Source of the DNA: Amphiura filiformis
Lineage: Eukaryota > Echinodermata > Ophiuroidea > Amphilepidida > Amphiuridae
Length of the DNA: 64,000 nucleotides
NCBI RefSeq assembly: GCF_039555335.1
Contig: NC_092628.1
Span: 36,354,965-36,418,964, forward strand
Direction: 5' to 3'
The notes under the pieces were generated by a model that was not told where the DNA came from, made no database searches, and saw nothing but the letters and a program-made list of their open reading frames with translations. Of the stretch, positions 1-64,000 are shown in pieces; position 1 is the first letter of the stretch; every line of letters starts with the position of its first letter. The position numbers and the translations under genes are program-made.

Positions 1-1171
1 AATGGGAAACTTTGATAATTCATAATTCGAAAAGTTTTTGACCGATTTTGACCATTTAACCACCAAAATACTTCTGTTGATTAGTTCTACTCAAAAAACA
101 ATCTTTTGTAGCAATAGGGTCAACATGAAATTTTGATGGTTATCCCTACTTAATGTAATACATTAGAAAAGGCTTAAAAGGCAACTATTAGGCCCTGATT
201 CATATTTAATCATCATTTAGGCCTGTAAATTAGATTGTCTGTGTAAATTTAGCAGGATCCGACTTTTTATGACGACTTTCAAAATGTGTTACATTTCAGA
301 AACACCAAGCTGTTTGTGAGGTGGCGTTAGCTGTAGGCCTATGGGTTATAGGTTGAACTTTTAACAATATTTCTGGAAAAAAATCCTGAAATCCATATAT
401 TAATTTTTACAATGGATGTCGTCATCTGACCTTCTGCTTGCAGAAAGGGGAAGTTTTGAAGAACTGAGTTGTTTTCCCGGCCCATGTCTGTACAGAAAGT
501 CAGTGGGGTTATTTATTGGTGTGCACCCTAAAAGGCCCTTGTCATAACCAATGGTGGCGGCATGATTTTTCCCGTGCATGAGGGTTTAGGGAAAATTAAA
601 TTATATGTCTAAACTTGAGGTTGCATGTGTAAAACATGGTCTTTTTTTAACGCATGTTTGGGGTAGGCCTATTGAAATGATATTTTTTTGGCTTGCACAA
701 TTATGGTAAAGATCCATGTCATACATAAGAGATTATAGGACATACAATACTTGGTAGGCCTAATGATAATGCGTAAACTTTGTACCTGTTAGGGAACTGA
801 AATCAGACTGAAAACACAAACGTCATTCGAGGCTCTGTCTCACCAGTTGCATTTACAAGGCCCTTGTTATAACCAGTGGTGGCGGATGATTTTTTTCTGG
901 GGGAGGGTCACACAAGGTTCTGAACAGAAACGTCACATACGGACCAACCCACACTACCGAGAACCGCGAATGCCGAGAACCGCGAAAGCCGAGAACCGCT
1001 CTAGTTTCAAATTGTTGTTGGAAATTCTTACCAACCAAGAAAATTTTGTTATGGTGATGAATAAAAATTGGGCCAAAAATCTTGTTTTGTATACTTTTAT
1101 ATACTTCAGACCATCAATTTTAGAAGTTATGAGGCCCAATGGTTTCTATAATTCCAGGGTTAAGACCACCC
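1..1171. other. Noncoding A+T-rich DNA, no gene seen
   Basis: No coding frame with recognisable similarity. A short segment near 530-575 recurs in altered form near 856-900 (both contain CCCTTGTNATAACCA), so both are probably remnants of one dispersed repeat. A 16-bp unit (core GAGAACCGCGAA) is repeated about three times at 957-1002. The octamer TAGGCCTA occurs at 334, 664 and 755. The open frames here are short and compositionally ordinary, so I do not call them genes. Confidence 0.7.
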
Positions 1172-1617
1172 TTAAAGCCATATTATAACATTTGCTGGGG
1201 AGAACGCCCTCAAAATATTTTTTAATTCTGGTTTTTACACGATTATAATGTACTTTAGTAAACAAAGATACTCTGCAAAAATCAAGACTTTAGGTGCTGT
1301 GGTTTTGTCAAAATCCGAGATTTTGAATAAAACACAGGAACTGTCGTTTTATTATTACGATGCGATGTTCATAACACATAATATAGTACGCACACGGCGT
1401 GTGGGATACACATACACACACCCCCAGAGGGTCGTACCATATTACAACTGCTGGAGTAACATGCATTGGCGCTAGTAGTAAATTCCAATTTTCAATGTTT
1501 TACCTCACTTGTTCGGCTCAAAATTAAAAGGAGACATATATCCGACAGTAAAAGCTAACATTTCATAGAAAATAAATACTAATCTATATTTACAGAAATG
1601 TTATAATATGGCTTTAA
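1172..1617. mobile_element. TTAA-flanked TIR element (MITE), copy A
   Basis: The element starts TTAAAGCCATATTATAACAT and ends with its exact reverse complement, a 22-bp perfect TIR that includes TTAA at each end. It is 446 bp long and has no transposase frame. TTAA termini are typical of piggyBac-type target sites, so a piggyBac-related nonautonomous element is the best inference. Two diverged relatives are at 35612 and 42885. Confidence 0.85.
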
Positions 1618-1733
1618 TTAAAGCTATTAGGTACCTGAATCACCCAATGTAGTGTTTTTATTGCATTTTAAGTTGCTTGTAGGGTAGTAGTATACACAAG
1701 CGTTGACAAATAATAATAATAAACAAAAATAAT

Positions 1734-2603
1734 TTAAGGGATCTGGAATGAGCTTTTTGAGCGTTTCGACAGTATTTTTTGTGGGACATGAGAGCACATC
1801 AGACATATCGAATTGTATTCTGAATACGAAAAATGTCTTTCTGATACCAAGTAATTTTCATTTTTTGAAATTCACGATATAATACATATTTTATGACAAA
1901 TTATTAAAATTTGATATTTTTCACATTTTTGATATGTATAGCAGTCCTCGAAGTAAATTTTATAAATCTAATGATATATTCTTAAAGTGTATAATATAGT
2001 AGCTAAATGCACAGCTGAAAGAGTGCTCAATACCTAGGTAGAGCAAAAATACATAAATTTCAACACATTTCCATGATATGGGTTGGTACCCTGGGTTTCA
2101 CGTCCGTTTTCTACGGGCGATCATCAGCCAACTGATTATTTCTTTTTTAAACAGCTTGTTACCTTTCTCCTATGATGACAATTCGATATGAGTTCTTAAA
2201 GTGTATGTAGCTGGGAGGAAAAGCCGACGATCAATTGAAAATGTTGACCTTACATATTGAAGATATGGATTTTTTTCCCAAAAAGACCTAATTTTTTTTG
2301 GTGTTTTTGGGAAAAAATTCATATCTTCATTTTCAATTGATCGTCGGCTTTTCATCCCACCTACATACAGTTTATGTACAAATCATCAGATTTGTAAAGT
2401 GTACTTCGAGTACTGTTAAATATCAAAAATATTAATTTTTAATCATTTGCCATAAAATGTGTATTACATTGCGAATTTCAAAAAATCAAAATTACTTGAT
2501 ATCAGAAGGACATTCTTCGTATTCAGAATGCAATTCGATATGTCTGATGTGCTCTAATGTCCCACAATAAATACTGTCCAAACGTTCATACCCCAGCCCT
2601 TAA
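1734..2603. mobile_element. Long fold-back element with TTAA ends, copy 1
   Basis: The left end begins TTAAGGGATCTGGAATGAGC and the right end finishes CCAGCCCTTAA. The two halves are reverse complements over roughly 400 bp, with the turn near 2275-2305, so most of the element is one imperfect hairpin. The left arm holds extra unpaired sequence around 2000-2165. There is no coding capacity. Relatives are at 44178-44699, 50223-50757 and 62783-63112. Confidence 0.85.
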
Positions 2604-2892
2604 AATAAAAATTTAAAAAAAACAACGACCCAAGATTTTTGTGTTTTTTGAGTTGGTCGCATAGTGGAACAAACAATTTTTTTCTTAGCCTAATGAAATT
2701 AAAAATGTCAACAAAATCATAAATGAAATTAAAAATGTCAACAAAATCATAAATACAGAAGGTTTAGATGGTAATTGTATTTAGTTGTACAAGTGCATTA
2801 AAAATTCATAGAAAAGTTGTCACTGGAAAAATTATGTAGGCACGCTTGTTAATGGACTATGAAGGAATTAGTAAATAGTCAAATATGGGGTA
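2604..2892. other. Short noncoding stretch with 30-bp direct duplication
   Basis: A 30-bp unit (core AAAATGTCAACAAAATCATA) occurs twice in a row at about 2693-2752. Nothing else is recognisable. Confidence 0.7.
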
Positions 2893-3096
2893 TATGTGAT
2901 GCGATCAAGCAAAATCAGTCGGAACTCAGAAATATTAAATTTTTAGTTAATTATAGGATAGTAAAAAACAGTTCCAAAGATATGAGCAATTAAAGAGTTT
3001 CTTTTGAGGAAACTAAGGAACTATTTCCTTTGTTTGGCTATATCTCAAAATCAATATTTCCGAGTTCCAACTGATTTTGCTTGAGCGCATCACATA
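2893..3096. mobile_element. TA-flanked MITE, TIR TGTGATGCG
   Basis: TA dinucleotides bracket a 200-bp element with inverted ends of about 42 bp. The left arm contains AAGCAAAATCAGTCGGAACT and the right arm is its near reverse complement. It is noncoding. The TA target site suggests a Tc1/mariner-mobilised element (inference). Confidence 0.85.
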
Positions 3097-3274
3097 TTGT
3101 ATAAATGGCCGGGATAAATGGATTACCATGTTAAAATATAGAATAAAATATTTTGTGACATGATTTTATAGTGTATAAAGTTCTTTCTTATAATATGCAA
3201 CATGTACTGAATACGCACCGCAGGCAATAGAAGTTTGGCAGTTCATAAAAATGCAGAAATATTCTGAATTTATT

Positions 3275-3399
3275 ATTAGGCGGAGGCGCCCTATTTAGCG
3301 TTAGCTTTGGATATTTTCTTTTTCCTCCGACGTGCCCCAGTTAAAAATCAATAAAATAAATGTACAAAGCTAACATTAAATAGGGTGCCTCTGCCTAAT
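3275..3399. mobile_element. Small MITE, TIR ATTAGGCGGAGGC
   Basis: A 125-bp hairpin element. Its left end starts ATTAGGCGGAGGCGCCCTAT and the right end is the near-exact reverse complement, giving arms of about 35 bp around a short unpaired centre. It is noncoding. Confidence 0.85.
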
Positions 3400-4696
3400 T
3401 GTTGGAATTGTAGCTTATAGTAGAGTCATATTCAGGGTTTTTGTGACCGTGAGGCAGAGAAAGGATTGAGGGTTGATATAGGTGCTTTGAGATAATAAAA
3501 ATAAAAATTATTCGCTCCTATGTGGGCTAACTTCAGACAGTAAATCCATAATACAGGAGTCAAAAATGAAAGATGCTTTACTGTTAAATGGACATGAAAC
3601 TATCTGTCTTGTTACAAGGATTATTTGATATCATCAGGACATTCCTCATGTTCAGAATGCAATTTGGTGTTACACTGGTCCATATTAATGTGACATTTTA
3701 AAAAAGACTTCAGACTTGCAATGCATGAGTGGGAGTCTCAGGGGGGTGTCATCTTTTGTAGGACTTCATTTATTTATCAGTTTCATTTTTTGGGATATTT
3801 TACTCTCCTACGCAACTTGCAAGCTTTTTCAGTATGATCAATAACTGAATTTAAATAAATTAAATAAAAATGAGTTTGAAAAGGAGTCTTTTGGTGACAG
3901 TGATGCTGAAATTGGGAACCTCAACCAATTCTACCCTCCTCTATCTACTCTCATTCCGGGCTCATTCCTCTCCACTTAGCTGGGATTTTTTCCGGGGGCA
4001 AGTCTGTATGGGGGGGGCTCAAATCCACCAAACAAAAATGGGGGTAGGTGCGGGTGGTGCGACATCGAAAAGAAAGTGTACTTTCGGAGTAAAAATATCA
4101 AAGAAAAATAAAAAACAAAGGAAATAAGTGTAAATTTTGCAAATTTTATACAGTACATGGCCCAAGAGTGAAAATGGTAAACTGGGTTATTACTTTTTCA
4201 AAGAAATTGCGCGCTCCACAAGACAAATTTGCTTTTTTATTACTAATTGGTCTTAATAGAAATGAATTTTGGCCCTAATTCTTACTAATTTCTTGGCTAA
4301 AGTGCGCGCTAAAAATTTCCAATTTCAGACAATTTTAGCCGAAAATGAAGGTAAATTTATGTAAATGCCAGTGTGCGCGAAGCGCGCAAAATTGTGCAAT
4401 GTTACCATATTTTGGTCCAAAAACATGGTGTTTTGGGGAACATACATTAGGCAATTTTAGGTGCCCTGGGCCTGGACCCATCTGGTTTAATGGTAAATCC
4501 GGCTCTAGGTTTGAAATAGCTCAATGGTAAATGACTAAATCGGCCAATTTTGTGTCGATACTGACTTTCGGTTGGTGCATGCAATAAAAGAAACATGATG
4601 TACACAGCCTTCTTTTTCGCCCGGAGGGGGGGGGGCACAACCCACTTTGGTGGTGACGCGTATGTAGGGCTGTTAAGACCCCCTTTTTCAGCTCGC
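3400..4696. other. Noncoding DNA, no gene seen
   Basis: No recognisable gene. Positions 3620-3670 resemble a fragment of the TTAA fold-back family (the GATATCA...GGACATTC...TCAGAATGCAATT order is preserved). Frames at 3870-4127 and 4345-4530 are short, G-rich or repeat-derived, and not convincing. Confidence 0.6.
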
Positions 4697-4804
4697 TGTC
4701 ACCCAAAGACCCCATATTTTTTTCCGAACACATTCTTTGTCTTCAAGAACTGTCACCCAAAGACCCCATATTTTTTTCCGAACACATTTTTTGTCTTCAA
4801 GAAC
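4697..4804. repeat. 54-bp direct tandem duplication
   Basis: Two nearly identical 54-bp units start TGTCACCCAAAGACCCCATA and end CTTTGTCTTCAAGAAC. Degenerate relatives containing CTCACCCANTGACCCCATA follow at about 4900-4990, and the unit's tail recurs near 5161. Confidence 0.85.
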
Positions 4805-5560
4805 TCAACTATTTCAACGGAAATTTGATCAGTGTTCCGAGGTTTTTGTGGCGCTGTTTCGGCTCTCACCCGAAGATTCCATTTAAAAAACAGGGCATGT
4901 TCTCACCCAATGACCCCATATTTTTCACATTTTGCTCTCACCGAATGCTAAAAATCATGCTCTCACCCATTGACCCCATATTTTTTACATCCGAATGCCC
5001 CTTACTGGGAAAGTGCCAGGCCTACACCTATATCCATTTCATATTGAAGTGCACCCCCCCCTCGGGCTTACTCGACTTTTCTTTTTGGGTTGGCCCTTTT
5101 ATTGTTTTATCATTTAGTCAGGTGCTCAAGTTTGTGCAATTAGCATTTCAAAAGCTTTCCATTTCTTTGTCTTCAAGAACTCAACTATATTGTCGAGTAT
5201 TGATAATAATCGTATGGAACTACATATTGTATGGATTCCCTCTCTCCCTCTTTTCTCTTTTTCCCCTGCACGGGGGGTGGGGGGGGGGGCAAATAGAAAA
5301 TTTTTGCCAGGCGAAGTTATTGATAATAACTGTAGTATTGCATATCGTATGGATTCCCCATCTCCCCCATCTCTCTTCTCTCAAACGGTGCCCAAAAATC
5401 GCTTGCCCTCCCCTTTTGACTTGCCAAAATCGCTTGACCCCCCTTTCGACCTGCCAAAAAATGCTTGCCCTTCCCCCCTTTTGGCCTGCCAAAAAATCTC
5501 CCCTCCCTATAATTTACCACCCCGGGGGTACACATAATTCATTGCACCACCCCTTATGAT
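4805..5560. repeat. C-rich low-complexity tract
   Basis: Degenerate direct repeats and pyrimidine-rich runs such as CTTGCCCTCCCC alternate with CTGCCAAAAAAT-type motifs at 5395-5500, with a G run near 5270-5290. A long open frame crosses this tract on the plus strand. Its composition is proline- and leucine-rich and simply mirrors the repeats, so I do not treat it as a gene. Confidence 0.65.
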
Positions 5561-6000
5561 AAAGGTGCGCCGTGATTGGTTGCTGACCTGCGCAGTATGG
5601 CATTTTTGGTCTGATTGACAGGACGTCATACGCAAATAATTTTAATTCACTGGTCTTCCGCCTCATCAATTTAACATCATGAATAAGACCCAATGTTCAA
5701 CTTCATTTAACCAAATTAATTAGCGGTATTAGGCCCTTGTGCAAATTTTCGCGCGTTCCACGCGCAATTATTTCAACTGGGGGGGTCATGCAACGCATCC
5801 AATATGCTCTCAGACCAGACGCGTCCCTTTTAAAGGGATTTTTTACCTATCGATGTTTGTTTACATTTTGTCTTCACCTTTGACATTGCGTTGACGATGT
5901 CACAAAACAGGTCAAAAGTCAATTTAATAATATGGCATCTTGAATATTTTTCACACAACATAATGAAAATCGGTACGAATATCTTTATTTCTTGGCATTA
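5561..6000. other. Noncoding DNA, nothing recognised
   Basis: No gene, RNA or repeat that I can identify. Confidence 0.6.
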
Positions 6001-6061
6001 AGGGACCGTTCACAAACACTTGTAAGGGGGGGGCCTGATGCAAAAGGGGGGGCCCTGAAAT

Positions 6062-7050
6062 TTTTTAAACATGCTTAACTTCATTACTTTTAGTATACGC
6101 AAAACCTCCAAAATCGGAGTTTTTGCGCCCGTCGCAAAACCTCCGATATTGGAGTTTTTGCGTATCAAAACTAATATTATAATAAATGTTTAAACATGCT
6201 TAACTTCATTACTTTTAGTATACGCAAAACCTCCAAAATCGGAGTTTTTGCGCCCGTCGCAAAACCTCCGATATTGGAGTTTTGCGTATCAAACTAATGT
6301 TATAAAAATTGTTTAAACATGCTTAACTTCATTACTTTTAGTATACGCAAAACCTCCAAAATCGGAGTTTTTGTGCCCGTCGCAAAACCTCCGATATTTT
6401 TGTTTGTGGCGCATCGACCACTGATGTTATAAAAATTGTTTAAACATGCTTACCTTCATTACTTTTAGTAATAGTATACGCAAAAACTCCAAAATCGGAA
6501 AACCTCCATTTTTTAAATTGAATATAATCGGACCCCTTGAAACGTCGATAATGTATTCAAGTCATTACAATTGAGAAATCTTTTGTCGGTATATGTGATG
6601 CAACCTCATTGAAACCTCAATAATATATTCAAGTCATTGCAATTGGGACATCATTTGTCAATATACGTGTGATCTGCCGACAATAAACACCGCTAATGAG
6701 TTTCCTATTCATCTTGGCTTATCTTATAGGAGAGTAAGACGCTCTTTATGGGATTAGCTTATAAGACGCTCTTTATGGCAACAATTATTCCTACTTTACC
6801 CAAGGTTATTTAGGATAAGCCAAAGTTTATCGACGTTCTTTTGAATTAGTCATTCATGCAGCACTTTTAAGTTTCATGAAAGTTTTGGCAAATATAAAAA
6901 GAAAGGGGAAATATTGTTAAGATTTAACCAAAAAAATAATGATAAATAAAGGATAATAAAACATATTTCAAGTTGAATTAAATGGTGGATTTGCGTATCC
7001 ACACGAATAGCATAATTATATATTTAAACTTCCGAAATGTAATATACTTT
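6062..7050 (+). repeat. Higher-order repeat block 1 (dyad subrepeats plus spacer)
   Basis: About 990 bp. It contains three complete subrepeats of about 123 bp and one truncated one, beginning near 6066, 6187, 6312 and 6440, followed by about 550 bp of unique A+T-rich spacer. Each subrepeat carries short dyads of the form CGCAAAACCTCC...GGAGTTTTTGCG. The whole block is repeated directly at 7051-8040. Confidence 0.8.
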
Positions 7051-8040
7051 TAAACATGCTTAATCTTAATTACTTTTAGTATACGCAAAACCTCCAAAAT
7101 CGGAGTTTTTGCGCCCGTCGCAAAACCTCCGATATTGGAGTTTTTGCGTATCAAAACTAATGTTATAAAAATTGTTTAAACATGCTTAACTTCATTACTT
7201 TTAGTATACGCAAAACCTCCAAAATCGGAGTTTTTGCGCCCGTCGCAAAACCTCCGATATTGGAATTTTGCGTATCAAAACTAATATTATAATAAATGTT
7301 TAAACATGCTTAACTTCATTACTTTTAGTATACGCAAAACCTCCAAAATCGGAGTTTTTGCGCCCGTCGCAAAACCTCCGATATTGGAGTTTTTGCGTAG
7401 GCCCCCTATCAAAACTAATGTTATAAAATTGTTTAAACATGCTTAATCTTAATTACTTTTAGTAATAGTATACGCAAAAACTCCAAAATCGGAAAACCTC
7501 CATTTTTTAAAATTGAATATATCGGACCCCTTGAAACGTCGATAATGTATTCAAGTCATTACAATTGAGAAATCTTTTGTCGGTATATGTGATGCAACCT
7601 CATTGAAACCTCAATAATATATTCAAGTCATTGCAATTGGGATATCATTTGTCAATATACGTGTGATCTGCCGACAATAAACACCGCTAATGAGTTTCCT
7701 ATTCACCTTGGCTTATCTTATAGGAGAGTAAGACGCTCTTTATGGGATTAGCTTATAAGACGTTCTTTATGGCAACAATTATTCCTACTTTACCCAAGGT
7801 TATTTAGGATAAGCCAAAGTTTATCGACGTTCTTTTGAATTAGTCATTCATGCAGCACTTTTAAGTTTCATGAAAGTTTTGGCAAATATAAAAAGAAAGG
7901 GGAAATATTGTTAAGATTTAACAAAAAAATAATGATAAATAAAGGATAATAAAACATATTTCAAGTTGAATTAAATGGTGGATTTGCGTATCCACACGAA
8001 TAGCATAATTATATATTTAAACTTCCGAAATGTAATATAC
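7051..8040 (+). repeat. Higher-order repeat block 2
   Basis: A near-identical direct copy of the preceding 990 bp: dyad subrepeats near 7051, 7178, 7300 and 7433, then the same spacer (for example GGCTTATCTTATAGGAGAGT near 7710, as near 6717). A short insertion, GGCCCCC, interrupts one subrepeat near 7400. Confidence 0.8.
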
Positions 8041-8043
8041 TTT

Positions 8044-8175
8044 TAAACATGCTTAATCTTAATTACTTTTAGTATACGCAAAACCTCCAAAATCGGAGTT
8101 TTTGCGCCCGTCGCAAAACCTCCGATATTGGAGTTTTTGCGTATACTAAAAGTAATTAAGATTAAGCATGTTTAA
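8044..8175. repeat. 131-bp near-perfect palindrome where the array changes orientation
   Basis: Forward subrepeat sequence (AAACATGCTTAATCTTAATT...) meets its own reverse complement (...AATTAAGATTAAGCATGTTT). The arms are about 60 bp and the centre lies near 8110. Upstream subrepeats are all in one direction and downstream ones all in the other. Confidence 0.85.
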
Positions 8176-8860
8176 ACAATTTTTATAACATTAGTTTTGA
8201 TACGCAAAAACTCCGATTTTGGAGTTTTTGCGTATACTAAAAGTAATGAAGATAAGCATGTTTAAACAATTTTTATAACATTAGTTTTGATACGCAAAAA
8301 CTCCAATATCGGAGGTTTTGCGACCGACGCAAAAACTCCGATTTTGGAGTTTTTGCGTATACTAAAAGTAATGAAGTTAAGCATGTTTAAACAATTTTTA
8401 TAACATTAGTTTTGATACGCAAAACTCCAATATCGGAGGTTTTAGACGGGCGCAAAAACTCCGATTTTGGAGTTTTTGCGTATACTAAAAGTAATGAAGT
8501 TAAGCATGTTTAAACAATTTTTATAACATTAGTTTTGATACGCAAAAAACTCCAATATCGGAGGTTTTGCGATGGGCGCAAAAACTCCGATTTTGGAGTT
8601 TTTGCGTATACTAAAAGTAATGAAGATAAGCATGTTTAAACAATTTTTATAACATTAGTTTTGATACGCAAAACTCCAATATCGGAGGTTTTGCGACGGG
8701 CGCAAAAACTCCGATTTTGGAGGTTTTGCGTATACTAAAAGTAATGAAGTTAAGCATGTTTAAACAATTTTTATAACATTAGTTTTGATACTCCAATATC
8801 GGAGGTTTTGCGACGGGCGCAAAAACTCCGATTTTGGAGGTTTTGCGCACGCTGTGGTGG
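8176..8860 (-). repeat. Inverted array of the dyad subrepeat
   Basis: About six copies of the subrepeat in reverse orientation, repeating about every 120-128 bp, each with CGCAAAAACTCC and GGAGTTTTTGCG or close variants. Degenerate dyads continue to about 9000 with CGCAGAACCTCC variants. Confidence 0.8.
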
Positions 8861-9100
8861 TTTATTAACTATAATAATAGTCACTGTCGTCCATGCGCAA
8901 AACCTCCAAAACCGGAGTTTCTGCGCACGTTATACGCAGAACCTCCGGTTTTGGAGGTTTTGCGCTCGGGCGCAGAACCTCCGGAAATGGAGTAACTTCA
9001 TACCTCCTCCTAAGGGGGGGGGGCCCTGAAAAAAATGGCCACCAATTTTTCTGGAAAAATTGAGTTTATATGCTTTTCTATGGGGTTGACCGATAAATTT

Positions 9101-10118
9101 ACAAGCCGTTCAAACCCAAGGGAACGTCCATTATATATATGAGCCTTATATGGAAGTCACCACTTGACTTCGATTATTCCGTGGTATCAAAAGCCACAAG
9201 TACTTGAGTACCATCACCCACGGTCAGCTGACATTATAAAAATACATTTATTATAAATGAAAATGAATCATGATATTATGATTTTTAAATTTTTTTATAA
9301 AATACAGGAATTATTAGGACTAGAGATTTATCATGTAAAATAATAAACAAAGTCGTCATTTTAATAAATCATGACAAACTTATAAAATTAAAATCATGCT
9401 ACTATGTTAGCCTACAGTGCCATCTAAATAAATTTAAATTAATTCATGAATGATAAATAAATGAAAGTTACCTGAAGAAATTAACAAAAATAAGAACATA
9501 AACAAATAATATATTATACTTAGCTGTACAAATAAACGAAAAGGCCTATAAAAACAAAAAAGATAAAGAAAAAATCTGAAATGAATTCAGTGTATGCCTA
9601 CTTTTTAATTGTATTTTTACAAATTCAAAAATAAGATAGTGATATTAAATAATAAATAGTAATAATAATATTATGTCTAGTAATAATAATAAATAATAAT
9701 AATAATAAAATAATGATTATTATTTATAATAATAATTTAATAATATAATAGTAAAAAATAAAAATAATAGATAATATAAATAAATAATAATAAATAGTAG
9801 TAATATAATATTTAAAAATAATATTGATTACAAAAAAAACATTAAAAAAAAACAACATTCATCGTGTTTATATCGTGTTATTTTTAATAATATTATCAAA
9901 CTTATTTCTCCACTGAAAATCATAAAATAACTGTAAACAATTATAACTAAATATATTATAACTAAATATTATTTAATTGAGTGACAGCCAATCGATCAAA
10001 ACCCATCATAAACATCCAGGCATCCATTGCCAAGACGGCGTAAGAGGATTAGGTAAATAATAACAAAGAACTAGTATTATAATAATAAAGGACGTTCCCT
10101 TGGGTTTGAACGGTTTGT
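9101..10118. mobile_element. Nested A+T-rich TIR element
   Basis: The left end reads ACAAGCCGTTCAAACCCAAG then GGAACGTCC. The right end is its reverse complement (GGACGTTCCCTTGGGTTTGA...), a TIR of about 29 bp. GATAAA precedes the left end within a few bases and follows the right end, consistent with a target duplication. The related 43486-43725 element has continuous sequence at this point, which supports insertion into the outer element. The interior is A+T-rich with no gene. Confidence 0.75.
9649..9818. repeat. Imperfect (AAT)n-type microsatellite
   Basis: About 170 bp composed almost entirely of A and T, with recurrent AATAATAAT and AATAAAT blocks. It lies inside the nested element. Confidence 0.85.
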
Positions 10119-10255
10119 GATAAACATGATAATTTTCATGTCAAAAAGGGGGGCCCTGAAATTTTCGAGGTCTGTAAAGGGGGGCCCCGAAAAATTTTCG
10201 CGATAAATTTTTTTTGCATCAGGCCCCCCCTTACAAGTGTTTGTGAACGGTCCCT

Positions 10256-10801
10256 AACATTCACTTTTAAGGAACGATCTGTGTAAGTTTCAATACAAAT
10301 TAAATAAATTTTATTTATGTGTTAAATTTTGTATGCAACAAATTGCGTAGAAAAGTTCCAATTTGATGTATTATTTGGTAAAAAATTTATTGCGAATGCA
10401 GCATGGCAGTGTGTGAAAAGAACGAAGTAGTATAATTATATGTAAAGTATTATTCAGATTTCCTTTTACAAATTAAGTGTACTGCTAGCCGTCCAGCGCG
10501 TATTATTTTGCACATGGTCCCCCAGACAAACAAGTACCTAAAGTAACCAGTGACTTTGCTTCCGTGAGCAACCGTAGCACGGAGAAATCGTGGCTTTTAT
10601 GTATAATATAAAAAGTAAATGGTACAATGTAGGGTAGCTCAGTTCCTGTAGCCTTCTCCATGCTCCACTCCGTACGAATATTTCGAAAGTCCAAATTTGG
10701 AGAATATCACTCAGTCTGAGCAACCTCGGACTACACGTAAGCTACTAAAGTTTGTTTGATTTATTATATAAATAAGGCTAGTTCGAGTTATGTAAGCTAT
10801 C
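10256..10801. other. Noncoding DNA, nothing recognised
   Basis: No gene, RNA or repeat identified. Frames on the minus strand here have no recognisable similarity. Confidence 0.55.
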
Positions 10802-12167
10802 CACCAGTTGGAGCTTCTGCAACCTCTATGCAGAACTTCCGATAGTGGATTAACTGCGCACGGTGGACGCAAGGAATCCACTGACGGATTTTCTGCGCAC
10901 GTGCGCTGCAACTCCCCACAGTGGATTCCCTGTGACCGTGCGCAGAAACACTCCACCGGCGCCTATATGTATACGGAGGGGGGTTACAGCGCATGTGCGC
11001 CGAAAATCCATCAGTGGATTCCCTGCAACCGTGCGCAGAAATAATCCACCGGCGCCTATATACGGAGGGTATCAGCAAGGGGCTGACAGTGATTCGCCGA
11101 TTCTCCAAATTTGGCCAAATTTGCACGCTACGGTATGCTATACAGAAGTTGCCGGGAATTACAAATTTGGTACCAGCATGGGAGCCGCCATCTTCGGAAA
11201 AGGGGGTGCTGGCCCCAGACAAACGAGAACCTAGACCAATAACTTTGACTCGCGTAGTGAAGCCGACACTGCTTAGCAACGAATTTGACAAGGACGCATA
11301 CCCGGACGCAAACAAGCAGACGTGTTCGCGTCTATGGAACATGTTGCATTTGACGCGGCGAAAACGGCGCAGTAATCACGCAAACGATCGCGTCAAACAT
11401 GTATGAGATATTTCTCCGCGCCTAGTAACCCCGTCAATCCGTCAATATCACCTTGGATACGGGGCTTCACCTCCCGCTGTGGTAAAGGATGGGCAGTAAT
11501 AGGTCTAGGTGGTAGTGTCTATGGTGCTGGCGACCGTCGACTCGACGGTCGCCAGCACCCCCGAACGCGCCCAGCAGCTCCCAGCACCATGACTACGCGT
11601 AACAGTACGCGTTCCCGACTGTCAATCATCAAGGGTCAATCACCTCGAGCTTGACAACGATATCTGAATAGACTATTGCCAAGTCTTACGTGTAGGCGCG
11701 AAATCAAGGTTAATTTTTGTGATTGAAACAGTATTTTACTTTGTATAAATCTTGGTCTGGAGAGTGGGATTGTTGGTCGATTTGATGTATTTAATAAATT
11801 AAGTTAATGGATGCGCTAAAAATATTATTAAAAGTATTAAAAATAGCTATTCAACATTTGAAAAATCCCGTGAAAAATACGCTGTTGCAGGCTTGAAAAG
11901 GTCTAACCTTGATTGCAGCAAGCCGTGATTTTCACGGGTAATTTTATTTCTTGAACGCGGAGCACGGGCGCGATGCAGCCGGTAGAAATCGCGGTAGTGT
12001 TCCAGGCCTACGCGGTGGCAGGGTAATGGCGGCATCCATAGTTTTATTACATTTATCTTCGAGTGACGCTTCCCAATCTTATTTATTCCCTGGTATCAGT
12101 GGATTCCTTGCGTCCACCGAGCCACTATCGGAAGTTCTGCGTAGGGGTCGCAGAAGCTCCACTGGTG
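10802..12167. mobile_element. GC-rich 1.37-kb TIR element with internal dyads
   Basis: Imperfect terminal inverted repeats of about 85 bp. The left end begins CACCAGTTGGAGCTTCTGC and the right end finishes GCAGAAGCTCCACTGGTG. Both arms contain CAGAACTTCCGATAGTGG and GGTGGACGCAAGGAATCCAC or complements. Just inside the left arm, repeats combine GTGCGCAGAAA with TCCACCGG or GTGGATTCCCTG dyads (10870-11060). GCTA flanks both ends at slightly different offsets. No transposase is recognisable; open frames through it look like repeat artefacts. Confidence 0.75.
11523..11559. repeat. 37-bp perfect palindrome
   Basis: Two 18-bp arms, GGTGCTGGCGACCGTCGA and its exact complement, flank one central base. 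It is a strong GC-rich hairpin in the middle of the 10802-12167 element. Confidence 0.9.
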
Positions 12168-12738
12168 ATGCTAGGTGAATTCAAATTTGCCATCAAACTG
12201 CATCATTTTACATACCGGTATCAAATTAAAGCCCTTGAGTAAAGAAAGCCAAAACTGAAAACATTTTTGTCATAGCACTTTCCGTTACAAAGTTACATCT
12301 TGTCAAAGATTGACTTGAAATCATCAAAAAGATTCTGCTAGCAAAATTCCCCAAAATGGCATTTAGGGGTGTTTCTAGATCTTGGTCTCATGGCGATAGC
12401 AGCTTTTTTTAATGGAACTGCTATCAAAATCCTCTAAAATTCCATGTGCGACTTGATTATCACCATAAAAATCATATATTTGGGTCAAGTGAAGTATAGA
12501 AAACATATTTATGTAGGTTTCCTTCACCGACCTATTCTCGAAAAAAAAATTCAAATTTCTATGTAAATATGCATTGTGTTTGGGCCCCGGTCTCGGCGAA
12601 TTTCGCTGACTAGCAAATGTGTTAACTAAGGTTTGCCTGGGATACCTAGATCATGTACATACATGCTAGTTCCAATAATAATTGGAACTCACGTCTAAGG
12701 CAGAAAATATAAGACTCGTAACACTTATAGTTCCAATA
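12168..12738. other. Noncoding DNA, nothing recognised
   Basis: Ordinary A+T-rich sequence. A short inverted pair around TTCCAATAATAATTGGAA is present at 12670-12687. Confidence 0.55.
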
Positions 12739-13161
12739 GGTGACCCCGGCCATCCGGGTACTTATTTTACATGACGCTACAGTGCCTACACTTACGCTTT
12801 TCAACCCACAATATACCGTGGAGCAGTGCGACTAGTTGAAGACTTGTAACAGAGGCTGATTCAGTTTGTTGACATTTTGTTTTGACCTCGAATCAAGCAT
12901 ATTTCGGGCCGATTTCGGTAAAATAAGGGTTAAATACTTGGCGAAAATTGCATTTTATGTGAAGCTGAACACATGAACATGTAGAGGAGAGTCTTTATTT
13001 TTGTTGTTGGCTGGAGGCCTCATGTCGAGAAGTATTAGAAATGGTAGTATTTTGGCCGATTTGAAAAGGGACAAACCACAGAAAACTACAAATTTGACTT
13101 CTGAATCGGATTTGTTGTCAACGGAGGTCAACGGCTTGTGACGTCACTCCGGGGTCACCTA
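12737..13161. mobile_element. TA-flanked element, TIR GGTGACCCCGG
   Basis: TA flanks a 421-bp segment that starts GGTGACCCCGG and ends CCGGGGTCACC. The TIR is short (11 bp) and the interior is not palindromic. No coding frame. Tc1/mariner-type mobilisation is inferred from the TA site only. Confidence 0.6.
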
Positions 13162-13228
13162 TAATGGGAACTCAATGTGCAGCCGCAATCTAGCGTACAT
13201 TCATACATTATACATACAGTGCTCGTGA

Positions 13229-13500
13229 TTGGTCGAGAGCCGGGCATAAACAGTGTTTATGCCCGGTATCCCGGATGTGAGATCGCTGGATAGGGAAAAT
13301 GAAGGAAAATCATGTTTTAATGTTACTTGTAGTTTTTTGTCATTATTTTGATGAAATAAGAATCACAAAATGTTCTGGTATATGTTTGAACAACCGTTAC
13401 GCTATGTAACAGTATGCGTGGTATCCCGGATGTGCGATCACCGGGTAGGGAAAATGAAGGAAGATCGTGTTTTTTAAAAATTGTGTTATTATTTTGATGA
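13229..13500. repeat. Local palindrome and 50-bp direct duplication
   Basis: CCGGGCATAAACAGTGTTTA with its complementary continuation forms a hairpin near 13239-13266. A segment starting GGTATCCCGGATGTG and continuing AGGGAAAATGAAGGAA occurs at about 13265 and again at about 13419. The segment CACAAAATGTTCTGGTAT recurs near 13364 and 14511. Confidence 0.7.
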
Positions 13501-13517
13501 TGAAGAAGGAGGTGGCC

Positions 13518-13607
13518 TATGCTTCACCCTAGCAGGGCATAGACAATGCGAAACACAAATTTAATTTGTGTTTCGCATTGTCTTACGCCCTGCTAGGGTG
13601 AAGCATA
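13518..13607. repeat. 90-bp near-perfect inverted repeat
   Basis: TATGCTTCACCCTAGCAGGGC and its continuation to ACACAAAT pair with the following ATTTGTGT...GAAGCATA across a 3-base centre. It is the junction at which the tandem tRNA-like units begin, and its left arm is an inverted copy of a unit's end. Confidence 0.85.
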
Positions 13608-14480
13608 TACATTTTGTATGCCAGCTCCGATTATTTAATATATAATTGGCCGCTTGAGACACAATGAGAGAGTTATCATGGGGACTTAAGTTGAGATTGC
13701 CCGAGTACCGACTGTGGACCGGTAATCCAGCGACCGGGGTTCAATCCCCGCTGATGAGTCCTGATTTTTTCTCTCTCAATATTTCCATATGCCAGTTTGC
13801 TCGAGCCCCAATCACGCCATTTAAATGATAATTTCTCGAGCTTGCATCGTTTATTTCCGATCCTCGCATATATTAATTTGTGTTTCGCATTGTCTTACGC
13901 CCTGCTAGGGTGAAGCATATAGGCCACCTCCTTCTTCATTATTTAATATATAATTGGCCGCTTGAGACACAATGAGAGAGTTATCATGGGGACTTAAGTT
14001 GAGATTGCCCGAGTACCGACTGTGAACTCAGGTTGTACAGTGGTAAAGTTCTGGACCGGTAATCCAGCGACCGGGGTTCAATCCCCGCTGAGTCCTGATT
14101 TTTTCTCTCTCAATATTTCCATATGCCAGTTTGCTCGAGCCCCAATCACGCCATTTAAATTATAATTTCTCGGGCTTGCATCGTTTATTTCCGATTTTCG
14201 CATATATTAATTTGTGTTTCGCATTGTCTTTGCCCTGCTAGGGTGAAGCATATAGGCCACCTCCTTCTTCATTATTTAATATATAATTGGCCGCTTGAGA
14301 CACAATGAGAGAGTTATCATGGGGACTTAAGTTGAGATTGCCCGAGTACCGACTGTGAACTCAGGTTGTACAGTGGTAAAGCTCTGGACCGTAATCCAGC
14401 GACCGGGTTCAATCCCGCTGAGTCCTGATTTTTCTCTCTCAATATTTCCATATGCCAGTTTGCTCGAGCCCCAATCACGC
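13568..14480 (+). repeat. Three tandem ~330-bp units with tRNA-like cores
   Basis: Units of about 310-335 bp start near 13568, 13876 and 14210. Shared order: GTGTTTCGCATTGTCTT, CCGCTTGAGACACAATGAGA, a tRNA-like core, CTGATTTTTTCTCTCTCAAT, then CCAATCACGCCATTTAAAT. Unit 2 is the most complete. Unit 1 lacks the 5' half of the core and unit 3 has lost several bases. Confidence 0.8.
14024..14095 (+). repeat. tRNA-like sequence (SINE-type head), unit 2
   Basis: About 72 nt. The ends CTCAG and CTGAG can pair as an acceptor-like stem. TTGTACAGTGG resembles a pol III A box and GGTTCAATCCC matches the B-box consensus. An arm CTGGA...TCCAG encloses CCGGTAA, which would give a GGT anticodon (Thr), but the base before the anticodon is C rather than T and the D arm is poor. 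I therefore call it tRNA-derived, not a functional tRNA. Partial copies are at 13717-13761 and 14356-14425. Confidence 0.6.
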
Positions 14481-15321
14481 CATTTAAATTATTTTGATGA
14501 AATAGTAATCACAAAATGTTCTGGTATGTATGAACGGGGTTCATTCATATATTTGAATTTGAATATAAATTAGGGGTTCATTCATATATTTTCATGACTA
14601 GTCGTTGGTCGTTAGTGTTTTTTTATTTTTCCATGTCTTGAAATGAAAATCCTGCAATGGTAATTTACTTACAGTGGGTTTCTCCAACACCCCCCACATC
14701 ACACACCCACCCACAAATTATAGGCCCTATTTCATCATATGTAATCCCCTTTCAGCCTGCAGATTTAAAAAGTATAAAAAAAATCACAATATTAGCTATT
14801 TTCTAATTTGTAAGGAAAGCATAGAAACAGTACCGGTATGTGTTGTTTTCTTCTAGTATAATAGGTCAGAGGTCATCTATCATTGATAGACGTCCTGTAA
14901 AATCATCCCTGCCAATTTTGCTTCGGGAATCTGGCCAAATGCGTTGTTAGAGTGTTTTAGCAAGCCACCAGGAAATCATTGGTTCATAATTTCTTTCTTC
15001 TCTGCTCCTGGAACTGTGATATTTTGACTATTTCTATATCATCGTTGACACCCTCAAACATATGAATATGGCAGCACTGCTGAATTCTACGACTCGGCCT
15101 TTTCAAATCGGATCAATAAACATGCTGTTGATATTAGGAATTAAAATAGCCAAAATTTAAATGTTGTAGTTTAAAGTCAAAACTGAAGGCAAGTTCAAAT
15201 AGAACTCGCTAGCACACAAGACAAGGAAAAAGGAAGAGGGAGTGGGAAGTAGAAAAACAGAAAGAAAGAAAATGCACATGGTCCATGCGTGATAAAGATT
15301 ATTCACAATGCATGTGGATAG
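14481..15321. other. Noncoding DNA, nothing recognised
   Basis: No gene or RNA identified. The frames seen are short and without recognisable similarity. Confidence 0.55.
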
Positions 15322-16318
15322 AATGACTGACATTATGCTTGACAAAACCAAGTGAAATTTTAACTCACTACAATATTTCGTCCTACGCGTCGGAGGACTT
15401 CATCAGGTATGACTGATCTGGTCATCTGATCCACTTGAGACTGGATTCCGGTGTTGTTTAACATCTTTTCCAGTCTTTAAAAGTGGGTCGTAACGTGGCT
15501 TAGGAAATATGTGCCCTCCTCTCTGTTCAAGGTCTTACTCCCCCTTCTTCTTATCTCCATGGCTTCCCGAACCTCTCTAGACCTGTCGTGCTCCCGCCCA
15601 AGGATCTTTGATTCATCCCAATTTATTACATGGTTGGCCCGTGCAACATGATCAGATATTGCTGATTTAGTCTGTTCCTTTTCTGATAACTTGCGCTCAG
15701 AGCGGGTGTATTTTTTTGTTGGTGGCCTTATTGACTTCAGCTTTGTGTTCTGCCATTCTAGTTCCAAACATGCGCAAGTTTCGCCAACATAAGACTGATC
15801 ACAATTTTTGCATCCAATTTCGTAGATGCAATTTCCTGTTTTCTCCTTGTCTCGTTTATCCTTTGGGTGGACTAAAATGCATCTAAGAGTTTGGTGGGGT
15901 TTCATGGCTGTATCTACCTTATGTTTTTTGAAAATTCTTTGTATCCGCTCTGATAAGCCATTCACATAAGGGATAACCACCATACCTTTGCTTCGCTCTT
16001 CAGTGGTCTTACTTTTCTTTGGGTTTGGTTTATTGGCGTTTTAGATTTTGTTTTGCATTTGATCTTTCACTTTGTCCATCGTCCATTTCGGGTAGCCACA
16101 GTTTTTTAGGGCTGTACGTATATGCTCTTCTTCTTTTTATCACCTGTTTACGACCCACTTTTAAAGACTGGAAAAGAGGTTAAACAACACCGGAATCCAG
16201 TCTCAAGTGGATCAGATGACCAGATCAGTCATACCTGATGAAGTCCTCCGACGCATAGGACGAAATATTGTAGTGAGTTAAAATGTCACTTGGTTTTGTC
16301 AAGCATAATGTCAGTCAT
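15322..16318 (-). mobile_element. Truncated Penelope-like element between inverted repeats
   Basis: 170-bp arms at 15322-15491 and 16149-16318 are near-exact reverse complements. Both contain ACTGACATTATGCTTGACAA and ACTCACTACAATATTTCGTC or complements. Between them, on the minus strand, is the C-terminal GIY-YIG endonuclease part of a Penelope-like retroelement. Penelope-like elements are known to carry repeats in direct or inverted orientation. The reverse transcriptase core is missing, so this is a dead, internally truncated copy. Confidence 0.8.
15477..16140 (-). pseudogene. Penelope-like GIY-YIG endonuclease domain remnant
   Basis: Read on the minus strand, the frame runs from about 16140 to a TAA at 15477, broken once by an in-frame TAA near 16040. 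The part before the stop contains EEHIRTALKNCGYPKWTMD. After it come VVIPYVNGLSERIQRIFKKH, LRCILVHPKDK, and the endonuclease motifs CIYEIGCKNCDQSYVGET and SAISDHVARANHVINWDESK, then EVREAMEIRRR. This order is characteristic of the Penelope-like element C-terminus: a linker, then GIY-YIG with a CxxC insertion. The last residues are encoded inside the left inverted repeat. No reverse transcriptase motifs precede it. The assignment rests on motif recognition and was not searched against a database. Confidence 0.8.
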
Positions 16319-16680
16319 TTTATTTAACCAACAAACCTGATGAACTTATTCAACGCATGTGGATAGGCCTGTTGATCAAAGTTTTTAAGCCAAAAATAAC
16401 TAAAACCAAAGAATGTGAAATACTGTAACAAATTCACATGAAATATGCCTAAATAGGTAGTGATACAAGGTCTACAAAAACCTGGAAAATGTAAGCAGCA
16501 AGAGGGCCTACAGTATGAAAGCCAAAATGTGAAATGACACATCAAACTCAAACATGTACATGTAGGTCCAGTAATAAATGCAAGCAAAAAGCCAAAATGT
16601 GAAATGACACATCAAACATGTACATGTAGGTCCAGTAATAAATGCAAGCAAAATCCACAGACCTACTATACATATACTGC
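16319..16680. repeat. Noncoding stretch with ~67-bp direct duplication
   Basis: Two adjacent copies, about 16520-16588 and 16589-16653, share AGCCAAAATGTGAAATGACA and CATGTAGGTCCAGTAATAAA. Nothing else is recognised. Confidence 0.75.
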
Positions 16681-17652
16681 GCCAAAAAAGTATCCTTACA
16701 CTTGGAAAAATAATCACAATTTCAAAACTGAACCATATTGGGGTGAATTTGGTTTTTTAATAGATGCACTATCTAATCTGGCACATTTTGACACCCTATT
16801 GAATCCAATGTGACTTCAAGAAGCAAAGTTGCAAGCATTTGATCAGACGAAGGTCTGGTTTTAAAGTGACAAACTGGCCTATTCAAAACTCCACAGACTA
16901 GACATCTGGTTTGAGAGTGGTGAATGGCTAATTTGTGTGTGCCTTTAATTTTTAAAAACAAAAGGAACAAAAGAAAACTGAGTGAAACAAAAGAGCTGAC
17001 AAATAAAATGTAAAGTACAGAGAAGTAAAAACTGCTTTAAATAAAGCTTCATTGAAGAAACTGTTGTGTCTTTGTTGCACTTTTTGGCTCTTTTGGCGCC
17101 TTGTACAGGCCTTGCCGTTTGAGGCGAGTGATCGCTCTCGCGAGCGAGCCCAAACTCCATTTCTAGTGAGCAATTTTCCACTCGCCAAAAACACTAAATA
17201 TCACTCGCGAATTTCCCAAAATCAGCCATCGAATCAGCCAATTCAGCATTTAGCCGATTCTGTGCCCCCTAACCGGAGAAAGTCACAAATTTTAGTGCAC
17301 TTTGCGCGAATTTCAACATAAATACCGTTATCTGACCGAAGCACTATTTGATATACCCAAATTAGTGAAAATTCGACCACTCGCCTAGCATCATGCTAGC
17401 GAGTGATGAACCACTCGCCTTTGAAATCTAGACGGCAAAGCCTGCTTGTATAGGCCAGTTTGTCACTTTTAAAACGGGACCTTCGTCTATTCAATTGCTT
17501 GTAACTTTACTTCTTGAGGTCACATTGGATTCAATGTGGTTTCATAATGTGCAGGATTAAATAGCGCATCTATTAAAAAATAAATCTACCCCAATATGGT
17601 TCAGTTGTGAAATTGTGATTATTTTTCCAAGTGTAAGAATACTTTTTTTGGC
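16681..17652. mobile_element. Fold-back element with ~205-bp arms
   Basis: The left end begins GCCAAAAAAGTATCCTTACA and the right end is its reverse complement (…GTGTAAGAATACTTTTTTTGGC). Pairing continues, with indels, through TTGATCAGACGAAGGTC and AGTGACAAACTGGCC to about 16890, and on the right from about 17452. The interior includes repeated CACTCGCC/GCGAGTG motifs near 17130-17420. No coding frame is recognisable. Confidence 0.8.
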
Positions 17653-18230
17653 ACAAACTAGAGATACACTGGCATGTTAATCTTTAACATTTAAGCCAAG
17701 TGGTTGGGTTGTCTGGAGTTTATAGATCCAGTATGCTCAAGTTTCTTCCGCATGAAGGCGTCAGTCTTTGGGGAGTTCATTTTATCCTTAATATATAGTA
17801 TATTGGTCAGGCTCAATTTGACTCTGTTAATCTTCTGGATGTCCAGAATAGGGATCTATAATGAAAAAAGACAAATGTGCAACATCTTTAATTTCTAGAT
17901 AAGTCCCTCATATTAAAATGATTTTTTTTAACAAAAACTTCTGACTCCCATACCCATCAAACCAGGTCAAGCAAGTCCTTTGAACTTTCAATTTGTGAGA
18001 CTAAAACAGTTTACATCCAACTCATCCTCCTTGATTGGAATATGTTGCACCCTCACATTATTGATGGTATTACTGTTTAAAATTCATTAAAGTCAGCTAT
18101 TAAAAAACATCTGGCCAATTCTGCATTGAATCAAGTAGCTGAATTTGTATACTGTACATTTATTTTTCAATTGGACCAACTTCGTGTTCTGACATATTTA
18201 TTTGAGTTGATTTCTCACTTACTGTTTCAG
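17653..18230. other. Region upstream of the ZFAT-like gene
   Basis: Noncoding. A pyrimidine-rich tract and TTTCAG at 18225-18230 form the splice acceptor of the first recognised coding exon. I cannot see a promoter or the upstream exon. Confidence 0.5.
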
Positions 18231-18635
18231 GTATAGATGACCTAAACATGGATACCTTCACATGTGGAACATGTAGCACTGTCGTCACTGATCTTGATGC
18301 TTTCCTCAGCCATAAACAAATAGGTACCTGTACCCCTGAGTCCACAAAAACATGTGAAAAGGATTCTGCATCCATCCTATCTGCCTCTGATTATATTGCT
18401 ATTCCCACCAAAGCAACTGGGGAAGCCTCCAGAATTGACGTCTCTGAGGGCTCCACTGAAAATCATGTGACAATCATTGAAGTTATTGCTGTGGATGATC
18501 CAAATCCAGCTGCTATTGCTGTAGATAATCTCAATCCTGCTACTGCTGTTGCTGTAGATAATCTGAATCCTGCTACTGCTGTTGCTTGTGGTGATGAGAA
18601 GCAGGAGAAAGTTGTTTTGGTTGAGTCTACAAAAG
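18231..18635 (+). CDS. ZFAT: ZFAT-like gene, coding exon 1
   Basis: The exon is bounded by TTTCAG before 18231 and AAAAG|GTAGGC after 18635. An ATG at 18248 has A at -3 and G at +4. Using it, the five exons total a whole number of codons (about 1,245 residues after removing one surplus base in exon 2), so it is the likely start, although the frame stays open through the 17 upstream bases. The exon encodes a degenerate finger (FTCGTC...DAFLSHKQ...C) and an acidic, threonine-rich segment. An 11-residue repeat based on AVAVDNLNPAT occurs about 2.5 times (18500-18590). It ends in phase 1, matching exon 2. ZFAT is known as a nuclear DNA-binding zinc-finger protein. Linking this exon to exon 2 is inference from phase and order. 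Confidence 0.65.
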
Positions 18636-19366
18636 GTAGGCATAATAAATATGCAAAATTTTTAATTTATAAAAAAAAACCATTTTGATGAAGTCAGTAC
18701 CAGCAGCTCAAAAAGTTTAACTCTGATCTGATTTCACAATTACATGTAGTGATTACATGATGGGAATAGTCCTGTTACACTCCTGGCTGAGTGATTTCAC
18801 ATTTCATCATTACACTCTTCTCATAGCTCAGCTCAAGGGCTAGATGAAGCTGTGCTGCATGGAGCTCCCCATCAAAGGTGTGGTCTAGTAATTAGGTAAA
18901 TTGATTGTTCACATAATTATACTATCTTGAATTAGACTAGTGTAAAGACTACATTTGACCAGCTTATGGAATAAAGCTGTGTGCAGTTTTATATGAGGGA
19001 TAAATCTAGTTCAAAGGAAAATACCCTATGGCATCCTGAGTCGTATGTGCATCCATCTGTTTGTGTGTCAGTCAGTCAGTAAATCAGTACGTCGGTCAAC
19101 AATTATTATGTAAGGTATTTTGGTGGCATGTGAACAGTTTAAATCCTATTGCAATCAAACTTGGGTCATAGCTGCACTATGGGAACTCTCATCTATTGGT
19201 GGTGTTCAAGGTCATATACTGAGGTCAAAGGTCATTTGAGGTCAACTTGTAAATAGGCTGAAAATACAAAATCTGGCCTCACATGAACAGTTTACATCCA
19301 ATTACAAATATTATTATGTTTTGATGAATCCAAGTGTGTGAAAATATTGGATCCAACACATAATAA

Positions 19367-19485
19367 TGATAAAATTGGATGCCTTACGCCCAATATTTAT
19401 TGGTCTCGCTATAAGTTTTAAAATATTCAATATCCAATATAGTTCGACCAATAAATATGGGCTCAATTGATCCAATTTTATATCA
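19367..19485. mobile_element. Hairpin element, TGATAAAATTGGA termini
   Basis: Starts TGATAAAATTGGATGC and ends GATCCAATTTTATATCA. Its inner arms CCAATATTTATTGGTCTCGC and GACCAATAAATATGGGCTC pair with each other. The outer ends match the hairpins at 33761, 34224, 41002 and 41466, but the inner stem sequence is different. Confidence 0.75.
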
Positions 19486-19906
19486 CACGTGAGTCAAATC
19501 TGCATTATGGGAGCTTAAATGTAATGGTGGTGTTCAAGGTCACATACTGAAGTCAAAGGTCATTTGAGGTCAAATTGGCCAAAAATGAAAAAAGGATGTC
19601 ACAAAAACATTTACTATGTGTAGTGTTCTCTACCCATATCTTTGGAGGATCTATCTGGGACTGCCGTCCCTATTATTTTAGAGTTTCATACTTAAAACTT
19701 TGTAATACAATAACCATCCAACTGAGCTGAGTCAAGTCTTACTTTATAAGTATGATGTATTGTTATTGTATTAGATCCAAACTGAACTTCAAAACTAATA
19801 TGCAGATATATGGCATGCAGTTTGAAGTAAGGATGTCTTATATGGCTTGACTTCAGTATTTATCAGGATTGCTATGTTCTTGAAGAGGTTCATTAGGTTC
19901 ATCTTT

Positions 19907-20754
19907 TCAAAATCAAAAATTATTTACTGATCTGACAATTTTGACCATCTTGGAAGCTGCGGTGGCTATCTTCAGAGTGATGTTTGTGGATCTGACTTCT
20001 GTACACCAACAGAGGGTACATTGCCTTAGTAACACATAGTCTGTATCAAAATGATGGGTACCCATTAGTCCGAATAATCAGACCCAGAACAAATTATTAA
20101 TTTCTGACATTATCGTGTACTGGGTCTGAACTGTTTTCATTCGAAATCTTGATGGCAAATTGGACAATAGAAGCACATGGTGCTACTTCACAGTTTTTTA
20201 ATCCCCTATTCATGTTGCGTGAATCACTGATTTAGTCTCTATTGAGAACCATCCTTTTGATACTTGAGTATTTGGACAAGCGGAACAGGTTTGACAGGCC
20301 CCTTTGTCTACCTCTCTGTTTAGTAAACAAACGAGGAGGTCGAAATCGCCTCCTCGCCGAATCTGAAAGTCAGCGTAATAGTACGGCACTAGGTACCCAT
20401 CAGTTTTGGCCATTTATTGACACATGACAATCCTATGTACTTCTTCAATATGTGTAAAATTGAATACTCAAGGTACACACAGGATTTACAGGGTTTTTTG
20501 ACCTTTATAACATAAACATTCATCTATAAATAAGGCAGCTCCTATGGTGCATTTTGATGTGGCAGTCTTGTCCATAATCACTGGAAACTGATGGGTACCA
20601 ATCATTTGATGCATCCTGTACACATATGATCATCTTCTAGATGCTAGTGCACCCTCTTTGTGTGCAGAATTTGGATCCAGACACACCTCTCTGAAGATGG
20701 CCATCATCTAAGATGATTGAAACTGTCTGGTCAGTAAATAATGTTTGGTTTTGA
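19907..20754. mobile_element. 848-bp TIR element in intron 1
   Basis: About 115-bp imperfect inverted ends. The left has TCAAAATCAAAAATTATTTA, CTATCTTCAGAG and ACAGAGGGTACA; the right carries the complements in reverse order, ending GTTTGGTTTTGA. GATGGGTACC is also found in both orientations inside (20053, 20390, 20590). Noncoding. Confidence 0.7.
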
Positions 20755-21155
20755 CAAGATCAAATGTATAGGATTGCCATGACTGATAGGTTTGGGGCAG
20801 GCTACAAATTGTTTTATTTCAATTTTAAAAAATGAGGTGGGATTTTTATGGAGTCTCAACCATTTCTGCAATGTTACTATTAATTTGTGTTCATAAAACA
20901 CACTTTTCGATCAGATAATCTTTTAATCATGAAACAAAAGGCGCTATATACTATTTATCTTAGGGAGTTAATGATCTCTGTGTGCATTTAACTGGACAAA
21001 GCTTCAAATCGTGCTCGTTTGCTCAAAGCAATGGCTCACACACAATTAAAGATACTGTACCGCATAGATGTGCACGGCAAACATCTATCTCAATGCATTG
21101 ACTTCACGAAAAATAGTATACAATAATGATTTATTTGTTTTCTTGTGTTTTACAG

Positions 21156-24033
21156 ACTCTACAAATGCACCTGTGATTTACGTATGTAATAACTGTGACA
21201 CATACTCTGCCTCTGTGGAAGAAATTACATCACACTGCACCCAACAACACAATGTTAGCTCAGACATCACCAACTATTACAAAAGCATCAAGCCTCTGAG
21301 TCAACAAAGTTATGCTTCCATGGGTTCAGATGTTACCATGGATCCAAAAGTCAAGAGGAAAAGAGGTAGACCACCAAAGAATTCAAGAGCCTCTTCTAAA
21401 CTTCTACAGTCAGCATCAGTTGTGGGGATTGGAAATGAGGCGATAGCAATTATGACTCTGGCGAATCAAGATGTAGCAGACGAGAAACCAAAACGTAAAC
21501 GTGGGAGGCCACGTAAAACTGATCAAGTACCAGCACCACTCCCTACACCTCCTGCAGGGGAGACAAAAATACAGGCAGATAAATGTCAAACTTCTTTGGA
21601 TGATGAGAATTTGATGTGTGGTAACTGCATGATGAAGTTTACTCGACTGAGACAGATGCATAGTCACAGATGCCTGGCTGATGATTCAGCAAAAGAATTG
21701 ACAGAACACGAAGCAGAAGAGTCTGATGATGACACCTCTGATATGAAAGTACCCCAAGAAAAGAAATCTAAAATCATTCAAATCAATGTGAGTGAAGAAG
21801 ACCAACTCAAAATAGAGAAGGAAATTAGTCAACATGAGATTCCCCAGTTTGTCAATGACAAAGCACCGGCACATCCTAGTAGCACCAAGTCCTCTTCTCT
21901 CAAAGTTTATACATGTCCTTATTGTGAGAAATTCTTCAAATTTAAACAGGGATGATTCATCATATACGCAGTACATACCGGATATAAACCATACAAGTGT
22001 CAACGGTGTAATTATGCATCCATAAGTAAAGGCAATTTGAAGATTCATGAGAGGAAACACACAGGAGAACGTTTTAAGTGCTCACTCTGTTCTTTTACAT
22101 GCATTAGTAAAGGTCACCTCAAAGTTCACAACAAATCACATAAGAAAATACGCATCATCTGCGAGTTATGCCACAAAAATGTGTACAACTTACCTAATTT
22201 GTTGCGTCACCTGCAAACTTCACATAGAATTGATAAGCCAGGGAAAGCTCAGAAATATTATGAGACAAAAAGAATGGAAAGCCGCGAAGGGCAGCGTTCA
22301 TTGTTGTTCCAATGCAATATTTGTATGAGGAAATTTAAGTCTAAACATTCTCATGATACACATTTGATGCTTCATCAAGATCAAAAACCTTTCCAATGCA
22401 GTATGTGCAATTACAAAACAGTCCGCCAACGATATTTGGACCAGCATTTTCAAAGACATCGTCAAGTGTACATTTGTTCTTATTGCAGTGAGAAACATTT
22501 AAGTATCCAACTTCTCACTGAGCATCTTCAATCCCACATGACTGTTGATAATGAACAAGATCAATGCTTCACTGACAGTATAAACTGTAGTATCTATTTG
22601 GCTGAAGTATTGGATCCAGAGCTTGAATCTGCTCATCTCAGCCGTGTAACATCAGGCGATCTTGATGCAACTTCAGTTGATTTCTTACAGGATACATCCA
22701 CTATGACATCTGACAATATCAATGGTAGCTTGAAATATGGCGGTGATGTCGTCACAGAAGAAGAGCTGAAACAGATTTTTGGAGTTGATCAATGTATGCT
22801 GATGTATAAGAAACTGAATAAATTCACCCTAGATGCAATACAAAAGCTTTATGGAGAGCTTGAGTGCAAGGTGTGTGGTAAACTTTTTATGTATAAGGCA
22901 TACTTGGATAATCATGCCAGGATTCATCAGGAAGAAAAAGAATTCAAATGTTTACATGAGAATTGTGATTATTCATCACATAGTCGAGAGAACTTGAAAA
23001 TACACAAAGAATGCACACATAGTGGCAGACAGTACAACTGTACTGAATGTGGTTTCCAGACAACAAGCAGTGTATATCTACAAAGTCATATGCGCAAAAC
23101 ATGTTATACCTGATGCCTTCAAATGCACACAATGTGATGCCAGGTTCGGAGGAACAGGATATCAAAATCATATTGTCGATAACCATCCTGGCATGCTGCA
23201 AGAGGAGATCGAACAAATAATTGGGAGAAGAACGCACATTTATCGCAAGCAAGGAAAGGAGTGGTTTCAGTGCAAGAATTGTGCTCAGAAATTCCATAAA
23301 ATTGCAGAACTTCGCCAGCATGTATGGATACATGAAGGTGTTGCACCTTATAAATGTGAAATATGTGGGCATGGTTCCAGAAACATGAGTAATCTCAAGT
23401 CACATATGATGCGACATTCTGACACAAAGACACACCTATGTGATGAGTGTGGGAAGGCATTCAAGACCAAAAACTCATTGAAAATACACAACTTGTCACA
23501 ACATGCTAACATTGGTCAAAACGACACTTCCAAAATGCTCCTTATGTGCAATCTATGTGATTTTACATGCGTTCAAAAATCACAACTGAAGAAGCACTGG
23601 GATATGCATGGAAAAATAAGACCATATAGGTGTGGTATTTGTATCCAGTATTTTTGCAACACTAAAAGTGGTTTGAGAAGTCATTACAGCAAGCAACACC
23701 CAGAAGTTGAATTTGATGAAACTTTGTTGCAAGATATGCAGGTACCTGAGGACACTGATAATGGATCACTTGAAACTATCACACAGTATAAATGTACACA
23801 GTGTGAAACTGTTTGTTCATCATATCACATTCTGGAAGATCACCTCCTCAAACAACATAATGTTGAGATAGCGGGGACAAGCAGTGAGGAGACGGCAGCA
23901 GGTGCTCTGATCCAAGCAGCAGCAATGGCAGAGAGTAGCAGTGAACAAGTTGTGACAGGTGACTCGGATTTACACATTAAACTACCCAGTAATAGTGCAG
24001 TACAACTTCTACAACAGATCATTAATATGCAAG
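21156..24033 (+). CDS. ZFAT: ZFAT-like gene, main zinc-finger exon (three 1-bp indels)
   Basis: Begins after TTTTACAG and ends AAG|GTAGGT, phase 1 at both sides. In order: finger 1 (YVCNNC, 21179); two AT-hooks, KRKRGRPPKN (about 21347) and KRKRGRPRKT (about 21487); a C2HC finger (LMCGNC, 21612); then about 17 C2H2 fingers from 21908 to 23860. A long spacer before LECKVCGKLF (22858) splits them into two groups. The finger order and linkers, such as YTCPYCEKFFKFK, FTCISKGHLKVH, YGELECKVCGKLF, HEGVAPYKC and SDTKTHLCDECGK, match vertebrate ZFAT closely, and LLQQII near the end matches its C-terminal region. Three frame breaks occur: a missing base near 21950, a surplus base near 21970 (together creating a TGA at 21953), and one extra A in the run at 23096-23099. 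Fingers 3 and 12 are affected. With these resolved the frame is open throughout, so assembly errors are likelier than pseudogenisation. Predicted nuclear transcription regulator. Confidence 0.9.
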
Positions 24034-25066
24034 GTAGGTGGTTAGTCACGATACACGTTCAATTAGGGATTCAATCATGTTTCACCGTTGTTCATCACCG
24101 ATTAACAACGATGTGTTCGCGTCGTCTGCATGGTTTACTTTGCGAGGGCAGCTTTACCTGCCTGAGCTGCACTGGACGCGAGTTGTTAATCGGTGATGAA
24201 CAACGGTTTAGCTGCACTGGATGCGAGTTGATAATCGGTGATGAACAATGGTGAAACATGATTGAATCCCTTTCAACAACGAAAACAAGCTAAATGTTGT
24301 CTAATTCTCATGATTCTTCCATTCGAAATATCCGTTTGTTATTGCCACTCAACCTTAAGATCTGTGATTTCTATATTGATAGCCTATCAGCAATAAAAGA
24401 ATGAAGCGGTAATGTTTAGCTGTTACTTTTTAAATAGTATTAAGAAAGTGTTTACGCATAAGCGGAAAAGTGTGGATTCATCACAGATTAACAACGCTTG
24501 GCTCCTGTACAAAGGAATAGGAAGAGTTGTTCTAATGGAACCCTCTCAATTCTCAATGAGGCTTACGTATCATTGCTCAAGCTACAAATTGGGATTTCTC
24601 AAGACAGCAGCATCCGTGTGTGATATACATTTGTACACATGATCATAAGCATTGCAACTGTATCCCGATATGGCGCCAAGTGACTACGCCCTACAGATAC
24701 ACTACTTTTGATTGCACATGTATCACAGGCAGACGTTACTGTCTTGAGGAAGCCAAATGGACTATAGTCTGATAATAATGATTTATGTCTGCTTCAAGAT
24801 TATGCCAAAATTGGAACAAATTTGTATTTTATTGGGTGAAGTTTTAATGCCCCTCAGCATGGGCTTCCTTGGGTGGAGGATTTCAGAATAAAACATGAAG
24901 TTTTGTCTTATAAAGCATGACTTGTATCCATGAAGTGGATCTCAACGTGCTGTTGTGAAGTGTAATTTAATGCAGCTTTTAAACACAATGTGATGAACCA
25001 AATAACACTGGGCAGGAATATGGAAAGAGGTCATATTTTTGTCATTATCATTTTTCTATTTGCAAG
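24034..25066 (+). other. Intron 2 of the ZFAT-like gene
   Basis: 1.03-kb phase 1 intron (GTAGGT donor, CTATTTGCAAG acceptor). It holds one MITE (24065-24271). The rest has no recognised feature. Confidence 0.75.
24065..24271. mobile_element. 207-bp MITE just inside intron 2
   Basis: Starts AGGGATTCAATCATGTTTCA and ends with the reverse complement (…ATGATTGAATCCCT). Arms are about 45 bp. The inner right arm is duplicated: TAGCTGCACTGGA plus CGGTGATGAACAA occurs twice. It lies 31 bp after the exon donor, and the upstream frame reads into it but the exon does not include it. Confidence 0.85.
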
Positions 25067-25267
25067 GCCTAGGACATTTATCAAGTGGGAGTGAGAGTCA
25101 AGTCCAGATTCAGCTACCAATCCCAAATTCTATGAGTGAAGCTACTTCAGCAGGTGTGGAGAACTCTACAGTACCTGTGTATGCCATCAACGAAGACCAG
25201 GCTATGATTCATGCTGTAACAGAAGGAACAACTAGTCAGTCTGGAGTGTCTGAAGGACAAGAGCAAG
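25067..25267 (+). CDS. ZFAT: ZFAT-like gene, coding exon 3
   Basis: The acceptor TATTTGCAAG precedes 25067 and the donor GCAAG|GTAGGG follows 25267. Phase 1 at both ends, so it joins exon 2 (shared Gly codon) and the exon at 37087. It encodes GLGHLSSGSESQVQIQLPIP, a Ser/Thr-rich middle, YAINEDQAMIHAVTEGTTSQ and SGVSEGQEQ. There are no fingers. It corresponds by position to the glutamine- and valine-rich tail of ZFAT, but sequence similarity there is weak. The last 35 or so bases plus the donor are the first unit of the following minisatellite, so the true 3' boundary could be any of many equivalent donors. Confidence 0.75.
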
Positions 25268-28200
25268 GTAGGGCTACCGTACACAATGGTTTGCTAAAAA
25301 AAGCGCAGTGATTTATAGTCAGTCTGGAGTATCTGAAGGACAAGAGCAAGGTAGGGCTACCTTACACAATGGTGTGCTAAAAAAAGCACAGTGATTTATA
25401 GTCAGTCTGGAGTATCTGAAGGACAAGAGCAAGGTAGGGCTACCTTACACAATGGTGTGCTAAAAAAAGCACAGTGATTTATAGTCAGTCTGGAGTATCT
25501 GAAGGACAAGAGCAAGGTAGGGCTACCTTACACAATGGTTTGCTAAAAAAAGGCGAGTGATTTATAGTCAGTCTGGAATGTCTGAAGGACAAGAGCAAGG
25601 TAGGGCTACCTTACACAATGGTTTGCTAAAAAAAAAAAGCACAGTGATTTATGGTCAGTCTGGAGTATCTGAAGGACAAGAGCAAGGTAGGGCTACCTTA
25701 CACAATGGTTTGCTAAAAAAAGGCACAGTGATTTATAGTCAGTCTGGAGTATCTGAAGGACAAGAGCAAGGTAGGGCTACCTTACACAATGGTTTGCTAA
25801 AAAAAGGCGCAGTGATTTATGGTCAGTCTGGAGTATCTGAAGGACAAGAGCAAGGTAGGGCTACCTTACACAATGGTTTGCTAAAAAAAGGCGCAGTGAT
25901 TTATAGTCAGTCTGGAGTGTCTGAAGGACAAGAGCAAGGTAGGGCTACCTTACACAATGGTTTGCTAAAACAAAGCACAGTGATTTATAGTCAGTCTGGA
26001 GTGTCTGAAGGACAAGAGCACGGTAGGGCTACCTTACACAATGGTTTGCTAAAAAAAAGGCACAGTGATTTATAGTCAGTCAGGAGTGTCTGAAGGACAA
26101 GAGCAAGGTAGGGCTACCTTACACAATGGTTTGCTAAAAAAAAGCACAGTGATTTATAGTCAGTCTGGAGTATCTGAAGGACAAGAGCAAGGTAGGGCTA
26201 CCTTACACAATGGTTTGCTAAAAAAAGGCGCAGTGATTTATAGTCAGTCAGGAGTGTCTGAAGGACAAGCGCGCAGTAGGGCTACCTTACACAATGGTTT
26301 GCTAAAAAAAAAAGCACAGTGATTTATAGTCAGTCTGGAGTATCTGAAGGACAAGAGCAAGGTAGGGCTACCTTACACAATGGTTTGCTAAAAAAAGGCG
26401 CAGTGATTTATAGTCAGTCAGGAGTGTCTGAAGGACAAGAGCACGGTAGGGCTACCTTACACAATGGTTTGCTAAAAAAAAAAAAGCACAGTGATTTATA
26501 GTCAGTCTGGAGTATCTGAAGGACAAGAGCAAGGTAGGGCTACCTTACACAATGGTTTGCTAAAAAAAAGGCGCAGTGATTTATAGTCAGTCAGGAGTGT
26601 TTGAAGGACAAGAGCACGGTAGGGCTACCTTACACAATGGTTTGCTACAAGAGCAAGGTAGGGCTATATTGCACAATGTTTGGTTAAAAAAAAGCACAGT
26701 GATTTATAGTCAGTCTGGAGTGTCTGAAGGACAAGAGCAAGGTAGGGCTACCTTACACAATGGTTTGCTAAAAAAAAACACGGTGATTTATGGTCAGTCT
26801 GGAGTATCTGAAGGACAAGAGCAAGGTAGGGCTACCTTACACAATGGTTTGCTAAAAAAAAAAGCGCAGTGATTTATAGTCAGTCAGGAGTGTCTGAAGG
26901 ACAAGAGCAAGGTAGGGCTACCTTACACAATGGTTTGCTAAAACAAAGCACAGTGATTTATAGTCAGTCTGGAATGTCTGAAGGACAAGAGCAAGGTAGG
27001 GCTACCTTACACAATGGTTTGCTAAAACAAAGCACAGTGATTTATAGTCAGTCTGGAATGTCTGAAGGACAAGAGCAAGGTAGGGCTACCTTACACAATG
27101 GTTTGCTAAAACAAAGCACAGTGATTTATAGTCAGTCTGGAGTATCTGAAGGACAAGAGCAAGGTAGGGCTACCTTACACAATGGTTTGCTAAAACAAAG
27201 CACAGTGATTTATAGTCAGTCTGGAATGTCTGAAGGACAAGAGCAAGGTAGGGCTACCTTACACAATGGTTTGCTAAAACAAAGCACAGTGATTTATAGT
27301 CAGTCTGGAATGTCTGAAGGACAAGAGCAAGGTAGGGCTACCTTACACAATGGTTTGCTAAAAAAAAGCACAGTGATTTATAGTCAGTCTGGAGTATCTG
27401 AAGGACAAGAGCAAGGTAGGGCTACCTTACACAATGGTTTGCTAAAACAAAGCACAGTGATTTATAGTCAGTCTGGAATGTCTGAAGGACAAGAGCAAGG
27501 TAGGGCTACCTTACACAATGGTTTGCTAAAACAAAGCACAGTGATTTATAGTCAGTCTGGAGTGTCTGAAGGACAAGAGCAAGGTAGGGCTACCTTACAC
27601 AATGGTTTGCTAAAAAAAAGCGCAGTGATTTATAGTCAGTCTGGAATGTCTGTAGGGCTACCTTACACAATGGTTTGCTAAAACAAAGCACAGTGATTTA
27701 TAGTCAGTCTGGAGTATCTGAAGAGCAAGGTAGGGCTACCTTACACAATGGTTTGCTAAAAAAAGCACAGTGATTTATAGTCAGTCTGGAGTGTCTGAAG
27801 GACAAGAGCAAGGTAGGGCTACCTTACACAATGGTGTGCTAAAAAAAAGCACAGTGATTTATAGTCAGTCTGGAGTGTCTGAAGGACAAGAGCAAGGTAG
27901 GGCTACCTTACACAATGGTTTGCTAAAAAAAAAGGCGCAGTGATTTATAGTCAGTCTGGAGTGTCTGAAGGACAAGAGCAAGGTAGGGCTACCTTACACA
28001 ATGGTTTGCTAAAAAAAGCACAGTGATTTATAGTCAGTCTGGAGTGTCTGAAGGACAAGAGCAAGGTAGGGCTACCTTACACAATGGTTTGCTAAAAAAA
28101 GGCGCAGTGATTTATAGTCAGTCTGGAGTGTCTGAAGGACAAGAGCAAGGTAGGGCTACCTTGCACAATCGTTTGCTAAAAAAAAGCACGGTGATTTATA

Positions 28201-29025
28201 GTCAGTCTGGAGTATCTGAAGGACAAGAGCAAGGTAGGGCTACCTTACACAATGGTTTGCTAAAAAAAAAAAAGCGCAGTGATTTATAGTCAGTCTGGAG
28301 TGTCTGAAGGACAAGAGCAAGGTAGGGCTACCTTACACAATGGTTTGCTAAAACAAAGCACAGTGATTTATAGTCAGTCTGGAATGTCTGAAGGACAAGA
28401 GCAAGGTAGGGCTACCTTACACAATGGTTTGCTAAAAAAAGCACAGTGATTTATAGTCAGTCTGGAGTGTCTGAAGGACAAGAGCAAGGTAGGGCTACCT
28501 TACACAATGGTTTGCTAAAACAAAGCACAGTGATTTATAGTCAGTCTAGAGTATCTGAAGAGCAAGGTAGGGCTACCTTACACAATGGTTTGCTAAAAAA
28601 AGCACAGTGATTTATAGTCAGTCTGGAGTGTCTGAAGGACAAGAGCACGGTAGGGCTACCTTACACAATGGTGTGCTAAAAAAAGCACAGTGATTTATAG
28701 TCAGTCTGGAGTGTCTGAAGGACAAGAGCACGGTAGGGCTACCTTACACAATGGTTTGCTAAAAAAAGCACAGTGATTTATAGTCAGTCTGGAGTGTCTG
28801 AAGGACAAGAGCAAGGTAGGGCTACCTTACACAATGGTTTGCTAAAACAAAGCACAGTGATTTATAGTCAGTCTAGAGTATCTGAAGAGCAAGGTAGGGC
28901 TACCTTACACAATGGTTTGCTAAAAAAAAGCACAGTGATTTATAGTCAGTCTGGAGTGTCTGAAGGTCAAGAGCAAGGTAGGGCTACCTTACACAATGGT
29001 TTGCTAAAAAAAAAAAGGCGAGTGA
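25230..29025 (+). repeat. Exon-edge minisatellite, ~45 units of ~84 bp
   Basis: Consensus unit: GTGATTTATAGTCAGTCTGG, AGTGTCTGAAGGACAAGAGC, AAGGTAGGGCTACCTTACAC, AATGGTTTGCTAAAACAAAG, CACA. Units are usually 82-87 bp, differing mainly in the A run after TTGCTA. A few are shortened, for example near 26640, 27650, 27720, 28560 and 28885. Units of 84 bp keep a frame encoding VIYSQSGVSEGQEQ followed by GRATLHNGLLKQST, so open frames up to 270 residues arise (26869-27681). Every unit carries the exon 3 end and a GTAGGG donor. I regard it as an intronic expansion starting at the exon edge rather than as separate genes. Confidence 0.9.
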
Positions 29026-29314
29026 TTTTTATAGTGTGCTACGCTGGCACAACACCTAGACGTTAATCCACAAGCCTCAGCACACTTTACAGGTTGTTGC
29101 TGACCACTACGGGCTCCACATCATTCCATAAACCATTAAACAACAATTCAGGGACTTTGCTACTTCAAGAGCGCACACCCTAGACATTCCAACAAATAAC
29201 CATCGCAACCAGGATCAGCTCCCCGAGTTTCGTACGGGTTACAACGAGACAAATTAGCAGTAAGTTCCTTGTCTAGCTTGTCAAGCTAACTCAATTTTCC
29301 CACGAGCGCATTTA

Positions 29315-29388
29315 GGCACCGCCAGGTTCAAACCCGCAACCTCTCGCACCATAGTCGAATGCCTTATCGATTGAGCTAACTTGACTGC
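29315..29388 (-). repeat. tRNA-like SINE head, copy 1
   Basis: On the minus strand GTTAGCTCAATCGATAAGG is an A-box region and GGTTTGAACCT a B box, spaced as in a tRNA; the sequence ends GGCGGTGCC. Stem pairing is imperfect, so a tRNA-derived SINE end is more likely than a working tRNA gene. Copy 2 is at 36558-36632. Confidence 0.6.
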
Positions 29389-29843
29389 TAAGGGTGGGTA
29401 GGTATGGATAATAGACAGGCTTCTATGATGGCAATCTGTTACAGCATTATGTTTTAACAAGTTTGCTCTCAGACATACAAAGTTGTTAAGTTTTCTTCAC
29501 TTCTTCAGGACTTTGCAATGGCATAAAAACTGTAATAAAAGATGTATCATTCAACCTGCAGCACCTGAGCTTGGGACATTGAATCCTTGTCAGATGTGAG
29601 TCACAACAGATAGTGGTATATGAGTGTGTGACTAGAGGGGCTGATTAGAGGTAGAGGGGCAATTAATGCATAATGACTTGTAAAGCGCAATGATCTTAAT
29701 GTAATTGCGCTAAATAAATATGTGGGGTTGTTTTCTGTTTTTGCTTCTATTTTTTAACCTTAATTTTGTGAAGTATTTGCAAAGCTCTGGGACATACCAA
29801 AGGTCACAAAGTTGTTTGTCTTTATTTCTACCATGCATCATAG

Positions 29844-29972
29844 AAGGCTCATCAATAATGCAAGTACAGTTCCGTGTTGAAGATGGAGAGGTTGGACAGC
29901 AGATTTTATCACTCAAGGAGGCAGTGATGGGCAAACTTATGTTGAGGTCCCACCAGAGATGCAACAAGCTGA
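29844..29972 (+). pseudogene. ZFAT: ZFAT-like exon 4, copy 1, frameshifted
   Basis: Same boundaries as 37087-37216 (CATCATAG acceptor, GA|GTAAGT donor). The T run at 29904-29907 has four bases where the other copy has five. The frame breaks after FRVEDGEVGQQI and the conserved continuation (FITQGGSDGQTYVEV) is lost. This is either a decayed duplicate, an allele, or an error in a contig end. Confidence 0.8.
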
Positions 29973-30620
29973 GTAAGTGACCATAATGACCGCAAGGATG
30001 TTTTGAGATAATCAGTGATGGCAAATGATGCAGAAATAACCAAGTTGCAACCCTATTACTTTGTACACATCATGCATTCAGTAGCATTGCCAGCATGGGG
30101 CAGAGTGCCCCTGACAAAAAATAAAAGAGAAAATTAGTGCCCCTCGGACAAAAAATGAAAGAGAAAATTGGGAAGGGAAAAGAAAAAGAGCAAGGAGCCC
30201 ATTTTCCACCAAAATTCAGCCCGCTCATGGGCCAAAATAGTATAAAATACCAAATTTAGGGGGGAAAATAATGTAAATGCAATTTTTTTTATGCGCTTAC
30301 TTACGCATGCACATTTTCCCAATTAAGCCTTTGTGGAATCTCAAAGACTTGACATTTACAATCTCTTTAATAAAAACCAGGTATATCTAATACCAGGTTA
30401 ATTTTGCCCCCCTGATCAAGAAAGCTGGCTACATGCATGCATGCCTGCCATGAGTTTTCACTTTCCGTCAATATGGTTAAAGTTTACAATAGCAAGCTCC
30501 ATTGTCTGTGTGCACTCGCCATGATTGAACATGTTGAATAAGGTTATTGTCATGTGCACAAATTAATTGTGATTATTGCTAAACTTTCCTAACCAATCAT
30601 AAGCTTCCCATAGTTTCAGA

Positions 30621-31651
30621 TACAAGGGTCATTCAAAAGTTCTACCTCCATCATCATATCTCTGTTATCTTGGGTGCCAGCCAATTGAAAATACCCATGA
30701 TTATACTCTTAAATCTAGGCTACAAAATAAAAGTTATTTGATGAAGATATGTTGGTTAAAGCGAATACAGATTTGGTACATCGGAAACGGTTAAAAACTG
30801 AAGCCAAAAGTTTAGTACGCATCATATTGTAGCTTTGGATAATGTCCATAAAAATATTTTCAAGTTGTGGTTGTCCAACTGCTTACTCAGGATGAATATT
30901 TTCGCCATATTTGAGCTCCCTAATATGCATTGAGACTTCAAAACTAAATGAAACATGTTTTATATGAGATGAAACATGGAAGGGTTCAACAGACACACAA
31001 ATGTTAGTGAAATTTAGCAGATTTTGACTAAACTATGTTGAAGGGTAATTCATATTTATGTCTTATTTTAAGCAATGGATGCATCTTAACATGGAAATGA
31101 GATGAACAGTTTGTTAATAACCTTGAATATAATAACGAAATACAAAGACTTATTTGGTTTTAACTTATGAACCAATTAATATGACTTGAACCAACAAGTG
31201 CTGACCCGATCAAAGTCAACAACCTATTAAAAAGGGTCAATACGAGGCTAATCTAAACAAAATTCACGATACTCAGTAAAACTGTACTATCTGCAAGCAT
31301 TAGATATTGATTTAATTATCTTAACAAAAATTAAGCAATTTAATCATTTTCAGAAATAAGTCTAATGATTTCCAGTATTTTCCACATAAATGTTGGTGAC
31401 CTTTTTAATCAAAATTAGTCTTTCTTTTCAGACCGTTCCCGATGTACCAAATCGGTATTCACTTAAACCAACACTTCTTTTAAGATGTGTTAAAACAACC
31501 AAATTTCACAAATCACATTTTAATCAAATAACTTTTATTTTGTAGCCAAGATTTAAGAGCATAAGCATGGGTAATTTTAATATCCTGGCACGTAAGATAA
31601 CAGAGATGTGAATGTGATGATGGAGGTAGAACTTTTTGAATGACCCTCGTA
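30621..31651. mobile_element. Mariner-type TIR element, copy 1
   Basis: TA-flanked. The left end reads AAGGGTCATTCAAAAGTTCT then ACCTCCATCATCA. The right end is the reverse complement (…AGAACTTTTTGAATGACCCTC). Internal segments (AAATAACTTTTATTTTGTAGCC and GATGTACCAAATCGGTATTC) also pair across the element. 1.03 kb, no transposase frame. Confidence 0.8.
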
Positions 31652-31729
31652 TATACCAACTTTAGACCAATCACAGGACTGGTGTGATTCAGATCACCGA
31701 TATTAATAATATTCTGACTTGCTATTTCC

Positions 31730-32575
31730 TTGTTCAAACCACATTCAAATAGATATGAGTTATTTAGTTGGAAAAACTTCCTTAGTAGAGAAATTAAAAG
31801 GAAAACGAAAGGATGCCATGATAGATGGCTACAGGATATGTGTATCAAAGTTGACAATGCACACCAGGCAGCAAAGTCCAAGGAAGTGTATTCAACAATT
31901 AAGAAGATCACAAAGAAGTCAAGATCATCAGCAGAGTACCAAAGCAAATCAACATTAAAATAGATGAGAAACAACTTGTCCAGGTTAAAAAGTTCACCTA
32001 CCTGGGAGGAACAATCAGCCAACACGGATCCTGCACAGATGACATATAACTCCGAATAGGGAAAGAAATAGGGGCCGCTCAGAAACTTCAAAACATAGGG
32101 AATTCCAAGGACATCCAAACACATACCAAGACAGAGCTATACAAAGTCCTTGTCCTTTCAATATTGCTTTACGGAGCCGAGACCTGGACACTGAAGAAAG
32201 TCGATGAGGACAGAATCCTCGTCGTTGAGATGATGTGTTTAAGGAAGATATTGGGTGTCACAAGACTGGACAAAATCCGCAACACAGCAATCAGGAAACG
32301 CCTAGGTATAGAGCAATCTGTTGTCGATGGGGTAACTCAAAAAAGACTCTGCAAAGAATGACACCATCACGTTAGCCCAAACTACTGATTGATGCTCACA
32401 TCCAAGGGGACAGACCCAGAGGTAGACCACCTAAACAATGGCTAGATTGCATTAAGGCTGACTGCACCAAATTAAACCTGAAGTCTGTGGTGGTGGCTGG
32501 GCACCAATCCATAAACAGACAGAAATGGAGGACCATTGTGAAACCCCATGTTGGAGTGAACAGCATAGGTCAAGG
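31730..32575 (+). pseudogene. Internally deleted non-LTR (LINE) reverse transcriptase remnant, copy 1
   Basis: The plus strand encodes a linker-like stretch (WLQDMCIKVDNAHQAAKSKE, then YSTIKKITKKS), then directly the region after the RT catalytic core: KKFTYLGGTISQHGSC, KTELYKVLVLSILLYGAETW, MCLRKILGVTRLDKIRNTAI. A more decayed tail follows with PRGRPPKQWLDCIKADC-like residues. The RT fingers/palm and the endonuclease are absent. Stops and frameshifts interrupt it, for example near 31960 and 32047. The family is a LINE of the type whose C-terminus carries FTYLGG and LYGAETWT motifs; I do not assign a clade. Confidence 0.75.
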
Positions 32576-33539
32576 TAGGTCATTTAGTTGGAAAACAGGA
32601 TAAAATTGACCATTACTTTGAAACATAGTATCATCTGTTATGGCAAACTGTGGTCATCTAGCAATTTATCTTTTACTTGCCAACTATGTTTAGCACAAGT
32701 TTTCTGGAATAATTAATCCGGATTCTGGAATTATATAATTTTTATTTACATTTCCAGAATTGGATGATACAATAACATGTCAGAATATTATTAATTAGTC
32801 TGCTCTGCCATTGGTCTGTGATTGGTCTAAAGTTGATATATCACAAAAGAGTTTCTTTTTGGGGAAGGGGGTGATACCCCAGAGCATATTTCCTGATATC
32901 TCACATTCCCAAAATAATTAACAAGCAAGTACTTAGCTTGACATGCTCAATTTGTTTGCACTTTAATCATGATGTCACATTATTATTTATTCATTTTTGG
33001 CCCCCACATCCACCAGGCCTGGAAAAATGTGGAAAGTGGGAAGCTCCTGCCCGGAAATTTGGAAGTTTGAGGAAATTAATGTACTTAAGTAAAGAAATAC
33101 ATCAGAATTTTGAGGGAAATTTGGCTTTTGAAGGATATTTTGATCATCTTCCAGAGAAATTGTCATTTTTCCAGCCCTGACATCCACTCTGCAGCTTTAA
33201 TGCAGTAACCGATCAACTTTAGTGAATAGATGCGGTGCCCTGATGTGCTGTATAGATTTGTGTCATGCTATTTGCATATTTATGAATATTAATGAGCTTA
33301 TTTGTATATTTTTCCTACATTTGTCATTAATCCATTCTGCAGTTTAGTACAAAGACCAATCAACTTCATTATTATGTCTTCAGAATCTTGCATCCTATAC
33401 TTTGTACATAACCTGTCTGTCTGATAAATCTGTGTATCGGCTGTCCGATAAATTTGTGTATCGGTCTGTAACCTCTTTATAGAGTGCATAGTTCATATAC
33501 TTTATATACTAAAGTCACAATGTATGTCTTTTTTGGTGT

Positions 33540-33745
33540 GATTTTTTTGCCATACTATGACCAAAAATAACATTTTTTACCAAAAATCACATTTTCACCA
33601 AAAACCATTTTTTACCAAAATCACATTTTTACCAAAATCACATTTTGAGCAGATATCACAATTTTAAGCAGTCATGTTTTGACCAAAAATGTTTTCTACT
33701 GAAACTCTTTTTTAAACTAAAATTGTGTTTTTAACCAAAAAGATT
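33540..33745. repeat. Degenerate ACCAAAAATCACATTTTT repeats, block 1
   Basis: Repeated motif of about 17-20 bp built on ACCAAAAATCACATTTTT with variable A and T runs, more than eight degenerate copies. A second block follows at about 34020-34205. The same pair is present in copy 2 of the duplication. Confidence 0.75.
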
Positions 33746-33760
33746 CTGAAGACATAATAA

Positions 33761-33917
33761 TGATAAAATTGACGGATTCTTTCAGATGATACCTGAATTT
33801 ATCGATCTCGCTAGAGTTTTCAAATATCACGCTCGACTTTGTCTCGCATGATATTTGAAAACTCTAGCTCGACCGATAAATTCAGGTATCATGCTCAATC
33901 CGTCCAATTTTATATCA
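33761..33917. mobile_element. Hairpin element, copy 1a
   Basis: Starts TGATAAAATTGACGGATT and ends AATCCGTCCAATTTTATATCA. The inner arms GATACCTGAATTTATCGATC and CTAGAGTTTTCAAATATCA pair with GATATTTGAAAACTCTAG and GACCGATAAATTCAGGTATC. Noncoding. Confidence 0.85.
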
Positions 33918-34223
33918 GTATCGGTGTCTGATAAATTTGTGTATCGGTCTGTAACCTCTTCATAGTTCATATACTTTATATGCAAAAGTCACCATGTATG
34001 TCTCTTCCGGTTTGATTTTTTTTGCCATTTTGACCAAAATCATTTTTTGACCAAAAATCATATTTTTGACCATAAATCACATTTTTGACCAAAAATCATA
34101 TTTTTGAGCAGAAATCACATTTTTAATTTTAACAAAAATCACATTTTCTCATTTTCTACTAAAACTCGCTTTTTTTGCTCAAAATCATGTTTTTGACCAA
34201 AAAAGATTCTGAAGATATAATAA

Positions 34224-34347
34224 TGATAAAATTGATGGATATTTTTAGATGATACCTGAATTTATCGATCTCGCTAGAGTATATTTGAAAACTCGAGCTC
34301 GACCGATAAATTCAGGTATCATGCTCAATCCGTCCAATTTTATATCA
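34224..34347. mobile_element. Hairpin element, copy 1b
   Basis: A shorter version of the 33761 hairpin with the same ends and outer arms. About 30 bp of the inner stem is missing; the centre reads CTAGAGTATATTTGAAAACTC. Confidence 0.8.
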
Positions 34348-35302
34348 AACTTGGTATGGGGATTGGATATGTTAGCCTGAAGTGCTCTACAGTTGCAGTT
34401 TTATGTAATGTTATTTGCATTATATTAATGAGCTTATTTGTATATTTTGCCTATATTTCATTAATCCACTCTGCACTTATTTACACACCTTTGTGTGGGG
34501 GCCACCGCATAATTCTAGTTTTGAGGTAGTTGCAGTGCTATTATTTTAAAGACTTAACCTGATATCGGATTGGCCCGTTACATGCGTCCGGTAAAATATC
34601 GGATTGGCAGAAATTAGTTAATGCTTACCGATAATACAGTGAAAAAAGCAACCACAACAGTGAGATTTTTAATGCAGAAATTAGTCTTTTTACATATGAG
34701 AGTCTACTCCATCCTCGCAGGTTGCCCCTTTGATAGATATTCATCATTAGCTGAAGGAAAACATCATTGTAATGTAAATGAACATGATCACCGCAATTAA
34801 TATGCATAAAATTGGATTGGATACCGGCTGAGGACAAAAGTCATCTGGGCTTATTTTATGATTTAGATTCCATTTATTGCTCAAGTTATTTATATATCTA
34901 ATAATTTTTCAAACAATATGCCAATCTTCTGTGTACAAATAAAACATTGTATGTGGTATTGTGGTACATATGATTTTTCAACTTTCTCTCACAAGGAAAA
35001 ATACTAATGTTGACTTGAGAATATTAGCAACAGATGTACCCCTAGGCTGATATGGCAGGCCTAGATTTCGACGAGAATCACAGAATCGATTCTCGTAAGA
35101 TTCTTGCCAGAGAATCAACTTCTCTCATTGTATCATACAGTAAGTGCAGTGACTATGATGGATTTTGATTCTCGCAAACCAAGACGAAATTTAGGCCCTG
35201 TATGGGCCATTTTGGGATACAGGGGAAAGCTTACATGTATCCTAGGTTACCCTTCTCCTATCATCTCTTTTGCTTTGCATTATTTTTTTTTTTTTTTTTC
35301 AG

Positions 35303-35434
35303 ATTTCCATATCATCAGGAGATGAAGCCAACCTAAATACAATACAGCACCAGCAGCAGACCCAAGATGACACTACACAGGTTGCAATGCAGCAGGATTC
35401 CACTGATATCACAAATGTTGAAATACCGTCATAA
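35303..35434 (+). pseudogene. ZFAT: ZFAT-like last exon, copy 1, altered acceptor
   Basis: Encodes ISISSGDEANLNTIQ, a Gln/Thr-rich stretch and DITNVEIPS followed by TAA at 35432, as in copy 2. The acceptor region is different: the sequence TTTACAGAGTTGTTCAG of copy 2 is replaced by a long T run and CAG. Using that CAG gives a splice phase that does not fit the preceding exon. Either the poly-T region was misassembled or this copy is not functional. Confidence 0.7.
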
Positions 35435-35611
35435 GTCTGTTCTGTTGAAAATAGCTATATCATTGTCATTGATATGTAAAGCTTTTGACGGACAATTGAC
35501 CAAGAGTTGCAGGTACAACTCGCACAGACTAGCCATACTTGGGTTCACATTGAGCATGCTGTCAAATGGCCCTAGTACGCAATTTGTATACACTCTCTCT
35601 GTGGGATTAGG

Positions 35612-36081
35612 TTAAAGCCATATTATAACATTTGCTAAGGAGGACGCCCTCACTGATTTTTAAAATTCATTTTTTACACGATTATATTGTACTTTATTAA
35701 ACCAATATACCCTGCAAAAATCAAGACTCTAGGTGCTGTAGTTTTGTCAAAATCCAAGATTTTGAATAAAACGATGGAACCGGCGTTTTATTATTACGAT
35801 GGAATTATTAGTCGAACGCATACACGATGATCATAACACACAGTACGTACACGGCGTGCGGGACGGTGATCTACACAACAAAAGGTCATACCATAACATG
35901 ACCGAAGGAGTGGTACGTATTAGCGACATGTGGCCTGGTAGTAAATTAAAATTTACTTTGCTCTCCGTAGATGTTCGGCTCAAAAATAATAAAAGGGGAT
36001 ATATCTGACAGTAAAAACTAACATTTTATGGCAAAGAAATGCTAATCTATTTTGTATGAAAATGTTATAATATGGCTTTAA
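35612..36081. mobile_element. TTAA-flanked MITE, copy B
   Basis: Same 22-bp TIR as the 1172 element. 470 bp. It ends 13 bases before the assembly gap. Noncoding. Confidence 0.85.
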
Positions 36082-36094
36082 TTAGCATGCAAGA

Positions 36095-36294
36095 NNNNNN
36101 NNNNNNNNNNNNNNNNNNNNNNNNNNNNNNNNNNNNNNNNNNNNNNNNNNNNNNNNNNNNNNNNNNNNNNNNNNNNNNNNNNNNNNNNNNNNNNNNNNNN
36201 NNNNNNNNNNNNNNNNNNNNNNNNNNNNNNNNNNNNNNNNNNNNNNNNNNNNNNNNNNNNNNNNNNNNNNNNNNNNNNNNNNNNNNNNNNNNNN
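36095..36294. other. Assembly gap, 200 N
   Basis: Exactly 200 undetermined bases. The round number suggests a placeholder gap of unknown true size. Confidence 0.98.
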
Positions 36295-36557
36295 AACACC
36301 TAGACGTTAATCCACAAGCCTCAGCACACTTTACAGGTTGTTGCTGACCACTACGGGCTCCACATCATTCCATAAAGCATTAAACAACAATTCAGGGACT
36401 TTGCTGCTTCAAGAGCGCACACCCTAGACATTCCAACAAATAACCATCGCAACCAGGATCAGCTCCCCGAGTTTCGTACGGGTTACAACGAGACAAATTA
36501 GCAGTAAGTTCCTTGTCTAGCTTGTCAAGCTAACTCAATTTTCCCACGAGCGTACTA

Positions 36558-36632
36558 GGCACCGCCAGGGTTCAAACCCGCAACCTCTCGCACCATAGTC
36601 GAATGCCTTATCGATTGAGCTAACTTGACTGC
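36558..36632 (-). repeat. tRNA-like SINE head, copy 2
   Basis: Same as 29315-29388 but with a fuller B-box stem (GGGTTTGAACCCTGGCGG on the minus strand). Confidence 0.6.
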
Positions 36633-37086
36633 TAAGGGTGGGTAGGTATGGATAATAGACAGGCTTCTATGATGGCAATCTGTTACAGCATTATGTTTTA
36701 ACAAGTTTGCTCTCAGACATACAAAGTTGTTAAGTTTTCTTCACTTCTTCAGGACTTTGCAATGGCATAAAAACTGTAATAAAAGATGTATCATTCAACC
36801 TGCAGCACCTGAGCTTGGGACATTGAATCCTTGTCAGATGTGAGTCACAACAGATAGTGGTATATGAGTGTGTGACTAGAGGGGCTGATTAGAGGTAGAG
36901 GGGCAATTAATGCATAATGACTTGTAAAGCGCAATGATCTTAATGTAATTGCGCTAAATAAATATGTGGGGTTGTTTTCTGTTTTTGCTTTTTTTTTTAA
37001 CCTTAATTTTGTGAAGTATTTGCAAAGCTCTGGGACATACCAAAGGTCACAAAGTTGTTTGTCTTTATTTCTACCATGCATCATAG

Positions 37087-37216
37087 AAGGCTCATCAATA
37101 ATGCAAGTACAGTTCCGTGTTGAAGATGGAGAGGTTGGACAGCAGATTTTTATCACTCAAGGAGGCAGTGATGGGCAAACTTATGTTGAGGTCCCACCAG
37201 AGATGCAACAAGCTGA
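37087..37216 (+). CDS. ZFAT: ZFAT-like gene, coding exon 4 (intact copy)
   Basis: The acceptor CATCATAG precedes 37087 and the donor GA|GTAAGTGA follows 37216. It enters in phase 1 (joining the exon 3 end as a Glu codon) and leaves in phase 2. It encodes EGSSIMQVQFRVEDGEVGQQ, then IFITQGGSDGQTYVEVPPEM and QQA. The core resembles the tail of vertebrate ZFAT, which has a similar TQGG-containing stretch followed by VxVxE residues. Reading through the donor gives an immediate in-frame TAA (GAG TAA), so an unspliced form would end here. This makes a shorter C-terminus possible. Confidence 0.8.
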
Positions 37217-37863
37217 GTAAGTGACCATAATGACCGCAAGGATGTTTTGAGATAATCAGTGATGGCAAATGATGCAGAAATAACCAAGTTGCAACCCTAT
37301 TACTTTGTACACATCATGCATGCAGTAGCATTGCCAGCATGGGGCAGAGTGCCCCCTGACAAAAAATAAAAGAGAAAATTAGTGCCCCTCGGACAAAAAA
37401 TGAAAGAGAAAATTGGGAAGGGAAAAGAAAAAGAGCAAGGAGCCCATTTTCCACCAAAATTCAGCCCGCTCATGGGCCAAAATAGTATAAAATACCAAAT
37501 TTAGGGGGGGAAAATAATGTAAAATGCAATTTTTTTTTTGCGCTGCTATATGCACATTTTCCCAATTAAGCCTTTGTGGAATCTCAAAGACTTGACATTT
37601 ACAATCTCTTTAATAAAAACCAGGTATATCTAATACCAGGTTAATTTTGCCCCCCTGATCAAGAAAGCTGGCTACATGCATGCATGCCTGCCATGAGTTT
37701 TCACTTTCCGTCAATATGGTTAAAGTTTACAATAGCAAGCTCCATTGTCTGTGTGCACTCGCCATGATTGAACATGTTGAATAAGGTTATTGTCATGTGC
37801 ACAAATTAATTGTGATTATTGCTAAACTTTCCTAACCAATCATAAGCTTCCCATAGTTTCAGA

Positions 37864-38893
37864 TACAAGGGTCATTCAAAAGTTCTACCTCCATCATCAT
37901 ATCTCTGTTATCTTGGGTGCCAGCCAATTGAAAATACCCATGATTATACTCTTAAATCTAGGCTACAAAATAAAAGTTATTTGATGAAGATATGTTGGTT
38001 AAAGCGAATACAGATTTGGTACATCGGAAACGGTTAAAAACTGAAGCCAAAAGTTTAGTACGCATCATATTGTAGCTTTGGATAATGTCCATAAAAATAT
38101 TTTCAAGTTGTGGTTGTCCAACTGCTTACTCAGGATGAATATTTTCGTCATATTTGAGCTCCCTAATATGCATTGAGACTTCAAAACTAAATGAAACATG
38201 TTTTATATGAGATGAAACATGGAAGGGTTCAACAGACACACAAATGTTAGTGAAATTTAGCAGATTTTGACTAAACTATGTTGAAGGGTAATTCATATTT
38301 ATGTCTTATTTTAAGCAATGGATGCATCTTAACATGGAAATGAGATGAACAGTTTGTTAATAACCTTGAATATAATAACGAAATACAAAGACTTATTTGG
38401 TTTTAACTTATGAACCAATTAATATGACTTGAACCAACAAGTGCTGACCCGATCAAAGTCAACAACATATTAAAAGGGTCAATACGAGGGCTAATCTAAA
38501 CAAAATTCACGATACTCAGTAAAACTGTACTATCTGCAAGCATTAGATATTGATTTAATTATCTTAACAAAAATTAAGCAATTTAATCATTTTCAGAAAT
38601 AAGTCTAATGATTTCCAGTATTTCCACATAAATGTTGGTGACCTTTTTAATCAAAATTAGTCTTTCTTTTCAGACCGCTCCCGATGTACCAAATCTGTAT
38701 TCACTTAAACCAACACTTCTTTTAAGATGTGTTAAAACAACCAAATTTCACAAATCACATTTTAATCAAATAACTTTTATTTTGTAGCCAAGATTTAAGA
38801 GCATAAGCATGGGTAATTTTAATATCCTGGCACGTAAGATAACAGAGATGTGAATGTGATGATGGAGGTAGAACTTTTTGAATGACCCTCGTA
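37864..38893. mobile_element. Mariner-type TIR element, copy 2
   Basis: Counterpart of 30621-31651 with the same TA-flanked ends and minor indels. Confidence 0.8.
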
Positions 38894-38969
38894 TATCAAC
38901 TTTAGACCAATCACAGGACTGGTGTGATTCAGATCACCGATATTAATAATATTCTGACTTGCTATTTCC

Positions 38970-39815
38970 TTGTTCAAACCACATTCAAATAGATATGAGT
39001 TATTTAGTTGGAAAAACTTCCTTAGTAGAGAAATTAAAAGGAAAACGAAAGGATGCCATGATAGATGGCTACAGGATCTGTGTATCAAAGTTGACAATGC
39101 ACACCAGGCAGCAAAGTCCAAGGAAGTGTATTCAACAATTAAGAAGATCACAAAGAAGTCAAGATCATCAGCAGAGTACCAAAGCAAATCAACATTAAAA
39201 TAGATGAGAAACAACTTGTCCAGGTTAAAAAGTTCACCTACCTGGGAGGAACAATCAGCCAACACGGATCCTGCACAGATGACATATATACTAACTCGAA
39301 TAGGGAAAGAAATAGGGCCGTTCAGAAACTTCAAAACATAGGGAATTCCAAGGACATCCAAACACATACCAAGACAGAGCTATACAAAGTCCTTGTCCTT
39401 TCAATATTGCTTTACTGAGCCTAGACCTGGACACTGAAGAAAGTCGATGAGGACAGACTCCTCGCCTCTTTGAGATGATGTGTTTAAGGAAGATATTGGG
39501 TGTCACAAGACTGGACAAAATCCGCAACACAGCAATCAGGAAACGCCTAGGTATAGAGCAATCTGTTGTCGATGGGGTAACTCAAAAAAGACTCTGCAAA
39601 GAATGACACCATCACGTTAGCCCAAACTACTGATTGATGCTCACATCCAAGGGGACAGACCCAGAGGTAGACCACCTAAACAATGGCTAGATTGATTAAG
39701 TCTGTTAAACCTGAAGTCTGTGGTGGCTGGGCACCAATCCATAAACAGACAGAAATGGAGGACCATTGTGAAACCCCATGTTGGAGTGAACAGCATCGGT
39801 CAAGGTTGGTCATTT
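38970..39815 (+). pseudogene. Internally deleted LINE remnant, copy 2
   Basis: Counterpart of 31730-32575 with the same linker joined directly to the post-catalytic RT region. Differences include TGA in place of the Gly codon after SILLY (near 39416) and a small deletion near 39690. It is not functional. Confidence 0.75.
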
Positions 39816-40779
39816 AGTTGGAAAACAGGATAAAATTGACCATTACTTTGAAACATAGTATCATCTGTTATGGCAAACTGTGGTCATCTAGCAAATTATC
39901 TTTTACTTGCCAACTATGTTTAGCACAAGTTTTCTGGAATAATTAATCCGGATTCTGGATTTATATAATTTTTATTTACATTTCCAGAATTGGATGATAC
40001 AATAACATGTCAGAATATTATTAATTAGTCTGCTCTGCCATTGGTCTGTGATTGGTCTAAAGTTGATATATCACAAAAGAGTTTCTTTTTGGGGAAGGGG
40101 GTGATACCCCAGAGCATATTTCCTGATATCTCACATTCCCAAAATAATTAACAAGCAAGTACTTAGCTTGACATGCTCAATTTGTTTGCACTTTAATCAT
40201 GATGTCACATTATTATTTATTCATTTTGGCCCCCACATCCACCAGGCCTGGAAAAAATGTGGAAAGTGGGAAGCTCCTGCCCGGAAATTTGGAAGTTTGA
40301 GGAAATTAATGTACTTAAGTAAAGAAATACATCAGAATTTTGAGGGAAATTTGGCTTTTTGAAGGGATATTTTGATCATCTTCCAGAGAAATTGTCATTT
40401 TTCTAGCCCTGTCATCCACTCTGCAGCTTTAATGCAGTAACCGATCAACTTTAGTGAATAGATGCGGTGCCCTGATGTGCTGTATAGATTTGTGTCATGC
40501 TATTTGCATATTTATGAATATTAATGAGCTTATTTGTATATTTTTCCTACATTTGTCATTAATCCATTCTGCAGTTTAGTACAAAGACCAATCAACTTCA
40601 TTATTATGTCTTCAGAATCTTGCATCCTATACTTTGTACATAACCTGTCTGTCTGATAAATCTGTGTATCGGCTGTCCGATAAATTTGTGTATCGGTCTG
40701 TAACCTCTTTATAGAGTGCATAGTTCATATACTTTATATACTAAAGTCACAATGTATGTCTTTTTTGGTGTGATTTTTT

Positions 40780-40985
40780 TTGCCATACTATGACCAAAAA
40801 TAACATTTTTTACCAAAAATCACATTTTTCACCAAAAACCATTTTTTTACCAAAAATCACATTTTTTACCAAAATCACATTTTGAGCAGATATCACAATT
40901 TTAAGCAGTCATGTTTTTGACCAAAAATGTTTTCTACTAAAACTTTTTTTTAAACTAAAAATTGTGTTTTTAACCAAAAAAAGAT
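40780..40985. repeat. Degenerate ACCAAAAATCACATTTTT repeats, copy 2
   Basis: Counterpart of 33540-33745. A second block lies at about 41270-41445. Run lengths differ from copy 1. Confidence 0.75.
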
Positions 40986-41001
40986 TCTGAAGACATAATA
41001 A

Positions 41002-41159
41002 TGATAAAATTGGACGGATTCTTTCGTATGATACCTGAATTTATCGATCTCGCTAGAGTTTTCAAATATCACGCTAGACTTCGTCTCGCATGATATTTGA
41101 AAACTCTAGCTCGACCGATAAAGTCAGGTATCATGCTCAATCCGTCCAATTTTATATCA
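41002..41159. mobile_element. Hairpin element, copy 2a
   Basis: Counterpart of 33761-33917, with the full stem and the TGATAAAATTGGACGGATT end. Confidence 0.85.
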
Positions 41160-41465
41160 GTATCGGTGTCTGATAAATTTGTGTATCGGTCTGTAACCTC
41201 TTCATAGTTCATATACTTTATATGCAAAAGTCACCATGTATGTCTCTTCCGGTTTGATTTTTTTGCCATTTTGACCAAAAATCACATTTTGACCAAAAAT
41301 CATATTTTTGACCATAAATCACATTTTTGACCAAAAATCATATTTTTGAGCAGAAATCACATTTTTAATTTTTAACAAAAATCACATTTTCTCATTTTCT
41401 ACTAAAACTCGTTTTTTTGCTCAAAATCATGTTTTTGACCAAAAAAGATTCTGAAGATATAATAA

Positions 41466-41589
41466 TGATAAAATTGATGGATATTTTTAGATGATACCTG
41501 AATTTATCGATCTCGCTAGAGTATATTTGAAAACTCGAGCTCGACCGATAAATTCAGGTATCATGCTCAATCCGTCCAATTTTATATCA
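41466..41589. mobile_element. Hairpin element, copy 2b
   Basis: Counterpart of 34224-34347 with the shortened inner stem. Confidence 0.8.
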
Positions 41590-42565
41590 AACTTGGTATG
41601 GGGATTGGATATGGTAGCCTGAAGTGCTGTACAGTTGCAGTTTTATGTAATGTTATTTGCATTAATATTAATGAGCTTATTTGTATATTTTGCCTATATT
41701 TCATTAATCCACTCTGCAGCTTAAACCTTATTTACACACCTTTGTGTGGGGGCCACCGCATAATTCTAGTTTTGAGGTAGTTGCAGTGCTATTATTTTAA
41801 GACTTAACCTGATATCGGATTGGCCCGTTACATGCGTCCGGTAAAATATCGGATTGGCAGAAATTAGTTAATGCTTACCGATAATACAGTGAAAAAAGCA
41901 ACCACAACAGTGAGATTTTTAATGCAGAAATAGTCTTTTTACATATGAGAGTGTACTCCATCCTCGCAGGTTGCCCCTTATCGACAGGGGTTTGATAGAT
42001 ATTCATCATTAATTAGCTGAAGGAAAACATCATTGTAATGTAAATGAACATGATCACCGCAATTAATATGCATAAAATCGGATTGGATACCGGCTGAGGA
42101 CAAAAGTCATCTGGGCTTATTTTATGATTTAGATTCCATTTATTGCTCAAGATATTTATAAGTTATTTATATATCTAATAATTTTTCAAACAATATGCCA
42201 ATCTTCTGTGTACAAATAAAACATTGTATGTGGTATTGTGGTACATATGATTTTTCAACTTTCTCTCACAAGGAAAAATACGAATGTTGACTTGAGAATA
42301 TTAGCAACAGATGTACCCCTAGGCTGATATGGCAGGCCTAGATTTCGACGAGAATCACAGAATCGATTCTCGAAGATTGCCAGAGAATCAACTTCTCTCA
42401 TTGTATCATACAGTAAGTGCAGTGACTATGATGGATTTTGATTCTCGCAAACCAAGACGAAATTTAGGCCCTGTATGGGCCATTTTGGGATACAGGGGAA
42501 AGCTTACATGTATCCTAGGTTACCCTTCTCCTATCATCTCTTTTGCTTTGCATTATTTTTTACAG

Positions 42566-42707
42566 AGTTGTTCAGATTTCCATATCATCAGGAGATGAAG
42601 CCAACCTAAATACAATACAGCACCAGCAGCAGACCCAAGATGACACTACACAGGTTGCAATGCAGCAGGATTCCACTGATATCACAAATGTTGAAATACC
42701 GTCATAA
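42566..42707 (+). CDS. ZFAT: ZFAT-like gene, last coding exon (intact copy)
   Basis: The acceptor TTTTTTACAG precedes 42566. The first base completes the split codon of exon 4 (phase 2), giving Glu. It encodes VVQISISSGDEANLNTIQ, HQQQTQDDTTQVAMQQDS and TDITNVEIPS, then TAA at 42705. The stretch is polar and glutamine-rich, with no domain I recognise. With this exon the coding total is divisible by three from the ATG at 18248, which supports the exon chain. A possible polyadenylation hexamer AATAAA lies at about 43039, inside the downstream MITE. Confidence 0.7.
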
Positions 42708-42884
42708 GTCTGTTCTGTTGAAAATAGCTATATCATTGTCATTGATATGTAAAGCTTTTGATGGACAATTGACCAAGAGTTGCAGGTACAACTCGCACAG
42801 ACTAGCCTTACTTGGGTTCACTTTGAGCATGCTGTCAAATGGCCCTAGTACGCAATTTGTATACACTCTCTCTGTGGGATTAGG

Positions 42885-43354
42885 TTAAAGCCATATTATA
42901 ACATTTGCTAAGGAGGACGCCTCACTGATTTTTTAAATTCATTTTTTACACGATTATATTGTACTTTTATTAAACCAATATACCCTGCAAAAATCAAGAC
43001 TCTAGGTGTTGTAGTTTTGTCAAAATCCAAGATTTTGAATAAAACGATGGAACCGGCGTTTTATTATTACGATGGAATTATTAGTCGAACGCATACACAA
43101 TGATCATAACACACAGTACGTACACGGCGTGCGGGATGGTGATCTACACAACAAAAGGTCGTACCATACCCATGACCGAAGGAGTGGTACGTATTGGCGA
43201 CATATGCGCTGGTAGTAAATTCCAATTTTCTTTGCTTTGCCGTAGATGTTCGGCTCAAAAATAATAAAAGGGATATATCTGACAGTAAAACTAACATTTT
43301 ATGGCAAAGAAATGCTAATCTATTTTGTATGAAAATGTTATAATATGGCTTTAA
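42885..43354. mobile_element. TTAA-flanked MITE, copy C
   Basis: Same 22-bp TIR as the 1172 and 35612 elements; 470 bp. It lies about 180 bp after the ZFAT-like stop codon and may be part of the 3' UTR. Confidence 0.85.
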
Positions 43355-43485
43355 TTAGCATGCAAGATTCTTATCAAATTGATAAATTAGTTGTGGACCA
43401 GTTAAAGCAGGGGTTCTCAATAGGCACGCCCGCAAGTTAGATCCGGCTTGCCAACCAATACAGGTCTTTGAAATGAAATATAAAA

Positions 43486-43725
43486 GGGACCGTTCACAAA
43501 CACTTGTTAGGGGGGCCTGATGCAAAAAGGGGGGCCCTTAAAAGTTTTGACCCTCCTAAGGGGGGGGCCTGAAAAACATGACCACAAATTTTCCTGGGAA
43601 AATTGAGTTCATATGCTTTTCTATGGGGTTGACCCATAATTTTCATGTCAAAATGTTGATTCTGATATCAAATAATTTTGATTTTTTTTGCATCAGCCCC
43701 CTAACAAGTGTTTGTGAATGGTCCC
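43486..43725. mobile_element. 240-bp MITE related to the 6001 element
   Basis: Starts GGGACCGTTCACAAACACTT and ends AAGTGTTTGTGAATGGTCCC. The interior retains AGGGGGGCCTGATGCAAAA and CATATGCTTTTCTATGGGGT, both shared with the 4.25-kb element. It lacks the dyad arrays and the nested insertion. The flanks do not show a clean target duplication. Confidence 0.85.
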
Positions 43726-44177
43726 TTAAGCTTACTCTCATGATATGGCACAAAAATGACTGCATTTTGGTCATTTTTTAAATTGAAAAATGATGCCAGG
43801 TTTATTAGGGCAGAGGCGTTTACAGTTATTATTATCTGTTCCAGTGACAACTCATGCATATATTCCTGGGTAGGATTAGGCATTCAAAATTGCAGGGAAA
43901 TTAATAGAGGTTATCCATGTTCTATAAGCTGCATATCCTATCAACGACTGCTATACCTTGTTTAGGACTTTCAAAAGAAGTACTGAGCAACCATGACTGT
44001 TTCAAAATAGCCCGCCAAAGTCATGCAGGTAACTCTTTAAGTAGGTCGTGCATTGAATTGGATTGAATGAGGAATACTACAGGAACCAGCGCCTTTTGTT
44101 AGAAGTCACACATGAGTGAAGTGGATAACCTCTATAAGGTGTCACTGGAGCTGGAATAGATAATAGTACTACATTTG
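43726..44177. other. Noncoding DNA, nothing recognised
   Basis: No gene, RNA or repeat identified. Confidence 0.55.
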
Positions 44178-44699
44178 TTAAGGATCTAAAATGAGCGTTT
44201 ATTCCCACAAAATTTGTCTTTCTGATATCAAAAAATTTTCATTTTTGAAAATCAAATAAATACAAATTTTATGACAAATTATAAAATTTGATATTTTTCA
44301 AATTTTGATGAAAATTATATAAATCAAAATTTTAAAGTGTATGTAGCAGGAAAAAGTCCGACGGTGACCGTCAATTTTTTGACTTTCATATTGAAGATAT
44401 ACATTTTTTTCCCAAAAGACCTAATTTTTTTATGTTTTGGGAAAAAAATCCATATCTTCAATATAAGTCAAAATTTTCAATTGATCGTCGGTTTTATCAA
44501 AATTTTTAAGTATAAATCATCAGATTTATAAAGTAATTTGTCAAATATCAAAAATATCAATTTTAATGATTTGTGATTTTTTTCAAAAATGAAAATTATT
44601 TGATATCAGAATGACATTCTTCGTATTCAGAATGCAATTCGATATGTCTGATGTGCTCCCACAATAAATACTGTCCAAACGTCATACCCCAGCCCTTAA
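44178..44699. mobile_element. Fold-back element with TTAA ends, copy 2
   Basis: Begins TTAAGGATCTAAAATGAGCG and ends ACCCCAGCCCTTAA. The two halves pair for most of the length with the turn near 44420-44445. It is more compact than the 1734 copy. Confidence 0.85.
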
Positions 44700-44931
44700 C
44701 AAGCAAATATTTCTGCAGATGTTAGAGGAGCAATTTAATAAAGTTTTCAGTGCTGTATACATTTTTGAATTGAGTATTCTGTCATGTTTGATCGTCTCCC
44801 TCCCACTTATTTCACAAATATGCTTGGCAAACCTCATTTAGTCAGTGTTTTTGGCTGAAGTCATGTAAAGTTTGTTATGATCAACCCTAAACACATATAT
44901 ATCAAGGCCTTTATAGAACGAGAACAAGCTA

Positions 44932-45901
44932 TACAGGGTGTCCCAGAAAAAATTACCGGGCAAATGAATTTGGACGCAAGTCGAGAAATAGACATCAGAA
45001 TCCAAAAATCTGAAAATCAGCATGTAACCCATCTTATTCGGCATCTTATACGCTAATTTTACTGGGGGACTGATTACTGAAATGAGCGATTATATAACAC
45101 ACAATTAACTTCATTCCTGGAAAGAAAGATCATTCAACACAATGCCCACTAGTGGTTAACTGTCAATGAACTTCATATTTTGTTTGGTGAAATCCTTTTC
45201 GTTCTTTTCATTAATTAGGTTTTGTTCAAATTTGAAAATCTGCACGATATTGAAAATGAAAGCTTGCATGTAAGATGATGCTCGTGATTTGTAAATTCTT
45301 TTTTCGCATAAAGAATTATTACATAAAGAATTCCAGCTGGCTTGAACAATTTCTTACACACATTCATGTTTTTGGAATATTTATAAGAAATTGTAATGCA
45401 AAGTTTAAATCTTTTAAAACAACATTAATCACACGTAAAGCTCTAAGCACTTGTTCATTGCCATTCTTGGCTCAAATGTTCTTTGGAAAGTTAAAATAAA
45501 ACATAATTTGCACAACCTAAAGAATTAAAGTTGGAAAGCTTCCAATTGCAGAAATCAAAGTTTTCTTGGACAAACTGTTATTCATCTTCAGTGAAAGCAT
45601 GAATAACATAACACCATCGGATTATAAAATAGAAAATGTGGACTAAATTTAATGAGATACACAAACTTTAGGGCGGTGAGCGAGTATAAAAAAGCGCATT
45701 TTATCAAACTTGGAATGAACTGCATTGATGCACGTTATGTAATCGTAATTTCTTAAGCTCAACCAATCAAATAAAAATTTTGTATGTCATGCACAATAAA
45801 ATAGGCTATGTGCTACATTTTAAATTTTTTGATTCTGACGTCTATTTCTTGACTTACGTACAATTTAATTCACTCAGTAATTTTTTCTGGGACACCCTGT
45901 A
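44932..45901. mobile_element. TA-flanked element, TIR CAGGGTGTCCCAGAAAAAAT
   Basis: 970 bp including TA at each end. Inverted ends extend imperfectly for about 110 bp (AGAAATAGACNTCAGAATC is shared by both arms). CAGGGTGTCCCA-type ends are common among Tc1/mariner-related elements. No transposase frame. Confidence 0.8.
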
Positions 45902-45964
45902 TGTCCCAATATTTTGATCATGTTTATGAATTTCTGAAATCTTCCACATTCTTTATTCAAATAA

Positions 45965-46238
45965 AGGTGCATAGCATACCATAGTATGCAGCAGCTGTGT
46001 ATAGTAGTTGGTATAACATACTTGGATTTTATGAGCATTTCCTATGAGGAGCTGTTTATAATATACCAGCTACTATGCACTGTGCTGTGTACGGCATGCT
46101 TTGCATTGATGCTGTATAGACAACTGTTATAATAGTATACAGCATCAGTCCATAGCATGTGGTATGCTGGTATAACTTTTAAGGATTTTATGAGCATTTC
46201 CTATTAGGAGCTGTTTATAATAATCATACCAGCTACTA
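45965..46238. repeat. Dispersed ~160-bp hairpin repeats (group 1)
   Basis: Arms built on CAGCATCAGTGCATAGCATG, AGTATGCAGCAGCTG and TAGTAGCTGGTAT pair around a centre GAGCATTTCCTATGAGGAGC. One full copy and one interrupted copy are here; the interrupted one resumes at 48250. More copies are at 52757-53455. Confidence 0.8.
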
Positions 46239-46379
46239 CTGTCTGTTCAATTAGCTTAGATTCTTGAATTTTTAAAATATTTGAAACTAGAAACGTCGCG
46301 GTTTTCGACGCAAGGCGTCGAATGGGATGCCTCCACCATCATGACCATGGGGCGATTTAAATGTGTACAAATCCATTTT

Positions 46380-47100
46380 TAGTAATTTTACCTCAGATGA
46401 CCCTTGGGTGACCCTGGATGACTCCAAAATGACATGCCCAAAATTTGGCTCTAAATGTTGACTGTACCCACCAAGTTTCATGCCCATACGACCAATTTTA
46501 TTAATTTGACCTTAGATGACCCCGAAATGACAATCCAAAAATTTGGCTCTAAATGTTGACTGTAGCTACCAAGTTTCATGCCCATATGACAATTTTTAGT
46601 AATTTGAACTCAGATGACCCCTGGGTGACCTTGGATGAAAATGACCTTCCAAAAATTTGGCTCCAAATGTTGACTGTACCCACCAAGTTTCATGCCCATC
46701 AATCAATTTTATTCATTTGACCGTAGATGACCCCTGGGTGACCTCAGATGACCCCGAAATGACCTTCCAAAAATTTGGCTCTAAATGTTGACTGTACCTA
46801 CCAAGTTTCATGCCCATACGACCAATTTTATCAATTTGACCTTAGATGACCCTGGATGATGAATCCAAAATGACCTTCCAAAAATTGACTCTAAATGTTG
46901 ACTGTACCCACCTTTCATGCCCATAAGACAATATTTAGTAATTTGACTAATGACCCTTTGACCCCAGATGACCCCAAAATGACCTTCCAAAAATCTGGCT
47001 CTAAATGTTGACTGTATCTACCAAGTTTCATGCCCATACGACAGTTTTTAGTAATTTGACCTCAAATGACCTTTGACCTCAGTATATGACCTTGAAACTC
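46380..47100. repeat. Minisatellite, 6-7 units of ~100-120 bp
   Basis: Each unit contains AAATGTTGACTGTACCCACC, AAGTTTCATGCCCATACGAC, a TTTGACC...GATGACCC segment and AATGACCTTCCAAAAATTTG. Spacing between equivalent points is 99-119 bp. Bordering segments CGGTGGAGGCAT and ATGCCTCCACC form a further inverted pair (about 46329 and 47243). Confidence 0.85.
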
Positions 47101-47904
47101 ACCCAAAAAAAAGTATCCAGAGTATTTGACCATGACCCACCTTCCTGAAAATTCCAAGTCAATCCGTTCCATGCCCGAGATACAGATCCGGACGGACGGA
47201 ACACAAGCATGGAAGCTCGGACATTGCAAAAACAGTATGCTTCGCGGTGGAGGCATAAAAATAAAAACTTGTGGCCAAAGAAAAGTGTTAGCACAGCCTT
47301 AGACCTAATGTGATTTATACTTTTCAAATTCCAAAGTTCAATTTAAAACCTCATTTCTTTTCAATTTTGCCTCATTTTAGGCAGTTACTTGGGTCCACCG
47401 AAAGGGTTCAACCTTTTTAGAAATCGGTGGGCGGTCCATTCTCAACTTAGGGCATAGACCCTATCCAATTTAGCAAAACAATCTGTCCACCAATCTGTCC
47501 TGCCATTTTAATTGTTATACCGTTCCGGTTATTGGATCTACAGGTGATGATGGTCCACCGTTTTGTTACACAAAATTATGGCTTACGCTTTTATGCATAA
47601 CATTATTCTGAGCATTATTTTTTCCTAAACAATTAGGGCCTACATTAAAGATATAGATTTCGTTCTTATTTCAACTGGTTTAGAATGTAAATTGAGTTTT
47701 GTTTAATACCACCATTCGCTTGACATTTACAAGAATTGTTTTCTGTAACCTGATTGTAATATTTTCTTGTACAAAAGTTCTTTTGTTTCACATTTTTTTC
47801 AGTTTGTATTCAACAAACAAAACGAAATAACAAATTGAAAATAAAAGTGTAGTTTTATAATAGGCCTACACCTTCTCAGACCCATTCTCAGACCCATTCG
47901 CACA

Positions 47905-47958
47905 ATAAATAAATAAATAAATAAATCAATAAATAAATAAATAAATAAATAAATAAAT
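47905..47958. repeat. (AAAT)n microsatellite
   Basis: About 13 near-perfect AAAT/AATA tetranucleotides with one TCAA interruption. Confidence 0.95.
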
Positions 47959-48758
47959 CAACACAAATTAGTACTGGCAAATATTTTGCTGGACAATACT
48001 GCATGAAAAATCAACATTCGTTTGCTCTAAATGGATTGATTCAAAAAAGTTTATGGTCATCTTCAGTTTTTAAAAAATCGAAAAACCAAAATTGAAAAGA
48101 AATGGGGTTTTAAATTGAACTTTAGAATTTGAAAAGTATAAATAGAAGGTCTAATGTGCTAAACTTTTCTTTGATGACTTTGACCACAATTTTTTATTTT
48201 TTCAAATAACTTAAAAATTCAAGAATCTAAGCTAATTGAACAGACAGTAAGCTCTGTGCTGTATACTGCATGCTTTGCACTGATGCTGTATATAAACACA
48301 GCTGTTATAACATTATACACTTCTAGTGCCCGTTTCTATTCATTGTTATGTATTCTTCTCCGTGGCATTATTTCCGCGAACTACCCTTCATAGCCCAAAT
48401 TATATAAACCTGCAGCTAAACAATGCATTATCAAATAAACAATAGATTCTACATATACGTGCGTGCACACTAAATACTAGGCTACTACTTTCACATTTAG
48501 TAGAGTTAGGTTTTTGATTCAGAGGTCACATAACTATTAATTGTCTGTTCGACTATATAGAGTAATCCAAATCCAATTCCTACACCTGACTAGCAGCCTT
48601 TTTGGGTCCCCGCCGGGCATCCAAAATGTGAAATGATTTGTCCTTATGGAAATATTTTACATTCCATCACCCGTTTACACCTTCCGAAAAACACATGTAG
48701 ACAAAGGAAGTTTACAACACAATACAGTTCCAACAGTTATGCAAATAAAAGCCGCCTC

Positions 48759-48947
48759 ACACCTAGAGAAGGTCGAGGAGGGTTAATAGAATAATGCAAT
48801 AGAGATAATTCCGGAGGTAATCCCGTCGTATCTATTCATAGATGTACAAATGGATGAACAAAAGGACTATGTGTGAATAGATGCGACATGATTACCTCAT
48901 TTGTATATTATTATTCTATTAACCCTCTTCGGATCTTCTCTAGGTGT
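48759..48947. mobile_element. 189-bp MITE, TIR ACACCTAGAGAAG
   Basis: The left arm ACACCTAGAGAAG...GAGGGTTAATAGAATAAT...GAGGTAAT pairs with the right arm ATTACCTC...ATTATTCTATTAACCCTC...CTTCTCTAGGTGT. A central pair CTATTCATA/TGTGAATAG is also present. Noncoding. Confidence 0.85.
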
Positions 48948-49907
48948 TAGCATTTCACTAATGAGGTGCTCAAAACCCCAGTTGGTATAATAAATCAAAG
49001 ATGGCTACCATGACTTGCACTGTTCGCTCTATACCATCAAAAAAGCTTATACATTCTGTGGTGTTAAAATGTATAGTTACAACGGTGTTCTATTTTGCAA
49101 ATATCATTGTCATAAATTATAAGACCTCAAATAAATCAAACATCAAATGAGAATAATGAGCTTCTATTAATTAAAAAGGGCCAAAAACAGGTGGATCATA
49201 ATTATACAAGATGACACCATTGCAAAATATTCAGCTGTTTATACAAATGAAATACATGTAGGCCTATATCTAAAATAACATGGCTGGGCCCGGGAACACA
49301 CACTAGCGCATATATTATGATCATGCTTTATATACAATAAATTGTAAAATCCAATGTCATGTGTTTTAACATAAGTAGATTTTAAAGTTCAAATTATAGA
49401 GCTATAAAGTCCAGTTGATATTGATATATTTTTTCTCTCATCTCAATTCACCGTAGTACTAGTCGGACATCTAAATCGATCATTTCCAGGTGAACTGGTT
49501 CAGTGCTCTCTGTGTTCAATTGTGATCACAACATAAAGTCAATTGGTTACAAACCATGCATGAATATAAATAAGTTACTACTAAAGTATGACGATGGCAA
49601 TCGATACCATTGATAGAACTTATACAGGGATTGATTTTCTTTACCAGTTAAATGCTACCTAGCTGGTCAATGGCCCGACGGTGTTTTTAAAATGTAAGAT
49701 ATTTTCCCTAACATTAAAACTAATATAATGAATGCAGCAATTAATATTGCCTATTGTTTTAATACACTCAAAGTGTATGACCGATATCTATTGCATTCGT
49801 CAAGATATAGCCCTTTTGTTATTGCATTTAGCTCTCGAGCAATGCAATAACTCCACGGCGTGTGTGATTATCTTGACGAATGCATTGCACTCAGTTCATT
49901 ATCCTTA
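48948..49907. other. Noncoding DNA
   Basis: No gene recognised. Near 49785-49890 a short inverted pair is built on GCATTCGTCAAGATA and TATCTTGACGAATGC around AGCTCTCGAGC. TAGGCCTA occurs at 49259. Confidence 0.6.
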
Positions 49908-50222
49908 TCTTAATACACACCTATGACGTCGCGCTATTGTTTTACCGCTCCATTATTTTCCACGAATGGAGCGATGATCACAATAACACGCCATTCGTGA
50001 ATGCCTTTCTTTTTCTCTGAAAAGCAAATACTTTTCAGGAAAAAGTATTGGCATTTACGGTGTAAAATATCAATGCACTTTTGAAAAGCAAGTATTTGCG
50101 AAAAGTGCGGTATTGTTATCATCACTTCATTCATGCAAAACAATGATACGAAAAACAAGAAGAAAATGATTTTCATTAATACAATAAATTGAGGAAGCGG
50201 ATAGCAACATTTGCACGGTATT

Positions 50223-50757
50223 GTCATGGGACCTGAGAGCACATCAGACATATCAATTGCATGCTGAATACGAGGCTGGTCCCTATATCTAATAATAATT
50301 TTGATTTTGTGAAATTCGCGATATAATACAAATTATTAAAATTTCATATTTTTATATTTTTCCATATTTAACAGTCCTCGAGCTTTATAAATCTAATGAT
50401 ATGTAATTAAACTATAGGCTATGTAGCTGGGATGAAAAGCCGACTCAATTGAAAATTTGACCTTTCATATAAAACATTTGTTTCCAAAAAGACCTACATT
50501 TTTTAGTGTTTTGAGGAAAAATCTATATCTTTAATAATGAAGGTCCCAATTTTCATATGATTGACGGCTGTCACCCAACTTCCTACTATTTACTGCATAT
50601 CGTTAGATTTATACAATTTACTTTGAGGACTGTTAAATTTCAAAAATATCAATTTTTAATAATTTGCCTTAAAATGTGTATTGTATCGCGAATTTAATAA
50701 AAATCTAAATTATTTGATATCAGAAGGATGTGTCTGATTTGCTCTTAGGTGCCACCA
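50223..50757. mobile_element. Decayed fold-back element, copy 3
   Basis: Contains GAGAGCACATCAGACATATC on the left and a matching, decayed complement on the right (GATATCAGAAGGATGTGTCTG). AAAATTTGACCTTTCAT and the AAAAAGACCTA centre are shared with the 1734 and 44178 copies. The TTAA ends are missing. Confidence 0.75.
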
Positions 50758-51255
50758 ACAAAATACGTAAAAAACGCCGCTATCCGAATACCCTTACAAT
50801 GCAATCTGTGAAAAGTAAGTCAAGATCAAAACGGGCAGGTTAAATTGTTGGCTAAGTGGCGTTGTACTTATTATGCAAGATGTGTTTTACCTCACTTAGG
50901 CTTTACTAGGCCTTTACTTTTATTTATTTGGACCTTTCTTTCTCGCTTACTGTTTTTTATAACATTTTTTTTTCCTTCTTTATATATACGCTTTTCAGTG
51001 GCTTAGGCCCTACATATAATATTTTGGGCAACATTGCTACATATACATAATACGCATTCTGTATCAATGTATTTAGGCCTATGAATCTGTTTATTTTTAA
51101 ATTGTTCTCTTCTGGCATGTTTAATAATGATAAAAGCCACAGTAGGTCTATTTTCTGTATAATTTTTTATTTGTCATTAGTATATCTGATGTTTCATCTG
51201 ATGGTATTTAAAAATGCTTGAATATTTACTTACATCGATCAGTAGGCCTATCCGA

Positions 51256-51832
51256 TACCGTAAAACGGGTAACTTTGGGCACTTTTCAGAGTTTTTAAAC
51301 CACTGCTTCCAAACAAAACCAAATATATTTCTTATCATCTCTTTATTATGACGTTAGGTTTCCCTTCTACACCTTGAAGTTGAAAAAGATTTTTGAATAA
51401 TTTTGAAAGGGTGCCCTAGGGGTTGAAACACACCAAAGTTACCCCGCATTTGGGGCAACTTTGGTCAGAGTATTACATTCCATGAAGAAAAGAAAATGAA
51501 AAAAATTGATCTTCGCTGTATATGGGCAAGGTTTTGTTTTTTTGTGACATTTGTCCCCATGCAAAATTAAGCAAGCACGCATCCTTGCTCACAAATATCG
51601 ATTTTTATTTTGTCTGAAAAAATGTAACAAAATGCTCATTTTTGGTCAAAATGCCAATATTTTCAGTAACTTTCAAAGATATTGACATGAGCGACTTCTT
51701 CCAAATATATTTCTTAACAAATTGAGACCAAATATGACTAAAAACAATATTGCTGTATATGACCATTTAAAAATATATTTGAACGACCAAAGTTACCCCG
51801 CTTACCGAAGTTACCCCCATTTTACGGTAATT
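51256..51832. mobile_element. MITE, TIR TACCGTAAAACGGGTAACTT
   Basis: The left end TACCGTAAAACGGGTAACTT plus TGGGCAC corresponds to the right end CCGAAGTTACCCCCATTTTACGGTA in reverse complement. Additional internal GTTACCCCGC and GGGGCAACTTTGG motifs occur in both orientations. TA flanks are included in the TIR. Noncoding. Confidence 0.8.
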
Positions 51833-52756
51833 AAATATTACAATGTTAGGGACGCTCCATTTGATTTCGGAAGGGGGACTGTAAGTTGAGGTGGCTTTTA
51901 TTTCGCCGAAGACGGCGAAGTTTGTTTTGTTTTTTACCGACAAAGTTCAAGGACAATAATAGGCCTAGGTAAAATGTGTTGTAGTACATTTAAAATTTTC
52001 GTGACCTTTTCGTACCTGATTTTGGTCCTTCTGCTGCGAATCAACGATATATATCCTCGAATGATTCCATCACAAAATTATCCAAGATAAACAATAGTGT
52101 CCATAATTGCATGGTTGTTCCAAAATCGTAAACTCGATTCACAGAGAAGAGTATCATTGCTCAGGTATAGCGATAGGTGTAGTTTTCTTGAGGTTGACAA
52201 CTGTAATGACCATTTCATATGAGCCTATACATGCTATATGACCTTTTGCCAATTTTCCTTATTATAAAATAGAGACCTAAACGCAACTACTTCAACAGTT
52301 AATACATTAGAAGTGGGCATAAAGAACTATTGATGGTCTAATCACTTTAATGATTTTACTAATCTACGCTTATTCAATTTGTGTAACAAACATTTTAAAT
52401 CTTTATAATTCAAGAAGGTGGTTACGGATGATTTGAACTAAACACCTGGATCGTGATATGATGGGTATTTCTATAGAAATTTTACATAAAGCTGAGTCGG
52501 ACCATTTTTGCACTTTCTCCTAAAATTTAGTACGATCATTATATTTGTGTATTGTCCGCATCAATGAGTAATTGATCAATTTGTAAAGAGCAACCTATTT
52601 CAATAACACTCCATTCGTGAAAAATAATGGAGCAAAACAATAGCGACGTCATAGGTGTGTATTATCTTGATGGCGAATAATGTGAGTGGTAAGAACTCGC
52701 CCGTTCAGCCATTCTTACCCACTCACGCTCAATCAGTGGCCATATCCTGTACATAC
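51833..52756. other. Noncoding DNA
   Basis: Apart from the right arm of the 49908 element I see nothing recognisable. TAGGCCTA occurs at 51960. Confidence 0.55.
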
Positions 52757-53455
52757 ACCATCAGTGCATAGCATGTGGTATGTAGTAGCTGGTATAACTT
52801 GGATTTTATGAGCATTTCCTATGAGGAGCTGTTTATAATATATACCAGCTATTATGCACTGTGCTGTATACTGCATGCTTTGCACTGATGCTGTATAATA
52901 TTATACCATGTTACTAGGCACCACTGTTATAATATTATACAGCATTAGTGCATAGCATGTAGTATGCAGCAGTGTAGTAGCTGGTATGATTTTTATGAGC
53001 ATTTCCTATGAGGAGCTGTTTATAATATCATACCAGCTACTATGCACTGTGCTGTATACTGCATGCTTTGCACCGATGCTGTATAGACCACTTGACATCA
53101 TTGTTTATCAACAAAAGTGAGGGACTGATCTATCGATATGCTTGAACGAACTGCTACACTGTTCAATGGCTTTCTTGTACTATATGAAAGGTGGCGGGCG
53201 ATTTCAAATGCAAGTGCCCTGAGCAAACTACGAAGCGTACGCACACTGCAGGGCAAAGAACAATGGAAATTGCCATAATTCCAGCACATACTGCCGGACA
53301 ATGACGTCACATGTCAAGTGGTCTATAGACACAGCTGTTATAACATACAGCATGTGCATAGCATGTAGTATGCAGCAGCTGTGTAGTAGCTTGTATAGCA
53401 TTAAGGATTATGCACTGTGCTGAATACTGCATGCTTTGAACTGATGCTGTATATT
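52757..53455. repeat. Dispersed ~160-bp hairpin repeats (group 2)
   Basis: Two complete hairpins (about 52757-52905 and 52945-53083) and a partial third (53340-53455) use the same arms as those at 45965. Between the second and third lies a 243-bp insertion (53085-53333). Confidence 0.8.
53085..53333. mobile_element. ~245-bp TIR insertion in a hairpin repeat
   Basis: Starts TAGACCACTTGACAT and ends ATGTCAAGTGGTCTA (15-bp perfect TIR). It is flanked by repeat sequence that is continuous in sister copies. The interior is not palindromic, and a short open frame inside has no recognisable similarity. Confidence 0.75.
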
Positions 53456-54769
53456 TGACCTGATTTAGTCCACTCAGGGTCATGTCGGCAAATACGAAAC
53501 TGAGCTTAGCCAGAAATAGGTTGGGTTATTAGTTAGTCATAGTTGGAATACAAACATGTAAAAACGTTGATAGAAAGGAAATTTGTTACTTTATATGAAT
53601 CGGATAATAACTCAATTTTGAGAAAATGTGACTTTAGCCTGAGTGGACTGGATTAAACATGATTACAGACACCAAAATAAGATAATCAAACACTTTTGTT
53701 TTTGCTCAGAATGTAAATATTCTTATTTATATTATGTGTGATCACACACACAAAATCATGGAGGGGATTTCTCCATCTCATTCAGTTTGTACAGTCATTA
53801 CAATGTATTTAAATACAATACAGTGAAAACTACATGATCTTTACATACATTTATTATGTCATTGTACACTATACATGCAGAAAATTACTGACTTGCAGTA
53901 ATTTATCTGTTTTGTGTACAATTTGGGCCTATCTACACAGAGCAAAAGGGATTTACCCTGACTGGTAATACTTATCAATATTGCTTTATCAATCAATGGC
54001 AATACTTGTGTTCCCTCCAATAGTTTTAGATACTGAGCAGACAACGTTTCTATTTAATAGGGAGTTCTTGTATAAATTCTTCACTACATTGCTCTAGAAA
54101 TCAAAGTATAAAAAGCAAAATTGTAAGGATGGTGACAATGATGTACCATGGTATGATTCAAATCAAGTCATATGCTTGTATCACTACATTCATTTGCTAC
54201 ATACAATTTTACTAGTTGCTAATGTAACTTTTTTTTATACTTTTTTTTTAATTATCTTGTTACGATTTAGCAGATATGTTAATCAAATAAAATACAGACA
54301 ACATGGACAATTTTAGCAGCCAGCAACAAATAGGATATACAATAATGAACAATAATGATAAGCATAATGCATTCATGAAAGCAATTCTATCATTGTTAAA
54401 GACAAAATAAGTTGATGAAAACATGAATGGAAAGTTAAATAATAGGACTGAAGGAATTTCAAGTCTTGCCTTCATTCAGAATCAATCAGCACACAATTCT
54501 TGCAATTTCATTAACCAAGTTATTTACTCACAAGGAGTTGTTATTATTCTAGTAATCACACATCTTTGTATTACACTGCTCAAAATTAAACCATCAGGAA
54601 CTGATTAACAATCCTGATTTGCACTTGCTGGTTTTTTTTCTTGTTTTTCATGGTGCTCAACAAAGTGTTTTTCAGTGCCGTATTCTTCAATAGCTAGTGT
54701 TCTGTTATCTAAACATACATTAATGAAATGATAATCATCTGATTAACTATGTTAAGATTCGAAGAGGCC

Positions 54770-54898
54770 GGTCGAGTGCAGATCCGTTGGAACACGCTTT
54801 TCAATACGGAATAAATGATAACCTCATTGTGACATCATCCAAGCAGCAAAGTTCATTTCCCATTGAAAAAGCATTATCCGATGGATCTGCAGTCGACC
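54770..54898. mobile_element. 129-bp MITE, TIR GGTCGANTGCAGATCC
   Basis: The left arm GGTCGAGTGCAGATCCGTTG continues to GCTTTTCAAT. The right arm ATTGAAAAAGC...GGATCTGCAGTCGACC is its imperfect complement. Noncoding. Confidence 0.8.
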
Positions 54899-56797
54899 AT
54901 TCTGTAATGCTGTTAATGCTGTTTTTGACAAATGCTTCTAAATAAGCCCCCTTTTTTATTAACATAGTTGTGAAGGCAATTTGGTTCAGTCCAGGTACAA
55001 ATCAAATCTACAAATGCTTTACAAGGATATTTCAAATTTATTAAAACTCCCCAATCAAATGATTTGTGTAAATGTGACACTACCAAGCAAAATTTGCCCC
55101 TTGTTATGCAAAATACATTTATTTATATCTTAACTTTTTATTTTCATTAAACTAGTCACAATAAGCTGAAAATCTTGCCACAATAATACAGAACACTGTG
55201 GATCAGAGCTAGCAACAAAGGACTCGTATAGTTTATCATGTCACAAATCATCATTATTACTTTGCATTAGCAGTGTTTCAACAATGCGACAATGTGTAAT
55301 TGAACCATTTCTTTTAGTGACAATAACCTGATTGCAAGTGGTCTTTATAATTTCATATAAATTTGTACTTCATGGAAAGTGCTTTTATCAGTGTGTAGGG
55401 GCTATAGCAAGTGATGCATAAACACTGAATGAACACTCTGAATCACATACCACTCATGGAATAAGGTCATTGGAATTAACCTGTTAATGTGGGGCAAATC
55501 TGGTCATTCCATAATCAAAATGTTGCTGAGCATTATCTAATTTGGGATGTTTCCCATACACATTTACATTTAAAGTTTGATATATTTAGGTATAAACCAC
55601 CTGTTTAGGGGGGCGTCTAAATTACTACTACATCACTACTAGTAGGACCAAGAAATTGTCATGGAGTCCAAAACAGAGTCTCATATTTTACTTCATTCCC
55701 TGCAATTAATATACAACAATAAAACTTCACAACAATCCATTCATTTTATAAATCAACTGCAATTGTGTGCATTATCAGGAAAACATTGAAATGTTGCATT
55801 CAATTGATGAGTACTGTATAAGCCATTGATTGCAGTTATTTTCTCACCCTTTTGGCATCAAATATTGACACCAATATGAGAAGTAAGTAGAATCAGGGAA
55901 GTGCCTTTGCAATATTACAAACAATAAACCTTGATGCAGATAATTGCTATTCCAGTCTGGCTACATTTGATATACAGAATAACTGCAAAAACAAAATGGT
56001 CAATACAGTACTCATCATGCATTGCATAGAAGTCTGTATATACACAACACCTTCAGATAGCAACAAGACATATAATTGCACTTTTTAGAGAAAAAATGAA
56101 TTTGAAACAATACGGTTATTAATTGGCTTGGCTTCATCAGTATACTATACTATACATACATAAAATAATAACAAGAATTATGTGAAACACTTAGTGTCAT
56201 AAATGATCCAATCTGGCTACAATCATGCCATTCACATGCTTCATTTTCAACCAATTGAAATAATTTGAAAGCAAACTGAAAAAGTTAACAGATATATTTC
56301 ATTTTTGAAATTAAATTATAACAACCAAATTATACAATATACACAAACATGACATTTTAATACCAGCATGGCAAAATGACTTTCCATATTTGTGACATGA
56401 TCAAGGGGAATGAGTCGCCCTAGTCAAAAATGAGTTTTACACATGTTTTTAAAAAGGACATTTAGAGCTTTCAGAAACTGAAAACCCCATGTTCTTTGTG
56501 AAGTTATATTGTGATATTAGCGACATCCAACTCATTCCTCTTGATCATGTCACATTTATGCTGTTTTTTGTTAACAGATTCATATCATGCTACAACATAA
56601 AGGTAAGCTCATTTCTCACATTAACTAGATAATGTTTAAGGTTCTTTTTTACTGCAAGTCACCCCACTAAAGCAATAACTTTCCAGAGGTATGTTGCTCA
56701 CTTAGTCTACTAAAAATAGATGAAAAGATAATTTTTGACATTGCAATCTAAACAAAATATGGTATTGGTTACGCGAGTCATGACAAGTATGGAAAAC

Positions 56798-57044
56798 CAT
56801 ATGTGACCCATCACATCAAAACCGACCACTTCACGGCAGAAATGAAAATGGAGATTTAAACACTAGGATAAACTTGTTTTATAGCTTTAAAATCACACCT
56901 TACTTGTTGAAATCAGATACAGTAAAAATGATTTATGAGGCAAAACAAGCTCAAATTTCTTTTTATTTTCTTTATATTTTTTCATTTTCATTGCTAATGA
57001 AGCCAGCCAGAAGTGGTCGGTTTTGATGTGATGGGTCACATATG
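56798..57044. mobile_element. 247-bp MITE with 34-bp perfect TIR
   Basis: Begins CATATGTGACCCATCACATC and continues AAAACCGACCACTT. The right end is the exact reverse complement. TA dinucleotides sit at the ends of TGTGACCC, suggesting a Tc1/mariner-type target. It lies in the 3' flank of the GPATCH8-like gene. Confidence 0.9.
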
Positions 57045-57940
57045 CTTGTGAAGTAACACCACTGTGAAGAGGGTAAATCATTTTGGTTCTCTTACAGCAA
57101 ATACGTATTACCTGTGTTGTGTTTCACAAGATTGCATTATGTATTCATAACTTGCAATCCAATTTTAACTTTCACAATCAACAAGTTATAAACAATAGAA
57201 AATTAAAATAAATAATAACATTGTAATTTGAAGTACCAATTCTGGGCCATCCATTTGTATCAATTCATCTTTAGTTATATCCCAAGATATAACTTAAATG
57301 GACTGTATCAACCTGTGCTGAGTGAGTGGCTGCTTTGCTGTTGTGTAAAACCATGGAGCTGTAGCTGCAGCCATATAGAGATGCGGTTGGCTACCGGCCA
57401 TGGAGGTGGCGGATGCTTTTAAATCAAAGTAAATGTACAATTTTTTATAGCCACCTTAAACCTGTGATATATAGGCATCTGCCTGGTGGCCTCGGCCACA
57501 TAGTATATGGAGGTGGATACACAGCCATGCACACCCTCCCTCTAAGAGAACTATACATAAACCTGGCCCCTGATTGTACACACAGGTGTGTTTATAGTTA
57601 TCACCTGACCTGCAGTGGCTTGAGAATATGATAAAACAAGAATGATAATGATAGAGACTCCATATCATATGGATTCAATCAGCATGATCTTGCACATCAC
57701 AATTTGATTATTGTTTACACACAAACAAATCATAGCAGTTATTATAGTTAATTAGAACAAATGCATTTGTTGTAGGAAGTGTTACATAAATTCAAATGTA
57801 CAGTATAACAAAAATGGATATAATGTTAACACCACTAGGTATGATTAGGAAAGAAATCCCATTTCAGATATCTATCACTTGGATAACAAAACAATGTAAT
57901 TATCTGGGGTTACTGGTCTGTTGTAATGTGCAACCAAGTA

Positions 57941-60900
57941 CTATGGATGCTGAGTTTGACTGGCAGCTGCCTTAGCCATGTCTGCTATACTTGTTACAGT
58001 TCTAATCATAGTAGGTGAGGTCTTAAATAATGGTTTACCTAATAATGAAGCTTGTTGCATATGCATGGGTACAGGTAGACGCATTCCAGGATGTGCTAGC
58101 ATTATACGAGGTACACCATGTTGCATGGGCATAGGTAGTCCTGCTGCTGCTCCTGCAGCTGATAGTCCAGGTACAACTTGTCTCATGGCCAAACCTTGTG
58201 GTAGAACTTGTTGTACACCTGGAGTCAATTGTCGTGGGATGCCTGTTGGTGTTACTTGTCTTACTAATTGCATACCACCTGGTAACTGCATACCACCTGG
58301 TAACTGCATACCACCTGGTAATGCAGTACCTGCAGGAAGAGCTACACGTACAAGTCTTGGACCTGCAACGGCTAAACGTTGCCCACGAGCAGCTGCAATT
58401 GCATGGGCTACCGATACTGGAACCATATGAGGAGTTCCTGCAGCTGCTGCAGCATTTGCTGCATGTGCTGCACTAGCAGCAGCCATGGCTGGACTAACTT
58501 GGATTCGGACTGGAGTTTGTATAGGTGCTCCAGGCATTGAGACAGGTAGATGCATTGATGTCAATTGGAAAGGATTTCCTGGTATTGCCATTCCTGCAGG
58601 CACAGGAGTGCCTGCACGGATATGAGTTCCTGCAGGAATGGGCATTCCTGCTTGCACAGGTGTACCCGGTATATGAGATCCAGCAGCAGCCATATGATGT
58701 GCCTGTAATGCCATACCGGCTGGAATAGGGGTACCTGGTGGTAATTGAAAGCCAGCTGCAAGTTGCATACTAACAGGAATCTGCATTCCTTGTTGTGCAT
58801 GCATACCTGATTGCAGTTGCATTCCTGCCATAGACATAGGAATACCCTGTACAGCCATACCTGCAGGTATAGGAGTACCTGCTGGAATAGGTATACCATG
58901 AACAAATCCTGCAGGAAGAGGAGATCCACACGGAATTGGAGACCCTGCTGGTGCCACAGGTGATCCTTCATGAGGGATTCCATGAACAGTGCCTGGTATT
59001 GGGGAAGATGCAGTTTGTCCTCCTTCACCATGATTAGGTGGTGGTGGTGGTTGAGCAAGTAATTCTCCTACAGGATGACCATGGGCATCTACCTGTACTT
59101 GGAAACCAGCAGCCTGTGCAGCACTAGGCAAATGTTCAACTGGAACATGTATTGGTTGACCATGTATGATAGGACCTGGGTGATTATGGAGTGGAGGTGG
59201 TTCACTTAAATCGGGTGTCAATGGTCCTGGCTGTGCCATCTGAGGATGTTCATGATGCATCATTTGATTCTGTACATGTAATCGAGCCTGTTCCTGCAAC
59301 TCCCTGTATTTCTCCATTTCCTCTGGCTGAATGCTCATGTCAGATTTAGGTTGTGGTTCATCTGATTCCTTCTTTTCTTTCTTGGCAGGAGAATGATCTT
59401 CTTCCTCTGGCTCTGATTTAGCATCCTCTTGTGTTTCTTCTTTCTTTACAGGGGATGGAGTAGAATTCATTCTTTTCCTGGATGATGGTGGTTCAAAATC
59501 AAGTGCTGCTCTGTGGCCTTGCAGACCACCCGCAGCAGCTTTCTTAGGTGCATTCTTCGCATCAGGAACTTTGGGAACCTTAAAAACTCCTTTTTGTCCT
59601 GGCTTATTCTCCATTTCTGGTTTACCCCCTTTTCCAGGCTGAGAATTTCCACCACTATTTGGTTTCTTCCCATTTCCTTGGTTACTTGAGTTGCCATGGT
59701 TTCCAGAATTTCCACTATTACCCGAATTATTATTATTACCAGAGTTTCCTTGGTTTCCGTGACTATTTCCTGATCCTTGATTAGCATTACCACTCTGTTT
59801 GCCAGTTCCACCCGTACTCCCTCCACCCTGACCCTTTGAATCAGCTGCATTTGATATTGGTATACCAGCTGTCTGAGATTTCTCAATTACAAGACCACTT
59901 CCTGCTGGAATGTGAGATTTATCTTCTTTGGGCAAATTTTGTAACAAGTCTGTAACTTTTGCTTTAGGTCTACTCAATATTCCTGCACCAGATGGCTTAT
60001 CACTACGCAAACTAGGATCTGAATTGCGGCTTTCTTGCAGGGCCTGTCGAACCCATTCTTTTAGATGAGAAGTACCACTGACTTCAGATTTTTTCTCAGG
60101 CAATTTTTTATCATCTCTGCTTCGATCCAAGTAACTACTTGAGCTCCTGTGACTAGGTGATCTACTTCTGGATCTTGATCTATCTCTTCTATAATAATTG
60201 CTTCTACTTGAACTCCGCCGATCTCTATCCGATGACCTCCTCGGGGATGCAGACCGACTTCTTCGACTGCTCGATCGTCGTCTAGATCTCTCATATTCTG
60301 CATCACTGTCTGAAGAATAGCTTCTAGATCTTCGGCTTCTTGATCTTCGACTTCTAGAGCGATGTCTGTCACCACTGTGAGAGCGATCTCTACTTCTGTC
60401 TCTGGAGCTGCGCCTCCTGTGACTTCTACTATCTCTGTGATAATCATCATCTGAGCTGTAATCATCGTGGTAACTCCTTTTTCTCCTATGCTTTCTATCT
60501 GAGCTTCTATTTCCATCACCTTCATAGTCAGAGTCAGAGTCTGTATGGTGTCGTTTACTTCTACTTTTGGATCGACTTTTGTGTCTTTTCTTCTCCTGTT
60601 TCTCATCATCACTATTATCTGCATGCTTATGTTTTCTACGCTTCCTTTTTGACTTCTTCCTTTTCTTACGCTTTTTGTGTTTCTTTTTACCATCTGATTT
60701 GACAGGATGCTCCCTCTTGTCACCAACTTCCTGGTCCTTGCCAGCAGGACAACCACCTTCTGCCTTTTCACCACTTTCTGTATTCTTTGATTCTTCATCA
60801 CCAGCTGCCACACCTCCCTTCTTTCTTTTGAATTCAAAATACAAAGGATTTACACTGTATGACAGTTTTGGCTCAGTGGTTGTGTAACATATCATCTCCA

Positions 60901-62546
60901 TAGGCCATGGTAATGTTGTCTTATTGTCCTTCCCTCGTACAGCTAAATATCCTTCTTCAACTTCTGCTAATGGAGGTGGTGGCTCTTCTTCTTCCTCTTC
61001 CTCTTCAGGATTTTCTGGAACACCATCACCATCTACAGGAGCTTTGTTATCATCTCCCTCGCTGCCGTCACTTCCTTTGGAAGCAAGGGTTGAGGCATTA
61101 CCCGTATTCCCCGATTCCTGTTCTTTCGATCCTGCACTCCCAGTCCCCTGAGGACCATCAACCATGCTCGATTCTTCCGAGGTATTTGATGTTGATGATG
61201 AGGATGCAGCAGTCTTAGCACTACTTTCATTACTACCTGTTTTGCTTGTATTTAATTTATCTGTTTTGATTACATTTGAACTACCACTTTTAGTTGTATT
61301 TAAAGTTGTTTTATCATTCCCTTTTGCATTACCCTTTTCTCCATTCTTACTATCTTTAGCAGCCTTTGTAGGAGACTCACTGCTTTTACCATCTTTTTTG
61401 CTGGTACTAGCTGCATTACTTTTTATGTCCCCCTTGGAAATAGATGGCACACTCTTTTTTGCATTACCATCTTTTGATTCCACACTTGGTGTCTTGGCAC
61501 CTTTTTTCTCAGGTTGCGAGTCTTTCTTAGCACTAACTTGTACTTTGGTTTCCGCCTTTGAGCTGGAGGGGGTATTAGATGAATTAGTTTCAGTTTTCTG
61601 CTGTTGCGCTGTAGATTTAGCTTTCCCTCGTGTTGTGATACTACTTTTAACAGGAGCAGGTTTCTTGTCCTGTTTTTTAGCACTAGCAGTACTTTTGGGA
61701 TTTGATTTAACAGATTTGCCCGAAGGATTCTTCCCATTAGAAGATGTTTCTTTTGAGTTGACAGCTTTCTTCTTACCGTCCTTTTCATCTTTCTCACAAC
61801 TTTCATCATCAGTATTACAACCTCCACTTTTCTGGCCATTACAAGTCCTGGATATTGTACCATTCTCATCACCTTTACCCTTCCCTGTTTTATCCCCATC
61901 AGTCATCTTATCGTTCTCTAGATCTTTTACAAGTTGCGAGAGGTTCACAATCTCTTTAGATTTCACAAAAGCTACAAGTTGTACATTAGCTTTGGCATTC
62001 GGGTAGTACTGGTTGAGTGGCTTCCTATTAATCTTAATCTTTCTGGATTTTCTTTCTTCCTTTCCTCCGTGATCTTTATCTTTGCCAACTGTCTGCTCCC
62101 CTTCATTTGACTCTCCATCCATTTCTAAATCCGGAACTTCAGCGCCAAACACAGATTTCTGCGATATCCTTGTTAGGGATTTCTTGGAGAAACTAAATGA
62201 GAATGTTTGTTTGCTAGCTAGTAAATCTGCTTCATCTTGATAAGTAGGTGATGCCTTGGATTGATTCTTGAAAGCAAGAAGTCGTTTTCGAGCACGTGAT
62301 TTGCCTTTGGAATTGGAAGCATCACCTTTGCCATCTACAGCACCTGACTTTGACTTCTCTTGGTCATCATTTAACACAGGCCCATATTCAGTGATCTCTG
62401 CCATTGGTTTGGGATCATAGACATTTGGTGGTGGTACCTTGTGCATACCCCCAACAAGTTCTGCTTCTTCACTATTTGGCTGATCTGTTGTTGCCGTTGG
62501 AGGGACTGAATTAGTGGAGTTCTTTGGGGATTTACTGGAATTTGCA
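57941..62546 (-). CDS. GPATCH8: GPATCH8-like gene, large 3' coding exon
   Basis: Minus strand. The acceptor TTCTTTCATTACAG ends at 62547, and the exon enters mid-codon with ANSSKSPKNSTNSV. The frame runs about 1,534 codons to a TAA/TGA-type stop at 57941. Counting from the first Met (62446): FSFSFSKK at about 80, QYYPNAKANVQLVAFVK at 145, Lys/Ser-rich sequence to 470, an acidic run at 480-494, then LPWPMEMICYTTTEPKLSYS and NPLYFEFK at 510-540. A basic and RS-rich domain spans 583-785, EWVRQALQES about 800, Gly/Asn repeats 870-935, QPEEMEKYRELQEQARLHVQ about 1040, and a Pro/Gly/Met tail with GTPIPAG repeats from 1100 on. The LPWP...NPLYF block and the PEEMEKY block match vertebrate GPATCH8, which has the same order: SFSF motif, RS domain, PEEMEKY, His/Pro-rich tail. 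The N-terminal G-patch and C2H2 finger must be in upstream exons outside the window. Expected role: nuclear RNA-processing factor that activates a DEAH helicase through the G-patch (family knowledge). Confidence 0.85.
58270..58325 (-). repeat. 15-bp coding tandem repeat (LPGGMQ)
   Basis: Near-identical 15-bp units (plus strand GCATACCACCTGGTA with ACT-type joints) occur about three times in the GPATCH8-like exon and encode repeated LPGGMQ. Confidence 0.85.
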
Positions 62547-62782
62547 CTGTAATGAAAGAAAAGAAAAAAAGAACTTGTGTAAAAGTTGTCATTCTTTGCA
62601 GCATTTCAGATGCAATCAGGGCACATGAACCCTCACGGGGGCACACCATCATAAGAATCCGCATATACAGTCCCGTAAAACGTAGAAATTGAGCTTATTT
62701 GTTTAATTTTTCAGCCAATATGTGTCTGAGATACATTTTTGATGCTACAATGTATATTAAATCTGGGATGGTTTTGATGAAC
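62547..62782 (-). other. Intron upstream of the GPATCH8-like exon (partial)
   Basis: Begins at the acceptor of the large exon and extends toward higher coordinates on the minus strand. I could not find a G-patch-encoding exon in 62547-64000. Confidence 0.6.
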
Positions 62783-63112
62783 TTAAGGGATCCGGAATGA
62801 GCGTTTTGACAGTGTTTTTTTTGTGGGACATAAGAGCACATCAGACATATCGAATTGCATTCTGATGTCTTTCTGATATCAAATAATTTTCATTTTTTGA
62901 AATTCACGAATTTTATGACAAATTATTAAAATTTGATATTTTTCACATTTTTGATATAAACAGTCCTTGAAGTAAATTTTATAAATCTAATGATATATTC
63001 TTAAAGTGTATGTAGCTGGGTTTTGGAAAAGCCGACGAAATCAATTGAAAATTTTGACCTTTCATATTGAAGATATGGATTTTTTCCCCAAAAGACCAAT
63101 TTTCCCCTTAAT
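62783..63112. mobile_element. Half of a TTAA fold-back element
   Basis: Begins TTAAGGGATCCGGAATGAGC and follows the left arm of the 1734 copy down to TTCCCCAAAAGACC at the hairpin turn. Sequence then becomes unrelated, so the right half is absent. Confidence 0.8.
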
Positions 63113-63450
63113 TGCAGACAAAATTATTTAAATCTGTTCTTGTGGACTAATCGTGCAAATTATGTATCTATGTAAAATCCCAAGAATTGAGTTTTCAACA
63201 CATTAGAAATCACACGATGGGGTAAAAGTTTCAAATTTGCAAAAAACACTGTCGATCCATGTGCAAAAAACAAATATATTAAGCTAAAGGATCCTCCTAT
63301 AACCACACACAGTCTGATTGCTCATGTGATTTTTGAGAGGCTTTTTTGCATATTTCAATGCGAAGTTTAATGGTGGTGTGCCCCCTCACGTAACACGTTT
63401 GGACAAATCAGTTTGAATTAATGGACAGTGGAAATATCTAGAATATGCTA

Positions 63451-63715
63451 TACCGTAAAAACTTGATAGTTAGCATATGTGCTTACTATCGAGCACTTTA
63501 AAAACATGCAAACATGAAGTGCCCCATCCACAAAAAGGGTAAAGGGTTTTGAGCAAATCATCGATACACATAGTTATATACGAACAAGTAAACCTGCAAA
63601 TTTGTGTCTCAACCCCATTAGCTCAGTTGGTAAAGCACCAGACTTTGGTACAATTTCATGTTTTCAAAAGCGCTCGACAGTAAGCACATATGCTAACTAT
63701 CAAGTTTTTACGGTA
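63451..63715. mobile_element. 265-bp MITE, TIR TACCGTAAAAACTTGATAGT
   Basis: The left end TACCGTAAAAACTTGATAGT continues TAGCATATGTGCTTACT. The right end is the reverse complement with one or two changes (…ATGCTAACTATCAAGTTTTTACGGTA). TA flanks CCGTAAAA on each side. The interior encloses a tRNA-like fragment at about 63611-63650. Confidence 0.85.
63611..63650 (+). repeat. tRNA-like fragment inside a MITE
   Basis: CCCCATTAGCTCAGTTGGTA and AAGCACCAGACTTTGGTAC resemble the 5' half of a tRNA (D arm with an A box, then an anticodon-arm start). No B box follows, so it is not a functional tRNA. Confidence 0.5.
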
Positions 63716-64000
63716 TCTGTTTATGTCAAGAATAAAATCTTGAAAAGAATCACTGATTCCAGAATGATTCAAGTGACTAACAATAACAACAATTTCTCCT
63801 TTCCCCCAGATTTATCATTTTTATTAGTATGGGAGTTTCTAAGACAGACTTTCCGCAAGTCCTTAAACCTGGGTAAAAATGCTTTTGATCATATTGAGTC
63901 ATTTATCATTTATCTTTACATCTTGTTTTATCATGAATATGATCTTGACAGTGACATGGAAGTTGTAGCCAATAATTCATTCCTTGATTGCCATTAATTG
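63716..64000. other. Window end, nothing recognised
   Basis: A plus-strand frame crosses this part but begins inside the MITE and shows no recognisable similarity. Confidence 0.5.

Follow-up and report, generated by a model that had tools for sequence, protein, structure and literature searches.

What happens to splicing when the donor of an exon is repeated tens of times in the intron behind it? This question is raised by exon 3 of a ZFAT-like gene in the window, by which we mean the whole 64,000-nucleotide stretch of Amphiura filiformis DNA analysed here. We consider it probable that the repeats form a minisatellite of the "mirage" type, produced by tandem duplication across the exon 3/intron 3 boundary and normally removed with intron 3. 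This reading builds on the anatomy, the counts, the frame as assembled and the weakness of the acceptors, from which we infer splicing outcome, origin and neutrality.

The ZFAT-like gene and its minisatellite

The gene lies on the plus strand. An upstream coding exon (18231-18635), which we number exon 1, takes its 5' limit from a preceding TTTCAG and ends at the donor AAAG/GTAGGC, while exon 2 (21156-24033) encodes an AT hook upstream of C2H2 zinc fingers and ends at CAAG/GTAGGT (donor at 24034). Coding exon 3 (25067-25267, 201 nt) is entered and left in phase 1, lies in a frame that is open from exon 2 into exon 4 and is followed by its native donor, GTAGGGCTA (25268-25276). The donors of exons 1, 2, and 3 share AAG/GTAGG, followed by C, T, and G, respectively. 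The putative intron 3 (25268-29843) contains the array and would end with the acceptor TTTATTTCTACCATGCATCATAG; the contig 1 copy of exon 4 (29844-29976) follows CATAG. Translation of exon 3 joined to a second copy of exon 4 reads ...TSQSGVSEGQEQ-E-GSSIMQVQFRVEDGEVGQQIF.... A second in-frame coding repeat, with a unit of 33 bp (AVDNLNPAT), occupies 18484-18586 in the upstream coding exon.

The zinc-finger exon matched the solved ZFAT fingers (2rsi) in one stretch with an E value of 1.2e-25 among 141 distinct sequences, and two ZNF568 chains ranked above 2rsi with four stretches each. The whole gene plan presumably resembles that of human ZFAT. The designation "ZFAT-like" is supported but not proven by these sequence matches, and a literature search found no paper on invertebrate ZFAT zinc-finger orthologs.

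The tandem array spans 25233-29035 (+) by eye and 25233-29013 according to Tandem Repeats Finder. It is bounded by the motif TAGT, present at 25233 inside exon 3 and at 29032-29035 inside the intron, and its units were cut at the donor sites. These sites run from 25268 to 28978, with no interval long enough to conceal a lost site, and comprise 46 copies of the donor (45 repeats in addition to the native site), in agreement with the roughly 45-fold repetition given in the initial annotation. The array had also been described as beginning at the exon edge; it begins 35 nt inside exon 3, as delimited by frame and splice signals, so that the last 35 nt of the exon form a first partial copy and each unit covers exon end plus intron start. 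The proposed unit of 84 bp is indeed the modal length, yet it holds for only 22 of the 45 intervals. The others measure 83 bp (10 intervals), 86 and 78 bp (three each), 85 and 88 bp (two each), and 87, 39, and 68 bp (one each), for an overall range of 39 to 88 bp; the first unit, at 83 bp, is one base short of 84.

The array is real. A 24-mer spanning the donor occurs 34 times exactly and never in 100 shuffles, and an exact 24-mer scan of viral contigs gave no match. Among the 43 full units, which leave aside the 39-bp unit, the 68-bp unit and unit 46 at the right edge, mean pairwise identity is 95.4% and the lowest value 84.5%. Uninterrupted A runs within units vary from 7 to 12 in length. 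One stretch of the array, 26830-27678, is an open frame of 283 codons; a coding function of the whole array was rejected, since frames break with A-run length.

Donors, reading frame, and would-be acceptors

The GT is kept at all 46 sites. At 39 of them the full AAG/GTAGGG is intact, with ACG in five and a poor context at positions -3 to -1 in the remaining two. AAG/GTAGGG scores 5.42 on a scale that uses human frequencies and is possibly unsuited to this animal. Outside the array, only 7 of the other 3,080 GTs on the plus strand (0.23%) reach this value, including the exon 2 donor (24034) and a GT within exon 3 (25154) that, at 5.84, exceeds the native donor. Predicted U1 pairing is -9.7 kcal/mol at the same number of sites (39/46). 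The six donor columns GTAGGG are invariant in 46/46, which is within chance (P = 0.09), given that 24 of 76 columns vary.

RNA folding predicts that a GUAGGG/CCUUAC hairpin can form at most repeat donors, and their mean predicted opening energy is 4.16 kcal/mol versus 2.74 kcal/mol for the native donor, which is the most open of the 46 and keeps this first rank with three other flank lengths. The array mean is reached by 11.7% of 300 GTs sampled across the window, and the native value by 41%. Placing the repeat base in the native donor context raises the opening energy merely from 2.74 to 2.94 kcal/mol; adjoining unique exon sequence therefore accounts for most of the openness, and masking of the repeat donors by hairpins, with escape of the native one, was rejected as a main cause. 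For units 21 to 23, a stretch of three repeats, the predicted fold is no more stable than that of shuffled sequence (z = 0.37).

The initial annotation offered, as one option, that donor choice among units is simply redundant. This fails for the locus as assembled. If the native donor is skipped, the frame listing and joined translations show that reading continues from exon 3 through GRATVHNGLLKKAQ to a TGA in unit 1 (25309-25311, +). Four of the 45 downstream donors were tried (2, 3, 6, and 46), and each gave an identical early stop when joined to exon 4; because the stop lies in unit 1, the same would apply to all downstream donors. The stop hinges on the length of unit 1, 83 bp instead of 84. 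It lies 39 nt before donor 2 and at least 122 nt before donors 3 and later.

On the acceptor side, an AG is present at 43 of 45 would-be acceptor positions. The motif CACAG, earlier said to precede the cassette in every unit, is found at only 30 of them, the others carrying CGCAG (11), GCGAG (2), or CACGG, which has no AG (2), and unit 17 has no such position. The predicted 42-nt cassette encoding VIYSQSGVSEGQEQ is borne out in its length, which is 42 nt in 40 of 44 cases, 36 nt in three and 26 nt in one, and less so in its peptide, which is exact in 24 of 44, with M in place of V in seven. Its symmetric 1-1 phase agrees with exon 3. Use of the cassettes by splicing finds no such support. On the same human-based scale, the 43 array AGs have a median score of -11.8 (best, -10.5), compared with 1.2 for the exon 3 acceptor and -1.9 for that of exon 4, itself a poor site that 25.8% of window AGs equal or exceed. 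Of the 3,032 AGs elsewhere in the window, 93.5% do as well as the array median or better, and the introns implied between cassettes (41 to 46 nt in the 44 units having them) are devoid of a pyrimidine tract; the initial annotation had itself remarked that an A run at the acceptor side argues against efficient use. Given such weak would-be acceptors, the cassettes look unusable. Variable columns are also no rarer in the cassette half (12/42) than in the intron half (12/34, A run dropped; Fisher P = 0.62; 43 full units), and since both halves vary alike, there is no sign of a cassette kept as protein; selection on the cassette was rejected. No evidence points to selective maintenance of either donor or cassette, and the array is simply young or homogenised.

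Assembly of the locus and competing readings

The only gap in the window, a scaffold gap of 200 Ns (36095-36294), lies about 7 kb downstream of the array and is followed by a second copy of 29051-36094 at 36295-43367 (+; BLAST, 97.6%, collinear). The 7.1-kb copies match up to exactly both gap edges, and their MAFFT alignment shows 104 mismatches over 7,009 aligned columns together with 41 indels, of which homopolymers account for 21. Most likely, they are two alleles of one locus placed end to end; a true duplication, with a second array lost in the gap, is the alternative reading. The start of the second contig corresponds to 29051, some 15 bp beyond the 3' end of the array, as though the repeats had broken it. 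Fragments at 32050-32358 and 39143-39415 resemble, by eye, the terminal part of a non-LTR retroelement reverse transcriptase, the former without a Pfam match at an E value of 0.001.

Contig 1 carries lesions of the coding frame. Exon 2 contains a stop within a zinc finger (21953-21955) and a frame change near 23095, and the contig 1 copy of exon 4 has a run of four Ts versus five in the copy at 37087. The four-T run shifts the frame, so that the TAA at 29974, which ends the other exon 4 copy, is out of frame in contig 1. The lesions of exon 2, and those of contig 1 as a whole, are either consensus errors or marks of a damaged allele. Because of them, the A-run lengths of the array deserve caution, and a homopolymer error of one base may lie behind the 83 bp of unit 1 and hence behind the stop at 25309-25311. 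At 29973 and 37217, a GTAAGT overlaps the TAA that follows QQAE; it scores only 0.56, a value that 6.9% of window GTs reach, but a further exon might follow exon 4.

Could an assembly artefact account for the array itself, with wrong copy number or unit lengths, or an array that is nothing but consensus expansion? The contig joint with allele overlap downstream, the frame lesions in the array's own contig and the variation in uninterrupted A runs would fit such an origin. The units, however, carry distinct substitutions and deletion variants of 39, 68, and 78 bp, which are unexpected from pure consensus expansion, and a single contig links the array to unique sequence at either end, so we regard an artefact as highly unlikely. 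We find it just as improbable that units serve as variable exons of 42 nt in phase 1-1, so that the C-terminal region would differ in length. The symmetric phase, the length of the cassettes (42 or 36 nt in 43 of 44) and the frequent AGs would allow it, but the acceptors score among the lowest AGs of the window on the human-based scale, the implied introns are very short and lack a pyrimidine tract, and the cassette half shows no conservation bias.

Somewhat less remote, though still unlikely, is a ladder of donors in which use of downstream sites rises with copy number, so that array length sets the share of early-stop transcripts and tunes ZFAT-like output per allele. The equal strength of 39 of the 46 donors speaks for it, as do the stop-to-donor distances, which make most such transcripts targets under the 50-nt rule for decay of early-stop transcripts. 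Against it stand the amphioxus mirages, reported to splice normally, and the lower predicted openness of the repeat donors, of which the base change in unit 1 explains only 0.2 kcal/mol. A bolder version, which we hold to be distinctly improbable, would make the array a copy-number rheostat: about forty near-equal U1 sites would compete with the native one, repeat number per allele would set the share of early-ending ZFAT-like mRNA, and rare usable acceptors would add VIYSQSGVSEGQEQ blocks C-terminally.

In the preferred mirage reading, exon definition would lead the spliceosome to pair the first donor (25267/25268) with the acceptor of exon 3 and to join it to exon 4 at 29844, and the rest of the array would leave with intron 3. 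The downstream donors would be good U1 sites that are mostly silent; where one is used, an extended exon 3 ending at the stop after GRATVHNGLLKKAQ would result, and cassette exons would not or hardly be made, for lack of acceptors. Some downstream donor use is nevertheless likely, since 39 of 46 donors have the native score, versus only seven GTs elsewhere on the plus strand.

Array origin and related repeats

The array may have been founded by one duplication in which a TAGT in the exon, 35 nt from its end, and another some 50 nt beyond the boundary in the intron acted as microhomologies, with later growth to 45 units by slippage and unequal exchange. TAGT is common to the exon sequence ...AACTAGTCAG and the intron sequence ...TTATAGTGTG, and the internal junctions read TATAGTCAG in 41 and TATGGTCAG in 3 of 44 cases (unit 17 is without the stretch). 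A shared stretch of at least 4 bp at this distance was found at 454 of 18,600 sampled junctions (2.4%). These sequence features suggest, without proving, a microhomology-based duplication. Two hallmarks of mirages, alike neighbours and a diverged edge, are not seen, which may count against the mirage reading: similarity between neighbouring units does not exceed that after shuffling (173 of 1,000 shuffles were as low), and unit 1, at the edge, has three substitutions, fewer than the six of units 12 and 18. Higher-order arrangement of the units was not significant, the longest identical unit blocks being two units.

Repeated donors have a precedent in the human 6-16 gene (IFI6/G1P3), for which Turri et al. 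are said to have described, in 1995, a minisatellite that gives multiple splice donor sites. It reportedly sits at the exon end and has a 12-bp unit in about 26 copies, so that donor shifts stay in frame; the present unit, in contrast, measures 84 bp, and in the assembled sequence downstream donors run into a stop. This gene is the second precedent for the array, next to amphioxus. In the amphioxus Adh3 and globin mirages, regular splicing is reported to be undisturbed although many units carry splice signals (PMC3087553). Haplotypes of BflGb6 have six and three repeat units and BflGb9 a duplicate (PMC3087553), and another study adds the mirages of PGBD5 (a triplication, 3 x 108 bp) and TnC (PMC3902484). 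As at the present locus, the repeat spans the exon/intron boundary and many units keep AG/GT signals; copy number differs, with 45 here versus 2 to 6 units in those amphioxus mirages for which counts are readable in these sources. As far as anatomy goes, the locus appears to be a mirage, and, with a remarkable 45 copies, it would be a large member of a class of repeats known from lancelet genes. Human internal tandem repeats in segmental duplications can likewise sit at exon-intron boundaries and change gene structure, and some are said to form novel introns (PMC2812944). They are minisatellites as well, but with average 30-bp units in four copies.

Forty-five near-identical donors beside one native donor constitute a natural test of spliceosome choice among equal sites. 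The locus is also a warning to annotators: false introns have been described as arising from spliced alignments between repeats, tandem ones among them (PMC10632439), and a gene model built across the allele overlap would contain exon 4 twice.

Searches of the window gave no tRNA gene and no Rfam match at default thresholds. An uninterrupted reading frame of 1,554 codons on the minus strand (57944-62605) had no Pfam match at an E value of 0.001. Clusters of approximately 124-bp repeats with CGCAAAA...TTTTGCG stretches occur in both orientations at 6058-8847.
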